This document shows positions 1 through 64,000 of a stretch of 64,000 bases of DNA, piece after piece (positions within the stretch are counted from its first letter, which is position 1; the number at the start of each line of letters is the position of its first letter). The position numbers and the translations under genes are program-made. The stretch is from the NCBI RefSeq assembly GCF_009761675.1, contig NZ_QUZH01000004.1:62001-126000 (forward strand), written 5' to 3'. The DNA comes from Bhargavaea sp. CC-171006 (GTDB taxonomy: Bacteria > Bacillota > Bacilli > Bacillales_A > Planococcaceae). The notes under the pieces were generated by a model that worked only from the letters and a program-made list of their open reading frames with translations, ran no database searches and was not told where the DNA came from.

Positions 1-111
1 CGTCTTCTCCTCAGCCGCATCCTGAACGTCCGCATCTTCCGGGTTCTCCTGCCCGGTGCAGGCGGAAAGCAGTAAAGCTGCGGCACCGATGAGGAACAGG
101 TTCTTCTTCAT
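1..111 (-). CDS. Lipoprotein, N-terminal part only (runs off the window)
   Basis: Only the first 37 codons are present. They encode a lysine-start signal peptide, a hydrophobic stretch and a lipobox LSAC at residues 15-18, followed by an acidic Glu/Asp-rich linker, so the protein should be a lipid-anchored extracellular protein. The ATG at 111 is preceded by GAAAGGGGG, a good ribosome binding site. It is divergent from hisC. The visible part does not reveal the mature domain, so no function can be given. Confidence 0.85.
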   Translation of the reverse strand, partial: MKKNLFLIGAAALLLSACTGQENPEDADVQDAAEEKT

Positions 112-159
112 TTTCAGGTATCCCCCTTTCACTAAACTTTTCTTTACCCCGTCATGCCG

Positions 160-188
160 TTGACAACACCTTCAGCTTCAGATAACTT
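160..188 (+). promoter_or_regulatory. Putative sigma-A promoter of hisC
   Basis: TTGACA at 160-165, a 17-bp spacer, then TAACTT at 183-188. The -35 is a perfect match and the -10 is poor (3 of 6). It lies about 40 bp before the hisC start, between divergent genes. Confidence 0.5.
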
Positions 189-227
189 TATTGTAGTAAA
201 TCACTAAAGCAACAGGGAGCGATCGGA

Positions 228-1292
228 ATGAGCAGATTCTGGAGTGAAATGGCCCGGCGGACGGAACCTTACGTTCCCGGCGAGCAGCTGAACCGGGAGG
301 AAATCATCAAGCTGAATACAAATGAAAACCCCTACCCGCCTGCACCGGGTGTCACGGAGGCGATTCGGGATGCGGCAGAGGGTCTCCGCCTGTATCCGTC
401 GCCGACCGCTGATTCCTTGAGGCAGGCCATTGCAGAAACGGAAGGCCTCAAAGCGGATCATGTCTTTACGGCGAACGGTTCCGATGAAGTCCTCGCGTTT
501 TCCTTCATGGCCTTTTTCAATCCCGGAAAAGCGATCCGCTTCCCCGACGTAACTTATAGCTTCTATCCGGTCTATTCAAATCTGTTCGGGGTTCCATTTG
601 AGGAAATACAGCTTGGCGAAGATTTCTCACTGGATACCGAAGCCTTCACGGGAGCCAAGGGGGGCGTCATTCTGCCGAACCCGAACGCCCCGACCGGAAT
701 CTACGAGCCTCTTGACGTCATCCGCCGCATTCTCCAAGGCAATCCGGATTGCGTCGTCATCATCGATGAAGCGTATATCGACTTTGCCGGTCCTTCAGCA
801 TCTACACTGATCAGCGAATTCGATAACCTCCTCGTCGTCCGGACGACCTCCAAATCAAGATCGCTTGCCGGCCTTCGCGTAGGCTACGCGCTCGGCCAGC
901 CGGAACTGATCGAAGGGCTCATCCGGATCAAGGACTCGTTTAATTCCTACACGATCGACCGGCTGGCACAGGCAGGCGCGGAGGCCGCGTTCAGGGATAC
1001 GGCCTACTTTGAGGAAACGACCGCAAAGATTCTCGCAACCCGCGGCACCTCCGCAATGCGCCTTGCCGAACTTGGATTCACGGTCCTCCCGTCATCGGCT
1101 AATTTCCTCTTCTGCATGCATCCGGAGGCGGATGCCGGAGAGTTATATGCCGGACTCAAATCCCGCAACATCCTCGTCCGCCACTTCGGCAAACCGCGCA
1201 TCAAAGACTATCTGAGGATTACTGTCGGGACCGACGAAGAGATGGATAAGCTGTTCACTGCGCTGGAAGAAATCCTGAACGGAAATCATTGA
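228..1292 (+). CDS. hisC: Histidinol-phosphate aminotransferase
   Basis: This PLP-dependent enzyme converts imidazole acetol phosphate plus glutamate to histidinol phosphate, the seventh step of histidine synthesis; family members often also accept aromatic keto acids. The 354-residue length is typical. Visible landmarks are the N-terminal LNTNENP, NPNAPTG at 151-157, DEAY near 180 and the PLP-binding lysine in TTSKS (about K209). The ATG is preceded by AGGGAGCG. The gene is monocistronic, with its own promoter and a terminator right after the stop, and sits apart from the main his operon. In B. subtilis hisC belongs to the trp/aro operon instead. Confidence 0.96.
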   Translation: MSRFWSEMARRTEPYVPGEQLNREEIIKLNTNENPYPPAPGVTEAIRDAAEGLRLYPSPTADSLRQAIAETEGLKADHVFTANGSDEVLAFSFMAFFNPGKAIRFPDVTYSFYPVYSNLFGVPFEEIQLGEDFSLDTEAFTGAKGGVILPNPNAPTGIYEPLDVIRRILQGNPDCVVIIDEAYIDFAGPSASTLISEFDNLLVVRTTSKSRSLAGLRVGYALGQPELIEGLIRIKDSFNSYTIDRLAQAGAEAAFRDTAYFEETTAKILATRGTSAMRLAELGFTVLPSSANFLFCMHPEADAGELYAGLKSRNILVRHFGKPRIKDYLRITVGTDEEMDKLFTALEEILNGNH

Positions 1293-1300
1293 TAGGCAAA

Positions 1301-1328
1301 CGGCAAGGCCCGCGGGCCTTGCCGTTTT
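1301..1328. terminator. Terminator between hisC and hisJ (bidirectional)
   Basis: Perfect 10-bp stem CGGCAAGGCC/GGCCTTGCCG (1301-1310 with 1315-1324), CGCG loop, then TTTT. It lies between two convergent stops, and the opposite strand also ends in a short T tract. Confidence 0.8.
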
Positions 1329-1334
1329 GTCATG

Positions 1335-2117
1335 TCATTCTTTTGCGAATCCGCTTCCGACATCTTCCGGTGAATGGGCGTCCGATCCCGTCTGCAGCTT
1401 CAGCCCGAGCCGCTCCGCTTCTTCCGCTATCCACGGTTCAGGATACGTCTCCCGGTAGTCCGGCTTCCGGAGCCCTGCGTGGTTAAAGTCGAGCACATAG
1501 CCACTTGCGGCCGCTTTTTCCAGGATACCCGTCCAATTAACAGGGTCTGTTTTCGGGCGGATGCGCCTCCGGAATTTGTGGATGAGATTAAGATGTCCGA
1601 GTACCGGCGGGTTCACTTCGCCGAACGGTTTTCCGGCCGCCCTCTCCATCGCCAAGCCATAGGCTTCGTATAGATGTTCCACCCCAACTTCCTCCGCCTT
1701 CTCCTCAAAGGCATCCGCACTGTAGTCGAGGCAGAACCAGCCATCCGGAAGTTTGATGAAATGCACACTTAGGATCGAATGCGCGGCTGCTTCGCTGTGG
1801 TTTTCAAGGAAGCGCCGGGTCTCTTCCTCGTATCCTTCTATATAATCCACCTCGAAACCGCAGCGGACATCCACCCGTCCGGCATACTCCCGGCGCAGCC
1901 TCGCGCCTTCTTCCAGATAGGCACGGACGTTTTCCGGCTTCATCGCACTGTCTTTTTCCGGCACCGGGTCGGTGAATCCTTCCGGAAGCGGCGCGTGCTC
2001 GGTGAAGACAAGGATCCCGATTCCTTTCCTCTCCGCCTCCTTTACATACTCCTCCATCGCCGCGCCCGTGCCATGCGGGCAGTATGGCGAATGGACATGT
2101 CCGTCAATGCTTGTCAT
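1335..2117 (-). CDS. hisJ: Histidinol-phosphatase, PHP family
   Basis: This enzyme hydrolyses histidinol phosphate to histidinol, the step between HisC and HisD. The PHP-type metal motifs are visible: DGHVHSPYC at the N-terminus, TEHAP, then GFEVDY and a C-terminal GSDAHSPEDVG. This is the Bacillus HisJ/HisK type rather than the HAD-type HisB/HisN phosphatase. The ATG at 2117 is preferred because GGGGG lies 6 nt upstream; an in-frame ATG at 2123 abuts that site. The gene is divergent from hisZ and completes the pathway, since no other histidinol phosphatase is in the operon. Family assignment is firm; substrate is inferred from similarity and context. Confidence 0.9.
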   Translation of the reverse strand: MTSIDGHVHSPYCPHGTGAAMEEYVKEAERKGIGILVFTEHAPLPEGFTDPVPEKDSAMKPENVRAYLEEGARLRREYAGRVDVRCGFEVDYIEGYEEETRRFLENHSEAAAHSILSVHFIKLPDGWFCLDYSADAFEEKAEEVGVEHLYEAYGLAMERAAGKPFGEVNPPVLGHLNLIHKFRRRIRPKTDPVNWTGILEKAAASGYVLDFNHAGLRKPDYRETYPEPWIAEEAERLGLKLQTGSDAHSPEDVGSGFAKE

Positions 2118-2130
2118 ATTCATCCCCCTA

Positions 2131-2159
2131 TTGCAATTCTGAATTCTCTATGCTATTAT
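2131..2159 (+). promoter_or_regulatory. Sigma-A promoter of the his operon
   Basis: TTGCAA at 2131-2136, a 17-bp spacer and TATTAT at 2154-2159, with TGC giving an extended -10. The start codon of hisZ is at 2216, so the leader is only about 50 nt, too short for a T-box or a classical attenuator. Confidence 0.65.
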
Positions 2160-2215
2160 TTCACCTATCTACTACTTTATCATGATAAAGTAATGAAGTG
2201 AAGAGGTGTCGACGA

Positions 2216-3043
2216 ATGACTTCATTCATCTATAATCCCGCATTGATCCGACAAAAACAGCTGGAAGTCGAATTTCTGTCGTTTTTCCACGGAAACGGCT
2301 TTGACATCATTGATCTCCCTGTCGTGGAAACATTCGACTGGCCGGCCATGACGGAGGACGATCTCCGGCTTATGCCTCAGCGTGAGTCATGGGTACAGAA
2401 CGGAACGGTCCATGCGCTCCGGCATGACTGGACCAATGCCATTGTCCGCTATCTCCATAAGTACAAGATCAACGCGGAGCGCGCGGTCTACTCCGGCCCG
2501 GTGTTCCACTCCGGCGCGGAAACACGGCAGCTAGGCATGGAAGTGTTCTCGGAAAGCACAACCCGCCAGCAAGAGGGACTTTCCTTGATGATCGGGTTCA
2601 TGGACGAGCAGATGAACGACCGGCCAAGGACAGCGGTCATCAGCCATTATGCCCTGCTCCCCATGATCCTCGGTGAAGAAAAAGTGGCGGATCCTGCCAT
2701 CCGCCGTGCGCTGTCCCAGCGGAGCACGTCGGCACTCCGGCAACTGCTCGGAGACCATCCGCTGCTCGACCTCATCGGCGATCAGCCGGAAGCCCAGGTC
2801 CACAAGCTCCGCTCCGTCTTCCCGGAAATCCGCGAGATACTCGGTGAGCTGACCGGATGGGAGGAAACCCTTCGCGAAGCCGGCATCGAGGCGGTCTATC
2901 CAGACATCACCGCGCTCCCGTCACAATCCTATTACGACGGAGTGTTCATCCGCCTCTATGGATCCGGGCGGACAACACCAATCGCATCGGGCGGTCAGTA
3001 CACCGCCCGTTCCAAAGCATTTGGCATGGGGATTTTCTATTAA
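2216..3043 (+). CDS. hisZ: ATP phosphoribosyltransferase regulatory subunit
   Basis: HisZ is a catalytically dead histidyl-tRNA-synthetase paralogue that pairs with the short form of HisG and gives histidine feedback control. The sequence shows the class II core near the N-terminus (PVVETFDW) and a C-terminal SGGQYTARSKAFGMGIFY, like the HisRS motif 3 region. The ATG at 2216 follows AAGAGGTG by 7 nt and is better than a GTG at 2198. At 275 residues it is much shorter than the roughly 390-residue B. subtilis protein, apparently lacking the C-terminal part. It is the first gene of the operon, with hisG 61 bp downstream. Confidence 0.88.
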   Translation: MTSFIYNPALIRQKQLEVEFLSFFHGNGFDIIDLPVVETFDWPAMTEDDLRLMPQRESWVQNGTVHALRHDWTNAIVRYLHKYKINAERAVYSGPVFHSGAETRQLGMEVFSESTTRQQEGLSLMIGFMDEQMNDRPRTAVISHYALLPMILGEEKVADPAIRRALSQRSTSALRQLLGDHPLLDLIGDQPEAQVHKLRSVFPEIREILGELTGWEETLREAGIEAVYPDITALPSQSYYDGVFIRLYGSGRTTPIASGGQYTARSKAFGMGIFY

Positions 3044-3104
3044 TTTCAAGGCTCGATCCGCAGAATCCTGCAGGAAGCAGCCAATCAGACAAAAGGATGA
3101 TTCC

Positions 3105-3707
3105 ATGATTACCATCGCACTTTCAAAAGGCCGCCAGCTAAAGGACTTCCTTGCCTACCTGGATGAAAACGGCCACCCGCGCTGGCACGGCGCGCTAAAG
3201 GCGGCACAGCGCGAACTGCTCGTCGAAACAAACGGCATCCGCTTCCTTCTTGTAAAGGGGGATGATGTACCGACCTACGTCGAGGAAGGCATCGCCGATC
3301 TCGGCATCACAGGAAGCGACATCCTTGCCGAGTATGATGCAGACGTGAACGAGCTGCTGGAGCTGCCGTTCGGCTACTGCTACTTCGCGATCGCCTCCGG
3401 GGAGGAACTCCCCGAATACAAGACAATCGCCACTAAATATGTGAACTACTCCCGCTCCGTCTTCGAGCGTTCCGAAAAGCCTGTAAAGATCATCAAGCTG
3501 AATGGCTCCGTCGAGCTCGCGGCGGTGATCGGCATGGCGGATGCGATCGTCGACATCGTCCAATCGGGAGAAACGCTCCGGATGAACGGCCTCCAGGAAC
3601 GCGTCCGGCTCGATGCAATCAGCGCAAGGCTGATTGCAAACAAGCACGCTTTCTTCACAAAGTCGGCGGAAATCCGCTCATTTATGAATGAATTGAAGGT
3701 GAACTGA
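3105..3707 (+). CDS. hisG: ATP phosphoribosyltransferase, short form catalytic subunit
   Basis: HisG condenses ATP and PRPP to phosphoribosyl-ATP, the committed step of histidine synthesis. The 200-residue length and the lack of a C-terminal regulatory domain mark it as HisG-S, which needs HisZ. Visible features are MITIALSKGR at the N-terminus, the GITGSDIL region, and the PRPP loop region AIVDIVQSGETLR. The ATG at 3105 follows AAAGGATG; upstream in-frame codons overlap hisZ and are not used. The stop is directly followed by the hisD start. Confidence 0.95.
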   Translation: MITIALSKGRQLKDFLAYLDENGHPRWHGALKAAQRELLVETNGIRFLLVKGDDVPTYVEEGIADLGITGSDILAEYDADVNELLELPFGYCYFAIASGEELPEYKTIATKYVNYSRSVFERSEKPVKIIKLNGSVELAAVIGMADAIVDIVQSGETLRMNGLQERVRLDAISARLIANKHAFFTKSAEIRSFMNELKVN

Positions 3708-4955
3708 ATGCAGACCGCGCAGCAATTCAAACAATCCTATCGCCAAGCCGGCCCGGGCGATTATGACATCTCAGGCCGTGTTCTGGACATCATCCGGGAC
3801 GTCCGTGAAAACGGCGATGAGGCGCTTGCCCGCTACACCAAACAGTTTGATGGTGAAGAGTCGGAAGTCCGTGAAATAACGGCCGATGAACTGAAAGCGG
3901 CATTTGAGTCTATTCCGGACGAGCTCCGGCAAGCCCTCATCACCGCCAAGAAAAACATCGAAACATACCAGACCAAGATCAAATGGCAGCCGGCAGAGCC
4001 TGAAGGCTTTTATCCCGTATTCCACCCGATCGGCCGCGTCGGCATTTATGTGCCCGGCGGCAAGGCGAATTATCCATCGACTGTTCTCATGACGGCAGTC
4101 CCCGCGAAAGTCGCGGGGGTCCGGAGCATCACCGTCGTCACCCCGCCTCCGGGCAACCCGGCGACATTGGCCGCGTGCCATTTGTGCGGAATCGACCATG
4201 TCTACACGGTCGGCGGTGTCCAGGGAATCTCCGCCCTCGCCTACGGAACTGAAACAATCGGGCGGGTCGACAAGATCTGCGGACCCGGCAATGCGTATGT
4301 CGCGATGGCCAAAAAGCTCGTATACGGTGACGTCGGCATCGATTCCGTCGCAGGGCCGAGCGAGCTCGCTATCGTCGTGGACAAATCGTCCAATGCAGAA
4401 TGGGCTGCGCTCGATCTGCTCGCACAGGCCGAACATGATGAACAGGCACGGACATACCTGATTTCACTGGACGGGGACAAGCTGGAAGAAGTCGGACAGC
4501 TTGCTGTCCGGTTCGCCGAAGAAGCCCCGCGAAGTGAGATCATCAAAAAGAGTTTGGCCGACAATCACTGGGCAATCCTTGCAGAAAACCGCACCGAAGC
4601 GGTGGATCTGCTCAACTTCATCGCACCGGAGCACGCAGCCGTGCAGACGGAAGATGCCGAAAGCTATGCGGAAGACGTGACCAATGCCGGCGCCCTCTTT
4701 GTCGGCGGGTATTCCCCGGAAGCGGTCGGCGATTATTCCGCCGGACCGAGCCACGTGCTCCCGACCGGCGGCAACGCCCGCTTCCAGTCAGGACTGTCCG
4801 TAAACGATTTCCTGACGGCGAATGCGGTCATCCGCGTTGATCAGGCGGACTACCGCCGCTATGCCGAGGCAGGAATCCCGATTGCCAAAGCTGAAGAACT
4901 GTATGCACACGCGGCTTCGATGGAAGCCCGCCTGAACGGAGGAAGTGACGACTGA
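3708..4955 (+). CDS. hisD: Histidinol dehydrogenase
   Basis: HisD carries out the last two steps, oxidising L-histidinol to histidine with two NAD+ via a zinc-bound aldehyde intermediate. The 415-residue length is normal. Recognisable blocks are GRVGIYVPGG near 105, KICGPGNAYV, AGPSE, LLAQAEHDE with the zinc/base histidine, and the C-terminal YSAGPSHVLPT. The start codon immediately follows the hisG stop and GAAGGTGA precedes it. The stop TGA overlaps the hisB ATG by one base, implying translational coupling. Confidence 0.96.
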   Translation: MQTAQQFKQSYRQAGPGDYDISGRVLDIIRDVRENGDEALARYTKQFDGEESEVREITADELKAAFESIPDELRQALITAKKNIETYQTKIKWQPAEPEGFYPVFHPIGRVGIYVPGGKANYPSTVLMTAVPAKVAGVRSITVVTPPPGNPATLAACHLCGIDHVYTVGGVQGISALAYGTETIGRVDKICGPGNAYVAMAKKLVYGDVGIDSVAGPSELAIVVDKSSNAEWAALDLLAQAEHDEQARTYLISLDGDKLEEVGQLAVRFAEEAPRSEIIKKSLADNHWAILAENRTEAVDLLNFIAPEHAAVQTEDAESYAEDVTNAGALFVGGYSPEAVGDYSAGPSHVLPTGGNARFQSGLSVNDFLTANAVIRVDQADYRRYAEAGIPIAKAEELYAHAASMEARLNGGSDD

Positions 4956-5527
4956 TGGCAAGCTATGAACGCAAGACCAAAGAAACCGAAATCCGCATGG
5001 AACTCAATAAAGGAACCGGCGAATCCAGCATTGCAACCGGCGTCGGGTTCCTCGACCACATGCTGACGCTGTTCGCTTTCCATTCCGGACTGGAGCTTGA
5101 TGTGGAAGTGAACGGAGACACCCAGGTCGATGATCACCACACGACGGAAGACACGGGCATCGTGCTCGGCCAGTTGCTCCGGGAAGTGATGGGCGACAAA
5201 TCCGATATCCGCCGCTACGGCACATCCTATGTACCGATGGATGAAACGCTCACCCGCACCGTCATCGATATCAGCGGACGCCCGTACCTGAGCTTTAATG
5301 CGGAAATCTCCCGGGAGAAAGTCGGCACATTTGATACTGAACTGACCGAAGAGTTTTTCCGCGCCCTCGTCATGAATGCCGGTCTCACCGTCCATATGGA
5401 CCTGATCCGCGGCGGCAACGCCCATCACGAGATCGAGTCGTTCTTTAAATCGTTTGCCCGTGCGCTGCGCGAAGCGATGCAGCCGGGCGACGGGCGGCTC
5501 GCATCGACAAAGGGGCTCCTCGCATGA
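4955..5527 (+). CDS. hisB: Imidazoleglycerol-phosphate dehydratase
   Basis: This Mn-dependent enzyme dehydrates imidazole glycerol phosphate to imidazole acetol phosphate. At 190 residues it is the monofunctional form, without the phosphatase domain found in enterobacteria, consistent with the separate hisJ. The signature histidine clusters are present: GFLDHML near 28-34, DDHHTTEDTGI near 52-62, and GNAHHEIESFFK near the C-terminus. It overlaps hisD by one base and hisH by four. Confidence 0.96.
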   Translation: MASYERKTKETEIRMELNKGTGESSIATGVGFLDHMLTLFAFHSGLELDVEVNGDTQVDDHHTTEDTGIVLGQLLREVMGDKSDIRRYGTSYVPMDETLTRTVIDISGRPYLSFNAEISREKVGTFDTELTEEFFRALVMNAGLTVHMDLIRGGNAHHEIESFFKSFARALREAMQPGDGRLASTKGLLA

Positions 5528-6171
5528 ATGGACAAGAAACAGCAACTCCGGGCCTGACTGACGGCCGCCGCATCGCCATCGTCGACTACGGCCTCGGCAA
5601 TGTCGCGAACGTTCGGAGGGCATTGGAGTTTCTCGGCCACCGGGTGGAACTGACGAAAGATCCGGATGTGCTCCGGAGAGCGGATGTCCTGATCCTGCCG
5701 GGCGTCGGCCACTTTGCCGATGCGATGAGGCGACTGGAATCGGACGGGCTCATCCCAATCCTGACCGAGCTGAAAGAGGACAAGCCGCTCGTCGGCATCT
5801 GTCTCGGCATGCAGCTTTTGTTTGAGCACAGCGAGGAAGGCAATGTGGAAGGACTTGGTTTCATCCCCGGTGATATCACCCGGATCGAAACCCGCCTCCC
5901 CGTCCCCCACCTCGGCTGGAACGCACTTGTAAGCGAACGTCCTGAGCTGACCGGCAAGGATATGTACTTTATCCATACCTATAAAGCGGCACCCGGGCCG
6001 CACACGGTCGCAACCGCCGACTACGGCGGCGAAACCGTCACGGCGATCGTCCAACATAGACAGCTGATCGGCATCCAGTTCCACCCAGAAAAAAGCGGGG
6101 ATGCGGGACTGGTACTGTTGCAGCAGGCCGTCACGGAAGGGTTTTTGGAAAATGAGGAGGCATCCGAATGA
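5524..6171 (+). CDS. hisH: Imidazole glycerol phosphate synthase, glutaminase subunit
   Basis: HisH hydrolyses glutamine and channels ammonia into HisF. It is a class I glutamine amidotransferase of 215 residues. The nucleophile Cys93 is in GICLGMQ, and the His-Glu pair is in QFHPEKS near residue 189. The ATG overlaps the hisB stop (ATGA). About ten extra residues precede the usual IVDYGLGN start, a harmless extension. The last four bases overlap hisA. Confidence 0.95.
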   Translation: MNGQETATPGLTDGRRIAIVDYGLGNVANVRRALEFLGHRVELTKDPDVLRRADVLILPGVGHFADAMRRLESDGLIPILTELKEDKPLVGICLGMQLLFEHSEEGNVEGLGFIPGDITRIETRLPVPHLGWNALVSERPELTGKDMYFIHTYKAAPGPHTVATADYGGETVTAIVQHRQLIGIQFHPEKSGDAGLVLLQQAVTEGFLENEEASE

Positions 6172-6872
6172 TCGAGATCTGGCCGGCGATAGACATTATC
6201 GATTCACAGAACGTCCGCCTGACAGAAGGCGACTATGATACAAAAGCGGCAATGGGCCGCACTCCGCTTGAAGCGGTGGCCTTTTATTCCGAACAGCCTC
6301 GCGTCGGGCGCATCCATACCGTCGACCTGATCGGTGCGAAGGAGAAAAAACCGGCCGAGATGGACCTGTTCCGGGACATCATCAAGGCGACGGAACTCCC
6401 TGTCGAGATCGGCGGAGGCATCCGCTCCGTGGAAACGATCCGCGAGTATCTCGACATGGGCGCCGGTTACCTAGTCATCGGCACAAAAGGGCTGACAGAG
6501 CCTGAATGGCTGATTAGAATGAGCCGAAAATACCCGGGCAAACTGTTGCTCGGATTGGATGCCCGCGGCGACAAAGTCGCCCTGAACGGCTGGCTTGAGA
6601 CCGCAGAGACCACGGTCTTTGAAATGCTCGAGCGCCTCGACGGTGCGGAAATCGGCGGCGTCATCTACACCGACATCGCCCGTGACGGGCGCATGGAAGG
6701 CCCAAATGTGGAGATGACCGGCAAACTGGCGAAAGCCTCGAAATGGCCGGTCACCGCATCCGGCGGCGTCCGGAACGGCAGCGACCTTGCCGCGCTTGAA
6801 GCGGAAGGCGTTGCCGCAGCGATCGTCGGGAAAGCGGCGAACACGGATGAGTTTTGGGAGAGTATCCGGTGA
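6168..6872 (+). CDS. hisA: ProFAR isomerase (phosphoribosylformimino-AICAR-P isomerase)
   Basis: HisA opens the ribose ring of ProFAR to give PRFAR by an Amadori rearrangement. It is a (beta/alpha)8 barrel of 234 residues with the first catalytic Asp in WPAIDIIDSQNVRL (about D8), the phosphate-binding GGGIRS near 84 and a second site at ASGGVRNGSD. The catalytic aspartate in the middle is in YTDIARDG. It overlaps hisH by four bases. Downstream, the operon is interrupted by 165 bp with a phased repeat array before hisF. Confidence 0.95.
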   Translation: MIEIWPAIDIIDSQNVRLTEGDYDTKAAMGRTPLEAVAFYSEQPRVGRIHTVDLIGAKEKKPAEMDLFRDIIKATELPVEIGGGIRSVETIREYLDMGAGYLVIGTKGLTEPEWLIRMSRKYPGKLLLGLDARGDKVALNGWLETAETTVFEMLERLDGAEIGGVIYTDIARDGRMEGPNVEMTGKLAKASKWPVTASGGVRNGSDLAALEAEGVAAAIVGKAANTDEFWESIR

Positions 6873-6887
6873 GGGTTCGGCAGGCTG

Positions 6888-7004
6888 AATGACGAAATTG
6901 GGCGCGTGAATGAAGAAACTGCGGGCCCGAATGACGAAATTGGATGTGTGAATGACGAAACTTTAGCTCCGAATGACGAAACCGGACTCTTCAACAATGA
7001 AATA
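6888..7004 (+). repeat. 21-bp-phased repeat array, AATGACGAAAYY core
   Basis: Six cores begin at 6888, 6909, 6930, 6951, 6972 and 6993, exactly 21 bp apart. The consensus is AATGACGAAAYY followed by nine variable bases; copies 2 and 6 are degenerate. It fills the hisA-hisF gap, the only long gap inside the operon. The frame is open only because 21 is a multiple of three, which creates a false N-terminal extension of hisF. The same core occurs in an inverted array at 37295-37480. Confidence 0.9.
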
Positions 7005-7037
7005 GGTACCAATATGCAGCCGAAAGGAGTGTCACAC

Positions 7038-7826
7038 ATGATCAAAAAACGCATCATCCCCTGCCTGGACGTAAAAAACGGCCGGGTCGTCAAGGGCATC
7101 AACTTCAAGGGACTCCGCGACATCGGCGATCCGGTGGAGCTTGCCGCACGGTACAACGCAGCCGGCGCCGACGAACTGGTCTTCCTTGATGTCTCTGCGA
7201 CCGATGAAGGCCACGACCTTATGCTCGACGTCATCAAGCGCACGGCGGAAGTGCTGTTCATCCCGCTCGCCATCGGCGGCGGAATCCGCACGGCTGACGA
7301 TATCGGGCGCCTCCTCAAGGCCGGTGCCGACAAGGTAAGCATCAACTCCGCGGCGCTTGCCCGTCCTGAACTGATCCGCGAAGCGGCAGAACGCTTCGGC
7401 AGCCAGTGCGTCTGTCTGTCGGTTGATGCCGGCTGGGACGAGGAAGCGCAGGACTGGTTCTGCTTTACCCACGGAGGCAAGAAAAAGACTGATATCCGCG
7501 TCCTTGACTGGGTCACCGAAGGAGAAAAGCTCGGGGCCGGCGAGATCCTCCTGACTAGTATGGAAGCCGATGGCACGAAGGACGGTTTCGACCTCCCCCT
7601 CTTGAAAGCGGTGGAAAAAGCCGTCACCGTCCCGGTCATTGCATCCGGCGGCGCCGGCAATGCCGATGACTTTGTCGAGCTGTTCCGCGAAACGGATGTG
7701 TCTGCAGGACTTGCCGCATCCATCTTCCACAATGAAGAAACAACCGTCGGCGAGGTCAAGTCCCTCCTATCGGATGCCGGCATTCCGGTCCGCCTGACGG
7801 CCGGAGGTGTGCCGAATGAAGCCTGA
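7038..7826 (+). CDS. hisF: Imidazole glycerol phosphate synthase, cyclase subunit
   Basis: HisF joins ammonia from HisH with PRFAR to yield imidazole glycerol phosphate and AICAR. It is a 262-residue (beta/alpha)8 barrel. The first catalytic aspartate is in IIPCLDVKNGR (D11), the second in SVDAGWD, with phosphate-binding loops GGGIRTADD and ASGGAGNADD. The ATG at 7038 follows AAAGGAGT. Upstream in-frame sequence is the 21-bp repeat array, not coding sequence. It overlaps hisI by 11 bases. Confidence 0.95.
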   Translation: MIKKRIIPCLDVKNGRVVKGINFKGLRDIGDPVELAARYNAAGADELVFLDVSATDEGHDLMLDVIKRTAEVLFIPLAIGGGIRTADDIGRLLKAGADKVSINSAALARPELIREAAERFGSQCVCLSVDAGWDEEAQDWFCFTHGGKKKTDIRVLDWVTEGEKLGAGEILLTSMEADGTKDGFDLPLLKAVEKAVTVPVIASGGAGNADDFVELFRETDVSAGLAASIFHNEETTVGEVKSLLSDAGIPVRLTAGGVPNEA

Positions 7827-8439
7827 CTTTTCCAAGGGGCTCATCCCGGCAGTGCTTCAGCACTGGACGGACCACACCGTCCTCATGCTCGGCTACATGA
7901 ACGAGGAAGCCTACGATAAGACGCTGGAAGACGGCGTCGTCTGGTTTTACTCCCGCAGCAAGGAACGCCTCTGGAAAAAAGGCGAATCCAGCGGACATAT
8001 CCAGCGCGTCAAATCGATGACGCTCGACTGCGACGAAGACACCCTCCTGATCCAAGTGGAACCGGTGGGCCCTACATGCCACACCGGAACGAAAAGCTGC
8101 TTCGGTGATGAACCTGCTTCCCCGCTCCTATCGCTCGAAGCCATGATCCGTGTCCGTCAGTCGGATGCCGACGAAGGATCGTATACCAACTATCTTCTCG
8201 GCAAGGGACTCGACAAAATCGCGAAAAAGTTCGGCGAAGAAAGCTTCGAAGTGGTCATCGCAGCGATGAAGCGCGACCGCGAAGAGTTGAAAAACGAGAC
8301 CGCTGACCTGCTTTATCATCTGTTCGTCCTGCTGCGTGAACAGGGCATCGACTTCAATGAAGTCGAGCAAGTTCTCCACGAACGCCACTCCAAGAAAAAC
8401 AACTTCAAGGGAGAGCGGCAGGACGTGGAGAAATGGTGA
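7816..8439 (+). CDS. hisI: Bifunctional phosphoribosyl-AMP cyclohydrolase / phosphoribosyl-ATP pyrophosphatase
   Basis: This fusion (HisIE) catalyses the second and third steps of histidine synthesis. Residues 1 to about 115 form the cyclohydrolase domain with the metal-binding LDCDEDTLL and a GPTCHTG cysteine. Residues about 120 to 207 form the MazG-like pyrophosphohydrolase with KKFGEESFEVVIA and ETADLLYHL. The ATG at 7816 is preceded by GGAGGTGT; an upstream GTG at 7807 overlaps that site. It is the last gene of the operon and is followed by a terminator. Confidence 0.95.
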   Translation: MKPDFSKGLIPAVLQHWTDHTVLMLGYMNEEAYDKTLEDGVVWFYSRSKERLWKKGESSGHIQRVKSMTLDCDEDTLLIQVEPVGPTCHTGTKSCFGDEPASPLLSLEAMIRVRQSDADEGSYTNYLLGKGLDKIAKKFGEESFEVVIAAMKRDREELKNETADLLYHLFVLLREQGIDFNEVEQVLHERHSKKNNFKGERQDVEKW

Positions 8440-8500
8440 ATAGACGCTGACATACTAAGCTGAGACCTAATCCATTGGGCAATTTCATACTGATTAACAA

Positions 8501-8526
8501 GGACCGGCGACTGTCGGTCCTTTTCT
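8501..8526 (+). terminator. Terminator of the his operon
   Basis: GGACCG (8501-8506) pairs with CGGTCC (8515-8520), followed by TTTTCTTT. It lies 61 bp after hisI. The 8440-8602 gap otherwise shows only a possible extended -10 (TGCTAAAAT near 8558) for the next operon. Confidence 0.8.
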
Positions 8527-8602
8527 TTGCGTCCCGGATGCCACCGGGTACCCCATATGCTAAAATAAATGAGGTACTTTTATTGTGGAAAGAAGGTCAG
8601 AA

Positions 8603-9568
8603 ATGGCTTTGTTTTTATTAAAACGGGTGGCTGAATCGGCCTTCGTGCTAGTTCTCGGCAGCCTGCTCTGTTTTGCGTTTATCCAGCTGATCCCGGGTGA
8701 TCCGGCGGCAGCCATGTACGGGGATCAGCTGCAGAAGCTGACCGAGGCCGACCGGCTGAGGATTTCCGAGAACCTCGGCCTTGACGAGCCGGTGCCCGTT
8801 CAATATATCCATTGGGCTTCCCAGGTGCTTCAGGGCAACTGGGGAGCTTCCTATCTGACGGGAGAGCCTGCTGATGAAGTCATTGTCCGCACGCTCCTCC
8901 CCACCGCCGTGCTGCTCATGGCCTCCCAGGTTCTCATGATCGGGTTGGCCCTGTTCTTTGGCCTGACATCAGCACTCCGGCGGGATGGTCTGTATGACCG
9001 GATTGTCCTTGCCGCGAGCGTCCTGCTCATGGCAATCCCCCCTTTCTGGCTGGGACTCATGATGATGCTGTTCTTCTCAATCCGTCTGGGTGTCCTGCCG
9101 TCGTCAGGCATGGGTGCCGGACCTTTCTCCATCAGTCACCTTATCCTGCCTGCCCTTGTCATCGCACTGTCCCATGCCGGCTACTATATCCGGCTCTTCC
9201 GGAATCATTTCGCCGCTTCCTCCATGGGCGGCCATCTTCTGGCACTCCGAGCCCGCGGAGTCCCTCACCGCCGGATCGTGATCGCCCATATCCTGCCGAA
9301 TGCCGCTGCCCCGCTGATCGTCTATACCGGTGCATCGCTCGCCGTATCGCTGGCGGGCTCCGTTGTAGTGGAAACGATTTTCTCCTGGCCCGGCCTGGGA
9401 CGACTCGCGCTGAAATCTGCACTTGCCCATGATTATCCGGTCCTGCTCGGGATCATCCTTTTGAGCATGGCCTTTGTCATTCTCGTCAACCTGCTTGCCA
9501 GCCTCCTGGCCGCATGGATGGATCCGAGGCTTCGCGGGTCCGGTGCCGAGGGGAGGAACGGACAATGA
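8603..9568 (+). CDS. ABC importer permease, NikB/DppB type
   Basis: Membrane subunit of a peptide/nickel-class (PepT/Nik) ABC importer. The N-terminus shows LLKRVAESAF and the family hallmark IQLIPGDPA near 30, followed by six predicted membrane segments and the ATPase-contacting EAA-like region HLLALRARGVPHRRIVIAHI near 215. The ATG at 8603 is chosen because AGAAGG lies 6 nt upstream; the GTG at 8585 has no site. It is first in a four-gene operon and overlaps the next permease by four bases. The nearby urease cluster suggests nickel as substrate, but di- or oligopeptides cannot be excluded. Confidence 0.85.
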   Translation: MALFLLKRVAESAFVLVLGSLLCFAFIQLIPGDPAAAMYGDQLQKLTEADRLRISENLGLDEPVPVQYIHWASQVLQGNWGASYLTGEPADEVIVRTLLPTAVLLMASQVLMIGLALFFGLTSALRRDGLYDRIVLAASVLLMAIPPFWLGLMMMLFFSIRLGVLPSSGMGAGPFSISHLILPALVIALSHAGYYIRLFRNHFAASSMGGHLLALRARGVPHRRIVIAHILPNAAAPLIVYTGASLAVSLAGSVVVETIFSWPGLGRLALKSALAHDYPVLLGIILLSMAFVILVNLLASLLAAWMDPRLRGSGAEGRNGQ

Positions 9569-10413
9569 AGATCAAACATGTAATTTTTTCTCCTGCCGCC
9601 GTGGGATTGTTCCTGCTTGCACTCCTTTCAGCTGCAGCGCCGCTGCTTGCAGGTGTTGATCCAGCTGAAGTGCGGATGGACCGGATTCTCCAGCCACCCG
9701 GCAGCGGACATCCGCTCGGCACAGACGAGCTCGGCCGGGATGTATGGTCAAGACTTCTCTATGGAGGCCGGGTCTCGCTTGCAGTCGGCTTTCTCGCTAT
9801 GGCGCTATCCATATCAGTCGGGATGATTCTCGGCACGATAAGCGGCCTTGCAGGAGGGTTCATCGACAGGCTGATCATGCGGACATCCGATATGCTGCTC
9901 AGTATTCCCTCGATTCTCCTCATGATCGGCCTGCAGGCCATCGCACCTGCCGGACTACTGTCCGTGATTCTAGTGATCGGCCTTACCGGGTGGATGTTGA
10001 TCACCCGGGTCATCCGTACAGAAATTAGGGCCATCCGAAAAGAAACTTACATGCTTGCAGCAAAGAAACTGGGAGCCGGTCCCGTGCGGCGTTTCATCAG
10101 TCACCTGCTCCCCCGCTGCTTGCCGTCGATCATCGTGCTTGCCGCGGGCAGTGCGGGGCATGCCATCCTGGCCGAGGCCACACTCAGTTTCCTCGGCCTT
10201 GGCATTCCACAAACGATCCCGTCATGGGGCAATATGCTGACCGGAGCGCAAGGATACCTGATGTCCGGGGCATGGTGGCTCGCGGTGTTCCCTGGACTAT
10301 GCATTGCATTGACCATCTACTTCATCCATGTACTCGGAGACCGGCTGCAGGCAGGTCCCCGGTGTCCATCGGCAAGAAAGGAGCAAAACCCTCATGGCCA
10401 TTCTGGAGCTTGA
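9565..10413 (+). CDS. ABC importer permease, NikC/DppC type
   Basis: Second transmembrane subunit of the importer, 282 residues. The typical DppC/NikC block HPLGTDELGRDVWSRLLYGGR is visible near residues 52-72, and the EAA-loop ETYMLAAKKLGAGPVRRFI follows near 170. The start overlaps the upstream stop (ATGA). The 3' end overlaps the start of the ATPase gene by about 20 bp, so translation of the three genes is likely coupled. Confidence 0.86.
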   Translation: MKIKHVIFSPAAVGLFLLALLSAAAPLLAGVDPAEVRMDRILQPPGSGHPLGTDELGRDVWSRLLYGGRVSLAVGFLAMALSISVGMILGTISGLAGGFIDRLIMRTSDMLLSIPSILLMIGLQAIAPAGLLSVILVIGLTGWMLITRVIRTEIRAIRKETYMLAAKKLGAGPVRRFISHLLPRCLPSIIVLAAGSAGHAILAEATLSFLGLGIPQTIPSWGNMLTGAQGYLMSGAWWLAVFPGLCIALTIYFIHVLGDRLQAGPRCPSARKEQNPHGHSGA

Positions 10414-11968
10414 CCGGCTGACGGTTGCCGGTGATCGGGGCGATATCATCACCGGGCTGACATTCAGCATTGACGAAGGTGAAACCGCAGTCATGATCGG
10501 CGGGAGCGGATCAGGCAAAAGCATGACCGCACGTGCCGTGCTAGGCATTCTGCCGGATGGACTGCGGGCATCAGGAGATGTCCGGTTCCACGGGGAATCA
10601 GTCTTTCATATGCCGACAGAGCGGCGCAGGACCTATCTCGGCCGTGGTACCGGCATTGTTTTCCAGGATTCATTCGGGACGTTCGATCCGATTCGGACAA
10701 TCAGGCAGCACTTTACGGAACTGTTTTCCGTCCATTTGGGACTAAAGGGAAAAGACGCGGACCGGCGTGCGCTGTACTGGATTGGCCGGGCAGGCATCCT
10801 TGATCCCGTGAGGGTAGCGGCAGCTTATCCTCACGAACTGTCAGGCGGGATGCGCCAGCGGATCCAGATTGCACTTGCGGCGTCCCTGGAGCCTGAGCTG
10901 CTCATTGCAGATGAACCCACAACGGCGCTCGACCTGAACATTCAGGACGCCATCCTGGAACTTCTGAAAGAATGGAAAAAAGAGACCGGCGGCACGCTGC
11001 TTCTGATTACACATGACCTCGGAGTGGCCCGTGAGATGGCGGACCGAATGCTCGTCATGGACAACGGCAGGCTTGTGGAAGACGGGCCAGCGCGCCAATT
11101 GTTCACCGCTCCCCGCTCCCGTGCCGCCATGCAGCTTACAGATGACTGGCGGACGGTCGGTGGAGCGCCGCCAGCTGATAAAGCGGCATCACCCTCTCAC
11201 CTTTTGGATGTATCCGGCCTGTCCATGTCATACCGGACAGGCGGTCTTTTCAAAAAAAGAGAGGTTCGGGCATTGGATGAGGTGTCCCTCTCCATCGGCT
11301 CGGGGGAAATCGTCGGGCTGATCGGTGAGAGCGGTGGCGGCAAAAGCACGCTCGCCCGGCTGCTCGCCGGCATCGAACCGGCGCGAGCCGGAGCAATTTC
11401 ATGGCACGGCACCAGGAACTGGCCGGACGCAGTCCAGTGGGTCCATCAGGATCCAGCCGCCTCATTCAACCCGGGCTGGACCGCCGGACGCCTTGTCGCA
11501 GAAGGGCTGGAATACCGGGGAACCCGACGAACAGAACGGGAGCGGACGGCACGCCATCTTCTTTCAGAGGTCGGGCTGCCGTCTGAAACCGCCCAACAAT
11601 ACCCGGGCGAACTTTCCGGCGGCATGAACCAGCGGCTGGCACTGGCCAGGACCCTTGCCGTCTCCGCGGAACTCGTCGTCCTCGACGAACCGTTTGCGAG
11701 TCTCGACATGAGCACCCAGGCGAAGATGATCCGCCTGATCCGCTCACTCCGCGACCGGGAAGGCACGGCCTTCCTGTTCATCACCCATGACATCCGGGCC
11801 GCATTCGCGCTCTGCAGCAGAATTTATGTGATCAGGCAAGGGCAGATTGAAGATCACGGATCCCCCGCAGAGCTGGCGGCATCCGAAAATCCCTATACAA
11901 AAAGCCTCCTCGAACATGTACCGGGACGGGGAGTTGACCTATGCAACAATGGAGGAGGAGTTCTATGA
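10394..11968 (+). CDS. Fused dual ABC ATPase of a nickel/peptide importer (NikD-NikE type)
   Basis: Energises the importer. Two complete ABC cassettes lie in one 524-residue chain: the first with P-loop GGSGSGKS (36-43), signature LSGGMRQR and ADEPTTALD; the second with GESGGGKST (about 312-320), LSGGMNQR and LDEPFASLD. In most Nik/Dpp systems these are separate NikD and NikE subunits; fused forms such as YejF and GsiA are known. The ATG at 10394 follows AAAGGAG. The stop overlaps the start of the binding-protein gene. Confidence 0.88.
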   Translation: MAILELDRLTVAGDRGDIITGLTFSIDEGETAVMIGGSGSGKSMTARAVLGILPDGLRASGDVRFHGESVFHMPTERRRTYLGRGTGIVFQDSFGTFDPIRTIRQHFTELFSVHLGLKGKDADRRALYWIGRAGILDPVRVAAAYPHELSGGMRQRIQIALAASLEPELLIADEPTTALDLNIQDAILELLKEWKKETGGTLLLITHDLGVAREMADRMLVMDNGRLVEDGPARQLFTAPRSRAAMQLTDDWRTVGGAPPADKAASPSHLLDVSGLSMSYRTGGLFKKREVRALDEVSLSIGSGEIVGLIGESGGGKSTLARLLAGIEPARAGAISWHGTRNWPDAVQWVHQDPAASFNPGWTAGRLVAEGLEYRGTRRTERERTARHLLSEVGLPSETAQQYPGELSGGMNQRLALARTLAVSAELVVLDEPFASLDMSTQAKMIRLIRSLRDREGTAFLFITHDIRAAFALCSRIYVIRQGQIEDHGSPAELAASENPYTKSLLEHVPGRGVDLCNNGGGVL

Positions 11969-13542
11969 AGAAACTAAAGAAACCAATGCTCATTATTGCA
12001 GCCGTCACTATCGCTGTCCTGGCCGGCGCGTGCAATGCGAAAACTGCCGACAATGCAGCAGACGGGAAAAAGCAGCTCATCTACGGCATGGAAGCCGAAA
12101 TCGACCGTGTCAATCCCGTCCTTGATGAAAGTCAGGAAATCGACGCATTGCTGTTCCGGGGCCTGACAAAGCCTGATGAACAAAACGAAGTGACCCCTGA
12201 CTTGGCCGAGAGCTGGACGATCAGTGAAGACCTTCTCACCTATTCGTTCAAGCTGAGGGGAGATGCCATCTGGCAGGATGGTGAAAAGGTAACAGCCGAT
12301 GATGTCGTCTTCACGCTCGAAAAAATCCTGGATCCCAAGACCAACACCCCGATTACCGGGGAATTCCGTGAAATTGCAGAAGTCAGGGCCACCGGCGATT
12401 ATGAAGTCGAAATCAAACTGCACCGCCCGTATCCCCCGCTCCTCGACAAGCTGAAGGTCGGCATTGTGCCGGAACATATCCTCGATGGGGAAAATCTTGC
12501 GGAATCTGAATTCAACCGCAATCCTGTCGGAAATGGGCCGTTCCGCCTGAAGAAATGGGAGGGCGACGGCACGATTGTACTGGAACGGAATGAACAGTAC
12601 TACGGGAAAAAACCGAAGCTGGATGAAGTCGTGTTCAAGCCGGTTCCGGACGCCAACACCCGCCTTGTACAATTGAAGGCAGGCGAAATCGACCTGGCCC
12701 TTCTCACCCCTTCCCAGGTGAAGGCAGTTAAAAAACCGGATCCGATCCGGATTCATGAGGTTGATACAGCCGATTACCGTGCCGTCATGTATAACTTAGA
12801 TATGGAGATCTTTAGGGATCCGAAAGTCCGGCAGGCCATCAGCCTTGCCGTTGACCGTGACGCGATGGTCGAGGGGATTCTCGCCGGCAAAGGTGAAGCA
12901 GCTTACGGGCCGCTTCAGAAATCATGGGCAGCGAACCCTGATGCCGGCAGTTCAGACAGTCCTGACCCCGGCCGCGCGGCGGAGCTGCTCGCAGAATCCG
13001 GATGGAAGAAAAACAGCGACGGCATTCTTGAGAATAACGGGATGCTCCTGAGCTTCGAGCTCGTAGCTCCCGCCCAGGACACGGTCCGTGTGGCACTTGC
13101 CAATGTGGTCTCCCAGCAGCTCAAGCCCCTCGGTATCGATGTGCAGCCAAAACCGGTCGACCAGAATGCGGTCAAATATGACGGCGAAGAAGCACTCGTC
13201 ATCGGCTGGGGAAGCGAGTTCGATCCCGACGACCATACGTATCGACTGTTCCACAGCAGTGAAATCGGAGGCGGTCAATACAATTTCGGCAAGTACCGGA
13301 ATGACGAGGTCGACCGTCTGCTGACGGAAGCCCGGACCGCCACGGATTGGGATAAACGGAAAGCGGCATATGCCCACTTCCAGGAAGTGCTCGCCGAGGA
13401 CCCGCCTTATACCTTCCTTGTTTATCTTGACGCCCTGTACGGGGTGAATGAAAAAGTCACCGGCATCAGCGGCCGTACGCTCGGCCACCACGGATTCGGC
13501 ATCCTCTGGAATATTGAGGACTGGGATAAGCAGGCGGACTGA
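11965..13542 (+). CDS. Substrate-binding lipoprotein of the nickel/peptide importer (NikA-like)
   Basis: Cluster C binding protein (SBP_bac_5 family), 525 residues, which delivers substrate to the permeases from the outer face of the membrane. The N-terminus carries KKLKK, a hydrophobic core and a lipobox ending LAGAC. Typical family blocks follow: LAESWTISEDLLTYSFKLR, the VTADDVVFTLE region and VRQAISLAVDRDAMV. The ATG at 11965 is preceded by AGGAGGAG. Closest functional guess is NikA/CntA-type nickel or metallophore uptake because the urease operon follows; peptide binding is the alternative. Confidence 0.84.
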   Translation: MKKLKKPMLIIAAVTIAVLAGACNAKTADNAADGKKQLIYGMEAEIDRVNPVLDESQEIDALLFRGLTKPDEQNEVTPDLAESWTISEDLLTYSFKLRGDAIWQDGEKVTADDVVFTLEKILDPKTNTPITGEFREIAEVRATGDYEVEIKLHRPYPPLLDKLKVGIVPEHILDGENLAESEFNRNPVGNGPFRLKKWEGDGTIVLERNEQYYGKKPKLDEVVFKPVPDANTRLVQLKAGEIDLALLTPSQVKAVKKPDPIRIHEVDTADYRAVMYNLDMEIFRDPKVRQAISLAVDRDAMVEGILAGKGEAAYGPLQKSWAANPDAGSSDSPDPGRAAELLAESGWKKNSDGILENNGMLLSFELVAPAQDTVRVALANVVSQQLKPLGIDVQPKPVDQNAVKYDGEEALVIGWGSEFDPDDHTYRLFHSSEIGGGQYNFGKYRNDEVDRLLTEARTATDWDKRKAAYAHFQEVLAEDPPYTFLVYLDALYGVNEKVTGISGRTLGHHGFGILWNIEDWDKQAD

Positions 13543-13617
13543 ACTTAGCAAATTGGCCCAACTTGCCTCAAATGCTTCAGAACGGACGACCGCTGACTAC
13601 AGCGAAAGAAACAGAAA

Positions 13618-13667
13618 ACGGCATGGACCGATCGCCAAAAGGCGATGGCCATGCCGTTTATTTTTGT
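13618..13667. terminator. Bidirectional terminator after the Nik-type operon
   Basis: Outer stem ACGGCATGG (13618-13626) with CCATGCCGT (13649-13657), inner stem ATCGCC/GGCGAT, then TTTATTTTTG. The opposite strand ends in TTTTCTGTTTC, so it can also serve the minus-strand gene at 13689. Confidence 0.85.
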
Positions 13668-13688
13668 TGCTGTAACGGGAGGTGATCT

Positions 13689-14183
13689 TCAGACCTTGTC
13701 CCCAGTTTCTGCTTGCTGTGTGCCGATTTCTTCATGCACCCGGTTTTCAAGTTCTTCAACATGCTCGTCTTCCAGCTTCTGATGGGGTTGTGGATGAAAC
13801 CACTGGATCTCCCCTTCGTGAACCAGTCCCTTGAACTCCTCCCCCTGAACCGTCAGGGCGAACTGGCGACGCTCATGCGGGCGGTCCTCAAAGGCAGGCT
13901 TTACCTCAATTTTCTCAATATCACCAACGGTATGGCCGCCTTTACTCATCAGCCTATGGATGACAATTTCAATCTCTGTCGCAGTTTCCTCACCAATGAG
14001 CTGCTTTGGGTGGGGATGCATCCACAGAATCTCTTCATTGTGGAAATGTCCCTTGTACTCGTCCCCTTCGACATTGAATGTGAACGCGAGACGTTCGTGC
14101 GGCCGATCTTCAAACAGCGGCTCGACTTCGAATGAATCAACGATTTGTTCCTTTTGTGTTTTTCCCCGGTTGTTTGCCTGCAT
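13689..14183 (-). CDS. Small acidic protein with two tandem copies of one domain
   Basis: I do not recognise this family. The 164-residue protein contains two copies of a roughly 65-residue unit, residues about 16-80 and 88-152. Both share the pattern FEDRPHER, then V-G-E-KG, then H--EI-W-HP-P, with many His, Glu and Pro. There is no signal peptide or membrane segment, so it is probably cytosolic. A strong site AGGAGGAG precedes the ATG. It is convergent with the Nik-type operon and lies between it and the urease operon. The histidine pattern HPHP/HPQP could bind metal, but that is speculation. Confidence 0.75.
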   Translation of the reverse strand: MQANNRGKTQKEQIVDSFEVEPLFEDRPHERLAFTFNVEGDEYKGHFHNEEILWMHPHPKQLIGEETATEIEIVIHRLMSKGGHTVGDIEKIEVKPAFEDRPHERRQFALTVQGEEFKGLVHEGEIQWFHPQPHQKLEDEHVEELENRVHEEIGTQQAETGDKV

Positions 14184-14254
14184 GCCAGTCTCCTCCTTAT
14201 GTTGGAGTTTCCCCCCACGATAACGAATTCAGCCTTCTTTTTCAACCGTTAAAA

Positions 14255-14283
14255 AAATCCGGAGCCATTGCAGCTCCGGATTT
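14255..14283 (-). terminator. Terminator of the urease operon
   Basis: Perfect stem AAATCCGGAGC (14255-14265) with GCTCCGGATTT (14273-14283). On the minus strand it is followed by TTTTTTTAAC just after the ureD stop. Confidence 0.85.
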
Positions 14284-14289
14284 GCGGAC

Positions 14290-15120
14290 TTAATATTTCC
14301 TTAGTGAGGCGGGTGTCAGGCCAAGCCATTCTTCGCTGATCCGTTTATGGCATGCATTCAGCATTTTCTCGATCCTGCCTGTAGAACGGGCCAGGATCCG
14401 AATGCTGAATCCCGGGACAGCCAACCGGGAAATCCCGAATTTCACTTGATCCTCCCCCGATGATTTGGCAAGCAGGTCATGGAGTCCATCGATCAGATCA
14501 TCGGTTGTCTGTTCACCTATGGCAATCATTGAACCGAGATGTGTATAGCCTTCCATAAATCCGAGGCCGCCGACCTTCTGATCGGCCGGGGACAACCGGA
14601 TATTGTCAAAGACCGCAGGTTCCCCGTCCACGTAGATCTCGTTGATGAGCCTGACGGAATTGAAGGCAAATTGTCCACCGTCCGGGGACCAGCCGGGCGT
14701 CAGGATATCCGTATAGAGGAATGTTGCTCCACTTTCCATGCTTACGACGTTTTTCTGGCGGTATACCGCGTCTTTGTACGCGATCAGCGGGTCGGGCAGA
14801 TATTCGAGATAGCTGCCTGCCTTAAGTGTCATCGTCGTCTCCTGATAAGCATGGTCTTTCGGGGTCTTATAGACTTTCGTGGCGCCCTGGGTCGTCAGCG
14901 TGACCCGGGCGTCCGGTTCCGCAGTGATGTCCATCCGGTAACGGTCTCCGTCCAGGTAACCCCCGCCCGGATTCAGGAGGTAGTAGCAGACCTTGCCGGA
15001 ATCATCATGATAGATCGGACGCATCACTTTGAATGCGCCCTGGAAATAGACATTCCGGGCAACTGTCTTACCCGCACGGTCTTCGAGGGAAAGGTTAAGC
15101 TCCCCCGTCCATTTCGTCAT
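14290..15120 (-). CDS. ureD: Urease accessory protein UreD (UreH)
   Basis: UreD forms the scaffold and nickel tunnel between UreF-UreG and apo-urease during loading of the bi-nickel centre. The 276-residue sequence has the family blocks TLTTQGATKVYKT, the PDPLIAYKDAVY region and ILTPGWSPDG. The ATG at 15120 is taken; a TTG at 15126 overlapping the ureG stop is equally possible given AAAGGA upstream. It is the last gene of the operon. In this layout, as in many Bacillales, ureD is at the end rather than the beginning. Confidence 0.93.
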   Translation of the reverse strand: MTKWTGELNLSLEDRAGKTVARNVYFQGAFKVMRPIYHDDSGKVCYYLLNPGGGYLDGDRYRMDITAEPDARVTLTTQGATKVYKTPKDHAYQETTMTLKAGSYLEYLPDPLIAYKDAVYRQKNVVSMESGATFLYTDILTPGWSPDGGQFAFNSVRLINEIYVDGEPAVFDNIRLSPADQKVGGLGFMEGYTHLGSMIAIGEQTTDDLIDGLHDLLAKSSGEDQVKFGISRLAVPGFSIRILARSTGRIEKMLNACHKRISEEWLGLTPASLRKY

Positions 15121-15122
15121 GG

Positions 15123-15734
15123 TCAAGCCAATCCTTTAAGCAAGACCTGCTTGTTGATCCAGTCGATCACTTCGTCAAGTCCCTCTTCTGTCTTCAGGTT
15201 TGTAAAAACGAATGGCTTGTCTCCGCGGAATTTCTTCGTGTCCTCCGCCATAACCTCAAGGCTTGCCCCGACATGAGGCGCGAGGTCCGTTTTGTTGATG
15301 ATGAACAGGTCGGATTTGATCATTCCCTGCCCGCCTTTACGCGGAATTTTTTCCCCCTGGGCCACGTCTATGATGTAGATCGAGAAGTCCACAAGCTCCG
15401 GACTGAACGTGGCAGCAAGATTATCACCGCCGCTTTCAACGAAAATGAGCTCGACATCAGGGTGGCGTGACACGAGTTCATCGATTGCAGCAAAGTTCAT
15501 GGAGGCGTCTTCACGGATAGCAGTGTGCGGACAGCCTCCCGTTTCCACCCCGATGATCCGGTCATCCTCAAGTACACCGTGCGCGATAAGGAATTTTGCA
15601 TCTTCCTTTGTATAAATGTCATTCGTCACAACTGCCATATCTACTTCGTCTTTCATGTGGCGTGTCAGCTTCTCGACAAGCATGGTTTTGCCCGCACCTA
15701 CCGGGCCGCCGATTCCAATTTTGATTGGTTCCAT
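15123..15734 (-). CDS. ureG: Urease accessory GTPase UreG
   Basis: SIMIBI-class GTPase that delivers nickel to urease. The 203-residue protein has P-loop GGPVGAGKT (9-17), the CPH metal motif in [11 protein letters not shown] near 68, and the guanine specificity motif NKTDL near 150. The gene follows ureF by 77 bp and abuts ureD. It lacks a histidine-rich N-terminal extension, consistent with nickel being supplied by UreE. Confidence 0.96.
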
Positions 15735-15811
15735 CTGACCAGTTCCTTTCTGTTTATTACTTTCTTAAAGGCACAGTTGCCCGTATGAAGCTCTGGGGCG
15801 GCGCCTGTCTG

Positions 15812-16498
15812 TCAGGACATGAAAATCCGGACGTTGACGCGCTCGTGCTGCATCTGCGACAGTTCAAGCCCCGGTGCGACCAGACCGAAATCCTCGTCAG
15901 GCAGCGTGAGGGCCTTTTCCGCCGTCTGACGGAGCAGCGGCCGGATACGATTAAGGATCATCTGGCCTGCCGTCTGCCCAAGCGGTATTGCCCTTACGGC
16001 ATTTTGGATCAGTCCCGAAACGGTGCCGTAGAAATGATACAAAACGGCTTCTTCGCGGCTGCACCCCAGCCCGTGGGCGGTGATGGCGAAGACAATGGCC
16101 GGATGCGGGACAGCCCGCTTTTCCTTTACGAGCCGGGCGTATTCGGTAAGGAAGGGGAAATCATACAGCCGGCTGAACAGTTTCAGCATGCCTTCCCCGA
16201 TCATCCGGGTTCCCTGCCGCGTCTCCCTCGGAAGGTTCTGGACGTGAAGCTTGGCGCCGATTGCAGAGACCGTATCCAGATCACCGGTTTCCAGTGCATC
16301 AAACACCATCCTGCAGGCGATTCCATCTGTATAAGCAAGCTGTTCTTCCAAGTAACAGGACAGCCATTCCTCAAACGAGTCACTGTCGGTGACTGTGTTG
16401 TCCTGAATATAAGTCTCCAGCCCGAACGAGTGACTGAACGACCCCGTCGGCAAGTTCGAGTCACAAAGCTGGAAAAGGGCAAGCAACCGCTCAGTCAT
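15812..16498 (-). CDS. ureF: Urease accessory protein UreF
   Basis: UreF bridges UreD and UreG and acts on the GTPase cycle during nickel insertion. The 228-residue all-helical protein shows [21 protein letters not shown] near the N-terminus, the conserved signature of the family. The ATG overlaps the end of ureE by eight bases. The C-terminus carries the conserved RLFRS-like tail in shortened form. Confidence 0.94.
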
Positions 16499-16946
16499 GG
16501 CTGTGCCCGATATGCCGGAAAGCTTCCTTCACTTTCCTGTCCTCGCGCACATAGGGGATGCCCAGCTCTTTCAGAAGATCTTCGACGAGATAATCGTATT
16601 GAACGAGCATCTCGTCCCCTTCGAATTGCGCGGGAAGATGCCGGTTTCCAAGCTGGTGCGCAATCGTCCCCATCTCTTGGATCGAGCGCGGGCGGATGAC
16701 CAGCAGATCGTCTGTCATGACATCGACGACAATCATATTATGGTCGTCCATATAAAGGACATCGCCCGCCCGCAAGTCGCGCGGCTCCTTCAGACGAATT
16801 CCAATCTCTGTCCCGTGATCGGTCGTGACCCGCTGGATGCGCTTGACAAGCGTGTCGCTTTCGAGAAGGATCTTCTCCTTATGGCGGTTTCCAATCTCAG
16901 CCGGATCCATTTCATCAAGATTGCCCAAGATCCGTTCAACAATCAT
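16491..16946 (-). CDS. ureE: Urease nickel metallochaperone UreE
   Basis: UreE binds nickel and hands it to UreG. The 151-residue protein has the N-terminal peptide-binding domain and the C-terminal metal-binding domain with [11 protein letters not shown]. Instead of a long polyhistidine tail it ends in a short [10 protein letters not shown] good site GAGGTGAA precedes the ATG, 11 bp after ureC. Confidence 0.94.
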
Positions 16947-16957
16947 GTCTTTTCACC

Positions 16958-18670
16958 TCAGAATAAGAAATATCGTTGCCCCATCGGCACTCGTTCAACC
17001 GGTTCACATGTCAGGTGCTCACCGTTTACATGAACTTCATAGGTTTGCGGGTCGACTTCGATTTCCGGTGTTTCGGAATTTAACTTCATGTCCTTTTTCG
17101 TTAAGGTGCGGATGCCGCCTACCGGAAGAACCCGCTTCTGCAGCCCCAATTTCTCATGTACACCGTCTTCATAAGCTGCCTTCGAGATAAACGTAATTGA
17201 GCTTTCATGCAATGCTTTTCCGTACTGGGCATACATCGGTCGCATGATATACGGCTGCGGAGTAGGAATCGAAGCGTTCGCATCTCCCATCAGGCCGCTT
17301 ACGGCAAGCCCTGTCTTCAGGACCATCTCGGGTTTTACCCCGAAGAATGCCGGGTCCCATAGGACAAGATCCGCAATTTTACCGACCTCGACAGACCCTA
17401 CATAATCAGAAATTCCATGGGTGATTGCCGGGTTAATCGTGTATTTCGCAATATAGCGTTTGGCACGGTTGTTGTCTGCATAATCGGAATCCCCTTTCAG
17501 GAGCCCCCGCTGCAGCTTCATCTTGTCTGCAACCTGCCACGTACGGATCGTCACCTCTCCGACACGGCCCATGGCCTGGGAATCTGAGCTCACCATACTG
17601 AAGACACCCATGTCCTGGAGAATATCCTCTGCGGCAATCGTTTCCCGTCGGATCCGGGAGTCCGCAAATGCAATATCCTCCGGCACGGACGGGTTCAGGT
17701 GATGACAGACCATGACCATGTCCAGGTGTTCGTCAATCGTATTGACCGTATACGGAAGCGTCGGGTTCGTTGATGAAGGAAGAATATTCATATAGCCTGC
17801 CGACTTGATTAGGTCCGGGGCGTGGCCCCCTCCTGCTCCTTCAGTGTGATACATGTGGAGAACCCGGTCCCGGACAGCCGCCATCGTCTCTTCCATAAAT
17901 CCGCTTTCATTCAGAGTATCGGCATGCAGCGCCACCTGGACGTCGTATTCGTCTGCCACCGACAGGGCCATGTCCAGCGAGGATCCGGTCGCCCCCCAGT
18001 CTTCGTGGACCTTCAGGCCGATGACACCTGCACGAACTTGCTCGGCAAGCGGCTCTTTCGCCGCGGCATGGCCTTTTCCGGTAAAGCCTACGTTAATCGG
18101 AAGCCCTTCTGCCGCCATCAGCATACGGTGAATGTTCCATTCACCCGGTGTGACCGTGGTTGCCTTGGATCCCGTGGCAGGACCTGTCCCCCCGCCAATC
18201 AGTGTTGTGGTACCGGAAGAGAGGGCAACCTGTACTTGTCTCGGATTCATAAAGTGGACGTGAGTGTCGATCGCCCCGGCCGTCACGATACGCCCCTCAC
18301 CCGCAATGATTTCCGTGGATGCACCAATGATAATGTCAACGTTATCCATGACGAGCGGGTTTCCGGCCTTTCCGATACCCGCGATTCGGCCGTCCTTGAT
18401 GGCGATATCCGCTTTCACAATGCCCGTATAATCCAGGATGACGGCATTCGTAATCACGACATCTGCGGCCCCATCAGCCCTTGTTGCGAGCGGGTGCTGG
18501 CCCATTCCATCACGAATAACCTTGCCGCCGCCAAATACCACCTCATCACCGTAAGATGTATAGTCCTTCTCAATCTGGATATACAAGTTCGTATCAGCCA
18601 GGCGGATAGAATCTCCCGTTGTAGGGCCAAACATTTCCGCGTACTGTTTTCTTGTCATTCGGAACGTCAT
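16958..18670 (-). CDS. ureC: Urease subunit alpha (catalytic)
   Basis: Catalytic subunit that hydrolyses urea to ammonia and carbamate at a bi-nickel site. The 570-residue length is standard. All nickel ligands are visible: the His pair in DTHVHF (near 137-139), the carbamylated Lys in GLKVHEDWG, His in ALHADTLNE, His in [12 protein letters not shown], and Asp in SSDSQAMGR. The active-site flap histidine is in [13 protein letters not shown]. The start overlaps the ureB stop by four bases. No key residue is missing, so the enzyme should be active. Confidence 0.98.
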
Positions 18671-18990
18671 GATTCTGCCTCCCCATCAAGCGGGCCGTCT
18701 ACTTCATTGTGGAAACCATAGACGCGTCGCTCACCCGCAAAATCGATCAGTTCGATCTCCTTCTCATCACCCGGCTCAAAGCGTACGGCGGCACCCGCCG
18801 GGACGTTCAGCCGTTTCCCGTATGCTTTCTTCCGGTCGAACATCATCGCAGGGTTCACTTCATAGAAATGATAATGTGAACCGACCTGTACGGGCCGGTC
18901 TCCCGTGTTTGTCACGGTGATGGTCGTGATCTCCCTTCCCTCGTTACAGATGATGTCTCCTTCTTGAAGAACATATTGTCCAGGATGCAT
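18667..18990 (-). CDS. ureB: Urease subunit beta
   Basis: Structural subunit of the UreABC trimer-of-trimers, 107 residues. It shows the typical [21 protein letters not shown] block (about 28-48) and [18 protein letters not shown]. Gamma and beta are separate genes, as in Bacillus, not fused as in Helicobacter. AGGAAACTG precedes the ATG; the stop overlaps ureC. Confidence 0.97.
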
Positions 18991-19012
18991 GATCAGTTTC
19001 CTCCTGTCTTGA

Positions 19013-19315
19013 TTATCGAATCGGATTGTGGACAGTGACGAGCTTTGTCCCGTCCGGGAAAGTCGCTTCCACCTGGATGTCCGGAATCATCTCCGGCACG
19101 CCCTCCATGACATCCTCACGGGAGAGGATATTCGCTCCAAACTCCATCAGCTCGGCGACACTCTTTCCGTCACGCGCCCCTTCCAGCACCTCGTAGGTGA
19201 TCAGCGAAACTGCTTCAGGATGGTTCAGCTTCAGTCCGCGATCTTTCCTCCGGCGGGCCAGATCGGCCGCCACAACGATCAATAGCTTATCCACTTCACG
19301 CGGCAGCAAATGCAT
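19013..19315 (-). CDS. ureA: Urease subunit gamma
   Basis: First gene of the urease operon, 100 residues, the standard UreA length. It begins [12 protein letters not shown] and contains the family blocks [14 protein letters not shown] and the C-terminal VTVHNPIR. The ATG at 19315 follows GGAGGGAAC; an upstream in-frame ATG at 19366 would add 17 residues with no family match. The operon order ureA-B-C-E-F-G-D is clear from the spacing. Confidence 0.97.
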
Positions 19316-19340
19316 CTTCTGTTCCCTCCTTTTATTCATT

Positions 19341-19435
19341 CCGTCCGAACTAAAAAAAGCCCGCAACGAGACTTTTTAAATGGTTCTGAATATTTCGTCC
19401 CAATCTTCTTCAGCTTTCCCTTCGGAGACGGACGG
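19341..19435 (-). promoter_or_regulatory. Possible attenuator-like urease leader
   Basis: Between the putative promoter and ureA lies a leader of about 130 nt. On the minus strand AAAAGTC (19370-19376) can pair with GGCTTTT and is followed by a seven-base T tract (19352-19358). Farther apart, CCGTCCG (19435-19429) is perfectly complementary to CGGACGG (19347-19341) and would enclose the hairpin. This is reminiscent of a terminator with a competing stem, but the small stem is weak (one G-U pair) and no known riboswitch is recognised. Confidence 0.3.
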
Positions 19436-19453
19436 TAAACTACTTTCTAAACT

Positions 19454-19482
19454 ATATTAGCAAAATCAATTTGGGAAGTAAA
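19454..19482 (-). promoter_or_regulatory. Putative sigma-A promoter of the urease operon
   Basis: On the minus strand TTTACT (19482-19477), a 17-bp spacer and TAATAT (19459-19454). Each hexamer matches 4 of 6. The remaining 19483-19756 is a notably AT-rich stretch with runs such as TTATTATTATATAAATA; no gene or clear nitrogen-control (TnrA/GlnR) site was identified in it. Confidence 0.4.
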
Positions 19483-19758
19483 TTTGGACGCATCGGTCTT
19501 AGTTCCCTTTTCCGATTCCCTTTGCATTGGGGTTTTTCCATATAAAGACCAAATGATAAAATGAATAACTTATTATTATATAAATAGTAAACGATAAGAT
19601 AAAGCAAAGAAATTTACCCATTGGGTTTGTCGCTTTTCTTTGACACAGACGGTCCATTTTAATAAGGAAGCTTTTTTCCTGATTTGATTAATGAGAGCTC
19701 CAGAACTACGGAACTGGTGAGACGTTTACATACTCTGCTGAGTCGCATATCAAATTAA

Positions 19759-19784
19759 AAAGGACCGGCATCCGCCGGTCCTTT
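19759..19784 (-). terminator. Terminator of the acyl-CoA ligase gene
   Basis: Stem AAAGGACCGGC (19759-19769) with GCCGGTCCTTT (19774-19784). On the minus strand it is followed by TTTTTAATTTG, immediately after the stop at 19795. Confidence 0.85.
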
Positions 19785-19794
19785 TCTTCATTCA

Positions 19795-21300
19795 TCATGC
19801 TTTCGCTTCTTCCGCTTTCGGCCTGAGTGTGTGCTTCAGGACCTTGCCCGAAGCGTTCCGTGGGAGGATATCCAGGAACTCAACTTCCGCCGGGAGTTTG
19901 AATTTCGCCAGTTGCTCCGCGCAATATTCGATGATTTTCTCCTCAGTGAGGCTCTTTCCTTCCTTGACCACAACAAATGCTTTCGGCACCTCACCGTAAA
20001 CCGGATGCGGGACGCCGACGACAGCGGCCTCAAGCACTTCCGGGATTTGGAACAGTACTTCCTCGACTTCCAGCGGATAGATGTTTTCACCGCCGCGGAT
20101 GATCATGTCTTTTTTGCGGTCGACGATGTAAAGCAGTCCGTCTTCATCGGTGCGCCCAAGGTCACCCGAATACATCCAGCCGTCACGGATGGTGCGGGCG
20201 GTCTCTTCCTCATTTTTCAGGTAGCCTTTCATGACTTGAGGGCCCTTGACGACAATTTCCCCCACCTGGCCCGGCGGGAGCGTGCGCCCCTCTTCATCGA
20301 CGACACGCACTTCTGTCCTAGGAAGCGGCTCGCCGACCGACCCGATCTTATCGAGGGCGTAATGGTCTTTCAGTGTGGTCGCGGCAGGCGTATTCTCCGT
20401 CTGGCCGTACAGGTTCTGGACCTTCACGCCCGGGAATATCTCCTTCAGCTTTTTCACGAGCTCATATGGCATCGGTGCCGCGCCATAGCAGAACAGGCGC
20501 AGATCCGGGACATTGAGATCCCTGATATCCGGGCGGTTCAGGAGGATGGCGAACATCGCCGGCACGCCGAAGAACATCGTCGCCCGGCTTTCCTCCAGTG
20601 TCTTGACCGTCCGGTCCGGCGAAAACGCCGTCTCGATGATGAGCGAGCCGCCGCTTACCGATACCGCGTTCATGAACACATGGCTTGCAGCGCAGTGGAA
20701 CAGCGGTGTCGTGATCTGCATCCGGTCATTTGCCGTGACGTCCATCGCCTCTGCCCAGATCTCCCCCGTCTCCAGAAGATTCCGGTGTGTCAGCATGACA
20801 CCTTTCTGCTTGCCCGTCGTTCCCGAGGTATACATGATGACCGCCGTATCATCCGAATTAAATTCCACCGGCTCGGGGGCAAGAGACGAGTCTTCCAGGA
20901 TGGCATCGAACTCACCGGAACCTCCGATCTCCAACACTTCTTTGAAAGAGACACCCGTATCGTCCGCCGTCTTTCTAAGCGATTCATCGACTATCAGCGA
21001 CTTGGCTTCGGAATGTTCGAAGATATAGCCGATTTCCCGCGCCGTCAGCTTCGTATTGACCGGCATGAGGATGAATCCGCCGAGCTGCACGCCAAAATAG
21101 GCGGCGACAAACGAGTCCGAGTTCCCCGCCAGAAGGGCGATCACATCACCCGGCTGGTAACCCTGCCGCTGGAAATAAGCGGCGACCCGCTCCGCCTTCT
21201 TCCTGAACTCCCCGTATGTCCACTCCCTCCCCCCGAATGACGTATACATTTTCTCCGGCTGTGTCTTACCGTATTCGACGACCACTTCTGGCATGAACAT
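19795..21300 (-). CDS. Acyl-CoA synthetase (AMP-binding ligase)
   Basis: Member of the ANL superfamily that activates a carboxylic acid with ATP and joins it to CoA. The 501-residue protein has YTSGTTGKQKGV (AMP-binding P-loop, near 165), the YGQTENTPA motif near 300, YSGDLGRTDEDG, DRKKDMIIRGGENIYP and the catalytic lysine region NASGKVLKHTLR at the C-terminus. It is monocistronic with its own terminator. Similarity suggests a medium- or long-chain fatty acid ligase (LcfB/FadD-like), but the acyl substrate cannot be fixed from sequence. A second, different ligase lies at 27948. Confidence 0.88.
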   Translation of the reverse strand: MFMPEVVVEYGKTQPEKMYTSFGGREWTYGEFRKKAERVAAYFQRQGYQPGDVIALLAGNSDSFVAAYFGVQLGGFILMPVNTKLTAREIGYIFEHSEAKSLIVDESLRKTADDTGVSFKEVLEIGGSGEFDAILEDSSLAPEPVEFNSDDTAVIMYTSGTTGKQKGVMLTHRNLLETGEIWAEAMDVTANDRMQITTPLFHCAASHVFMNAVSVSGGSLIIETAFSPDRTVKTLEESRATMFFGVPAMFAILLNRPDIRDLNVPDLRLFCYGAAPMPYELVKKLKEIFPGVKVQNLYGQTENTPAATTLKDHYALDKIGSVGEPLPRTEVRVVDEEGRTLPPGQVGEIVVKGPQVMKGYLKNEEETARTIRDGWMYSGDLGRTDEDGLLYIVDRKKDMIIRGGENIYPLEVEEVLFQIPEVLEAAVVGVPHPVYGEVPKAFVVVKEGKSLTEEKIIEYCAEQLAKFKLPAEVEFLDILPRNASGKVLKHTLRPKAEEAKA

Positions 21301-21418
21301 AGCGTTCGCTCCCTTTGCGCTGTTAGATAATTAAAACTATTCTCCGTGTTCATGTTGGATTCCTGCATTTCACACGCCATTTCGGGTCGTTCAGACTATT
21401 TTACACTGGAAAAATAAT

Positions 21419-21448
21419 AAAGGCCGCCCCTCTCACGGGACAGCCTTT
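21419..21448 (-). terminator. Terminator of the Fbp/Afu-type importer operon
   Basis: AAAGGC-CCC (from 21419) with GGG-GCCTTT (to 21448), a mismatched stem followed on the minus strand by TTTATTATTTTT. It directly follows, and slightly overlaps, the stop codon of the ATPase gene. Confidence 0.7.
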
Positions 21449-22524
21449 TACCGATATTCCATTTCATTCATTGCCTGGGATGACCCCACAGGGATTGTTC
21501 TGTATTGCAGGACGACCGGGTCGCCTGCGGACAGCCGGCCGGCAAGGCCCGTGACCAGGTCAACCGTTTGTTGGCCGACATCGATTGTATAATGGATTTC
21601 CCTTCCCTGATAAAGCACATTCCGCACCGTTCCTCTGATGCCTTCCCCGGTGCCGAATGCCAGCTGTTCCGGACGGAGCGGGCATAGGCCGGTGTCACGG
21701 AAGGCCGGTGCGACATCCGGAACGGCCCAGGCGATTTCCGGACTGCCGAACGGATGGAAGCGGCCGTCCCTCCATTCGCCCGGAATCAGGTTCGCTTTTC
21801 CGATAAATGTCGCGACAAACGGGGTTTCCGGCCGCGAATAGATTTCTTCCGGAGGTCCGGCCTGTTCGATCCTGCCGCCGTTCATGACGACGATCCGGTC
21901 TGCCATCGCCAGTGCCTCATCCTGATCGTGCGTGACGTAGACGATGGAGGTGCCTGTCTGGCGGTGGATCGTCTGAATCTCATTCCGCAGTTCGAGCCGG
22001 AGCCGGGCATCGAGGCTCGAGAGCGGCTCATCCATAAGCAATAGTGACGGGTTCGGCGCCAGTGCTCGGGTGATGGCGACCCGCTGCTTCTGGCCGCCAG
22101 ACAGTTCCGATGGCATCCGGCTGCCGTATTGGGCGAGGCCGACCATCGAAAGCATCTGCCGGACCCGTCCGGTCGCATCGTGTTTCAGCGCGGGATCAAT
22201 GAACCGGTGATGGCGGAGCGGGAAGGCGACCTGTTCACTGACCGTCATATGCGGCCAGAGCGCGAACGACTGGAACACCATTCCGAGATCGCGTTTTTCG
22301 GGCGGAACGGCAATACCCGCGCCGGCGACCGTTCGTCCGCCCATCCGAATCTCTCCCGCAGAAGGAGTCTCGAATCCGGCAATCAGCCGGAGTAGCGTTG
22401 TCTTGCCGCAACCCGAAGGCCCGACGATGGCAACAAATTCCCCTTCGCCGATCTCCAGGTCGATGCCTTTCAGCGCATCCGTCTCCCCGAATGTTTTCCG
22501 GATGCCGGTCAGTTCTGTTTTCAT
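21448..22524 (-). CDS. ABC importer ATPase, FbpC/PotA/AfuC type
   Basis: ATPase of a binding-protein-dependent importer, 358 residues. It has P-loop GPSGCGKTT near 34-42, Q-loop FQSFALWPHMTV, signature LSGGQKQRVA, Walker B LLLMDEPLSSLD, and a C-terminal TOBE-like regulatory region after about 240. This architecture is shared by ferric (FbpC), aminoethylphosphonate (PhnT), spermidine (PotA) and hexose-phosphate (AfuC) transporters. It is the last gene of a six-gene operon that also codes for three phosphoester-type enzymes, so a phosphorylated substrate is the favoured reading. Its ATG overlaps the permease stop. Confidence 0.87.
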   Translation of the reverse strand: MKTELTGIRKTFGETDALKGIDLEIGEGEFVAIVGPSGCGKTTLLRLIAGFETPSAGEIRMGGRTVAGAGIAVPPEKRDLGMVFQSFALWPHMTVSEQVAFPLRHHRFIDPALKHDATGRVRQMLSMVGLAQYGSRMPSELSGGQKQRVAITRALAPNPSLLLMDEPLSSLDARLRLELRNEIQTIHRQTGTSIVYVTHDQDEALAMADRIVVMNGGRIEQAGPPEEIYSRPETPFVATFIGKANLIPGEWRDGRFHPFGSPEIAWAVPDVAPAFRDTGLCPLRPEQLAFGTGEGIRGTVRNVLYQGREIHYTIDVGQQTVDLVTGLAGRLSAGDPVVLQYRTIPVGSSQAMNEMEYR

Positions 22525-24218
22525 GGTGTATTCAGCCTCCTTTTCCAGATCCGCAGCACCAGAAAAGCCAGGCCCGCTATTGCCACCATCAGGAACAAGA
22601 TGACGGCCGAATAGGCGGTCGAATGGGTCGTATAGCCTGCCTGCTCAAAGTTGAAGATGATGATGCCGATCGTCTCGGACCCGCTTGACCAGAGCAGCGA
22701 CGAGACGGTCAGTTCGGTCAGCGACGTCAGCAAAACCAGAAGGGCCCCGCTCAGAATGCCGCCGGACAAAAGCGGCAGCAGGATTTTCCGCCACTTCTGA
22801 GAGGCTCCGGCGCCCGAGATGCGGGCTGCCTCTTCCATGTCAGGCGATACCTGCGCCATCGCGGTCATGCTGCCGCGCACCTGAAGCACCATGAACCGCG
22901 TGACATAGGCAATCAGCAGGATCCAGGCGGTTCCGTAAATGCCTGGATTCCATCCGGGGACGGGCTCCATCCAGGCGAAGATCATCGCCAGGCCGAGCAC
23001 GATTCCAGGAAGCGCATACGGCAGTCCGGCCGAAAGCTCGATATAGCGCATGGCCCCTCCCGGCCTGCGTGTCCGGAAATACGCGATTGCCGTTCCGAAA
23101 ACGAGGCAGATGAGCGAAGCGGCAACCGCAAGCTTCAGGCTGGTGCCGATGGCCGCAAACGACTTTCCGTATTCGAACAGGACATATCGGTAATGCTCCA
23201 ACGTGAGATTGTCAGGAATGAACGGCAGACCGTATGCCCGGATGACCGAAGTCTTCAGCATGGACAGGAGCGGCACGATTCCGGTGCCGAGCACGAACAG
23301 CCAGATCGCCGCCTCCACAAACGAACGTTTTTTTCCGAGACGGATCCTGGGCTCCGTGTCCGGAGCCGATGTCCCATCCGTTGCCGACTTCCTGAGAAGC
23401 ATCCATTGAAACAGCGTTCCGGCGAGCGCAACAATAGCCAGGATGACCGACAGCGCGGCTGCCCGGGAAAATGCCCCGGGACCGAAGCCGATGACTTCCT
23501 GATAGATCGCGGTGCTTAATACTGTGATGTTCGCCGGGATGCCGAGAAATGCCGGGATTCCGAAGTTGTCGAGGTTCGACAGGAACGCGATCATCGCACC
23601 ACTGACGATTCCCGGAAGCGCTAGCGGCAGCGTCACGCGGCGTAGCACGGTGAGGCGTCCGCCCCCTACCGCCCTTGCCGCCCATTCCTGCTCTTTCGGG
23701 ATCCGCCGGAGCACATTCGCCGTGAACAGATGGACAAGCGGATAGTGGGTGATTCCGAGGACGAAAATGATGCCGCCCATGCTGTACAGGTTGATGTCTG
23801 CAAACGGGACGTCCGAGGCCAGCTGTGTCCAGGCAATCGTGACGATATAGCTTGGAATGATGAATGGCAGCAGAATGAACACCTGCAGCGCCTTCTTCAT
23901 CCGGATGTCCGTATAGGCGGTGAGCCATGCCGTCGTTACGCCGAGCGCAAGGGAAAGCACTGTTGAACCTGCCGTGACGATCAGCGTGTTCAGGAACATC
24001 GTCCAAGTACCGGTTTCACTGAGAAGCGAGCGGTAATGCGCGAGCGATATGCCACCCTCTTCAACAAAGCTCATATAAAACAGGCGGATGACCGGGAGGA
24101 CAAAAAGCAGCGTGACGAGCAGCACCGAAAGCCATACCGGAACATGCCGCAACAGAGAAGAGCGGCGTCCGGCCCCAGCCGCCTGCCGCCCACCGTCATT
24201 CAGGGTGATCTGTGTCAT
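22521..24218 (-). CDS. Fused two-half ABC permease, FbpB/AfuB type
   Basis: Integral membrane component, 565 residues with about twelve predicted membrane segments, made of two homologous halves (roughly 20-290 and 300-565). EAA-type loops are seen in both halves: EQEWAARAVGGGRLTVLRRV in the first and DMEEAARISGAGASQKWRKI in the second. The ATG at 24218 follows GGGGGCGG; in-frame codons farther upstream run into the binding-protein gene. It is 13 bp after that gene and overlaps the ATPase gene by four bases. Confidence 0.87.
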   Translation of the reverse strand: MTQITLNDGGRQAAGAGRRSSLLRHVPVWLSVLLVTLLFVLPVIRLFYMSFVEEGGISLAHYRSLLSETGTWTMFLNTLIVTAGSTVLSLALGVTTAWLTAYTDIRMKKALQVFILLPFIIPSYIVTIAWTQLASDVPFADINLYSMGGIIFVLGITHYPLVHLFTANVLRRIPKEQEWAARAVGGGRLTVLRRVTLPLALPGIVSGAMIAFLSNLDNFGIPAFLGIPANITVLSTAIYQEVIGFGPGAFSRAAALSVILAIVALAGTLFQWMLLRKSATDGTSAPDTEPRIRLGKKRSFVEAAIWLFVLGTGIVPLLSMLKTSVIRAYGLPFIPDNLTLEHYRYVLFEYGKSFAAIGTSLKLAVAASLICLVFGTAIAYFRTRRPGGAMRYIELSAGLPYALPGIVLGLAMIFAWMEPVPGWNPGIYGTAWILLIAYVTRFMVLQVRGSMTAMAQVSPDMEEAARISGAGASQKWRKILLPLLSGGILSGALLVLLTSLTELTVSSLLWSSGSETIGIIIFNFEQAGYTTHSTAYSAVILFLMVAIAGLAFLVLRIWKRRLNTP

Positions 24219-24231
24219 CGGACCGCCCCCA

Positions 24232-25263
24232 TTATTCTCCGAACAGCTCCTTGAACTCGCGCTTATCGTCTTCACGGCCGCTGCTAAGCTCGTCAAGCGG
24301 CGCGGACAGGACGTTCATCTCATTGATGGATTTCAGCCCTTCAGGTGCTTCGACGCCTGTCCGGATCGGCGTGTATCCAAGTTCCGACGCAAGCTTCTGG
24401 CCTTCTTCAGACAGGACAAAATCGATGAATGCCTTTGCCGCATCTTCATTGTCCGTATCCTTGATCATGCCGATCGGCTCCGTGATGACCGGGACGCCCT
24501 CTTCCGGATAAACGAGGTCTACCGGAGACCCTTCCGCTTTCGCGTTGGCGACAATGTAGTCAACCACCATCCCGTATGTCTTTTCACCTGCCTGCACGGC
24601 CTTCAGTGCCGCGCCGTTCCCCTGGACGACTGATGTCCCGTTTTCCTTCAACGATTGATAGAAGTCCCAGCCAAAGCTGTCCTGGCGGGTGAAGACCCCG
24701 GCGTTGTAGGCAGCCGCCCCACTGTATAGCGGGCTCGGCATGACTGCCTCATCTTTTGAGGCTGTTTCCGTGAGTACATTCCATGAATCCGGCAGCTGTT
24801 CCGCTTTTTCCGTATTGACGGCAAGAACAGTTGCCATCACTTTCGTTCCCGTATATGTATGGTCCTGATCAATGAAGTCTTTGGGAATCGCTTCAATTTC
24901 TTCCGATTCGTAAGGCTCCAGAAGATCCTGCTCCTTCAGGCCCTCGAAAGTCACACTGTCGGCAACAAGCAGGACATCGGCCTGGATTTCTCCGGCCTGC
25001 TCCTCGGCCAGCACCTTTCCGATGACTTCTTCCGTACCGGACCGGAAGACGTTCACTTCCACTTCCGGATGCTTCTCATTAAACGCATTCACCAGTGCGG
25101 TCGCATCGGTGTCCGGCTGGGACGTGTAGAAGTCGAGCGTGCTGCTTGCGCCGCCGTCTTCCCCTGAATTGACTGCCTCCGATTCGGCATCCGTTCCCGA
25201 GCATGCAGCAAGCATCAGGCTTGCCGCAACGCCCATCGTAAGCATCGTCTTTTTAATTTTCAT
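24232..25263 (-). CDS. Substrate-binding lipoprotein of the Fbp/Afu-type importer
   Basis: Extracellular binding protein of the SBP_bac_6/Fbp class, 343 residues, with signal peptide and lipobox LAAC ending near residue 21. The mature part begins LDFYTSQPDTDA and has the ADVLLVADSVTFEG and SPLYSGAAAYNAG regions. Ferric-binding homologues carry two adjacent tyrosines for iron; no YY pair exists here, and the region that usually holds it reads VDYIVANAKAEGSPV. That argues against Fe(III) and fits the phosphonate or sugar-phosphate branch (PhnS, AfuA). The gene is embedded in an operon with SurE, TIM-barrel and PHP enzymes and overlaps surE by four bases. Confidence 0.85.
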   Translation of the reverse strand: MKIKKTMLTMGVAASLMLAACSGTDAESEAVNSGEDGGASSTLDFYTSQPDTDATALVNAFNEKHPEVEVNVFRSGTEEVIGKVLAEEQAGEIQADVLLVADSVTFEGLKEQDLLEPYESEEIEAIPKDFIDQDHTYTGTKVMATVLAVNTEKAEQLPDSWNVLTETASKDEAVMPSPLYSGAAAYNAGVFTRQDSFGWDFYQSLKENGTSVVQGNGAALKAVQAGEKTYGMVVDYIVANAKAEGSPVDLVYPEEGVPVITEPIGMIKDTDNEDAAKAFIDFVLSEEGQKLASELGYTPIRTGVEAPEGLKSINEMNVLSAPLDELSSGREDDKREFKELFGE

Positions 25264-26027
25264 CTCTGTTTTCCCCCAATCGTTGTGATCTGATTTTCCT
25301 CATGACCGGCTGCAAGGCCGATCTTCGAAACCGTGATATATCCTTCGCGAAGCAGATGAAAATCACTGTCTGGCCGTGACGGTTCAAGCCATGCCTGCCG
25401 GTCACGAAGCCAGTAGAGAACTCCGCCCTCCGGCTGGTCGGCCGTCATGTGGCGGTAGCGGTCCAGGGAAAAATCCGGCACCGCCTCCGCGATTCCCGGG
25501 CAGGCCGATTCCGGAATAGCGGGCAGGTTGATGTTCAGAAGCCCCTCGAGCGCCTCCTCTTTTCTGAGGCTGGACAGCGCCGTGTAAAACAGGCCTTTCG
25601 CCGCCCCGAAATCGGGCTCCGCCGCATCCGAACGATCCAGCGAAATCGCCACACCCGGAATTCCGGAAAGTGTTCCTTCTCTCGCTCCGCCGATTGTCCC
25701 GGAGTAATGGATGTCCCTGCCGATATTGGCTCCCGCGTTGATGCCGGAGACCACACAGTCAGGTTTTTCTTCAAACAAGACGCCAAGCGCCAGCTTGACG
25801 CAGTCCGCCGGCGTGCCGCCGACAATCGCATAAGCCGGGACATTGCCGCCGAAAATCGTCATCCGCTCCGCCTTCAGCGGTTTCCGGAGCGTGATGGAAT
25901 GGCTCGCCGCGCTCCGTTCCCCGTCCGGAGCGACGACCGCGACTTTACCGAAATGCTGGAGCACTTCCACGGCAGCGGCCAGGCCGGGCGCAAAGATTCC
26001 GTCGTCATTCGTCACGAGAAATCTCAT
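25260..26027 (-). CDS. surE: SurE-type 5'/3'-nucleotidase (phosphatase)
   Basis: SurE enzymes remove phosphate from nucleoside monophosphates and some other phosphoesters with a divalent metal. The 255-residue protein starts MRFLVTNDDG with the metal-binding aspartates 8 and 9, has the conserved Ser in GERSAASHSIT near 39 and the asparagine motif SGINAGANIG near 95. All the usual catalytic residues are present. SurE is usually next to pcm or rpoS in proteobacteria; here it is within an ABC importer operon. It overlaps both neighbours, by 23 bp with the TIM-barrel gene and 4 bp with the binding-protein gene, so a shared role in processing an imported phosphoester is likely. Confidence 0.9.
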   Translation of the reverse strand: MRFLVTNDDGIFAPGLAAAVEVLQHFGKVAVVAPDGERSAASHSITLRKPLKAERMTIFGGNVPAYAIVGGTPADCVKLALGVLFEEKPDCVVSGINAGANIGRDIHYSGTIGGAREGTLSGIPGVAISLDRSDAAEPDFGAAKGLFYTALSSLRKEEALEGLLNINLPAIPESACPGIAEAVPDFSLDRYRHMTADQPEGGVLYWLRDRQAWLEPSRPDSDFHLLREGYITVSKIGLAAGHEENQITTIGGKQR

Positions 26028-26826
26028 AAGTGATTTCCTCCATTCCGAACAACCCGTTCTTTTTCAGGTATGCCACGTTTTCTTCGAGCATCCCCGACTC
26101 CCCGAGGTAATCAAAACCTTCAATCACCCTGATGATCCCGCGTTCGGCGGCGGCGCGGATAGCCGGTTTCACATCAATCTTGCCCTTGCCCAGCGGGACA
26201 TGGAACCGGTTGGCCGTCGCATCGCTGACATGGAGCTTGCCCACCCGGCAGAGCGCGCTCATCTCGATAAACGGAGAACGGGAGAACGGCACATGTGCGG
26301 TATCGACCGTCACCGTGATAAACGCCGACCGATACCGGACAAGCCGGTTCATCGTTTCAGGTCCGGTGACCAGTTCCCCGTCCCTGTCTTCCATCATCTC
26401 GATTGACAGGGGCACCCCCTCCCGGATGGCGATTTGCTCCAGCCGGTCTAGCGATTGCTCGATTTTCTCGAGATGCCATTCTGTCCAGCGTTCATTTACC
26501 GTAATCCGGCCGGGGTGGATCGTCACGTCTTCCGCGCCGAGGTCTGCTGCGAGTGCGACCGAGCGCTCGATCTCCGATAAGGACTGCTCACGGATACCTT
26601 CATTCAGCGAGCACATGTTCAAATCCCAGCTTGGCGCATGCAGTGTCAGCCCCAGGCCTGCTTCCCCGAGCACTTCCTTCACCGCATTCACCCGGAACCC
26701 GGAAAACCGGAACTGCTCCGCCCACAGTTCGACACCGCCGAGGCCTGCAGCGCTGAACTTGTCCGCGATCTGGCGGATCGTTCCGCCCCAGAAAAGCGTG
26801 GATGAACCGTACCATTCTCTGCTCAT
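26005..26826 (-). CDS. Xylose-isomerase-like TIM-barrel protein (sugar phosphate isomerase/epimerase superfamily)
   Basis: A 273-residue TIM barrel of the AP endonuclease 2 / IolE-like superfamily. Visible metal-type residues are GVELWAE (near 32-38), LHAPSWD, IHPGRI, IEMMEDR, TVDTAHVP, GKLHVSD and a final EGFDY. The superfamily includes epimerases, isomerases and endonuclease IV; the exact reaction is unknown. The ATG overlaps the PHP gene stop by four bases and the 3' end runs 23 bp into surE. Its position suggests it acts on the sugar part of the imported compound. Confidence 0.82.
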   Translation of the reverse strand: MSREWYGSSTLFWGGTIRQIADKFSAAGLGGVELWAEQFRFSGFRVNAVKEVLGEAGLGLTLHAPSWDLNMCSLNEGIREQSLSEIERSVALAADLGAEDVTIHPGRITVNERWTEWHLEKIEQSLDRLEQIAIREGVPLSIEMMEDRDGELVTGPETMNRLVRYRSAFITVTVDTAHVPFSRSPFIEMSALCRVGKLHVSDATANRFHVPLGKGKIDVKPAIRAAAERGIIRVIEGFDYLGESGMLEENVAYLKKNGLFGMEEITYEISRDE

Positions 26827-27659
26827 CGGGCCACCTCCTCTCCCGGCAGGACCTGCTCGAGCCAGCCGTGGACGTCATCCTGGTCATAATCGACCGAACC
26901 CGGCAACTGCGGATTCCTTGATGCTTCTCCGTGGAAATCGCTGCCCACGCTCTTCAGCAGTCCGAGCCGCTCCGACTCCGCCCACCACTGGACGGTCTCC
27001 AGTTCGGAATGGCCGGAATAATACACTTCAATGCCGTCGAGCCCTTCATCCACGACACGGTCAATGCTGAAACCGAACCGGTAGATGCCGGGATGAGCCA
27101 GGAAGGCGAAGCCGCCGCACTCATGGATCAGGGCGATCGCCTCTTCGGATGAAAACGTTTCGCGCTCGACATAGCCCGGGCTTCCGGATGAAAGGAGCCG
27201 GTCGAACGCTTCTTCCACATCATGAAAATACCGGTGCTCCACAAGGACCTTGGCAATATGCGTCCGCACGATCACGCCGCCTTCCGCCTTTGAACGGCAG
27301 TCTTCCCAGCAGATGTCGTAGCCCATCCGGTTCAGGCGGCGGACGATCTTGCGGCTCCATGACTCCCTCTCCTGACGGCGCCACTCACAGTGCGCCTTCA
27401 TCAGCGGATGTTCCGGGTCAAATCCATAACCGAGGATATGCAATTCTCCGTTCGGCCCGTAAGTGTTCAGTTCGATCCCCGGAATCACCCGGACGCCTGT
27501 GCGTTCTTCATGAGCCTTCGCTTCCACATAGGCGCCCACCGAGTCATGGTCCGTGATGGCGATGCAGGAAAGCCCCTGCATCGCCGCCAGATCCATCAGT
27601 CCGCGCGGCGTCCGTTCACCATCCGAAAACACCGAGTGCATATGCAGGTCCACTTTCAT
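26823..27659 (-). CDS. PHP-domain phosphoesterase (RNase AM/TrpH-like)
   Basis: First gene of the six-gene operon, 278 residues. It has the metal-binding motifs of the PHP family: MKVDLHMHSVFSDGE (H6, H8, D13), ITDHDS, PGIELNT, THIAKVL, FLAHPG and a final SDFHGE. The family includes 3',5'-nucleotide bisphosphate phosphatase (RNase AM/YciV) and a cyclic ribose phosphate phosphodiesterase (PhnPP), both of which release phosphate from phosphoesters. The ATG at 27659 is preferred because AGGAGG lies 8 nt upstream; a GTG at 27668 overlaps that site. Downstream genes are translationally coupled. Upstream lies a PhoP-like promoter. Confidence 0.87.
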   Translation of the reverse strand: MKVDLHMHSVFSDGERTPRGLMDLAAMQGLSCIAITDHDSVGAYVEAKAHEERTGVRVIPGIELNTYGPNGELHILGYGFDPEHPLMKAHCEWRRQERESWSRKIVRRLNRMGYDICWEDCRSKAEGGVIVRTHIAKVLVEHRYFHDVEEAFDRLLSSGSPGYVERETFSSEEAIALIHECGGFAFLAHPGIYRFGFSIDRVVDEGLDGIEVYYSGHSELETVQWWAESERLGLLKSVGSDFHGEASRNPQLPGSVDYDQDDVHGWLEQVLPGEEVAR

Positions 27660-27691
27660 CCGAAGCACCTCCTGTGATTAACTCCGCTTTC

Positions 27692-27755
27692 ATCGTAACG
27701 CCCGAATGTTTTCAGAATGTTAAGCTGTTGTTGAAGTTCGTAAAGGGAGGGTTAA
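27692..27755 (-). promoter_or_regulatory. Putative PhoP-activated promoter
   Basis: On the minus strand five hexamers follow each other: TTAACC (27755-27750), TTTACG (27744-27739), TCAACA (27734-27729), TTAACA (27723-27718) and AAAACA (27712-27707). Their spacing is 11, 10, 11 and 11 bp. A -10-like TACGAT is at 27697-27692 and no -35 is evident. The B. subtilis PhoP box is TT(A/T/C)ACA repeated with about 5-bp gaps, upstream of the -10. The fit is good by pattern, not tested experimentally. Confidence 0.6.
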
Positions 27756-27798
27756 GATGGATGATGGTTGAGGCTACGAGTATTTTCGGAAAGAGCTT

Positions 27799-27917
27799 TG
27801 AGTTTAAAGATTCATCGCCTGAGTTAGAAGATTAGTCTCCTGAGTTTGAAGATTAGCGTCCTGAGTTTGAAGATTCATTGCCCGAGTTTGAAGATTAGCC
27901 TCCTGAGTCTGAAGAAT
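27799..27917 (+). repeat. 21-bp-phased repeat array, TGAGTTTGAAGATT core
   Basis: Six cores begin at 27799, 27820, 27841, 27862, 27883 and 27904, exactly 21 bp apart. The consensus is TGAGTTTGAAGATT followed by seven variable bases, often AGCCTCC-like. The sequence differs from the AATGACGAAA arrays but the period is the same. It lies between the end of one minus-strand operon and the promoter of the next. The open frame it creates on the plus strand is a by-product of the period. Confidence 0.88.
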
Positions 27918-27937
27918 ATGTACGTGCGGAACACAAA

Positions 27938-27970
27938 AGCACCCGGGTCATCCGCTCTGACCCGGGTGCT
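27938..27970 (-). terminator. Terminator of the liv-type catabolic operon
   Basis: Perfect 13-bp stem AGCACCCGGGTCA (27938-27950) with TGACCCGGGTGCT (27958-27970), followed on the minus strand by TTTTGTGTT. The stop codon of the CoA ligase (27950-27948) lies inside the stem. Confidence 0.85.
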
Positions 27971-29462
27971 GCATCTCTTCTTTTTTCAATTCCTTTGCCA
28001 TCTTGGCCAGCTTCTTTTTGTCGATCTTGCCGATATCGGTCTTAGGCAGCTCCTGTATGAAAAAGAAATCTTTCGGAATCTTGTAGCTGCCCAAGGTCTG
28101 TGCGCAGTGCCGCAGCAGTTCCTCGGTTTTCGGCACGTTTGCCGGATGGGCTGTGATAAAGGCCACGACGCGCTCTCCCCATTTCCTGTCGGGGATGCCG
28201 ATGACCGCAATCTCCTTGACTCCATCATGGCCGATCAGGCATTGCTCGACTTCCTGCGGGTAGATGTTTTCCCCTCCGGAGATGATCATCTCCTTTTTTC
28301 GGCCTACGATAAAGCAATCCCCGTCTTCATCCAGGGTGGCAAGGTCTCCCGTGCTGAACCAGCCGTCCTTCAGCGCTTCACGTGTCGCCTCCTCATTGTT
28401 CCAGTAATGGGAGAACAGGTGCCGGCCCCGAAGATGGAGTTCTCCGACCTCGCCCGGACGGCATATCCGCCCCTTCGAATCCACAATACGGACTTCGTTG
28501 AACTGCATGCTCTTGCCGACGGCCCCCCGCTTTTTCATCGCTGTATCCGGGTCGATGACAAAGTTATTGGGTCCGGCTTCAGTCATGCCGTATCCTTCCT
28601 TGAAGCGCTCACCTTTTCGCCGGTACGCGTCATACACCGTCTGCGGGCACGGTGCTCCTCCTGAAAGGAAAACGTCCACAGTCGGAAAGTCAGTTTCCCA
28701 GAACAGATCGGTGTCGAGCATCGACTGGTGCATCGTCGGAACAAAGAGGGAAATGGTGGTCTGGTACTCATTCAGTGCACGAATTGCCTCTTCCGGATCA
28801 AACTTCCGTCCGATGACGACAGTACCTCCGGCCATCAGAATCGGAAGGCTGAGCGCATTCAGACCGCCCGTATGAAACAGCGGCATGTAATTGAGTGTGC
28901 GGTCGCGTGCCGACAGGCTCCAGCTGACAATCGTGTTGAGGGCGTTCCAATTGACCGATTGGAAAGTCAGCACGACACCCTTCGGTCGCCCGGTCGTCCC
29001 TCCCGTATAGATCATCATCCACGGATCATCCGGGCGGCAGGCCACCTTTTCTGAGAGGGGGTACACGGATGCCGATGGTACGGAATCAAGAGGTATGGCC
29101 GGAACACCAAGCCCGGCTGCCCGGCCGGCATGTTCATCATCATGCAGCAACAGCGACGGCCCGCTGTCATCCACGATGTACCGGAGCTCTCCCTCGCTGA
29201 GCCGCCAGTTCATCGGAACATAGATCAGCCCCCTGCCTGCACAGGCAAACAGTATGGCGAACAGATCGATCCGGTTGTGGGACAGTACCGCAACCCTCTC
29301 TCCCTTCCGGAGTCCGGCTGAATGGAACGTTTCCACAAAGCCGGCCGTACGAACGGCCAGTTCCCTGTAGGACCAGCGCTGTCCGGTATGTACATCGATC
29401 AGTGCCGTGCTGTCCGGCGTGATTTCCGCCCGCTTCATGATCCATCCGTGATCCGTGTACAT
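27948..29462 (-). CDS. Acyl-CoA synthetase (AMP-binding ligase) of the catabolic operon
   Basis: ANL-superfamily ligase of 504 residues that activates a carboxylate to an acyl-CoA. It has YTGGTTGRPKGV near 155, YGMTEAGPNNF near 300, STGDLATLDEDG, GRKKEMIISGGENIYPQEV and the catalytic TDIGKIDKKKL at the C-terminus. It is more diverged from the ligase at 19795 than a recent duplicate would be. It is the last gene of a nine-gene operon with a branched-chain-type importer, so its substrate is probably what the importer brings in or what the hydrolase releases (for example a short hydroxy or branched acid). Confidence 0.88.
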   Translation of the reverse strand: MYTDHGWIMKRAEITPDSTALIDVHTGQRWSYRELAVRTAGFVETFHSAGLRKGERVAVLSHNRIDLFAILFACAGRGLIYVPMNWRLSEGELRYIVDDSGPSLLLHDDEHAGRAAGLGVPAIPLDSVPSASVYPLSEKVACRPDDPWMMIYTGGTTGRPKGVVLTFQSVNWNALNTIVSWSLSARDRTLNYMPLFHTGGLNALSLPILMAGGTVVIGRKFDPEEAIRALNEYQTTISLFVPTMHQSMLDTDLFWETDFPTVDVFLSGGAPCPQTVYDAYRRKGERFKEGYGMTEAGPNNFVIDPDTAMKKRGAVGKSMQFNEVRIVDSKGRICRPGEVGELHLRGRHLFSHYWNNEEATREALKDGWFSTGDLATLDEDGDCFIVGRKKEMIISGGENIYPQEVEQCLIGHDGVKEIAVIGIPDRKWGERVVAFITAHPANVPKTEELLRHCAQTLGSYKIPKDFFFIQELPKTDIGKIDKKKLAKMAKELKKEEMQHPGQSG

Positions 29463-29480
29463 TCCGCTCTCCTCCTTTTG

Positions 29481-30221
29481 TTACATCATGATCCCGCCAT
29501 CCACCTGAAGAACATGGCCGTGCACATAGGCGGATTCATCAGACGCGAGGAACAGGTATGCATTGGCGATATCCTCCGGCTGGCCGAGACGCCTGAGCGA
29601 GATGCCGCCCTTCATCTGCTCAATTACCTTTTCCGGCATTTTTGCGACCATTGCCGTCATAGTGAAGCCCGGAGCGACGGCATTGACGTTGATGCCCTTC
29701 CTGCCGAGCTCTTTTGCCCATGTCTTCGTCATGCCCACAACGGCTGCCTTGGTAGCGGCATAGTTGGTCTGCCCGAAGTTGCCGTAGACGCCGCTTACCG
29801 AAGAGGTATTGATGATCTTGCCGCTTCCCCGTTCCGTCATGTGTGCAGCGACGGCCTGCGTGCAGTTGAAAACACCGGTCAGGTTGACATCGAGTACCTG
29901 CTGCCACTGCTCTGCCGTCATCTTCATGAGCGTCGCGTCGCGCGTGATGCCCGCATTGTTGACCAGCACATCGATCCTGCCGGTGGCGTTCAGCGTCTCT
30001 TCCACCATCCGGTCGACGCTTTCCCTGTCCGCGACATTCACACGGATGAATCCAACATCCAGGCCGTCAGCCTTCAGCTGCTCTTCCGCTTCACGGCCCG
30101 CCTGTTCGTCAAAATCAGCCAGTATGACCCTTGCCCCTTCTTCCGCAAACCGCCTGCCGGCGGCGAGACCGATTCCGTTCGCTCCGCCGGTGATGATGGC
30201 TGTCTTTCCCTCAAGCCTCAT
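29481..30221 (-). CDS. Short-chain dehydrogenase/reductase, FabG/PhaB-like
   Basis: Classical SDR of 246 residues. The NAD(P) binding motif TGGANGIG is at 12-19, NNAG near 88, the catalytic Ser in NTSSVSG near 138, and the Tyr-Lys pair in YAATKAA near 151-155. This subclass usually interconverts 3-oxoacyl and 3-hydroxyacyl thioesters. In this operon it may oxidise a 3-hydroxyacyl-CoA or 3-hydroxybutyrate-type product. It starts 11 bp inside the 3' end of the hydrolase gene. Confidence 0.9.
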   Translation of the reverse strand: MRLEGKTAIITGGANGIGLAAGRRFAEEGARVILADFDEQAGREAEEQLKADGLDVGFIRVNVADRESVDRMVEETLNATGRIDVLVNNAGITRDATLMKMTAEQWQQVLDVNLTGVFNCTQAVAAHMTERGSGKIINTSSVSGVYGNFGQTNYAATKAAVVGMTKTWAKELGRKGINVNAVAPGFTMTAMVAKMPEKVIEQMKGGISLRRLGQPEDIANAYLFLASDESAYVHGHVLQVDGGIMM

Positions 30222-31119
30222 GCTGCTTCACCTTCTCCGCCAAAAATGATTCGATCGCTTGTTTCAGTCCGTCCAGGTCGTCGATTAGCGGGGAGTGCCC
30301 GTTATCTTCCAGGGGGACGAACAATGCGTTGTTCCCGAGGTCTTTCATGATTTCATCGGCCATCTCTTTGGTGACGACCAGGTCGCGGTCACCCCGAAGG
30401 ACCAGCACGGGCACCCGGATATCCTTCGCCTGATCCGTCCCTTGCGTCACGCCGTTGTGGACAGCGCTGATATTGAATGTGTTCAGCGCGTGGTACACGT
30501 CCGCCAGGTTCCGCTGTGTCAGCATGTCGTCGACGTAGGCTTCATAGCGTTCGGGATCCGGCTGCCGTTTTGTATAGATCGCCGCATTCCAAACCGCTTT
30601 CAGCCCTTCCCGGTTGCCCGTATCGTACAGACCCTGCATCGGCTTCGTCTTGCCCGGATCCGCCTCGATTTCTTCGATGGTCCGGAGACGGTTTTCAAGA
30701 TCCGTGCTCCCGTCCGGCTTCACCCCGTAAAACGGATATCCCCGTGTCGAGGCGGATGCCAGGAGGACCAGTTTTTGCACCGGTTCCGGATGATCTGCGG
30801 TGAACTGCATCGCCACCGCTCCCCCCGTCGACCAGCCGACCAGGCTGAACGTGTCGAGGCCAAGCTGTTGCGTAAAATCATGCAGGTCCTCCGAGAAATC
30901 CCTGATGGATGTGATCCTCTGATTGTAGGATGATCCGCCGAACCCCCTTAGATCCGGAGCAATGACCGTGTACAGCGGATCGAGCGAATCGATCAGGATG
31001 TCCCAGTGCTGCGACGATGTCATGTTTCCGTGGACCAGCACGATGACTTCTTCGCCCCCCGGCCGCTCCCTGTAGGTGATCGTCTCGCCGTTCCCAAGCT
31101 TGACTTTTTTTAACGCCAT
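30211..31119 (-). CDS. Alpha/beta hydrolase, intracellular PhaZ-like
   Basis: An alpha/beta hydrolase of 302 residues without signal peptide. The oxyanion region VHGNMTSS is near 29-36, the nucleophile Ser97 is in GWSTGG, and the general-base His is in DNGHSPL near 280. The GWSTGG lipase box and the length match the intracellular poly(3-hydroxybutyrate) depolymerase PhaZ described from Bacillus thuringiensis. A role on a short-chain hydroxyacyl polymer or ester is therefore plausible, and the adjacent FabG-like and CoA-ligase genes fit. A generic esterase or lactonase is the alternative. Confidence 0.8.
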   Translation of the reverse strand: MALKKVKLGNGETITYRERPGGEEVIVLVHGNMTSSQHWDILIDSLDPLYTVIAPDLRGFGGSSYNQRITSIRDFSEDLHDFTQQLGLDTFSLVGWSTGGAVAMQFTADHPEPVQKLVLLASASTRGYPFYGVKPDGSTDLENRLRTIEEIEADPGKTKPMQGLYDTGNREGLKAVWNAAIYTKRQPDPERYEAYVDDMLTQRNLADVYHALNTFNISAVHNGVTQGTDQAKDIRVPVLVLRGDRDLVVTKEMADEIMKDLGNNALFVPLEDNGHSPLIDDLDGLKQAIESFLAEKVKQHEA

Positions 31120-31135
31120 CCATTATTCCTCCCCT

Positions 31136-32146
31136 TCATTCCGGCCCCCACCTGACTGTCATAGCCCCCCAGGCATAGCCGATCCCTGCACTGACCAGAA
31201 CAGCGACATCTCCGTCCTTAAGTCTTCCCTGCTGCTGCGCGAGCTCAAGGGACAAGATTTGGTCGAACTGACCGATATGGCCATAGTCGTCCAGGTAGAC
31301 CGACTGCTCTTCGCCCAGGCCCAACTGTCCGAGGACATAGTCGTGGGCGGACCGTTTCATATGGAGGATGCCGAGATAGTCGATATCGGCATCCGTATAG
31401 CCGCTCTTCGCCAGAGACCCCCGGATCACCTTCAGGAAGTTCTCCATCGACCGCTGCTCCAGCCGCATCTTCATCCCTTCCGGATCCAGTACGTCCAGGC
31501 GGTACAGGCCGTCACGGAGCGATTCTTCGGTCAGCGGCTGCATCGTTCCCCCGACCGGCACGACGACGTCTTCGGAAAATGAGCCGTCCGTGATGATTTC
31601 GCCCTGAAGAACGGTGTTGCGCCCCAGATCCTTCCGGAGGATCATTGCTCCGCCTCCGGCCGCAAGATTGAACATGAACCGTGTCCGCTCATTGCGGTAG
31701 TCAATAAAATCACCGTTGCGGTACCCTCCGGCAAGCAGCACCGTCCCGATATCCGGATCCGACTCCATGAGGGCAGCAGCCACCTTCATCGCCATGATGG
31801 TCGTCCCGCATCGCATCGCCGCGTCAAACCCCCAGGCATGGTGAGCCCCAAGTTCTTCCTGCATTTTGATTGCTGCGGTCCAGAGCGGATATTCCTTATG
31901 CTCTTCTCCGATATAGATGATGAGGTCAATTTCCTTCGGGTCGATCCCCGCTTTGCGGATCGCCTCCCGTGCCGCCCGGATGCCCATGGCCGCCGTGTGA
32001 TCGTCCTTCCCGGGAACCGGAATCCGGTTGATGCCAAGTTTGGTCCGGACCACTTCTTCCGGAATGCCTGTCATCTCCGCCAGTTGCTCCGCATCAAAGT
32101 AAGTTTCCGGGATATACATGCCCGTGCTTAAGATTCCGACTGCCAT
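31136..32146 (-). CDS. 3-oxoacyl-ACP synthase III-like thiolase-fold enzyme
   Basis: Thiolase-superfamily condensing enzyme of 336 residues (KAS III/HMG-CoA synthase branch). The nucleophile Cys113 is in DAAMRCGTT and a catalytic histidine in LHMKRSAHDY (about H262). The third catalytic position, normally Asn in YGNTSAAS, reads YGHIGQFD (His290), which differs from housekeeping FabH. No other fatty-acid synthesis genes are nearby; it sits in a catabolic/transport operon, so it is unlikely to start fatty acid synthesis. It may perform condensation or the reverse thiolysis on a small acyl-CoA. Confidence 0.82.
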   Translation of the reverse strand: MAVGILSTGMYIPETYFDAEQLAEMTGIPEEVVRTKLGINRIPVPGKDDHTAAMGIRAAREAIRKAGIDPKEIDLIIYIGEEHKEYPLWTAAIKMQEELGAHHAWGFDAAMRCGTTIMAMKVAAALMESDPDIGTVLLAGGYRNGDFIDYRNERTRFMFNLAAGGGAMILRKDLGRNTVLQGEIITDGSFSEDVVVPVGGTMQPLTEESLRDGLYRLDVLDPEGMKMRLEQRSMENFLKVIRGSLAKSGYTDADIDYLGILHMKRSAHDYVLGQLGLGEEQSVYLDDYGHIGQFDQILSLELAQQQGRLKDGDVAVLVSAGIGYAWGAMTVRWGPE

Positions 32147-32158
32147 GGCTCTGCTCCT

Positions 32159-33181
32159 TTATCCATTCTCTTCCGCTTTCGCCTTCAGGACCGGCTGCTT
32201 TGCCTTAATAGCAGCAGCCCGCTTTCCACTGCGCTTCGCCCGAATTTGCCGGAACCATCCGACAATCCCCTGCGGGAAGAAGATCACCGCCAGAATATAG
32301 ACGATTCCGAAGAAGATGATCCACCGTTCGAAAATCGGGTAGTCCCGTGCAAGCCCGGACAGGTAATGCTGGGCAAACTCAATCACCGTGGCCCCGAGGA
32401 TCGGGCCGATCAGGGTGCCGACGCCCCCGATGATTGTCATAAGCAACGCATCCAGCGTGATGTCCATCGTCATGACGCTCGTGTTGACGAAGCGGAGAGA
32501 AACCGAATAGAGCGACCCGGCCAGGCTTGCAAAGATACCTGCAACAACAGACGCCGTCACTTTATAGTGAAGGGTCTTGTATCCGAGCGAGGCGGTCCGC
32601 TGCTCATTCTCCCTTACCGCAATCAGGACACGTCCCATCGGTGACGCAACAAAACGGGACAGAAGCAGATAGACAAGGATCAGGCAAATGAGTGCGGTCA
32701 GGTAAAACATCGTGCGATCCTGGAAAAACTCAGGCGCTCGGAAAGTAAATCCGTCATTGCCGTTCGTGACCGTCCGCCATTTCTCGGCAGCGACCAGGAA
32801 CAGGCCGGAAAGCGCCAAGGTGAACATGGCATAAAAGTGACTTTTCAGCCTCAGCGTGAGGAGCCCCGCGATAAAGCTTATGATGCCCGCGATTACCATG
32901 CCCGCTGCGATCGACAGGAGGAACATGCCGAGCGTCGGCTCCATCCGGTCGAGGATGACGGCGGTCGTATAGGCGCCTACCCCGAAGAACATCGCGTGGC
33001 CGAATGAGACGATACCGGTGTAGCCTAGCAGGATGTCATAGCTCATCGCAAGGATTGAGAAAATGAAGATCTGGGTCAGCAAAATGGTCATCGTCCTGGA
33101 ATCCGAGAATAGCGGGAAGGCGGCAAGCACCGCGGCAATGACGATCAGCCAGAAGTTTTTTCCTTGAAGTTTGGATATCAT
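32159..33181 (-). CDS. livM: Branched-chain amino acid-type ABC permease LivM
   Basis: Membrane subunit of the HAAT-class importer, 340 residues and about nine predicted segments. The family hallmark DILLGYTGIVSFGHAMFFGVGAY is visible near 49-70, and an ARR-like cytoplasmic loop (LIAVRENEQRTASLGYKT) near 185. AGGAGG precedes the ATG, three bases after livH ends. HAAT systems move leucine-type amino acids, urea, amides or other carboxylates; the catabolic partners here argue against a simple leucine importer. Confidence 0.9.
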   Translation of the reverse strand: MISKLQGKNFWLIVIAAVLAAFPLFSDSRTMTILLTQIFIFSILAMSYDILLGYTGIVSFGHAMFFGVGAYTTAVILDRMEPTLGMFLLSIAAGMVIAGIISFIAGLLTLRLKSHFYAMFTLALSGLFLVAAEKWRTVTNGNDGFTFRAPEFFQDRTMFYLTALICLILVYLLLSRFVASPMGRVLIAVRENEQRTASLGYKTLHYKVTASVVAGIFASLAGSLYSVSLRFVNTSVMTMDITLDALLMTIIGGVGTLIGPILGATVIEFAQHYLSGLARDYPIFERWIIFFGIVYILAVIFFPQGIVGWFRQIRAKRSGKRAAAIKAKQPVLKAKAEENG

Positions 33182-33184
33182 CGG

Positions 33185-34048
33185 TCATGCCTCCTTTGCC
33201 GTAAAGAGTCCCTGTGGCCTGAAGATGAGCACGACCGCCATCAGGATCATGTTCACCGCGAGAGACAGAGATGGGACGAAATAAGCCATATAGCTTCCTG
33301 CCAGCCCAACGAGGATTGCCGCGAGAAGCGAGCCCGGGAAACTGCCCATACCGCCGATCACGACGACAATAAAGGCGAGTATGGCGAACTCAAGTCCCAT
33401 CTCCGCGTATACCACACCCGAATACGGGGCCATGAGCGCGCCTGCCAATGCCGCGAGCCCGGCACCCGCCATGAACACGTAGAGAAAGACTTTGTTGATG
33501 TCGATACCGAGCGCCTGCACCATCTCTTTGTTGATGACGCCGGCCCTGACGACCAGCCCGATCTTCGTCCGCTTCAGGATAAACTGGACGACGGCGAATA
33601 CAAGCAGTCCGACGAGAATGATGAACAGGCGGTATTTGATCAAAATGACACCGCCCGCCTCCCAGCTTCCAGAAAGGTAATCCGGTGTTTTTGCCGCGAT
33701 CTGGTTTGGTCCGAAGACGACTTTCAGCATCTCCGACAACACCAGCATGAAGCCGAGAGTAATCAGGATCTGCTGCACGTGGTTGCCGTACACCGGCTTG
33801 ATGATCAGCTTTTCAGTAATAAAGCCGAGGACGACGCCCGTCAGCACGGCTCCGATGACGGAGATGAGGAAACTTCCGGTCACGCCGTAGAAGAAGACCC
33901 CGCTGAAGGCTCCCCATGCGAACAGCCCGCCATGGGCAAAGTTCAGGACGCTCATCAGACCGAATATCAGTGTCAGCCCCGCGGCAAGCAGGAAAATGAG
34001 CATGCCCGTGGCCAGCCCGTTGACTGTTAGATTCAATAATAGATCCAT
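33185..34048 (-). CDS. livH: Branched-chain amino acid-type ABC permease LivH
   Basis: Second membrane subunit of the HAAT importer, 287 residues. The N-terminal GLATGMLIFLLAAGLTLIFG block and the VLNFAHGGLFAWGA motif are the LivH signature. AAAGGAGG precedes the ATG. Spacing on both sides is a few bases, in line with a single transcript with livF upstream and livM downstream. Confidence 0.9.
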   Translation of the reverse strand: MDLLLNLTVNGLATGMLIFLLAAGLTLIFGLMSVLNFAHGGLFAWGAFSGVFFYGVTGSFLISVIGAVLTGVVLGFITEKLIIKPVYGNHVQQILITLGFMLVLSEMLKVVFGPNQIAAKTPDYLSGSWEAGGVILIKYRLFIILVGLLVFAVVQFILKRTKIGLVVRAGVINKEMVQALGIDINKVFLYVFMAGAGLAALAGALMAPYSGVVYAEMGLEFAILAFIVVVIGGMGSFPGSLLAAILVGLAGSYMAYFVPSLSLAVNMILMAVVLIFRPQGLFTAKEA

Positions 34049-34063
34049 TTACATGGCCTCCTT

Positions 34064-34771
34064 TCAGGCGATTCCCAGATAGGTCCGCTTCAGTTCTTCA
34101 TCGCGCACCAATTCTTCCATCCGCCCGCTCTGGACGGTCTCCCCGTCATCGATCAATGTGTAGGTGTCCCCGACTCCCGCAGCCATCGAGAAGTTCTGTT
34201 CGACCAGGATGATCGTCGTCTGTTTTTTCATCTCCCGGATCGCCTCCATCACAGATTCGATCACGATCGGGGCAAGCCCCTTGGACGGTTCGTCGATCAG
34301 CATGAGCCTGTTGTCATTGACAAATGCCCTCGCCATCGCAAGCATCTGCTTCTGGCCGCCGGACAGGTGTCCGCCTTCCTTCTTCCAGAACTTTTTCAGA
34401 TCCGGGAACAGGGTCAGCACATAATCCTGCCGTGCCATTGCAGCTTCGTCTTCTTTTCGCATTGCGACTTTCAGGTTCTCCTCGACGGTGAGTGTCGTGA
34501 AGACCGCCTGATCCTCGGGCACATAGCCGATGCCGCCGTTGGCAATGGAGAAGGTCGGAAGCTTCGTGATGTCCTGCCCGTTATAATGGATCGTGCCGGA
34601 TGTGGCCGGAGACAGCCCCATGATCGTGCGGAGTGTCGTCGTCTTCCCGGCGCCATTGCGGCCGAGAAGTACCGTCACCTCGCCCTCTTCCGCGGTCAGA
34701 GAGACCCCCTGCAAGATGTGATACTGGCCGATATGAGTGTGGACGTTCTCAAGCGTGAGCAGTCTGCTCAT
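34064..34771 (-). CDS. livF: HAAT importer ATPase LivF
   Basis: ABC ATPase of 235 residues. P-loop GRNGAGKTT near 36-44, Q-loop PEDQAVFTTLTV, signature LSGGQKQML and Walker B MLIDEPSKGLAP are present. The ATG at 34771 follows GGGAGGG; a start at 34843 would add 24 residues that read through the end of livG. The true start overlaps livG by 23 bp. Confidence 0.92.
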   Translation of the reverse strand: MSRLLTLENVHTHIGQYHILQGVSLTAEEGEVTVLLGRNGAGKTTTLRTIMGLSPATSGTIHYNGQDITKLPTFSIANGGIGYVPEDQAVFTTLTVEENLKVAMRKEDEAAMARQDYVLTLFPDLKKFWKKEGGHLSGGQKQMLAMARAFVNDNRLMLIDEPSKGLAPIVIESVMEAIREMKKQTTIILVEQNFSMAAGVGDTYTLIDDGETVQSGRMEELVRDEELKRTYLGIA

Positions 34772-35522
34772 GAGGCATCCCTCCCAGATACGCATTTTGT
34801 ACAGTCTCGTTCTGCATGATCTCTTCCGGTGTCCCGTCCGCAAGAAGTTTTCCGTTGAACAGCACCATGATGGAATCCGACAAATCGAGGATCATGTCCA
34901 TCTTGTGCTCGATCAGGAGGACGGTCTTGTTCCCGCCTTCCTTTATGTTGCGGATGACATTCAGGATGGACGGCACCTCTTCCAGTGACATGCCGGCGGT
35001 CGGCTCATCCAGAAGAAGCACTTCCGTATCCAGTGCCAGCAGCATGGCAATCTCCAGCTTCCGCTTTTCGCCGTGGGAAATCTGGCTTGCAATGGCGTCC
35101 GCCTTGCCGTCAAGCAGGACAGTCGATAAAATCTCCATCGACTCCTCCATGAACTTCTTATAAGAACTGAAGTGCCGGAACGGGTTGTACCGTACCCCTT
35201 CCCTTGATTGCACAGCCAGCCGGACATTTTCCAGAACGGTCAGGTTCGGGAAGACGTTCGTGATCTGGAATGACCGCCCGAGGCCGAGCCGGGTCCTCTC
35301 AACAGGTGACAGGCCGTCGAGCAGCCGCCCCTTGAAATAAACACTGCCTTCTGTCGGCTTGAGTTCGCCGCTGATCAGGTTAAAGAAAGTGGTCTTTCCC
35401 GCGCCATTCGGCCCGATCACCGATTTGAATTCGTTCGGCGGCAGGGTGAAGTTCACATGATCCACGGCGGTGTGACCGCCAAATCGGATTGTCAGGTTTT
35501 CCGTCTTTAATATCGGTTCCAT
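34749..35522 (-). CDS. livG: HAAT importer ATPase LivG
   Basis: ABC ATPase of 257 residues with P-loop GPNGAGKTT near 36-44, the LivG-specific LGRSFQITNVFPNLTV and Walker B VLLLDEPTAGMS. The usual LSGG signature is replaced by ISHGEKRKLE, as is common for LivG proteins. GGGAGGAT precedes the ATG. Confidence 0.92.
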   Translation of the reverse strand: MEPILKTENLTIRFGGHTAVDHVNFTLPPNEFKSVIGPNGAGKTTFFNLISGELKPTEGSVYFKGRLLDGLSPVERTRLGLGRSFQITNVFPNLTVLENVRLAVQSREGVRYNPFRHFSSYKKFMEESMEILSTVLLDGKADAIASQISHGEKRKLEIAMLLALDTEVLLLDEPTAGMSLEEVPSILNVIRNIKEGGNKTVLLIEHKMDMILDLSDSIMVLFNGKLLADGTPEEIMQNETVQNAYLGGMPHEQTAHA

Positions 35523-35631
35523 ATCGGGATCCTCCCCTCATTTGTTCCGCCCTTCCGGATACACGCCCGACCGGTGTGCATCCGGAAAGGCGGGACGGCA
35601 GATGCCGTCCGTCTTTCCTGCGTTTGTCAGA

Positions 35632-36837
35632 TCAGTTCATGATCGGTGGCTCGGTCTCCTCAGGCGACAGTTCACGGATCAGGACCGGCACCGGATATGG
35701 CACGCCATCTTGCTCTTCCAGCTTAATCGCGTAGAGCGACTGCAGAGCCTGGTGGTCTTCTTCACGGAAAGTCATTGTTCCTTTCGGTGTTTCAAAGGAC
35801 ATGCCTTCCATGACTTCGATCAGCTGGTCCGCGTCCGCATCGCCTTCTGTCTGCTTCAGTGCTTCCACGATGGCAATTGCGGCCGACATGCCGCCCGGCG
35901 TGAACAGGTCAGGCACTTCACCGTCAAATCGGTCCGTGTGTTCCTTGACGAGCCAGTCGTTCACTTCGTTGTCAGGCAGGGTATGGTAATAGACCGAGAA
36001 CCCTTCCATGCCGACAAGCGGTTCCATGACAGACAGTGCCGGGATGTCCGGAGCACCGGTGGAAATCTTGATGCCCTTTTCCTGAAGCTTCATGTCCGCA
36101 ATCTGGTTCCACGGAGAGTTTGCTCCTGCCCATACGACGAACAGGTAATCAGGATCCGACTCGATAATCTTCTGGAGGTTCGCCGTAAAGTCAGTGGCTG
36201 CCGGGTCGGCATACTCCTCAAGGACAATCTCGGCTCCCAGGTCTTCTGCCGCGTTCTTGAATGCCTCCACTCCGTCCCATCCGAACGAGTAGTCCGGGGC
36301 GAATGTCGCGATCTTCACACCTTCACCGGCGATAGAAGCCGCTCCCGCCACTGCATCCTGCGAGGAGTTCCTCGCCGTGCGGAACAGGTACTTGTTGAAC
36401 TCGGAACCGGTGATGCTGTCAGCGACCGCCGGCTCGACGATCATGACTTTTTCGTATTCTTCCGCGAGCGGCAGAACCGCGAGCGTGTCACCGGAGCTGG
36501 ACGATCCGACCAGGAAGTCCACTTCATCTTCTTCAAGTAGCTTGGTCGCTTTCTGGACTGCGACTTCCGGTTTGGTTTCCGTATCTTCGTAAACCACTTC
36601 GATTTTCTTGCCATTCACTTCCATCGATCCGTCGGTTGCATATTCAAGGCCGAGGTCAAATCCTCGCTGTGTCTGCTTTCCGTACGATTCGAGCGCACCG
36701 GTCAATGAGGCCAGGACACCTACCTTGATCGTTTCATCACTGCCGCTTCCTTCCACTTCATCGGCACCGCTGTCCGAACAAGCTGCTGAAAACACCAGCA
36801 CACATGCGAGACTGAGCAAACCTGCAACTCTCTTCAA
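35632..36837 (-). CDS. HAAT importer substrate-binding lipoprotein (LivK-like)
   Basis: Leu/Ile/Val-type binding protein of 401 residues, anchored by a lipobox SAAC near residue 19. The mature start IKVGVLASLTGALESYGKQTQRG and the GSSSSGDTLAV pocket loop are typical of the Peripla_BP_6 family. The start is a TTG at 36837, directly 6 nt after GGAGGAG; longer versions would run into AT-rich upstream DNA and miss the signal peptide. It is the first gene of a nine-gene operon. The natural ligand is unknown; amino acids, amides or short acids are possible. Confidence 0.88.
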   Translation of the reverse strand: MKRVAGLLSLACVLVFSAACSDSGADEVEGSGSDETIKVGVLASLTGALESYGKQTQRGFDLGLEYATDGSMEVNGKKIEVVYEDTETKPEVAVQKATKLLEEDEVDFLVGSSSSGDTLAVLPLAEEYEKVMIVEPAVADSITGSEFNKYLFRTARNSSQDAVAGAASIAGEGVKIATFAPDYSFGWDGVEAFKNAAEDLGAEIVLEEYADPAATDFTANLQKIIESDPDYLFVVWAGANSPWNQIADMKLQEKGIKISTGAPDIPALSVMEPLVGMEGFSVYYHTLPDNEVNDWLVKEHTDRFDGEVPDLFTPGGMSAAIAIVEALKQTEGDADADQLIEVMEGMSFETPKGTMTFREEDHQALQSLYAIKLEEQDGVPYPVPVLIRELSPEETEPPIMN

Positions 36838-36860
36838 CTTGCACTCCTCCTCCGCTGTTT

Positions 36861-36874
36861 TGTAAACGTTTTCT
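36861..36874. promoter_or_regulatory. Catabolite-responsive element (cre)
   Basis: On the minus strand AGAAAACGTTTACA, matching the consensus TGWNANCGNTNWCA at every defined position but the first. It is 24 bp upstream of the livK-like start, probably within the leader, where CcpA binding would block transcription of the catabolic operon when preferred sugars are present. Confidence 0.75.
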
Positions 36875-36891
36875 GAACTGTCTACATCATA

Positions 36892-36918
36892 GATTGCAAG
36901 AGTTGCAAATGAGTTGCA
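36892..36918 (-). promoter_or_regulatory. Direct repeats upstream of the catabolic operon
   Basis: On the minus strand TGCAACTC (36918-36911), TGCAACTC (36907-36900) and TGCAATC (36898-36892), spaced 11 and 9 bp. SARP-type regulators bind direct repeats with about 11-bp spacing near the -35 region, and a SARP-domain regulator is encoded next door. This may be its operator. Confidence 0.4.
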
Positions 36919-36919
36919 G

Positions 36920-37186
36920 ACGCCCAAACGAAGATGGGCGTCTGCGAGCAAAAGCGAAGCGTTGCGGAGCAGCAGTTAAAAAAGATTGGCTGCTGCGTTC
37001 AAAAGCGCCAGCGTTGCGGAGCACAAAGCAGCTTTAGCTGCTGCCAATACGCAGACTGGCGTCTGCGAGCAAAAGCGAAGCGTGGCTAAGCACAGGATAC
37101 TGCTGCGCTCAAAAGCGCCAGCGTTGAGCAGCACCGCCCAAACGAAGATGGGTGTCTGCGAGCAAAAGCGAAGCGTTGCGTAGCAC
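36920..37186 (+). repeat. Alternating interspersed repeats (A-B-A-B-A)
   Basis: Two related short repeats alternate. Type A has CTGCGAGCAAAAGCGAAGCG starting at 36942, 37063 and 37156; two of the copies are preceded by CGCCCAAACGAAGATGGG. Type B has CTGCGYTCAAAAGCGCCAGC starting at 36993 and 37103. The first and last A units are nearly identical over about 50 bp. Each unit ends in a GCAGCA- or AGCAC-like stretch. No protein is credible here. Confidence 0.85.
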
Positions 37187-37294
37187 CGTCAGTACGATGC
37201 GAAGCTTTAATTAACGCCCGCTATAAGCACGGCTGCAAGTGTGAGCGAGTGATGGAACAGAGGGCGTTGCTCACCACAGATCTTCAATAGTTGA

Positions 37295-37480
37295 TTTCGT
37301 CATTCATCCCTCCAATCTCGTCATTCATCCCTTCAATCTCGTCATTCATCCCTCCAATCTCGTCATTCCACCGAGTAATTTCGTCATTCGCACCATTGAA
37401 ATGGATGAATGACGAAATCAGGGTGTTGAATGGTGAGACTGAGTCTCCGAATGACGAAACCAAGTCCCTGAATGACGAAA
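37295..37480. repeat. Head-to-head 21-bp-phased repeat array (AATGACGAAA core)
   Basis: Five minus-oriented cores (TTTCGTCATT or TCTCGTCATT) begin at 37295, 37316, 37337, 37358 and 37379. Four plus-oriented cores begin at 37408, 37429, 37450 and 37471. Each half keeps an exact 21-bp step, giving a large imperfect palindrome centred near 37398. The variable linker is nine to eleven bases. The core is the same as in the hisA-hisF array. Open frames seen on both strands here are by-products of the period. Confidence 0.9.
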
Positions 37481-37550
37481 CCGTCATTGGCCGTGTTTAT
37501 CTTTTGCTGCCGGATCGATAGGAAGCTTGTTTTTCCCACAGCAACGCAAA

Positions 37551-37597
37551 ACTCCCCGAATCTGCTTCGCATCAAGATGCGCACATTTTCGGGGAGT
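37551..37597 (-). terminator. Terminator of the MalT/SARP-type regulator gene
   Basis: Outer stem ACTCCCCGAA (37551-37560) with TTCGGGGAGT (37588-37597) and inner stem CGCATC/GATGCG. On the minus strand it is followed by TTTTGCG. Confidence 0.75.
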
Positions 37598-37638
37598 CTT
37601 CCATTGTTCAAATTGTTTGTTCTCTGGCCATCATCACT

Positions 37639-40600
37639 TTACGCTTCTTCTATAAACTCTTCCTCCGTTTCGGTTGCTTCGAGGACCATTTCATACATGC
37701 GGATGGTCGGTTCCATGGGTTCGATGCCAAGTTCCCGGTCGAGGATGTCGTGGCATGTTTCGAACCAGCGGATCGCCCTGGATCGCCTTCCCAGTCTGTA
37801 ATTGGCGTAGATCAGAAGCCGATAGGCCTCTTCTCTTGTTTCGTCGGCTTCCAAGAGTTTTTCTGCACAATTGATGACTTCGGCGTATTCTTCCAGCCGG
37901 GTACAGGTTTGTGCCATTCGTTCCATAACATCCATTCGTAATCGGGCATGGGCTTCCCGCTCCGAACGAATCCAGTCTGTAGTCGGCTTTTCCGCGAATA
38001 ACGTTCCGCCATACCGGTCCAGCGCTTTTTGGAGCTTTTGTTTGGCTTCTTCCGCACGCCGCTCCCTGATGCCTGATTCCGCGTATTTCCGGAACAGCTC
38101 GACATCCGTCTTCAGACTGCTTTCGGGATTGAGGCGGTACATCGTCTTGCGGCGGATAATGAAGAAGGGCTCCTCCCGAGCATTCCGTTCCGGTTCCAAT
38201 ACCTTCAGAAGTGCATTTAGCGCGACCTTGAAGTCCCGGTCAGCCGACTTCTCATCTGACTCCGGCCATAGTGCCTGAAGCAGTTCTTCCTTAGGAATAT
38301 ACCGCTCCCGATTCAGGCAAAGATAAGAGAGCAGTTCCTTCGATTTATCGCGCTTCCACTCTCTGTCCGGGACTTCCCGGCCGTCCCGGTATAGGATGAA
38401 CGGCCCTGAAAGCCGGACAAACAGGCTGTAGGCCGGATACCTGACGCCATTTTCCGTCCCGGTGATTTCCGCAAGCCGTGCCGATGCCGCCGAAGCGCCC
38501 GATTCCTGTGCATAGGCAATCATGGCCCGGACTGCTTCCATCCCGACAGGGGCCATCAGCGTCCTGCGCCGGATGAAAAAGTCGTAACCGTTGCCGGCCA
38601 GCAGACTTCCGAATTCCTCTATAGCCGGGAGAAAGCGTGTAGTGTCCCCTGAGCGGAAAGCCGCGTGCGCCATCCAGAATGCAGATGCCATCCTCCCGAA
38701 CGAATCCCCGCTTCTCATAAACAGAGAACGGGCCTTTTCGGCTGCTTCACGGGACTTTTCCCATTCATCCATGCGTGCGCGTATCACCGAGATTCCCGTA
38801 AGAATGATTGCGGACAGCCACTGGTCATCGACGGACTCGGTTTCCGCAAGGCCTTTTTCCGCACAGGAGAGCGCCTCGTCAAACCTTCCTTCAGACGCCC
38901 TGAGGATTGCGAGGCCCAAATATGCTTCTGCGGTTCCCCGATTCACGTTCAGCTCTTCCATGATGCCGATCGCATCAAGATATAGCCGTTCAGGGGTTCT
39001 GAAATCATACGGATCTTCCAGAAATTCCGCATGCCCTTTCCGGATCCGGGCCACTGCTCCGACAAAAGCCGACTGGTTGCCCCGGATTCCTTTATCGGCG
39101 GCATCCTTTGCACGTTCTGCCTCTCCCTTCAGAGAGTAAATGAACGAAAGGAGCAGATCCGTTTCCCGGTGGGAGTCCGGAAGATGAGCAGCCTGCCCCG
39201 ACCGCCGCTCAAGAAGGCCCAGCGCTTCATCAAGCCGCCCCCTCCGGAGGAAAATCCGGACATCCAAGTTTCCTTGCGACAGGATCTCTGCATCAAGCCG
39301 TGCCTCGGCCGCCCAGCTTTCACCCTCTTCCGCCCTGCCCAAGTTGACAAGGTTTTCGGCATACTGCCGCTTCAGCCGGACCATCGCCTTCTGATCGGTT
39401 CCGTTCCCGCTTTCTGCTTCCAAGATGGCTCTTCTGAGATACGGCTCTGCGCGGCCCGGCTGTATCGTATCCAGGTAAATATGCGCGATGCCGGCATGGG
39501 CCCGGCTGATCATAAGACGGTCCCCTTCCCGTTCGGCCAGCGTGGCACAGCGCAAGTATGACTGTTTCGCCTTTTCATAAAACGCCCGGTATCTGAAACA
39601 TTCCCCTTCTTGGAAGTAAAGGCCGTACCATGCCTCCTTCACCTGAACGGGCAAATTTTTGAGCCTTTCCAGCAACCAATCGAACTTTCCTTCCTTCACC
39701 ACTTCGTCAGCATGATCATCAAGAAAACGGGCAAAGAAAGCCGGGTCCCCCGACTTTTCCGCATGGTTCAGCGCCTGTGTCGTCTCCCCTCGGTCCGAAC
39801 AGAAATAGGCAGCCTTCTTCTGCAATTCTTCAAATCTGCCCGAACGGCCGTCTTTCCATTTATCCTCCAGGAACTGCTGGAACAGTGCATGGAACCTGTA
39901 GGAGCCGGAGCCGATCGGCTGGATAAACACATGACGGCCTGACAGATGCCCCAACTTCTCTGCCTGCGCCTCTCCATAGAATGCACGGATCAGTGAATCC
40001 GAAAAAGCAGGGAAGATGCTGAACTCCAGAAGAGCCTCCTGATCATCGGCAGGCATCCAATTAAAAACATCCTCGGACAGATAGGAAAAAAGATCTCCCA
40101 GAGCCGGCTTCAGGATCGGCTCTTCCCTTTCCTGGCCATCCAGGATCTGGTCCGCCATAAGCCGTACGGCGATTGCCCACCCTTCCGTGAGCGTCAGAAT
40201 CTGGTCCGCCACCGCCGAATCGAGCCTGCGCCCGAAATAATCCTCGAAGTACACTTCAATCTCTTCCCGGGTAAATCGGAATACTTCTTCCCCCACTTCA
40301 AACAGACGTCCGGTCAGTTTGAGCCTCGGCAGGACAGACCATTTCGGCTTCATGCGGGAGGCGACGACCATCCGGATCTGCGGAGGGAGAAATTCCAGCA
40401 CCTTCTCCATGAAGAAATCGATTTCAAAAACGTGGTCCACATGGTGGAAATCATCGATCACGATGGCGAACGGTTCCGAAATCTTCATCAGCTCATTGAT
40501 GAACGAGCCCTGAATCCCGGCCACGGCCCGGCCCGGTGCAGGCTCGTTTCCGCCAAAGGCCGCATCGGGGTCGAATGCCGGTTCGGCCAGTTGGATGCTC

Positions 40601-40854
40601 CGGAACAGATGCCGCAGGAAAGGAAGCAGGTCGTCGTCCTCAGAAGAGACCGTGTACCAGGAATGCCGGATTGGACCATCCGCAAAAAACCTGGCCAGTC
40701 CCGAGCTTTTTCCGTAGCCTGCTCCGCCATGGACAATCATCGTCTGTGCATCCAGCCCCCGCCGGAACGCGCGGTTCAGACCGGCACGGGGCATATATGA
40801 TGGCGGCGGCACCGGGGCAATCAGCTTGGTCATGATCAGTTCCTGCTCCGACAT
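37639..40854 (-). CDS. Large transcriptional regulator: MalT-type NTPase plus SARP/BTAD DNA-binding region
   Basis: A 1071-residue cytosolic regulator. The N-terminal third resembles the NTPase of MalT/LAL regulators, starting TKLIAPVPPPSYMPR with P-loop GGAGYGKS (43-50) and VIDDFHHV as Walker B. The middle (about 390-790) is a TPR-like helical array. At about 825-915 there is an OmpR-type winged helix (LLSYLCLNRERYIPKEELLQ, then ALWPESDEK), followed by a bacterial transcriptional activator (BTAD) domain to the C-terminus. This order is the reverse of MalT, whose LuxR helix-turn-helix is at the end, and of SARPs, whose DNA-binding part comes first. It lies next to the liv-type catabolic operon and may sense its substrate. 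GGGGAGGAAC precedes the ATG. Confidence 0.88.
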   Translation of the reverse strand: MSEQELIMTKLIAPVPPPSYMPRAGLNRAFRRGLDAQTMIVHGGAGYGKSSGLARFFADGPIRHSWYTVSSEDDDLLPFLRHLFRSIQLAEPAFDPDAAFGGNEPAPGRAVAGIQGSFINELMKISEPFAIVIDDFHHVDHVFEIDFFMEKVLEFLPPQIRMVVASRMKPKWSVLPRLKLTGRLFEVGEEVFRFTREEIEVYFEDYFGRRLDSAVADQILTLTEGWAIAVRLMADQILDGQEREEPILKPALGDLFSYLSEDVFNWMPADDQEALLEFSIFPAFSDSLIRAFYGEAQAEKLGHLSGRHVFIQPIGSGSYRFHALFQQFLEDKWKDGRSGRFEELQKKAAYFCSDRGETTQALNHAEKSGDPAFFARFLDDHADEVVKEGKFDWLLERLKNLPVQVKEAWYGLYFQEGECFRYRAFYEKAKQSYLRCATLAEREGDRLMISRAHAGIAHIYLDTIQPGRAEPYLRRAILEAESGNGTDQKAMVRLKRQYAENLVNLGRAEEGESWAAEARLDAEILSQGNLDVRIFLRRGRLDEALGLLERRSGQAAHLPDSHRETDLLLSFIYSLKGEAERAKDAADKGIRGNQSAFVGAVARIRKGHAEFLEDPYDFRTPERLYLDAIGIMEELNVNRGTAEAYLGLAILRASEGRFDEALSCAEKGLAETESVDDQWLSAIILTGISVIRARMDEWEKSREAAEKARSLFMRSGDSFGRMASAFWMAHAAFRSGDTTRFLPAIEEFGSLLAGNGYDFFIRRRTLMAPVGMEAVRAMIAYAQESGASAASARLAEITGTENGVRYPAYSLFVRLSGPFILYRDGREVPDREWKRDKSKELLSYLCLNRERYIPKEELLQALWPESDEKSADRDFKVALNALLKVLEPERNAREEPFFIIRRKTMYRLNPESSLKTDVELFRKYAESGIRERRAEEAKQKLQKALDRYGGTLFAEKPTTDWIRSEREAHARLRMDVMERMAQTCTRLEEYAEVINCAEKLLEADETREEAYRLLIYANYRLGRRSRAIRWFETCHDILDRELGIEPMEPTIRMYEMVLEATETEEEFIEEA

Positions 40855-41201
40855 CCTGTTCCTCCCCCTTTCGTCTTGGTCCCTTCATCGTACCACAACA
40901 ATTATTTGAATTAAATGACATCTTTATCAGCAATCCAGGAGATTTTATGTTGAAGTGAGCGGGTGTCCGGCTGAATGACGGACCCTGAAACAGGACAGGC
41001 GCGCCTTAATTGGTCTCGTTTGGAACTCGATCACGATGGGTGTCTTCTCCGGCATTTTTCAAAACCCCCTTCGGATCCTTTCTTGGTGAAGCTTATCCAA
41101 TGAGTGTCCGATCTGGGTCTGTCGTCCTCCGAAGTGAGGGTCAAAAGCTATAGTAAGGACCTTTAATCACACTGCTAATGATACAATTTTCTGATATCTC
41201 A
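40855..41201. other. Intergenic region upstream of ggt, no gene seen
   Basis: About 350 bp between the divergent regulator and ggt. A single AATGACGGAC (40973) resembles one core of the 21-bp arrays but is isolated. No clear operator, RNA or peptide gene was found. Confidence 0.5.
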
Positions 41202-41230
41202 TTGCAGGTCACTTCTCCCTTTTCTATAGT
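41202..41230 (+). promoter_or_regulatory. Putative sigma-A promoter of ggt
   Basis: TTGCAG at 41202-41207, 17-bp spacer, TATAGT at 41225-41230. The start codon follows after a leader of about 30 nt. Confidence 0.6.
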
Positions 41231-41267
41231 AGATGAGAACGACCAACTATAAAGGAGGGGATTGCTT

Positions 41268-43046
41268 GTGCTGAAGAAGAAATTGCCGGCTTTTGTACTG
41301 GGGATGACTCTGATCGCCGGAAGTTTTCCGGTGACGGCCAACGCAAAGCCGCAGGGGGAAATCGACTATGATAGCTTTCCGGAAGTTGCGGAAGCGAACG
41401 GCGGGATGGTGGCGACCGCTCACCCGCTCGCGACCGAAATCGGCCGGGATGTACTGAAAAAGGGAGGCAATGCGATTGATGCCGCGGTCGCCATTCAGCT
41501 CGCTTTGAATGTTACCGAGCCGATGATGTCCGGCATCGGGGGCGGCGGATTCATGATGGTCCATGACGGTGCGACCGGCGATACGACGATCGTGAACAGC
41601 CGCGAACGTGCCCCGGGAGGCGCGTCACCGGATATGTTCCTGGATGAGAACGGTAAGCCGGTCCCGTTTTCCGAGCGGGTGATGCACGGGACATCCGTCG
41701 GTGTGCCGGGAACGCTGAAAGGACTTGAAGAATCGCTTGACCGTTGGGGCTCCCGCCCGCTCGAGTCGCTGATCGGGCCGGCAATCAAACTCGCCGACCA
41801 CGGGTTTGCGATCGACCCGGTTCTTGCAGACGCCATCGAGGACAATGAGGAAAAGCTGAAGCGCTCGGCGGCGAGGGACGTGTTCTTTGATGAAAGCGGA
41901 GAGCCGCTAGAAGAGGGCGAACTGCTCGTTCAGGATGACCTCGCCAACACGATGAAACTCATCCGTGCCAAGGGGACAGAGGCTTTCTATGAAGGGCCGA
42001 TCGCCGATGCCATCGCGGAAACCGTGCGGGAGTTCGGTGGCTCGATGACACCGGATGACCTCGCCCGCTACGACGTAACAATCGATGAACCGATCTGGGG
42101 CAAGTATAAAGGCTATGACATCGCCAGCATGCCGCCTCCAAGTTCCGGCGGGGTGTTCCTGCTCCAGATGCTCGGCATCCTGGACGGATTTGACCTTTCT
42201 CAATACGATGTAAAGGCATGGGAAAAGTATCATCTCCTCGCAGAGACGATGCACTTGGCCTATGCTGACCGTGCTGCCTATGCAGGTGATCCGGAGTTTG
42301 TCGATGTGCCGGTGAACGGTCTGCTGGATCCCCGCTATATCGAGGAGCGCCGCTCTCTAATTTCGCTTGATCAGGTGAATCAGAATCCGATTGCAGGCGA
42401 CCCATGGAAATATGAGCCCGGCGGTACGCCGACCGCAGCAGTCGCACAGCCGGAGAACACACAGTACGGCGAGACGACCCACTTCACTGTCGCCGATAAA
42501 TACGGCAATGTCGTCTCCTATACAACGACGATCGAGCAGCTTTTCGGCTCGGGCATCATGGTGCCGGGATACGGCATCGTCCTGAACAACGAGCTGACCG
42601 ACTTTGATGCAGTTCCGGGCGGCGCCAATGAAGTCCAGCCTTATAAGCGTCCGCTCAGCTCGATGACACCGACAATCGTATACGAAGACGGCAAGCCGGT
42701 CCTCACCGTCGGTTCGCCGGGAGGTCCGACCATCATCACATCGGTTCTCCAGACGATTCTTTATGCGATTGAATATGACATGGACCTGAAGTCGGCCGTA
42801 GAGGAGCCACGCATCTATACGAACAGCCTCACTTCGTACCGCTATGAAGACGGCGTTCCTGCGGATGTACGGGCTCACCTGAACGGCATGGGCCACCGAT
42901 TCGGACAGGCTCCGGTTACGATCGGCAACGTCCAGAGCATCCAAATCGACCACGAGAACGGCACCTTCCTTGGCGTCGCGGACTCCAGCCGGAGCGGGTC
43001 CGCCGCAGGGATTGAGCTGAAAGGGAAAAAGAAAGGCCAACACTAA
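41268..43046 (+). CDS. ggt: Secreted gamma-glutamyltransferase
   Basis: Transfers or hydrolyses gamma-glutamyl groups of glutathione, glutamine or polyglutamate outside the cell. The 592-residue precursor has a Sec signal peptide (LKKKLPAF, hydrophobic core, cleavage after TANA). It is an Ntn-hydrolase that cuts itself before the nucleophile Thr403 in GETTHFTV. Other family blocks are NAIDAAVAIQ, GIGGGGFM, NSRERAPG and the GSPGGPTI loop. The GTG at 41268 is preferred: AAAGGAGGGG is 7 nt upstream, whereas a TTG at 41262 is adjacent to it. It is monocistronic with its own promoter and terminator. A second, unlike GGT is at 59298. Confidence 0.93.
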   Translation: MLKKKLPAFVLGMTLIAGSFPVTANAKPQGEIDYDSFPEVAEANGGMVATAHPLATEIGRDVLKKGGNAIDAAVAIQLALNVTEPMMSGIGGGGFMMVHDGATGDTTIVNSRERAPGGASPDMFLDENGKPVPFSERVMHGTSVGVPGTLKGLEESLDRWGSRPLESLIGPAIKLADHGFAIDPVLADAIEDNEEKLKRSAARDVFFDESGEPLEEGELLVQDDLANTMKLIRAKGTEAFYEGPIADAIAETVREFGGSMTPDDLARYDVTIDEPIWGKYKGYDIASMPPPSSGGVFLLQMLGILDGFDLSQYDVKAWEKYHLLAETMHLAYADRAAYAGDPEFVDVPVNGLLDPRYIEERRSLISLDQVNQNPIAGDPWKYEPGGTPTAAVAQPENTQYGETTHFTVADKYGNVVSYTTTIEQLFGSGIMVPGYGIVLNNELTDFDAVPGGANEVQPYKRPLSSMTPTIVYEDGKPVLTVGSPGGPTIITSVLQTILYAIEYDMDLKSAVEEPRIYTNSLTSYRYEDGVPADVRAHLNGMGHRFGQAPVTIGNVQSIQIDHENGTFLGVADSSRSGSAAGIELKGKKKGQH

Positions 43047-43104
43047 TTACAAGGTTGAACTTTCTAGGGTATAACAGATATCGAAATCATGAGAAATAAA
43101 ATTA

Positions 43105-43147
43105 GCGGCTTCAACCCTTTGTTCGATAGGGCTGAGGCCGCATTTTT
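43105..43147 (+). terminator. Terminator of ggt
   Basis: GCGGC-TCA-CCCT (from 43105) pairs with AGGG-TGA-GCCGC (to 43141) with small bulges, followed by ATTTTTATT. Confidence 0.7.
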
Positions 43148-43195
43148 ATTCCGGAAAATTTACTAATTGAAATAAATGGGAACACTCAGTATTCA

Positions 43196-43459
43196 TTAAT
43201 AATAGTGACCCCAGTGACCGAAATCTGTGTTTAATTCTTCCCTTAGACCAATAGTGCCTTCAAAAAAGTCTTCGTCATAAAGAATTTCGCTGCTTTCTGA
43301 GTCTCTTACAAAAACGTCACTACTTTTGTTAATCTTTTTTTGTTTTTCATGTGTACGATTTGATAACTCAGCATAGCATTTTGAACAATAATTCAGACCT
43401 TCTGAATTGGCTGCTTCATACTCGGAATTACAGCTTTTACAAATGGATACTCTAACCAC
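43196..43459 (-). CDS. Small zinc-ribbon protein
   Basis: An 87-residue protein starting VRVSICKSCNSEYEA and continuing to NYCSKCYAEL, so two CxxC pairs at about residues 7-10 and 25-28 form a probable zinc ribbon. The rest is charged and rich in Ser/Glu and ends in HWGHYY. The GTG start follows AAAGGAGCG by 7 nt. It lies at the left edge of the AT-rich island, downstream of the giant glucosaminidase on the same strand but behind that gene's terminator. I do not recognise the family; a regulatory or nucleic-acid-binding role is possible. Confidence 0.75.
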   Translation of the reverse strand: MVRVSICKSCNSEYEAANSEGLNYCSKCYAELSNRTHEKQKKINKSSDVFVRDSESSEILYDEDFFEGTIGLREELNTDFGHWGHYY

Positions 43460-43526
43460 GTCTAAACGCTCCTTTCTGATTTCTTTATTATATTTCTCCC
43501 CAAAACGCCCCTATAAATAACAAAAA

Positions 43527-43557
43527 AACGCAACAGAATTTATGGTTCTGTTGCGTT
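43527..43557 (-). terminator. Terminator of the glucosaminidase gene
   Basis: Perfect 12-bp stem AACGCAACAGAA (43527-43538) with TTCTGTTGCGTT (43546-43557). On the minus strand it is followed by TTTTTTG. Confidence 0.88.
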
Positions 43558-43569
43558 GATAATTATCAA

Positions 43570-46500
43570 TTACTTTTTATACACTGGAATATCATAAACG
43601 AAATCAGGCTTATCCAATTTGTCATAGTACCCTTGGTATGACCTAATTTGTTTAGCTGCCCAGCCTATATCCGTGGCATATTGATGCAATCCCGGATTCT
43701 CCGGATTCCACCTCATCTTGTATAAAGTGTCTTGCTTGTATGTGGGATGGTGTATATACCTGTCAGCAATCCATTTTGCACCTTCGCGAATGGCGATTGA
43801 AGGTGTTGTCCACCCTTCACGATAAGCTTTTTTGGCTCCACTTTCTAGAGGTGATTTATCATAAGCTTCAATCCCGTACATATTATAAACGACTTTTATA
43901 TCTTTTAATTTTGATCGATTACTGTCTGTCACTAACTGGGCTTCTGATTTTGTATCGATTCCAACTTCTACACCCTGGGCAAGATCTGATCGTCCATGGT
44001 TGGTTTCAAGAAGTGAATGAGAAAGCAAATAAATCTCGTTGACACTGTACTTCTTCCCTGCTTCTGCAAAAGCATCTCCTTGATTAGTTAATGTACCCTT
44101 ACTTTCTAAAAATTGATTTAGCTCTTTGCCACTTACTCCTAAACTACGAGATAGTTTAACAAATTCGAAGTTATTGGCATTAGATGGGTTTATGGCCATT
44201 TCAACATCCATCTTCGGAGCATTTCTCCAAACTGGGTAAACCGCCAATTGGTACCACCCATTTTTTTCAGTAATTATTTTTAAAGGATCAGTTGTAGTCA
44301 AGTTCCCAAATAGGTGACTATCAAAGCTTCCGTTCTGAAAATATTGCGCATTAACATTAGCAACGGATGTGTGTAAATAAGCATCCGCTCCATTATATTT
44401 TACCTTATACCACTTAGTAGAATTACTTACGGATTGTCCCGATACTATCTCACTATACTCTAATTGATTGCCTTTCGATAAACTCGTAATCACATTGTTA
44501 CTCTCGACAAAAGGTTTACTTCTAAGGTTTGTGCTGTTAGATAGAACTTCTACGTTTATTTTAGCGGTTTTAGCATTCTCTTCAACAAGACTACTGTGAA
44601 CGTATAAATTGCTCATATTATTATATTTGATTCGATACCACTCGGTACTCCCTTTATAAGTGAATCCAGTTATCCCCTTTTCAAGAACATCTATTATTGT
44701 TCCTTGATTTACTTTAGCTTTTATTGCGCTATCAGAAGTGTTGTTTGGATCAGTTCGTAGAGCTACACCATTTGAGTTAATCAAAGTATCTTTATTGACC
44801 GTTAATTGTTCATGGTGAACCCAAGGTGCCAAGTTTCTATACTTATCCGTTTGAGGAGGGGGCGATAGCTTTAATTGACTCTCCAACATTTCGTTTATAG
44901 TAATATTATAATGTGAATAATGTTCCTTATTTTGTTGAGACCATTTTATATTAATTTTAGCAGCCCCTGTAATTTCTTCGTAATAAATTTTTATTACATT
45001 TAAACCTTTTGGTAATGAAATATAGGTATCTATCCTGTGACTTCCTGGTGAATCAATTTTATATACTTCCACATTATTCACCAAAACACGTATTTTATCA
45101 TCTACTAGTCCAGTAAGATGATACACAGCTTCATCGGTCTGGAAAGTTCTCTCGAAAATCCCACTAAAATAATTGTTTGGTATTGTCTTATGAGGTGAAC
45201 CTGATCCCCAATCGAATTCCACAGCTTCAGTATTTTCAACTATAGGTATCCCATTAAACTTGTTATTATTATAAAAGTAAGACGTCCAACCTTCGCCAGC
45301 CTCTTTTGGTGTATAAGTGAAATTAATATTTGGATTTTCATTATATGTTTTATATTTCAATTCAATTTTGTGTTTCCCTTTGTTGAGATAAACCGAAGTT
45401 GAAAGACTTTCTCCCTGTTTCGCATAATCAATTCGTTCACCGTTAATATACAGTTCAAGTTCTCCAATACTTTTACCATCAAACTGATAAATACCACTTT
45501 TTACTTCAATCTCTTTTGAAATCAAAATAGATCTGTTTGTGTTAAAGAAATCTTTATCAATAAAAGCAGAAGATAAGTTATCTACTTCATAAATCCTTCC
45601 ACTTTGGCTAAAGTTTGTATCATCATAGTATTCAACAACCCATTTATCGGAATAACCATAAGGTTTTATATCCAAATTAATTTTTGAAGCACCTGTATAT
45701 TCTTCAAAGACCACCTCTGCTGGCCATATCCCTTCTTTCAAACGGACAATTTCATTAAATACATGTGATCCAGGTTTATTAATGTTAATAAGGTTTTTGT
45801 CACTGACACTAATTTCAACAGTATCATCGGATGAGCCACTTAAAACATAATACCCATCTTTTTTAATTGATATATTCTTCTTGTAAATCGCAGAGAAATT
45901 ATTAACGGGTATATTAGGGGCAGGAGATCCATAACCAAAATTCAAGTTAAGATTGTCATATGCCTTTTTAATTGACGGACCTTTAAAGTCGTTATTAGGG
46001 TAATATTCACCTATCCACTTTCTAGAGGTGTCAATTTCCCTTTGGTTGAATGACAAAAGAGCATTCCCACTATATTCCACAAATCTAATTGTCACTTTAT
46101 GATTTCCAGCGGGTATATAAACTATTTCACTATAATTATGGTGTCCCCTATCGTTGATATCAACAATTTTTTGTGATCCTACGTTTATTTCCAACATATC
46201 GTCGGACTCACCATAAAACTCATAAAAGCCAGCTTCCTTAAAGTTTATATTCTTTGTGTATTCAGCTGAAAAATTATCATTAGGGAACCCCGAAATTTTC
46301 GGACCTCCTTTGCCGAAATTTTGATTCAAGTCGGTATGAGTTAAATACTTAGGTAATCCTTTAAAAGAGGTATTGCTGTAATATGCTCCCAACCATTCAT
46401 CTACTGGCAATAAATCGAATACTAATTTTGCTCCACCCGTATATTCTGTATATGCCAATTCAACTTCAATGTCACCCTTTGGTAATTGAAGAATCTTTTC

Positions 46501-47571
46501 AAATGAATGATTTCCCGCTTTATTTATTGATATAGCGGTTTTACCATTTATCTTTACTTCGATTAAGTCATCTACATTACCGTGAATTTTATAAAATCCG
46601 CCTTTTGAATCGAACGTCTTATAGATCTTAGCCGTAAAGTTGTTGTTCACTACTGCTGTTCCTGGACTTCCGGAGCCCCAATTAAAGTCTAGTTTTTCAC
46701 TTGTTGATAAAGCAGGGAAACCCGATCTATTTAAGTTGTTGTAGAATTCAAATCCCCACTTGGATGCAGGTATAAAATGAATATATAAAGATGCTGCTCC
46801 AGTGTACTCTTTATATATTACTTTTACTTTACGTTTTCCAGGTTTAACTTCAAACGTTTTATTTACGTAATCCCGTCCCCCTTTTTGAAAATCATATATC
46901 TTCTTTCCATCTATGTATACGGTGATTGCATCATCAAATTGACCCGCCAGTCTATAGGTAGACTCTGAGAAATCCATTTCTTTCTCAAACACAGCAGAAA
47001 AGTTGTTAGCATTAATGCCTTTAATCGGTGATCCAGACTTCCAATTATATTTTATTCTGTGATTCTCGTCGTATATCGGTGTACCAATCTGCTCTAAATT
47101 ATTATAGTACTTTATTGACCACCCTTTTACCTTCTCAATAGACACCTTAATTTTCGCGGAGCCGGTATATTCAACATATCGAACTTCAATAAAATTATCT
47201 CCGTTTTTAAAGTCAGTATATGCAGTAAACTTTCGGGATCCTGCACCAGTTTTTTTGAAAATCGATTCCCCATTTACCAAGATATCAATTGCATCATCGA
47301 CTTCACCCTCAAATTTATATACGCCACCGTTTGATTTAATTGTTGATGAAAATTCTGCAGAAAAATTATTAGTGTTTATTTCTGAATTTGGAGAGCCCCC
47401 TCCCCAATCGAAGTTAATTTTTTCAATTTCATGTTTGCTTGGAACGCCTTGAAAAGAAGTGTTGTTAAAATACTTAGCTTGCCAAGTAATTTGTTCAGCA
47501 GCATTAACTGACAATGAACTTGTTAACCATACTCCTAAACATACTAAACTGAACAAGATCACATTCTTCAT
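43570..47571 (-). CDS. Giant secreted glucosaminidase with seven PA14-like repeats and SH3 domains
   Basis: A 1333-residue exported wall protein. After a Sec signal (MKNVILF to VNA-AEQ) come about seven repeats of roughly 120-130 residues (about 25-890) with the pattern W..-YY.N..F.G, F.WG.GSP, NNFSA, DD.I.I.V.G and EYTG.AK. They resemble PA14-type beta-sandwiches; repeat 6 is degenerate. Two SH3-type domains (about 935-1085) with LRTDP and LRSKP follow, then a glucosaminidase domain (about 1110-1330) with the catalytic Glu near residue 1189 in LLETNHG, as in LytD/GH73. It should cut peptidoglycan glycan strands. ATG 47571 is chosen because GGAGG lies 9 nt upstream. Base composition is clearly more AT-rich than flanking genes, suggesting acquisition. 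Confidence 0.88.
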   Translation of the reverse strand: MKNVILFSLVCLGVWLTSSLSVNAAEQITWQAKYFNNTSFQGVPSKHEIEKINFDWGGGSPNSEINTNNFSAEFSSTIKSNGGVYKFEGEVDDAIDILVNGESIFKKTGAGSRKFTAYTDFKNGDNFIEVRYVEYTGSAKIKVSIEKVKGWSIKYYNNLEQIGTPIYDENHRIKYNWKSGSPIKGINANNFSAVFEKEMDFSESTYRLAGQFDDAITVYIDGKKIYDFQKGGRDYVNKTFEVKPGKRKVKVIYKEYTGAASLYIHFIPASKWGFEFYNNLNRSGFPALSTSEKLDFNWGSGSPGTAVVNNNFTAKIYKTFDSKGGFYKIHGNVDDLIEVKINGKTAISINKAGNHSFEKILQLPKGDIEVELAYTEYTGGAKLVFDLLPVDEWLGAYYSNTSFKGLPKYLTHTDLNQNFGKGGPKISGFPNDNFSAEYTKNINFKEAGFYEFYGESDDMLEINVGSQKIVDINDRGHHNYSEIVYIPAGNHKVTIRFVEYSGNALLSFNQREIDTSRKWIGEYYPNNDFKGPSIKKAYDNLNLNFGYGSPAPNIPVNNFSAIYKKNISIKKDGYYVLSGSSDDTVEISVSDKNLININKPGSHVFNEIVRLKEGIWPAEVVFEEYTGASKINLDIKPYGYSDKWVVEYYDDTNFSQSGRIYEVDNLSSAFIDKDFFNTNRSILISKEIEVKSGIYQFDGKSIGELELYINGERIDYAKQGESLSTSVYLNKGKHKIELKYKTYNENPNINFTYTPKEAGEGWTSYFYNNNKFNGIPIVENTEAVEFDWGSGSPHKTIPNNYFSGIFERTFQTDEAVYHLTGLVDDKIRVLVNNVEVYKIDSPGSHRIDTYISLPKGLNVIKIYYEEITGAAKINIKWSQQNKEHYSHYNITINEMLESQLKLSPPPQTDKYRNLAPWVHHEQLTVNKDTLINSNGVALRTDPNNTSDSAIKAKVNQGTIIDVLEKGITGFTYKGSTEWYRIKYNNMSNLYVHSSLVEENAKTAKINVEVLSNSTNLRSKPFVESNNVITSLSKGNQLEYSEIVSGQSVSNSTKWYKVKYNGADAYLHTSVANVNAQYFQNGSFDSHLFGNLTTTDPLKIITEKNGWYQLAVYPVWRNAPKMDVEMAINPSNANNFEFVKLSRSLGVSGKELNQFLESKGTLTNQGDAFAEAGKKYSVNEIYLLSHSLLETNHGRSDLAQGVEVGIDTKSEAQLVTDSNRSKLKDIKVVYNMYGIEAYDKSPLESGAKKAYREGWTTPSIAIREGAKWIADRYIHHPTYKQDTLYKMRWNPENPGLHQYATDIGWAAKQIRSYQGYYDKLDKPDFVYDIPVYKK

Positions 47572-47738
47572 CTTCATTAACCTCCGGAATAATAAGATAA
47601 GGTTATTATATAACATTTAAGTTATCTTTTTAGTTTATCCTTAAAATTTCCTGTAATCTTTGCCGAAAATTTATGTTAAACTAATGTATTGCTAATGTAT
47701 TACCTATAAGACGACTATTTGCAAAAGGAGTTAGCCAA

Positions 47739-50102
47739 GTGTTGATATATAATAAAAATTTCGAGTTCGTTGTAGAGAATGATGAAATCTTCAAATTCTT
47801 TTATACATTCAACTTTAAAACTGTCACTGCCGAATTGTCGAAGAGTAATATTAATGATGATCCTATTATAATTGACCTTCCAGAAAATGTTGAACCCGAT
47901 CAAATTGTTGCACATATACCCTTAGATGAGCGGTCCTACCTTGCAGTTTATATTTATGATCAATCCTTGAGAATTCAAAGAGAAGCCTTAAAAGAAAATC
48001 ACAGATCTTCTTTATTTCCAAAACATATTGAAAACCTAGAGGAAGAAATCACCGTGATTGAATTGAGTGATAGTATTCTTGGGATTAAAGATATCAATGG
48101 TCGAATAGTGAAAGTTTTCTCAGAACTCCTTAATCCGTATAAGATTGAAGAAATTGTCCCTTTCGAGACTTCTCTTGAGAATAAAGAAATAATCTATATG
48201 CCTATTTCGTATATTAGTTGCGATAGATACAATTTGATTGTTTACTATGATTTATATAGACGTGAGCTGAAATTTAAGAAAGTTATAATTGATATCGAGC
48301 AGGACCTTATAGATATTAACTTTAGGTTTAGTGGAATTAATAATATTCAACTTTATTATGGAGAAGACAGTTCAACGTTTAATTTTACTAATAAAAAAAG
48401 AGGGAAGATAGGAAGGATTTTTGAAAACAGCGATTTAAGCTTGCTCCCAAAAGAAACAATTTTATCTATGTTTAAAGTGAACGGACAAAAATACTTTATT
48501 CATAGAAAATCTGATTACTTATTATTAACACGTAATCGTCCTTTCTACGTTTTGGGTCATGGTGTTAGAATGCACAGTTTTAACACTAAGAATAATATAA
48601 TTCTCGCGGGAAGATTTACTCATTACGCTAAATATGCAAATGATAAATTTAACATTATATACCTGAACAATATTAATCACCCGATTGCTACCGTAAAACG
48701 TCTTTTTCCCAAGATACCACTATTAAGAAGACTTGTTTTTATTAAAATTCCTAAAAATAAGCTTAAAATTAATGATCAAATCCACAATAGTCTATACGTT
48801 GGTAATGCCGACTTTATTGTTCATAATCTAAAAAGAAAGTATAACGATAAAAAAGTTAAAACACTTAGTATGAATATCGACAATGAAGAAGTAGTTATCT
48901 TAAGAACAACATTAGGTGGAAACTTAGCGATTACACGAATTCCATACACTCCTGAATATTCCAAAGTAAACCGTTTGAAAATTACGATTGCTAAGCTAGC
49001 CAGCAAGTTGTTTAAGACTAAGAAAAAGACAAATTTGTATTTCGAGAAAAAATCAAATAAAGCAGACGAATCAGGTTTCCGCATCTTTGAAAAAGTAATG
49101 CGCGAGCCCGCTGTTAATAGCTATAATTATTTCATTTTAGATTCAAGTCACCCTGACTTTCCAAAACTAAAAGAAAAATACGGTAAATGGTTAATCGCAA
49201 AGTATAGTTTTAAACACTATCTCGAAATTTTTCGTGCCGATTATTTAATTTCAAGTGAGTTAGCAAATCATCTATTAAATGACCGATTGTATATTGATTC
49301 AATAAGAAAACGAATAATGGACATTCCTCTTGTATTTCTTCAACACGGTATCATGTTCGCTAAACCTGTTGATAATCCAATGGCATACGGTTTTCACAAG
49401 GATAAAAACCCATATAATATATATAAGTCTGTTATTAGTTCAGATTTAGAAGCAGAGCAGTTTTATAAAATGGCGTATTCTCCAAAAGACTTACTGAAAA
49501 CTGGATTAGCCACGTTTGATTATGCAACTCTTCAACAAAACGCTAATAAAATCGCATACATGCCAACGTATCGTTATTGGGAAGAAGGTTTAATTTACAA
49601 AGGACAAATTCATAACACTTCTTACTACAAATCAATAATTGAGGTTATTAAAGCATTTGAATCTGCTAATTTACTTGATCGCCTATTAATAGTACCCCAC
49701 AATAAATTTTCTGAGTTCATATTTGAAAACATGCCTGAGTATTCGACCATTATATCCACTAACCCTTCAGAGGCACTAAAGGAGTCAGTAATTTTTATTA
49801 CTGATTACTCATCTGCAATTTATGATGCAATCATGAGGGGCGCCTATCCAATTTTCCATTGGCAAGAGAAAGAATATCTGATAGATAACTACAAAGCAAT
49901 CCCTCCAGTGAATGAGGAAAATGCTCCAGGACCAATATCAAGAAATCCTCAGGAATTAGTAGGCTTGGCTAAGCATGCAATTAGTGTAAACTACAAGTTA
50001 GAACCAGAATACAAAGAGAAATACATGAAAATAAACGAATTTAATGACAGAAGAAACAGTGATAGAATTATTGATTTCTTAAGATCAGATAATATCATCT
50101 GA
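47739..50102 (+). CDS. CDP-glycerol glycerophosphotransferase-like protein (TagB/TagF family)
   Basis: A 787-residue protein whose C-terminal 350 residues match teichoic acid glycerol-phosphate transferases: FLQHGIMF near 531, the MPTYRYW motif near 607 and the active-site-like ITDYSSAIYDA near 686. The N-terminal 430 residues show no recognised domain. These enzymes work at the inner membrane face, moving glycerol or ribitol phosphate from CDP-alditols to wall polymer chains. The GTG start follows AAGGAG by 8 nt. Codon use and composition are AT-rich like the divergent autolysin and the mnaA gene. The short divergent region holds a CTAATGTATT direct repeat. Exact donor and acceptor are unknown. 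Confidence 0.85.
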   Translation: MLIYNKNFEFVVENDEIFKFFYTFNFKTVTAELSKSNINDDPIIIDLPENVEPDQIVAHIPLDERSYLAVYIYDQSLRIQREALKENHRSSLFPKHIENLEEEITVIELSDSILGIKDINGRIVKVFSELLNPYKIEEIVPFETSLENKEIIYMPISYISCDRYNLIVYYDLYRRELKFKKVIIDIEQDLIDINFRFSGINNIQLYYGEDSSTFNFTNKKRGKIGRIFENSDLSLLPKETILSMFKVNGQKYFIHRKSDYLLLTRNRPFYVLGHGVRMHSFNTKNNIILAGRFTHYAKYANDKFNIIYLNNINHPIATVKRLFPKIPLLRRLVFIKIPKNKLKINDQIHNSLYVGNADFIVHNLKRKYNDKKVKTLSMNIDNEEVVILRTTLGGNLAITRIPYTPEYSKVNRLKITIAKLASKLFKTKKKTNLYFEKKSNKADESGFRIFEKVMREPAVNSYNYFILDSSHPDFPKLKEKYGKWLIAKYSFKHYLEIFRADYLISSELANHLLNDRLYIDSIRKRIMDIPLVFLQHGIMFAKPVDNPMAYGFHKDKNPYNIYKSVISSDLEAEQFYKMAYSPKDLLKTGLATFDYATLQQNANKIAYMPTYRYWEEGLIYKGQIHNTSYYKSIIEVIKAFESANLLDRLLIVPHNKFSEFIFENMPEYSTIISTNPSEALKESVIFITDYSSAIYDAIMRGAYPIFHWQEKEYLIDNYKAIPPVNEENAPGPISRNPQELVGLAKHAISVNYKLEPEYKEKYMKINEFNDRRNSDRIIDFLRSDNII

Positions 50103-50130
50103 TCTTAAGATATAATTAATCAAATAAAAA

Positions 50131-50171
50131 ACAGATGGTGGGAAAATAATTTCCCCACCATCTGTTTTTTT
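50131..50171. terminator. Bidirectional terminator between the TagF-like gene and mnaA
   Basis: ACAGATGGTGGG (50131-50142) pairs with CCCACCATCTGT (50154-50165), flanked by TTTTTTTT on one side and AAAAAA on the other. Confidence 0.9.
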
Positions 50172-50175
50172 TATT

Positions 50176-51276
50176 TTACAGCTCTTTTTCCAATATATCC
50201 GCTATCCGCTTACTTGCATGGCCATCACCATATGGATTACTTGCATGGCTCATCTTTTCATATTCAAGTTTATTATCCAGCAATAGCTTGAAGTTTTCAT
50301 AAATGTTTTCTTCACTTGTTCCTACCAATTTTAATGTACCTGCTTTTACGCCTTCTGGACGTTCCGTTGTGTCTCGCATTACTAAAACCGGTTTCCCTAA
50401 GCTTGGAGCTTCTTCTTGAATGCCTCCGCTATCAGTAAGAATTAAATACGATCTTGCTAGGGCATTATGAAAATCTATTACCTCTAAAGGTTCGATTATT
50501 CGAACACGGTCGGTATCCCCGAGAATGTCATTAGCTGCTTCCCTCACGACAGGGTTCATATGAATTGGGTAGATAGCCTTGATGTCAGGATACTCATCGA
50601 TAATTCTCCTAATTGCTCTAAACATGTTCCTCATAGGTTGTCCGATATTTTCGCGACGATGCGCAGTTATCATAATAAGCTTGCTATCCGAAGCCCAGTC
50701 TAAATGTTCATGTGAATATTCTTCAGTAACTGTTGTTTTCAAGGCATCAATAGCAGTATTTCCAGTTATATGAACTATTTCCGGACGTTTTCCCTCATGA
50801 ATTAAGTTTTGTTTAGACATTTCAGTTGGAGCAAAGTGGTATTGTGCTATTAAGCCCACCGCTTGTCGGTTGAATTCTTCTGGATAAGGTGAATAGATAT
50901 TATACGTCCTTAAGCCAGCCTCCACATGCCCTATTGGAATTCTTAAATAATAACTAGCTAAAGATGCTACAAAAGTTGTGCTTGTATCACCATGAACAAG
51001 TACTACATCAGGTTTTTCCTTTTCTAAGACCGCCTTCATTTTTTCTAAAATATTTACTGTTACATCAAAAAGTGTTTGTCTATCTTTCATAATTGATAGG
51101 TCGTAATCCGGGACCACATCAAAAGCTTTTAATACTTGATCTAACATTTCTCTGTGCTGGCCGGTTACACAAACAATAGTTTCTAATTTCTCACGTTCCT
51201 TTAGTTCTTTTACTAATGGACACATTTTTATAGCCTCGGGACGGGTTCCAAAAACCAATAGAACTTTTTTCTTCAT
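50176..51276 (-). CDS. mnaA: UDP-N-acetylglucosamine 2-epimerase (non-hydrolysing)
   Basis: Interconverts UDP-GlcNAc and UDP-ManNAc, supplying ManNAc for the teichoic acid linkage unit or other surface polymers. The 366-residue protein has FGTRPEAIKM at 10-19, GQHREMLD, HGDTSTT, GHVEAGLRT, EEFNRQ, TAHRREN and DSGGIQEEAP, all hallmarks of WecB/MnaA. It is the third AT-rich gene of the island and is convergent with the TagF-like gene. The assignment is firm; the polymer it serves is inferred. Confidence 0.96.
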   Translation of the reverse strand: MKKKVLLVFGTRPEAIKMCPLVKELKEREKLETIVCVTGQHREMLDQVLKAFDVVPDYDLSIMKDRQTLFDVTVNILEKMKAVLEKEKPDVVLVHGDTSTTFVASLASYYLRIPIGHVEAGLRTYNIYSPYPEEFNRQAVGLIAQYHFAPTEMSKQNLIHEGKRPEIVHITGNTAIDALKTTVTEEYSHEHLDWASDSKLIMITAHRRENIGQPMRNMFRAIRRIIDEYPDIKAIYPIHMNPVVREAANDILGDTDRVRIIEPLEVIDFHNALARSYLILTDSGGIQEEAPSLGKPVLVMRDTTERPEGVKAGTLKLVGTSEENIYENFKLLLDNKLEYEKMSHASNPYGDGHASKRIADILEKEL

Positions 51277-51503
51277 ATACTCATTCCACGACCTTTCATT
51301 TCAACTCTAAAGTATATTCAGCATTCTTCCCAAGAATATTATCAAGAATAACCCTTAAAGTCTAACCAATTCATTTTCCCCTTCCTTATTAATGTTACTA
51401 ATAAAGTTCAAACATAAATTTCTCCTCTTTACATAAGTAGTTCGCGCTGTAAACTTGCAAAAAACATAGATATGTATTTAGTTGATCTTAATGAATTGAA
51501 AAA

Positions 51504-51529
51504 CCTGACCATCTGTTGAAGTGGTCAGG
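51504..51529 (-). terminator. Terminator of the patatin-like gene
   Basis: CCTGACCA (51504-51511) with TGGTCAGG (51522-51529). On the minus strand it is followed by TTTTTCAATT. The rest of 51277-51503 is AT-rich with no gene seen. Confidence 0.8.
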
Positions 51530-51542
51530 CTCAGTTTGAGGC

Positions 51543-52463
51543 TTACACTACTCGGACAGATGCCCGTCCCGGAGTGGATACGTGCCGCCATGTCTTGAGG
51601 AACAGACGTGTCCTGTCCCGCCCCCTCTCCATGAGTGCTTCCATCTGTTTCCGGTCCATATCAAAGTCGGTCGCCTTCACATCATCCATCGGGATGAAAA
51701 CGACATCGCGGGCATGTTCCCTCGAAATGTAACGTTCATCATGGGCATTCTTCATCGTCGAGAACAGCGCCTCAAACAGGTCCAGCGCATTATGGATCTG
51801 ATGCGGACGCCTCTCTTCCTGACTGCGACTCAGTTTCAGCCCAATCACCGGACGTTCCCGCTTTCCTTTTTCATCATCGAAAATCCACATCGGGAAATTG
51901 CTCAGGACCCCTCCGTCGACGACAATCGCCTCGCCTCCCGAAGTGAACAGCCGGACCGGTTCGAAGAAGTAGGGAATCCCGCAACTCATTCTCAAAGCAC
52001 GGGCTACCGGGAACGTATCCGCCGGAATGCCGTACTTTTCCAGATCGTCAGGGAGTACGAGCATCTTGCCATTCGTCAGGTCGGACGCGACCAGCTTAAG
52101 CCTGCCCGGCTCCAAGTCGCCGAATGTATACACCTGCTTTTCCAGCAGGCGGTCAGTAAACCAGTCCTCGAGTGCTTTCCCCTGATAAAGCCCCATCCGC
52201 CAATACAGGTTCAGCCACTTCATGAAGCGCGTAGGCACTAGTGAAGTACGCCGGTCCAGCAATTCGCTGAAATCCTGTTCAGCAAGCAGATCCGCAATTT
52301 CCCTTGATGTAAACCCTGCCGCGATGAACGCAGCAAGGATTGATCCCGCGCTTGTGCCCGCAATCCTTCTGAATGTCAGCCCTTGCTTCTCCAGTTCCTC
52401 ATAAGCCCCGACAAGCGCGAGCCCCTTTAGCCCGCCTCCCGAGAACACACCGTCCACCCTCAT
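51543..52463 (-). CDS. Patatin-like phospholipase
   Basis: A cytosolic serine lipid hydrolase of 306 residues. The oxyanion loop is FSGGGLKG at 7-14, the nucleophile is in GTSAGS near 36-41, and the catalytic Asp is in VVDGGVLSNFP near 182. The Ser-Asp dyad is intact. Patatins hydrolyse acyl esters of phospholipids. It returns to the GC-rich composition of the bulk genome, marking the right edge of the island. GGGAGAAATG-type spacing with a GGGCGGGAG site precedes the ATG. Confidence 0.88.
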   Translation of the reverse strand: MRVDGVFSGGGLKGLALVGAYEELEKQGLTFRRIAGTSAGSILAAFIAAGFTSREIADLLAEQDFSELLDRRTSLVPTRFMKWLNLYWRMGLYQGKALEDWFTDRLLEKQVYTFGDLEPGRLKLVASDLTNGKMLVLPDDLEKYGIPADTFPVARALRMSCGIPYFFEPVRLFTSGGEAIVVDGGVLSNFPMWIFDDEKGKRERPVIGLKLSRSQEERRPHQIHNALDLFEALFSTMKNAHDERYISREHARDVVFIPMDDVKATDFDMDRKQMEALMERGRDRTRLFLKTWRHVSTPGRASVRVV

Positions 52464-52604
52464 TTCTCCCGCCCCTTTCCCGGAAGTCTTTCTTATAAGG
52501 TAAGTATGCGGAGGCAGGATTAGAACCGAACCGGAAATCGCCTTGCATGCAGACGAAGAAGAAGATAGATTGAAAACAGGACAAATAAAAAGAGGGATGA
52601 ACCA

Positions 52605-53081
52605 ATGAAAATCCGTGAAATCGTGAAAAAAGACAATCCGGCCATCGAGAAAATCATCAAGCGCTCGCTGGAGTCATTCGGACTGGATATTCCGGGCACA
52701 GCCTATTTTGATCCGCAACTGGCCAGTTTGTCAGCCTACTATCAGGAGTTGCCGAATTCGAAGTATTGGGTGATAACAGATGAACACGGTGTGGTAATGG
52801 GCGGTGTCGGTATTGCGCCTTTCGGGAAGCATGCAGGCGTCTGTGAGCTTCAGAAGTTGTATATCATGTCGGAAGCCCAGGGACAGGGACTGTCAAAGCA
52901 ACTGATGGAAACCGCACTCCGCTTTGCAATGGAGCATTATTCCCATTGCTATCTGGAAACAATGGAAAAACTCCAAGTGGCCAACAGGCTCTATGAACGG
53001 CTCGGCTTCAGGAAACTGGACAGGCCGCTGGACGGCTCCGAGCATGGGACGATGGATACCTGGTATATTAAAGAACTATAA
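52605..53081 (+). CDS. GNAT family N-acetyltransferase
   Basis: A 158-residue acetyl-CoA-dependent transferase. The beta4 strand and acetyl-CoA loop read CELQKLYIMSEAQGQGLSKQ (about 84-103), the Q/RxxGxG/A motif of the family, followed by a YERLGFRK C-terminal motif. The acceptor substrate is unknown. It is monocistronic with its own terminator. An AGAGGGATGA stretch precedes the ATG. Confidence 0.88.
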   Translation: MKIREIVKKDNPAIEKIIKRSLESFGLDIPGTAYFDPQLASLSAYYQELPNSKYWVITDEHGVVMGGVGIAPFGKHAGVCELQKLYIMSEAQGQGLSKQLMETALRFAMEHYSHCYLETMEKLQVANRLYERLGFRKLDRPLDGSEHGTMDTWYIKEL

Positions 53082-53120
53082 AAAGAGGTTGCACAGGATG
53101 TTATCTGTGCAACCTCTTTT
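53081..53120 (+). terminator. Terminator of the GNAT gene
   Basis: Perfect 16-bp stem AAAAGAGGTTGCACAG (53081-53096) with CTGTGCAACCTCTTTT (53105-53120), ending TTTTTATATC. It begins right at the stop codon. Confidence 0.9.
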
Positions 53121-53346
53121 TATATCACGATCTTGATTGGCATACCTATCAACAATCCCTTTAGCGCCCAAACTGCTTAGAAAACTCAGCACCCTAAATG
53201 TTTTAGCACCCTTGGATAATCGAACGTCACACTACCGAGCTACCCCATTTTGTTGGTTAAATTTCTCTAAGTTGCGGAAGAGGTTTATTTTCTCGTCTGA
53301 AAGCTCATCATCCAATTATGGATCACACTACTTAGGAGAGTTGATC

Positions 53347-56025
53347 ATGCCATCCACCCAAGTACAAATTTGGAAGCAGCTAAAAAATATCAGAAAAAAA
53401 CTCGTTAAGAAAGTTACTGTGTCACATGTTAACCAACAAGGAAATGGGCTTGTCTTTCATCTTACTCTGAAAAACTTTTGGACACCGCTAAAAAAAATCT
53501 CCGTAACCGTCTCAGATGGCGTAACGGAAAAGCCGATTCCGTATAAACGAATCAACAACCACCGCCTCACTATTCACGTTCCGGAAGCTTCCCTCAAAGA
53601 CCTTGAAAACAGGTTGAAGGTTCAGTTATTCATTAATGGACACCGGATGTGGATCACCGCCTCAAATGATTTTCCAAAAAGCGGAACCTCCGGTATTTTG
53701 TTGGACGGGAAATACATCGTTACTCGTGTCGATCGTTTCATCCTGCTTTACCGGAAATTTGCGGAACTCAAATTCCATCCCGATCCTTTTCCCATCACCG
53801 GATACGCTTCCGGTTACAGCAGACTTGTCTTGAAAACCGGCAAGCCCCTTTACTCGGACTTACCGGATACGTCCATTCAATTGTACGCATTTCAGAATCA
53901 CAAGCTCAGAATTCTTGACTGTCACCAAACCAGTGACGATTGTATTGAGATCACTGACTTTACAGCCCTGTCTCTAGGAACGTGGAGACTGTTCCTCCAA
54001 AGGCAGGGGCAGCTCTTTCCGCTCGTAACAGATGGGAGCTGGCAGGCTGAGCTTGAATCGTTTAACCATGTGATCACCCTTATGAACCAGAACGGCTATG
54101 CCTGTTTATCCGCGTCCGCCCAAACGTTCAAACCGGATTCCATTTCATTTAAGATGAACAAAGATTCGATTCAACTTACTTTCTCCTCCGGTCCAGCAAT
54201 GGATCATCGATTATTGCAAGTAGAAGATACAAGGACACATGAAGTTTCAGACTATCCCATCAATCAAACGACTGCTGGAAGTTTTGCAACGCTTCCAATC
54301 AAGGAGCTTACCGGCAACTTCTCCATCAAGCGCTTTTTCATTGTCTCTGGTGGAGAGGCGCCAATTAAACGGCAGTTCAGTTTGGAACGCAATTCACTTT
54401 CGGGAGATTTTGCATTTAATGATGTGATTGACTGCCAACTGACCCGCTTTAATTTTTATGTCCATGATGACGGATCCTTAGCCCTGAAAGCCGAGCGACC
54501 TGTCATTCGCAAACGGATTACGGAAATTTCTGAGTTCAAGTTATCCGGATATGCCGGCAAGTTTTTAAAATTCACTGACTGCAAGGCCTATCTTTTATTC
54601 GAAGAACGCGAGTCGCTTCGGTCCATCCGAGTCCCGGTTGACGGAAATTTCGAAGTCGACCTGAAGCAATTGGACCTCCCCTCCCTAAAAAGCAAAAATA
54701 AAACCATCATTGACCTGTACATCGAAATCATTAACAGTGATGGGCAAACGGTCAGAAAAGAAAAAATCAGATACAGCGAATCTGACTACCGCAAAGATCA
54801 TTACTACGACTCGCACTTCCTCCATGATGCGGAAGGAAACATTCACTACTACTTGGTTACGACGACACCCTTTCACAACACTAAAATTGAGACATTCGCC
54901 GTCCCAGCCACCATTGAGTTGAACGATGAAGGCGCATTAAAGGACCGGAACGTCTGGCTGGTCGGTGAACGTACCGACACGGCACAGGACAACGGTCTGG
55001 TCCTGTATCAGTGGTTGCGGGAACATACAGACGTCGAGGCGTATTATGTCCTTGAAAAGGATTCGAAGGATTATAAGAACATCTGTGAGGATCCGAATGT
55101 GCTCGAATTCGGTTCCCAAAAACATTACGATCTATCGTTAAAGGCGGGTGTTCTCCTCGGAACACATGATCTTGAGAATCTTCTTCCATTTAAAACAGCA
55201 AGGGGATTCTTCCACTATGAAGATACGTACAAGGTCTTTCTGCAGCACGGTGTACTGGGCCGTAAGAACGTCGAGTATCATAAGAAGTTTTATGATGTTC
55301 CATTTGATTTGTTTATTGTGAGCAGTGACGAGGAGAAAGAAGAGATTGTCATGGAGGAAATGGGATATGAATATGATGAGGTAGCCGTCACCGGCCTAGC
55401 CCGGTTTGATCGCCTCGTACAGAACGAGCCGCCAAAGGATATTCTTCTCATGCCGACATGGCGCGACTGGATCAACACCGACCAGCAATTCCTCGAAAGC
55501 GAATACTTCAGTACGTATGTCAATCTCATCAATAATCCGGAATTGAACAATCTCCTCCGAGAACATAACGTCCGGCTCAACTTCTACCCTCACTACCGGG
55601 CTCAGGATTTCTTCGAGAGGAATATTGATATTGAAGACAGCCGGGTGAACTTTATCACCTTCGGATCCCGCAAGGTGCAGGACCTGCTTATCGAACATGC
55701 TCTGCTCATCACGGACTACAGTACTGTCAGCTTTGACTTTATCAAGATGAAAAAACCGGTGATCCACTATCACTTCGACGTCGAACGTTTTTTCCGGAAA
55801 GGGATTCTTCGCCCAATTGAAGATACATTCATTGGCCGGATAGCCCAATCAGAACAGGAGATCGTCGACCTGATCAAGGATCGGCTCCTCCACGATTTTG
55901 ATAACTATGAGGTGGATATCACGGGTGTGATTAAATATCCCGATCACCGGAACTGTGAGCGGATCTACCATTCCGTGCTAAAGGGACTGGAACAAAGACC
56001 AGCAGCAACTATTCAACGATACTAA
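53347..56025 (+). CDS. CDP-glycerol glycerophosphotransferase-like protein, second copy (TagF family)
   Basis: An 892-residue protein. The C-terminal 380 residues contain the glycerophosphotransferase domain: WLVGERTDTAQDNG near 537, FLQHGVLG near 631, MPTWRDW near 701 and ITDYSTVSFDF near 787. The N-terminal half is a long region of beta-rich, unrecognised sequence, possibly a substrate- or membrane-interaction module. The ATG at 53347 follows TAGGAGAG; in-frame sequence back to 53137 has no support. It resembles the protein at 47739 only in the transferase domain. Composition is intermediate. It probably adds polyol phosphate to a wall polymer. Confidence 0.87.
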   Translation: MPSTQVQIWKQLKNIRKKLVKKVTVSHVNQQGNGLVFHLTLKNFWTPLKKISVTVSDGVTEKPIPYKRINNHRLTIHVPEASLKDLENRLKVQLFINGHRMWITASNDFPKSGTSGILLDGKYIVTRVDRFILLYRKFAELKFHPDPFPITGYASGYSRLVLKTGKPLYSDLPDTSIQLYAFQNHKLRILDCHQTSDDCIEITDFTALSLGTWRLFLQRQGQLFPLVTDGSWQAELESFNHVITLMNQNGYACLSASAQTFKPDSISFKMNKDSIQLTFSSGPAMDHRLLQVEDTRTHEVSDYPINQTTAGSFATLPIKELTGNFSIKRFFIVSGGEAPIKRQFSLERNSLSGDFAFNDVIDCQLTRFNFYVHDDGSLALKAERPVIRKRITEISEFKLSGYAGKFLKFTDCKAYLLFEERESLRSIRVPVDGNFEVDLKQLDLPSLKSKNKTIIDLYIEIINSDGQTVRKEKIRYSESDYRKDHYYDSHFLHDAEGNIHYYLVTTTPFHNTKIETFAVPATIELNDEGALKDRNVWLVGERTDTAQDNGLVLYQWLREHTDVEAYYVLEKDSKDYKNICEDPNVLEFGSQKHYDLSLKAGVLLGTHDLENLLPFKTARGFFHYEDTYKVFLQHGVLGRKNVEYHKKFYDVPFDLFIVSSDEEKEEIVMEEMGYEYDEVAVTGLARFDRLVQNEPPKDILLMPTWRDWINTDQQFLESEYFSTYVNLINNPELNNLLREHNVRLNFYPHYRAQDFFERNIDIEDSRVNFITFGSRKVQDLLIEHALLITDYSTVSFDFIKMKKPVIHYHFDVERFFRKGILRPIEDTFIGRIAQSEQEIVDLIKDRLLHDFDNYEVDITGVIKYPDHRNCERIYHSVLKGLEQRPAATIQRY

Positions 56026-56031
56026 AACTGA

Positions 56032-56080
56032 AACCCGAACCTCGGACTCTGAAAAAGTCCCGGTTCGGGTTCTTTGTGCT
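56032..56080. terminator. Bidirectional terminator after the second TagF-like gene
   Basis: AACCCGAACC (56032-56041) with GGTTCGGGTT (56062-56071), inner GGACT/AGTCC, then TCTTTG; the opposite strand ends in TTTCAGTTTTAG. Confidence 0.8.
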
Positions 56081-56110
56081 TATGAACGGTGGAAACGGAG
56101 GAGAATTAAA

Positions 56111-57460
56111 TCATTTCACCTTTTTGGAAACAGTCTTTGTGTTTTTCGCTTTATCCGAAGCGGAAATTGTTACGGTTGTATTTTTCTTTTGAGCCTTGAT
56201 AGTAATCTTAAATTCACCCTTGGTATTTGCGGTGCCGGAGCCCAATGTGGTCTTGCCGACCTTTACCGTTACCTTCGCCCCTGCTTCCGTTTTTCCGGCA
56301 ACTGATTTGTTGCCGGAATAGATGTCTTTGACCGTCAAGGATGGAGCGGTTTTATCCACTACTGTCTTCGTACTCGCTTTGCTGACATTGCCGGCAGAGT
56401 CCTTTGCAGTAAAGGTTAACTTCGTGCCTGCTTTGACGGGTTTGATGCTGAGCTTGAAATTTCCTGACTTGTCGGCCTTCGGCGTGCCTAAGGTCGTTTT
56501 GCCGTTTTTGACAGTGACCGTGGCATTGGCTTCCGTCTTGCCCGATACGGTTTTGTCATTGTCATCGACAGCATTGACCTTTGGAGATGCAGGGGCCGTT
56601 TTATCTGCTACTGTGATGGTCGTCGGTTTGCTTTCATAGCCATCCTGATCTGTCGCCGTTGCCTTTATTTTTGTTCCGGCTTTTATTGGCTTGATGTTGA
56701 TCTTGAAGTTACCCTTACTATCCACTTTTTGAGACCCCAGCATTGTTTTTCCGTTATAAATTTTGACGGTGGAGCCTTTTTCCGATTTACCCGTGATCAC
56801 TTTATCATTGTCATCAATGGCATTTACCTTAGGGGCATCAATAACATCCAACATCCCTGCCATCATAAAGTAGTACTCTCCCCATCGCTCCCCGTAATAG
56901 TCGAAAGCTAGGATATAATAATCACCCTTCTTTACGGGGACAACCTGATAGGAGAGACCATCCTCATATTCATAAAGTTCCGGTTCAATAAAATTATAGT
57001 TACTGTCCACAACCCCATAAATCAACTCATTGACGGGAAACTCAAACTCATCTGTTAACCCCATGACGATCAGGTACTCCTCAGCAGTGGTCACCTTTAC
57101 CTTGAAAATATCAAGATCACCGTAGTCCATATTCGCTACCATTAATGATAATAGCGGGAGATTATCTGCCAGGTAAAAATCGTCATTGGGTTCGACTTCA
57201 TAAAAAACATCATCTTCAGCAGCCTTTTCGATCACGGAGCGGCCAGATTCCTGATTGAATCGATTCTTGGTGTTGAATTGGTTTAGGTTGAAAGGCTTTA
57301 AATTAATCTTATCCAGCAACTCCTGGTTCGGTTTCACCTCTCCAGGCAACTGGATCTTTTCTTTTAACTCTTCTGGCGACTCCGCGTAAGCACTCGCCCC
57401 AAACATACTCGTCATCAATAACGCGGTTGCCATGACACTGGCCATCTTCTTCCCCACCAT
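56111..57460 (-). CDS. Secreted protein with Ig-like repeats
   Basis: A 449-residue exported protein: Sec signal (MVGKKMASV to SAYA-ES), a spacer, a beta-rich region with the EPNDDFYLAD motif and Asp-rich loops (about 90-210, resembling bacterial pre-peptidase C-terminal domains), then three copies of an about 80-residue Ig-like domain (about 213-449). Each copy has the pattern V-D-K---GK-E---TV---GK--LG------G-F---I. No catalytic site or wall-sorting LPXTG is seen. It is lysine-rich at the C-terminus, so charge-mediated wall binding is possible. The ATG at 57460 is 9 nt after an AGAGG site; a TTG at 57469 is possible. Confidence 0.78.
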   Translation of the reverse strand: MVGKKMASVMATALLMTSMFGASAYAESPEELKEKIQLPGEVKPNQELLDKINLKPFNLNQFNTKNRFNQESGRSVIEKAAEDDVFYEVEPNDDFYLADNLPLLSLMVANMDYGDLDIFKVKVTTAEEYLIVMGLTDEFEFPVNELIYGVVDSNYNFIEPELYEYEDGLSYQVVPVKKGDYYILAFDYYGERWGEYYFMMAGMLDVIDAPKVNAIDDNDKVITGKSEKGSTVKIYNGKTMLGSQKVDSKGNFKINIKPIKAGTKIKATATDQDGYESKPTTITVADKTAPASPKVNAVDDNDKTVSGKTEANATVTVKNGKTTLGTPKADKSGNFKLSIKPVKAGTKLTFTAKDSAGNVSKASTKTVVDKTAPSLTVKDIYSGNKSVAGKTEAGAKVTVKVGKTTLGSGTANTKGEFKITIKAQKKNTTVTISASDKAKNTKTVSKKVK

Positions 57461-57787
57461 TTTCAACACCCTCTCCGATTTGCATATGATATTTTCCCCA
57501 GAGTATAAATATATTTTTGGCAGCCCGCTATTATACCTACACTAATGATGAATCATAAAAAACCTTTCAAAGAAACAGAGACTCTGATGGGAGCAAATCA
57601 TCAGCAACTTACCCCGGACCGCAGACCCATAACTGGAAGCACGCTGCACTGGCAGCACTTTGAAGAATACAAAAACATCCTAAAGAGCGTTGAGTATACA
57701 CAAAGAGTGCACATATCTTTCCAACGCCTTATTAGGATGTTAAAAGATGATTTTTCCGGGTGAGGGATCAGGCCCACCCAGATTCTT
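57461..57787. other. Intergenic region with a long hairpin, no credible gene
   Basis: About 325 bp. A 72-codon open frame starts at 57545 but has no ribosome binding site and no recognisable content. The main feature is an inverted repeat: AACATCCTAA-GCGTTG (57674-57692) with CAACGC-TTAGGATGTT (57722-57741), about 16 paired bases around a 29-nt loop. It is followed by TTTTTCC 10 bp on. Confidence 0.55.
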
Positions 57788-58666
57788 TTACTCAGTCAGT
57801 TGTAATCTCCTCATCGTTTCTTCGCGTCCGGGCATTCCGCCTTGGGCGCCAAACTTTTCGACAGACAGTGACGCCGCCGCATTCGCGAAGCGGATGGCGT
57901 CTGCCATCGGCATCTTTTCCGCCATAGCAACTGCGAGCGCACCGTTGAACGTGTCACCGGCACCGGTCGTGTCGACCGCATTTACCCGGATGCCGGGCAC
58001 TCTGACATGCCGTTCACCGTCATAATACCGGGCACCGTCCCGGCCAAGTGTGACGATGAGCCGGTTCGGATGTGCTTCCAACGCTTGTTCCCACTTGTCG
58101 CCAAACATCATGGCCGCTTCGCTCTCATTCGGCGTGAGAATGGGCTCGTATTTGAGGAATTCCTCGCTGAAGCCGTCTGACGGCGCGGGATTCAGGATAA
58201 CGGGAACGTGGTTCTTGTGAGCGATTTCGATTGTACGGAGTACGGATGGAATCGGAATCTCCAATTGCATCACGATAAGATCGCTGGAAGCAATGGCCTG
58301 TTCGCAGTTATCGATGTCCTCATGCGTCAGTTCATGATTGGCGCCCGGGACCACAATGATCCGGTTATCCCCTTCAGAGAGGAGAATATTTGCTATGCCG
58401 CTTGGGCCTTCCACACGTTTTACACCGCTGACATCAACGCCCTTGTTTTTCAGATTTGCAGTGAGTTCATCCCCGAACGGATCGGTGCCGACCGCGCCAA
58501 TCATCCCGACTTGTCCTCCAAGGCGCGCGGCCGCCACCGCCTGATTGGCCCCCTTGCCGCCTGGAACCGTCGCATGCAGATTGCCGAGGACGGTCTCTCC
58601 CTGTTTAGGAAATCGCTCCGTCCCCACTACAAGATCCATATTGATGCTGCCGACTACTGTAATCAT
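57788..58666 (-). CDS. rbsK: Ribokinase
   Basis: PfkB-family sugar kinase that phosphorylates D-ribose. The 292-residue length fits. Motifs are GSINMDLV near 6-13 and VPGGKGANQAVAAARLGG near 34-51 (PfkB motif 1), and the catalytic base in DTTGAGDTFNGAL near 232-244. No rbs transport genes are adjacent, so it is a stand-alone copy. GAAGGTG precedes the ATG. Confidence 0.92.
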   Translation of the reverse strand: MITVVGSINMDLVVGTERFPKQGETVLGNLHATVPGGKGANQAVAAARLGGQVGMIGAVGTDPFGDELTANLKNKGVDVSGVKRVEGPSGIANILLSEGDNRIIVVPGANHELTHEDIDNCEQAIASSDLIVMQLEIPIPSVLRTIEIAHKNHVPVILNPAPSDGFSEEFLKYEPILTPNESEAAMMFGDKWEQALEAHPNRLIVTLGRDGARYYDGERHVRVPGIRVNAVDTTGAGDTFNGALAVAMAEKMPMADAIRFANAAASLSVEKFGAQGGMPGREETMRRLQLTE

Positions 58667-58773
58667 GATGACACCTTCTCATATCTACTTTTTCTTAGCG
58701 TACCAGAGCGGAAGCCCGGTTGAAATAGCTGTGCGGGGCGAAAAATACAAGCGCGAACCGCACGAAACAGCGA

Positions 58774-58800
58774 AGCGGCTGCAAATGATCTGCAGCCGCT
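58774..58800 (-). terminator. Possible terminator of the STAS gene
   Basis: Perfect 10-bp stem AGCGGCTGCA (58774-58783) with TGCAGCCGCT (58791-58800), just after the stop at 58810. The trailing T tract is short and interrupted, so efficiency is doubtful. Confidence 0.5.
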
Positions 58801-58809
58801 CCATCACTC

Positions 58810-59172
58810 CTATTCCTCTCCCAGCCACTCCCACGCCGCTTCGTATTCACCCGGGCTGAAATGCCTCGTCTTCAGCCTGGCGATTTCGCCCATTCCGAGT
58901 CCCTGGGCAAACTGCAGCCAGTTCTGCTCGCTCATGAGGGCAACCTTAGTGAAGGCCTTCAGGCGTTTCATATCGAATTGGACGCCTCTGAGCGCATCGG
59001 GGATGGAAGCGAGGTCGACCGTACCGACTTCCGCAAAGATTTTAAACTTGCCTTCTTCTTCGTATTTCCTTGAAATTACTTCGTTCAGCTTTAATGCATC
59101 TTCCTTGGTAAGAGTTCCGTCGAACTTCAGCGAGATGGTCCGCTCGTCCTGGCTTGGTGTGAACGTCAGCAC
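58810..59172 (-). CDS. SpoIIAA-like STAS-fold protein
   Basis: A 120-residue single-domain protein of the SpoIIAA-like/STAS class, with LKFDGTLTKEDALKLNEVI near 15-33 and the ALRGVQFDMKRLKAFTKVALMS region. Such proteins are small cytosolic modules of unclear role. Start GTG at 59172 is supported by GGAGGAG. Not in an operon with known sporulation genes. Confidence 0.75.
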   Translation of the reverse strand: MLTFTPSQDERTISLKFDGTLTKEDALKLNEVISRKYEEEGKFKIFAEVGTVDLASIPDALRGVQFDMKRLKAFTKVALMSEQNWLQFAQGLGMGEIARLKTRHFSPGEYEAAWEWLGEE

Positions 59173-59258
59173 TTGATCTCCTCCAGATTTGTCCGTTTTC
59201 CCTTTTCTTCCCTTCCTTCCTTTCCGCTAACCCGTTCCAGAAAAACGAGGCAAAAGAA

Positions 59259-59283
59259 AAACGCCGGCGGGATGCCGGCGTTT
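59259..59283 (-). terminator. Terminator of the ywrABD-like cluster
   Basis: AAACGCCGGC (59259-59268) with GCCGGCGTTT (59274-59283), followed on the minus strand by TTTCTTTTGCC. It lies 15 bp after the GGT stop. Confidence 0.85.
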
Positions 59284-59297
59284 ACTCATTCATTCAA

Positions 59298-60920
59298 TTA
59301 CCAGACCGCAATGGAGCCGTCCGTCCGGGATTCCGTGCCGGCTTCGAGCACGCCGGTTTCCGGATTGCGCCAGATGATCTGGCCGCGGCCAAAGCCGCCG
59401 GAGTCTGTCGCGATCTGGATATCGTGGCCTTTCCGCTGGAGGGCCTGTGCCAGGTGGAGCGGGAAGTCCGGTTCCACCTGGACGGTCTTGCCGCCGACCC
59501 ATTGCCAGCGCGGCTGATCAAGCGCGGCTTGCGGGTTCAGCCCGAAGTCGACCGTATTGGAGACAACCTGGAAGTGGCCCTGTGGCTGCATATAGCCTCC
59601 CATGACGCCGAACGGCCCGACCGCTTCTCCGTCCTTCGTGAGGAAGCCGGGAATGATCGTGTGATATGTCTTCTTGCCCGGTTTCAGATAGTTCGGGTGT
59701 TCCGGCTCAAGCGAGAAATCCGCGCCGCGGTTCTGGAGCGCGATGCCGGTGCCTGGCACGACGATCCCGGATCCGAAGCCCATATAGTTGGATTGGATAA
59801 AGGACACCATGTTGCCTTCCTCGTCTGCCACTGCAAGATAGACCGTGCCACCCTTCGGCAGCTCGTATGGCTCAGGATCGATCGCCCGTTCTCCAATGAC
59901 GGCAGCCCGCTTTTCCGCATATTCGGGCGACAGCAGATGCGCCGCTTCGACCGGCATATCGTCAGGCTGGGTGATGAATGTCTTGCCGTCGGTGAATGCC
60001 AGCTTCATCGCCTCGATCTGGTGGTGGAGCGTCTCCGCGTCCCCGTAAACCGGCAGATGGCCGCCTGCCGAGTGGATGTTCATCGCCATGAGAGCGACCA
60101 TTCCTTGGCCGTTCGGCGGAATCTCCCAGACGTCGTAGCCGCGATAGTCGGCAGATACCGGTTCGACCCATTCAGGCTGATAGGCCGCGAGATCTTCCTT
60201 GCTCAGGAAACCGCCGTGGGCCTGCACCGCATCGGCAATCTGTTTCGCGAGCGGGCCTTCGTAGAACGCCCGTCCTTCTGTTTCCCCGATCTGGCGGAGT
60301 GTGTCGGCATGCCCGGGGGAACGCCACATCTCGCCGGTCTTTGGCGGCCGGCCGTCAGGGGCAAATGTGTCAAACCATGCCTCGAAGGCTTTCCGCTCTT
60401 CTTCACTGCCTTCCGAAAGGTTCTTGAACTTGTTGTAGGCCACTTCCCAATACTTGCCGAGGATCGGCGTGAGCGGATAGCCTTCCTCCGCCAGCCGCAC
60501 AGCGGGCTCGAGCGTCTCCGAAAGGCTCAGCTTTCCGAACTTGCGGGACACTTCCGCCCATGCGGAAGGCGCGCCGGGAACGGTCACCGGGACGGCGCCG
60601 AACACCGGCATCTTTTCGTGCCCGAGCGCCTTCACTTTTTCCGCGGTTGCTGCCAGTGCCGACGGGCCGGAGGCGTTGAGCCCGTGGAGCTTGCCTTCCG
60701 TCCAGATCAGTGCGAACGCATCTCCGCCGATGCCATTGCTCGTCGGCTCGACGACGGTCAGTGCCGCTGCCGTGGCGATAGCGGCGTCGATGGCATTGCC
60801 TCCACGACGCATGATTTCAATACCGGCCTGTGCCGCAAGCGGCTGGCTTGTCGCCACCACACCGTTTTTCGCGAATACCGTATGCCTTTGTGAACTGAAC
60901 GGATGATACAAGTAATCCAT
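59298..60920 (-). CDS. ywrD: Gamma-glutamyltransferase family protein, YwrD-like
   Basis: A 540-residue Ntn-hydrolase of the GGT family without a signal peptide, so it is probably cytosolic. The nucleophile Thr is in KGGTVYLAVAD; other motifs are NAIDAAIATA, NGIGGDAFALI and GVMGGYMQPQGH. It lacks the long extracellular precursor features of the GGT at 41268. The neighbours are two short chromate-transporter genes, reproducing the ywrA-ywrB-ywrD association of B. subtilis, where the substrate of YwrD is not settled. Confidence 0.88.
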   Translation of the reverse strand: MDYLYHPFSSQRHTVFAKNGVVATSQPLAAQAGIEIMRRGGNAIDAAIATAAALTVVEPTSNGIGGDAFALIWTEGKLHGLNASGPSALAATAEKVKALGHEKMPVFGAVPVTVPGAPSAWAEVSRKFGKLSLSETLEPAVRLAEEGYPLTPILGKYWEVAYNKFKNLSEGSEEERKAFEAWFDTFAPDGRPPKTGEMWRSPGHADTLRQIGETEGRAFYEGPLAKQIADAVQAHGGFLSKEDLAAYQPEWVEPVSADYRGYDVWEIPPNGQGMVALMAMNIHSAGGHLPVYGDAETLHHQIEAMKLAFTDGKTFITQPDDMPVEAAHLLSPEYAEKRAAVIGERAIDPEPYELPKGGTVYLAVADEEGNMVSFIQSNYMGFGSGIVVPGTGIALQNRGADFSLEPEHPNYLKPGKKTYHTIIPGFLTKDGEAVGPFGVMGGYMQPQGHFQVVSNTVDFGLNPQAALDQPRWQWVGGKTVQVEPDFPLHLAQALQRKGHDIQIATDSGGFGRGQIIWRNPETGVLEAGTESRTDGSIAVW

Positions 60921-60956
60921 GATGAATCATTTCCCCCTTCTTAGTATGTAGTTGGA

Positions 60957-61493
60957 TCAGCCACCGAGGAAGATGGAGCCATAGATGAGCGCTCCGAGGA
61001 CGACCCATGTCGGGCTGACTTTGCGGACCTCGAGCAGGATGTAACCTGCCACGATCAGGACGAGTGTGTGGATCCAGCCCGACCCGGTGAACGAATCGAA
61101 GAAGAAATCATAGGTCATCACGCCGAGGAGCACGGCAATCGTCGGCCGGACCACTTTTGTCAGCCTTTTGACCTGCGGCGCGTCCTTGTGCCGCATTAGG
61201 ATTCCGAGAAGCACGACCATGAGAATCAGTGACGGTGCCACCGTCGCGAACAGTGCGATGAAAGCTCCCGGGATTCCGGCGACGTCATAGCCGATGTACG
61301 CGGCCATCTTCGTCGCAATCGGACCGGGCAGCCCGTTGCCGAGCGCTACGATCTCACTGAATTCCCCGTTCGACATCCAGCCATACCGGTCAACCACCTC
61401 GTGCTGGAGAAGCGGAATCGTCGCAGGACCGCCCCCGTAACCCAGAAGATTGGACGTAAAGTGCGCCCAGAACACTTGCCAGTAAAGAATCAT
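60957..61493 (-). CDS. ywrB: Half-size chromate transporter (CHR family), second subunit
   Basis: A 178-residue membrane protein with about five segments. It carries the CHR signature GYGGGPATIPLLQHEVV near 20-36 and ALGNGLPGPIATKMAAYIGY near 53-72. Short CHR proteins act as heterodimer pairs. The ATG overlaps the upstream gene stop; GGGAGGTGC precedes it. Function as chromate (or sulfate-like anion) exporter is by family only. Confidence 0.86.
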   Translation of the reverse strand: MILYWQVFWAHFTSNLLGYGGGPATIPLLQHEVVDRYGWMSNGEFSEIVALGNGLPGPIATKMAAYIGYDVAGIPGAFIALFATVAPSLILMVVLLGILMRHKDAPQVKRLTKVVRPTIAVLLGVMTYDFFFDSFTGSGWIHTLVLIVAGYILLEVRKVSPTWVVLGALIYGSIFLGG

Positions 61494-62035
61494 GACGCAC
61501 CTCCCTTCTTCCGCCACGGGATGAAGGCGGACAGGATCAGGACGGCGATGATGATCGCCGGATGGACACCCGCGAATTCAGTGAGTGCAAGGCTTGCCAC
61601 AACTAGAACGGCTGTCAGCGGCCAGCCTAGGCCCACTCCGGCTTTTTTCAGGAAGTCGATCGCAAGGACACCGATCATGACGCCGGCGATCGGAATGACC
61701 CCTCTTGCCATTCCCTGCACCCACGGCTTGTCTTTGAACGCATTAAGCAGTGTCAGCAGGATCACCATCAAGAAAGCGGTCGGCAGGACTGTGGCGGCCA
61801 GGCTCGACAGCATTCCAGGCCATCGGTTGAGCCGCCAGCCGATGTATCCCGACAGTTTTGTGTTGACCGGACCCGGCAACGTGTTCGCCAAGGCAAGGAT
61901 GTCCGAGAATTCATCATCGTCCATCCACTTATATCGGTCGACAATTTCCCGTTTCATAAGCGGGATGGCGGAAAGTCCGCCACCGTAACCGAGCATCCCG
62001 GCCCGGAAAAATGCGATGAACAGATCTTTATTCAT
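61490..62035 (-). CDS. ywrA: Half-size chromate transporter (CHR family), first subunit
   Basis: Partner of the preceding short CHR protein, about 181 residues. The signature GYGGGLSAIPLMKREIV near 14-30 and LANTLPGPVNTKLSGYIGW near 47-65 are present. The start is uncertain: ATG 62035 is taken because it gives the usual family N-terminus, but TTG 62059 and ATG 62044 are in frame and no strong ribosome binding site decides. The stop overlaps the next gene start by four bases. Confidence 0.82.
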   Translation of the reverse strand: MNKDLFIAFFRAGMLGYGGGLSAIPLMKREIVDRYKWMDDDEFSDILALANTLPGPVNTKLSGYIGWRLNRWPGMLSSLAATVLPTAFLMVILLTLLNAFKDKPWVQGMARGVIPIAGVMIGVLAIDFLKKAGVGLGWPLTAVLVVASLALTEFAGVHPAIIIAVLILSAFIPWRKKGGAS

Positions 62036-62183
62036 ATGCAGCATCAACTCATTTCTCAAAACTAGTATTTAGTATAACGAAAAATCAGAGCAATCGGAAC
62101 ATGATCGTGTCGAATTATGCGGACATGTCCTCCTGCTCACCTTCATAAGATGGCAAATAGCCTGAAGCAAAGGAGCAATCGAA

Positions 62184-63191
62184 GTGACAACCGGACTCCT
62201 CATCATTCTTCTCCTTGTTCTCGTCCTGCCGTTTGCCGTGAAGCCCATCGAACGGCAACTGGAACTGTTTCTTCTCGTCATGGGGATCGCTGCGGCCATC
62301 ACTGGTGGGATGATGAACCGCGAACTGCTCGGACAGGCCTTTTCCGACCCTCTTCCGATCACGCTGACCGTGCTCGGCGCCGGCATCGTCTTCCGCCTGT
62401 TTTACCGGCAACTTACGGGGGGCATCCGTTGGCTCCGGAAAGTCGTGCCCGACAGACTTCTTTACGCGTTACTTGTCATCCTGCTCGGACTGGTATCGAG
62501 CGTCATTACCGCCATCATCGCAGCGCTTGTGCTCGTCACGGTGACCGGCACATTGGGACTTGCCCGGCGCTCCGAGATCCGGCTCGTCATCCTCGCCTGC
62601 TACTCGATTGGTCTTGGTGCCGCACTCACTCCGATCGGTGAACCCCTCTCCACCATCACGGTACAGAAACTGAATGCAGAGTTTTCGTTTCTCTTTAACC
62701 TGATCGGCCTGGACGTCCTCACGGCCATCCTGATGTTCGGAATCCTTGCGGCTGTGTGGGTCGACCCGCCGGAAAAAGAGGCCGGCGGCACACCTCCGCC
62801 TCCCGAGCCGGTTACCTCGATCTTCACGCGTTCGTTCAAAGTATACCTCTTCATCATGGCACTCACGATGCTCGGCGCCGGATTTGAACCGCTGATCCGC
62901 GAGCACCTCACCGATGTCGCACCGGGCACGCTTTACTGGATGAACATGCTGTCCGCCGTCCTTGACAATGCCACGCTGGCTGCTGCCGAAATCAGTCCGC
63001 TCATGCAATTTGACGCCATCCGAGCGATCCTTCTCGGTCTTCTCATCAGCGGCGGGATGCTGATCCCCGGGAATATCCCGAACATCATCTCCGCAGGCAA
63101 ACTCAGGATCAGCAGCGGTGAATGGGCGGCATTCGGCGTTCCGGTCGGACTGGTCGCGTTAGTCGTCTATTACATCATAGGAATTTGGTAA
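62184..63191 (+). CDS. DUF1646-like membrane protein (predicted ion transporter)
   Basis: A 335-residue hydrophobic protein with about ten predicted segments. It resembles the DUF1646/ion transporter-like family: LTPIGEPLSTITVQKLN near 152-168 and ISGGMLIPGNIPNIISAGKL near 291-310 look like the two transporter re-entrant regions, similar in style to ArsB/NhaD proteins. The GTG at 62184 follows AAAGGAG by 8 nt. The ion moved is unknown. It is divergent from the chromate transporters. Confidence 0.75.
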   Translation: MTTGLLIILLLVLVLPFAVKPIERQLELFLLVMGIAAAITGGMMNRELLGQAFSDPLPITLTVLGAGIVFRLFYRQLTGGIRWLRKVVPDRLLYALLVILLGLVSSVITAIIAALVLVTVTGTLGLARRSEIRLVILACYSIGLGAALTPIGEPLSTITVQKLNAEFSFLFNLIGLDVLTAILMFGILAAVWVDPPEKEAGGTPPPPEPVTSIFTRSFKVYLFIMALTMLGAGFEPLIREHLTDVAPGTLYWMNMLSAVLDNATLAAAEISPLMQFDAIRAILLGLLISGGMLIPGNIPNIISAGKLRISSGEWAAFGVPVGLVALVVYYIIGIW

Positions 63192-63196
63192 TAAAA

Positions 63197-63229
63197 AAAC
63201 GGATGCCCCGAGCAAAGGGGGCATCCGTT
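63197..63229. terminator. Bidirectional terminator between the DUF1646-like gene and rsgA
   Basis: AAACGGATGCCCC (63197-63209) with GGGGCATCCGTTT (63217-63229); the plus side ends in TTTTATCG and the minus side in TTTTTTTATT. Confidence 0.88.
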
Positions 63230-64000
63230 TTATCGTTTCTGCTTCTGTTTTTGTGCGCGGCGCACGGCCTTGGTCAGGTCCTTGCGCTGCTTTGCGCTTG
63301 CCATTCTGGCACGGGCATCGGATTTCTGTTCGATATAGGCGATTTCCCGCTGAAGCTTAAAATAGCTCGTGAGTCTTTCTTCCGGCAGCCGGCCGTCTTC
63401 AACTGCTTCGCGGACAGCGCAGCCCGGTTCTTTTCCATGTCCACAGTCGCGGTATCGGCAAGAATCTGCCAGTTCGTCAATATCACTGAAACCGGATTCC
63501 AGCCCCTCGCTTTGATCCATCAGCTGGAGTTCGCGCATTCCCGGTGTGTCAATCAGGCAGGCGCCTCCGGGAAGCGGAATCAGTTCACGATGTGTCGTCG
63601 TATGGCGCCCTTTTGCGTCATCTTCGCGAATATCTTGCACGGCCATCATTTCCTTGCCCGACAATGCATTCGTCAGGGTCGACTTGCCAGCGCCCGATGA
63701 ACCGAGAAGTGCGGCCGTCACCCCTTCGCCCAGAAAGCTGCGGACTTCGTCCAGCCCTTCGCCGGTTACCGCACTTACGAGCACCGTATCAACCCCAAAC
63801 GCAATGCCTCCGAGCTCATCAAGATAATCGGATGGATTTTCGCACAAATCCTTTTTCGTCAGCACGATCACCGGCCTTGCTCCGGAATCCCAGGCCGCTA
63901 CCAAGTAACGCTCGAGCCTCCGGGCATTAAAGTCAGCATTTAGACTCATGACGAGAAAAACGATATCCACATTCGCCGCAACAATCTGTTCCTCGGCACG
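63230..64000 (-). CDS. rsgA: Ribosome small subunit-dependent GTPase RsgA, 5' part outside the window
   Basis: Circularly permuted GTPase that checks maturation of the 30S subunit. The visible 256 residues contain the permuted order G4 TKKDL, then G1 GSSGAGKST, the G2 switch GRHTTTHRE, and G3 DTPGM, followed by the zinc-knuckle cysteines and histidine in CRYRDCGHGKEPGC. The N-terminal OB domain is beyond position 64000; the frame is open to the end of the window. Confidence 0.95.
   Translation of the reverse strand, partial: RAEEQIVAANVDIVFLVMSLNADFNARRLERYLVAAWDSGARPVIVLTKKDLCENPSDYLDELGGIAFGVDTVLVSAVTGEGLDEVRSFLGEGVTAALLGSSGAGKSTLTNALSGKEMMAVQDIREDDAKGRHTTTHRELIPLPGGACLIDTPGMRELQLMDQSEGLESGFSDIDELADSCRYRDCGHGKEPGCAVREAVEDGRLPEERLTSYFKLQREIAYIEQKSDARARMASAKQRKDLTKAVRRAQKQKQKR

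Follow-up and report, generated by a model that had tools for sequence, protein, structure and literature searches.

A conserved six-gene operon of Bhargavaea with a predicted role in organophosphate import and dephosphorylation

The Ugp system imports glycerophosphodiesters under Pho control, after which they are cleaved by the cytosolic phosphodiesterase UgpQ. Closer to the locus described here are importers whose binding proteins have solved structures or known regulation. AfuABC, a hexose/heptose-phosphate importer, was formerly misannotated as an iron transporter, and Thr150 of its binding protein AfuA is described as a phosphate contact whose mutation weakened binding (PMC4546632). In Pseudomonas, low phosphate is described as inducing AepX, of the 2-aminoethylphosphonate importers, through PhoBR (PMC8316502, in the part available). 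In the window, the 64,000-nt stretch of a Bhargavaea genome that was analysed, a related transporter shares an operon with three enzymes. We put at roughly 80% the likelihood that this operon is a Pho-type system that would import an intact organophosphate under low phosphate and strip it with metal-dependent esterases.

Layout and conservation of the operon

Six open reading frames, all on the minus strand, follow one another in the order PHP, TIM barrel, SurE, solute-binding protein (SBP), permease and ATPase, and form a compact operon between terminator-like hairpins (Table 1). Neighbouring genes overlap by 4 bp (PHP/TIM barrel, 26823-26826), 23 bp (TIM barrel/SurE, 26005-26027), 4 bp (SurE/SBP, 25260-25263) and 4 bp (permease/ATPase, 22521-22524), with a single 13-bp gap between the SBP and permease genes (24219-24231). 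This order and spacing, given in a preliminary description of the sequence, were confirmed from the ORF coordinates, and Pfam returned the gene families named there (PF02811, PF01261, PF01975, SBP_bac_8/SBP_bac_6, BPD_transp_1 twice, and ABC_tran with TOBE_2). The span of 21448-27755 assigned to the operon holds for the genes, but its end at 27755 takes in upstream non-coding DNA with PhoP-box-like repeats. The PHP gene probably starts at the ATG at 27659, behind an AGGAGGT at 27673-27667; a longer ORF from a GTG at 27668 is disfavoured. Pattern matching found nine terminator-like hairpins in this region, where shuffled sequence gave 5.5 on average, and Rfam returned nothing at gathering score within 20000-30000.

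Table 1. Features of the operon and its borders, in window coordinates.
Feature	Position	Strand	Basis or remark
PhoP-box-like direct repeats TCAACA-N5-TTAACA-N5-AAAACA, period 11	27707..27734	-	~48 bp upstream of PHP start
PHP-family metallophosphoesterase, nearest RNase AM / 3',5'-nucleoside bisphosphate phosphatase	26823..27659	-	PF02811
Endonuclease-IV/CbiR-like TIM barrel, predicted phosphodiesterase	26005..26826	-	PF01261
SurE 5'/3'-nucleotidase	25260..26027	-	PF01975, TIGR00087
Lipoprotein solute-binding protein, kin of AfuA, P5PA and PhnS2	24232..25263	-	SBP_bac_8, SBP_bac_6
Fused ABC permease, two BPD_transp_1 stretches, ATG start likely 24218	22521..24218	-	Pfam
ABC ATPase with TOBE_2 domain	21448..22524	-	ABC_tran + TOBE_2
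Terminator-like hairpin directly after ATPase stop	21419..21448	-	Pattern match; 12 pairs, T-rich tail
Terminator-like hairpin after preceding gene, upstream operon border	27938..27970	-	Pattern match; 13 pairs

That the operon is a conserved unit is supported by a genome neighbourhood search. The endonuclease-IV-like barrel family is present in 21 of 398 sampled Bacilli genomes, and in 21/21 places the barrel gene adjoins the transporter: it shares the strand of the binding-protein match and lies 763-1012 bp upstream of it (2e-23 by a hypergeometric test that ignores shared ancestry). Three of the 21 are recorded with a stop interrupting the reading frame and were counted all the same. At some GC-rich loci a longer antisense ORF masks the barrel or SurE in the ORF maps, and the barrel counts therefore rest on the 398-genome barrel search. 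The transporter search returned 71 of 261 genomes at 1e-25, from which the 32 with at least 57% identity were taken, the others having at most 34%. Among the 31 of these loci mapped at order level (G176 left out), the complete enzyme and transporter set occurs in nine, from five genera, and the transporter is found without these enzymes in 22, as it is in 8 of the 30 class-level loci (30 of 36 outside the family; G432, G442, G544, G568, G607 and G615 left out). Most of the 14 phylum-level loci, drawn from 17 new genomes (G739, G837 and G927 left out), also lack these enzymes, with the barrel in three and PHP in one. SurE was found in 9 of 151 family genomes, eight of the nine inside this operon. 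The maps show no PHP call for L144 or L153 and a short PHP in L143; at L140 the transporter has no phosphohydrolase partner, and L177, from outside the class, retains PHP and the barrel, but on the downstream side of the ATPase. A plasmid search with the barrel gave 10 records, with weak partial matches. In an unrooted tree of 32 binding proteins the operon types are interleaved, and the window sequence groups with L048, a locus without the enzymes.

The binding protein and transporter

By alignment, the binding protein appears to retain most of the AfuA-type phosphate site, as is supported by residues T77, S181, G182 and N216, which are invariant in 32/32 sequences and to which AfuA Ser37, Ser148-Gly149 and Gly185 align (AfuA numbering with an offset of 2 inferred from the printed chain). 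AfuA Thr150 aligns to A183, which is Ala in 32/32. Of the solved binding proteins whose ligands have been published, AfuA and P5PA are the nearest, consistent with an AfuABC-like carbon-catabolic importer of hexose or pentose phosphates in which the barrel would serve as a sugar isomerase or epimerase after dephosphorylation. We consider this improbable: none of the 32 rows matches AfuA's essential His205 or Glu229, the former position being Val/Ile or Tyr/Phe depending on the alignment, with no His in 32/32, and the latter Ile/Val in 32/32. Asp206 of AfuA may match D235 (Asp in 29/32) in one of two alignments. Structures predicted solely from the sequences of the window and of three named Bhargavaea loci were too poor for use (mean pLDDT 42.4 for the binding protein and 41.8 for the barrel).

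Relatives of the transporter are publicly annotated as "iron ABC transporter permease", but a Fbp-type ferric iron importer that simply shares its operon with phosphoesterases is very hard to credit. Positions 236-237, to which the Tyr-Tyr pair of the Campylobacter iron-binding protein 1y4t aligns, hold Tyr/Phe followed by Ile/Leu/Met/Val in 32/32, so that the second position is always aliphatic; the absence of the iron pair claimed in the preliminary description is thus borne out. Adjacent tyrosines occur elsewhere in the sequence in 9/32 rows, and the window's own binding protein has no adjacent Tyr-Tyr at any position, in an analysis that used 16 of 18 repeat hits. Because phosphate can sit in FbpA-type iron proteins as a synergistic anion, the anion site is not decisive; an iron importer would nonetheless leave the PhoP-like repeats and the recurrent phosphohydrolase partners unexplained.

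The best curated models for the transporter trio are PhnS2, PhnU2 and PhnT2 (the TIGR03261/03262/03265 set), which would fit an importer of 2-aminoethylphosphonate or alkylphosphonate that supplies C-P lyase or a different phosphonate pathway; the PHP protein would then be the cyclic-phosphate hydrolase PhnPP. All three scores fall far under their cut-offs, at 136.1 bits against 392.75 for the binding protein, 161.8 against 593.25 for the permease and 338.3 against 457.7 for the ATPase. A C-P lyase feeder role was weighed because of these PhnS2 scores and because of L073, where a GntR/UTRA regulator, PhnG and PhnH come after the trio and PhnJ lies ~1 kb beyond them. PhnJ is also commoner in transporter genomes (12/32 versus 42/229), and AepX relatives in other bacteria adjoin phosphonate genes (PMC8316502, in the part available). 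The feeder role is unlikely because a distinct phn operon lies on a different contig of the Bhargavaea genome and comprises PhnG, PhnJ, a PhnL-like protein, a PHP enzyme of its own and a PhnCDE-like transporter; that PHP enzyme scores 313.7 bits against NF041661 (cut-off 500), versus 99.4 for the window PHP. The five six-gene genomes outside Bhargavaea gave no PhnJ match, and Bhargavaea G022 and G040 have PhnJ without this transporter. Neither SurE nor an endonuclease-IV-like barrel has, to our knowledge, a part in phosphonate metabolism, and we give the phosphonate importer as a whole little weight.

The enzymes and their counterparts in related loci

The PHP protein aligns over most of its length with RNase AM / 3',5'-nucleoside bisphosphate phosphatase, scoring 182.2 bits against NF041577 (cut-off 400) and 167.8 against NF047791 (cut-off 375), with profile matches in the PDB to 9etk, 7ug9, 2yb1 and 3e0f; nine residues that we take to be its metal ligands are invariant in 18/18. 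SurE exceeds the TIGR00087 cut-off (170.1 bits, cut-off 135.1) and matches PDB SurE structures with a best E of 5.6e-40. The barrel is predicted to be a phosphodiesterase. At 1e-5 its profile matched MJ1311 (3wqo) and endonuclease IV (5zhz, 2x7v and 4hno) in the PDB, with no sugar isomerase among the matches, and residues H63, H104, E143, D175, H178, H199, H209 and E236 are invariant in 18/18 and kept in three phylum-level relatives. Under the nine-ligand numbering that we assume for endonuclease IV, 8/9 metal ligands are present, the equivalent of Asp229 being absent in 18/18. CbiR (NF041277) was the best curated match in 3/3 barrels scanned, at 34.8 bits for the window barrel against a cut-off of 105.

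The preliminary description had the barrel acting on the sugar left after dephosphorylation. With 8/9 endonuclease-IV ligands invariant, and CbiR as best match, a sugar enzyme now seems less likely, and both features also argue against the AfuABC-like reading. The barrel superfamily does include epimerases, however, and because these outrank endonuclease IV (yet not CbiR) for the barrels of two distant relatives, L173 and L174, a sugar enzyme stays conceivable. Sugar-phosphate import also draws support from type D relatives, which have a DeoR-like sugar-binding regulator, Cof phosphatases and weak PhoP-like repeats; the regulator and the weak repeats suggest carbon use at those loci (L167, with its transporter hidden in the ORF map, was left out of the type D count).

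Recurrent association of the transporter family with phosphohydrolases of unrelated kinds is supported by related loci with an MBL protein and SurE (L135 and L136), MBL and a histidine phosphatase (L138 and L139), or MBL and a Cof HAD protein (L149, L152, L162, L164 and L169); for the partners of types D, B and C, single representatives were scanned against named families. Unless specificities differ, the ligand of the binding protein should suit PHP, barrel and SurE here and MBL plus phosphatase elsewhere.

Pho-type control, proposed pathway and known systems

PhoP boxes have an 11-nt direct-repeat architecture (PMC4415409, in the part available). The window's own repeats show 3 mismatches of 18, a level matched by 22/145 controls and not significant singly; as a positive control, the genome's own pstS gave 1 mismatch within an 800-nt stretch. 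Scored against what we take to be the hexamer consensus, three repeats with at most 3 mismatches preceded 16/18 PHP-led loci versus 22/145 controls (Fisher 4.5e-10), and with at most 2 mismatches 9/18 versus 3/145; period 11 alone stands out among spacings. This test, with stricter controls, superseded a two-hexamer test (0 mismatches in 7/21 PHP-led loci versus 5/277 other ORFs), and an earlier control set gave 3/96 at 3 mismatches or fewer; the tests with the 145 and the 96 controls left out three near-identical Bhargavaea loci. The enrichment of PhoP-type repeats with 11-bp spacing across relatives indicates that the operon is probably under Pho control, and their position ahead of PHP-led operons speaks against a carbon-catabolic sugar-phosphate importer.

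In the organophosphate pathway that we favour, low phosphate would activate PhoP at the 11-bp repeats, and the lipoprotein, judging from its conserved positions, would grip an organophosphate by its phosphate group. The fused permease and ATPase would, by family, bring it in intact. From their families, metal ligands and partner swaps, PHP, the endonuclease-IV-like barrel or both may then cleave a phosphodiester, or a first phosphate, in the cytosol, and SurE may free the last phosphate as inorganic phosphate. The preliminary description proposed that a phosphorylated sugar, nucleotide or cyclic phosphate is imported and stripped by PHP and SurE; its core, organophosphate import and dephosphorylation, appears well supported, given the conserved set, the partner swaps, the PhoP repeats and the AfuA-like phosphate positions. 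A phosphodiester ligand, within that class mostly nucleotide-like, is our guess, held at somewhat under even odds because epimerases outrank endonuclease IV in L173 and L174 and Thr150 is missing. More doubtful is the wider proposal of an undescribed Pho-regulon route, widespread in Bacilli, in which intact phosphodiesters (cyclic nucleotides, short nucleotide fragments) would be imported and hydrolysed in the cytosol, with a new, dedicated small-molecule phosphodiesterase family of endonuclease-IV fold and a transporter that other lineages have repeatedly combined with unrelated sets of a diesterase and a monoesterase. If the favoured organophosphate reading is right, this transporter family, known from Bacilli and Proteobacteria, would no longer need its common but mistaken label of iron importer. 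Bacilli would gain a further Pho-type route for scavenging phosphorus, and the endonuclease-IV-like family, which within the sampled class is confined to the neighbourhood of the transporter, would have a function.

Ugp would work alike, with another binding-protein family and other enzymes. AfuA and the pyridoxal-phosphate binding protein P5PA share a binding-protein cluster with the window protein, and most phosphate-contact positions align to invariant residues, whereas the window family lacks three AfuA residues, the His and Glu that contact the ring and Thr150 that contacts the phosphate; the three-enzyme module and the PhoP repeats are features of the window operon, neither being described in the available parts of PMC4546632 and PMC8427247. 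The 2-aminoethylphosphonate importers AepXVW and PhnSTUV belong to related families (PMC8316502, in part), the comparison being with the PhnS2, PhnU2 and PhnT2 models only; the window operon falls far under those cut-offs and is linked to phosphoesterases. Its PHP protein shares presumed metal ligands with RNase AM / 3',5'-nucleoside bisphosphate phosphatase, but scores under the cut-offs and sits in a transporter operon. The barrel shares a superfamily with endonuclease IV and the cobamide phosphodiesterase CbiR (PMC7733943, in part) and has 8/9 endonuclease-IV ligands; it differs from them in scoring under the cut-offs, in the one absent ligand and in lying beside this transporter in 21/21 places in the sampled class.

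Gene order and conservation

The preliminary description of the six genes, with overlaps of 4, 23, 4 and 4 bp and one 13-bp gap, agrees with the open reading frame coordinates. ATG 27659, which is preceded by AGGAGGT, is the most likely start of the PHP gene.

Features of the operon in the window
Feature	Coordinates	Strand	Pfam result
PHP	27659-26823	minus	family confirmed
TIM barrel	26826-26005	minus	family confirmed
SurE	26027-25260	minus	family confirmed
Binding lipoprotein	25263-24232	minus	family confirmed
Fused permease	24218-22521	minus	family confirmed
ATPase	22524-21448	minus	family confirmed
Bounding terminator-like hairpins	27970-27938 and 21448-21419	minus	

Acyl-CoA-ligase-like genes, named by eye, flank the operon on the same strand (19795-21300 and 27948-29462), as do members of their cluster (c5) in the other three Bhargavaea loci. 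Tandem repeats of 21/42 bp form arrays at 27799-27915, 6886-6981 and 37294-37482; the arrays at 6886 and 37294-37482 have in common, on either strand, the core GAATGACGA, which is absent from the array at 27799, immediately upstream of the operon. The stretch 43570-57469, with a GC content of about 32-48% versus 50-60% elsewhere in the window, encodes two CDP-glycerol glycerophosphotransferase-domain proteins, a UDP-GlcNAc 2-epimerase, a PA14/glucosaminidase protein and a patatin, and looks like a cell-wall polymer island.

Among named genomes, those of Bhargavaea (L015-L017) are the closest, with 90-93% identity in the barrel. Close relatives of the binding protein (at least 57% identity) were found in 32 of the 261 genomes of the order sample, and 31 of these loci were mapped. 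All six genes occur in the same order in 9/31, from five genera (4 of the 9 are Bhargavaea), and in 22/31 the transporter is present but the three enzymes are not. SurE is rare in the family sample (9/151 genomes), and 8 of the 9 copies lie within this operon. Among the 398 genomes of the class sample, the binding protein was matched in 43 at 1e-50 and the barrel family in 21 at 1e-30. Without exception the 21 barrel genes precede the binding-protein match, at a distance of 763-1012 bp and in the same orientation, and no member of the family was found away from the transporter in these genomes at 1e-30 (hypergeometric 2e-23, shared ancestry ignored). The neighborhood check thus bears out conservation of the gene set in relatives, which exceeds chance.

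Outside the family, thirty class-level loci were mapped: the barrel is present in 15, five are of a kind with an MBL-fold hydrolase and a HAD phosphatase, eight have the transporter without these enzymes, L167 is ambiguous, and L155 has SurE and only a short barrel-like ORF. This ORF (L155 5506-5904), ahead of SurE and the transporter, has altered motifs as judged by eye and is possibly a decayed barrel gene. At the phylum level the barrel is present in 3 of 14 mapped loci, in the orders transporter-barrel-PHP (L177) and barrel-transporter (L173), and after an ATPase (L174). The recurrence of the same partners in a different order argues for a working link between the enzymes and the transporter.

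Repeats upstream of the operon

Direct repeats of TT[ACT]A[CT]A, the hexamer of B. subtilis PhoP sites, occur in 11-bp steps upstream of the first operon gene. Allowing up to 3 mismatches across the 18 positions, a run of three repeats was found at 16/18 PHP-led loci versus 22/145 controls (Fisher 4.5e-10). The controls are other genes of the 62 mapped loci whose upstream DNA is free. At a limit of 2 mismatches the counts are 9/18 and 3/145. The mismatch sum of the PHP-led loci is 44, versus at least 84 in 200 dinucleotide shuffles, and mismatches average 2.4 at period 11, versus 4.2-5.4 at periods 8-10 and 12-14. An 11-nt repeat architecture of PhoP sites is described in PMC4415409. Transporter-only loci score more strongly (23/29 with at most 2 mismatches), many of them being close relatives. 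The window's copy, at 27734-27707, has 3 mismatches and is not significant alone; the best pstS of the same genome, a positive control, has 1 mismatch, though in a stretch of 800 nt rather than 360. Six MBL genes resembling those that adjoin the transporter together with a Cof-type HAD in class-level relatives score 3, which is weak. We infer that the operon would be under phosphate-starvation control.

Enzymes and alternative partners

SurE scores above its family cut-off. The closest families of the PHP protein are 3',5'-nucleoside bisphosphate phosphatase and RNase AM, with scores below their cut-offs, and its nine presumed metal ligands are invariant (18/18). At 1e-5 the barrel profile had only two kinds of PDB match, MJ1311 (1.6e-28) and endonuclease IV, the latter with three chains (best 9e-8). 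The barrel residues H63, H104, E143, D175, H178, H199, H209 and E236 correspond to eight of the nine metal ligands of endonuclease IV, and are invariant in 18/18 barrels and three phylum-level relatives; the ninth, Asp229, has no equivalent. The best curated match of all three barrels scanned, each time below cut-off, is CbiR, a cobamide-cleaving member of the superfamily (PMC7733943). The barrel had earlier been proposed to act on a sugar, and sugar epimerases are the second-best curated match for L173 and L174; for the window barrel it is endonuclease IV. Together, the ligands and the curated and PDB matches make a phosphodiesterase likelier than a sugar enzyme, with an isomerase as a less probable candidate.

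In proteobacterial plasmid relatives (binding protein 41-47% identical), an MBL-fold hydrolase and SurE follow the transporter in Nitratireductor (L135) and Aminobacter (L136), and an MBL-fold hydrolase and a histidine phosphatase accompany it in Enterobacter (L139) and, in a different order, Paracoccus (L138); the Rhizobium locus (L140) has no such phosphohydrolase partner. Only a divergent HAD phosphatase gene lies near the Aerococcus transporter (L137). In four loci of one Bacilli family (L149, L152, L162, L169) the genes around the transporter encode a sugar-binding regulator, in divergent orientation, an MBL hydrolase and HAD phosphatases of the Cof type; L164, from a different family, has the MBL and HAD genes but no such regulator. 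In the representative L149, the MBL protein is nearest to a cyclic-nucleotide phosphodiesterase family and RNase Z, and the regulator to DeoR, all below cut-off; the HADs score above the Cof subfamily cut-off. In the representatives scanned, no MBL or histidine-phosphatase match rose above an NCBIfam cut-off. A possible diesterase paired with a monoesterase is the recurring theme.

In a related transporter clade (L178-L183), the transporter has on one side a conserved ORF that matches no NCBIfam model and on the other a protein resembling 2,3-bisphosphoglycerate-independent phosphoglycerate mutase; where the contig extends far enough, a GntR regulator precedes them (families were scanned in L179 only). 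The clade perhaps represents another organophosphate specificity.

Ligand and binding protein

The gene set, its conservation and linkage, the partner swaps, the repeats and the invariant residues can be read from sequence, and we infer that the operon would import an organophosphate and release phosphate in the cytosol; our guess at the ligand is a phosphodiester, perhaps nucleotide-like. Among the papers listed in a search of non-subscription literature, none describes this operon.

Some members of the transporter family may carry phosphonates, since PhnH, PhnG and a GntR/UTRA regulator directly adjoin the transporter trio in one relative (L073 468-2352). PhnJ occurs in 12/32 transporter genomes versus 42/229 others in the order sample, and had no match in the five six-gene genomes outside Bhargavaea. 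In the genome studied here PhnJ is on a contig other than the window's, and this separate C-P lyase (phn) region (L111, contig C13) has a PhnF-like regulator, PhnG, PhnC, and PhnL-, PhnD- and PhnE-like genes. On the cyclic-phosphate dihydrolase model (cut-off 500), the PhnPP-like PHP enzyme of that region reaches 313.7 bits and the window PHP 99.4 bits.

As stated in the preliminary description, the binding protein lacks the adjacent tyrosine pair used for iron: at the positions aligned with the Tyr-Tyr of a Campylobacter iron-binding protein, 32/32 sequences have Tyr or Phe and then an aliphatic residue, which makes iron an unlikely ligand. The closest solved relatives are 8x1a, the hexose-phosphate binding protein AfuA (4r72) and the pyridoxal-phosphate binding protein P5PA (6wce; PMC8427247); AfuA and P5PA were solved with ligand bound. 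Phosphate contacts reported for AfuA include Ser37, Ser148-Gly149, Thr150 and Gly185 (PMC4546632). The positions of Ser37, Ser148-Gly149 and Gly185 are occupied by T77, S181-G182 and N216, respectively, which are invariant in 32/32 sequences across all operon types; the position of Thr150 is Ala in all 32. The position of AfuA His205 is never His (n=32) and that of Glu229 is Ile/Val in 32/32; Asp206 may correspond, in one of two alignments, to D235 (Asp in 29/32). The binding protein thus appears to keep most of an AfuA-type anion site within a pocket that otherwise differs.
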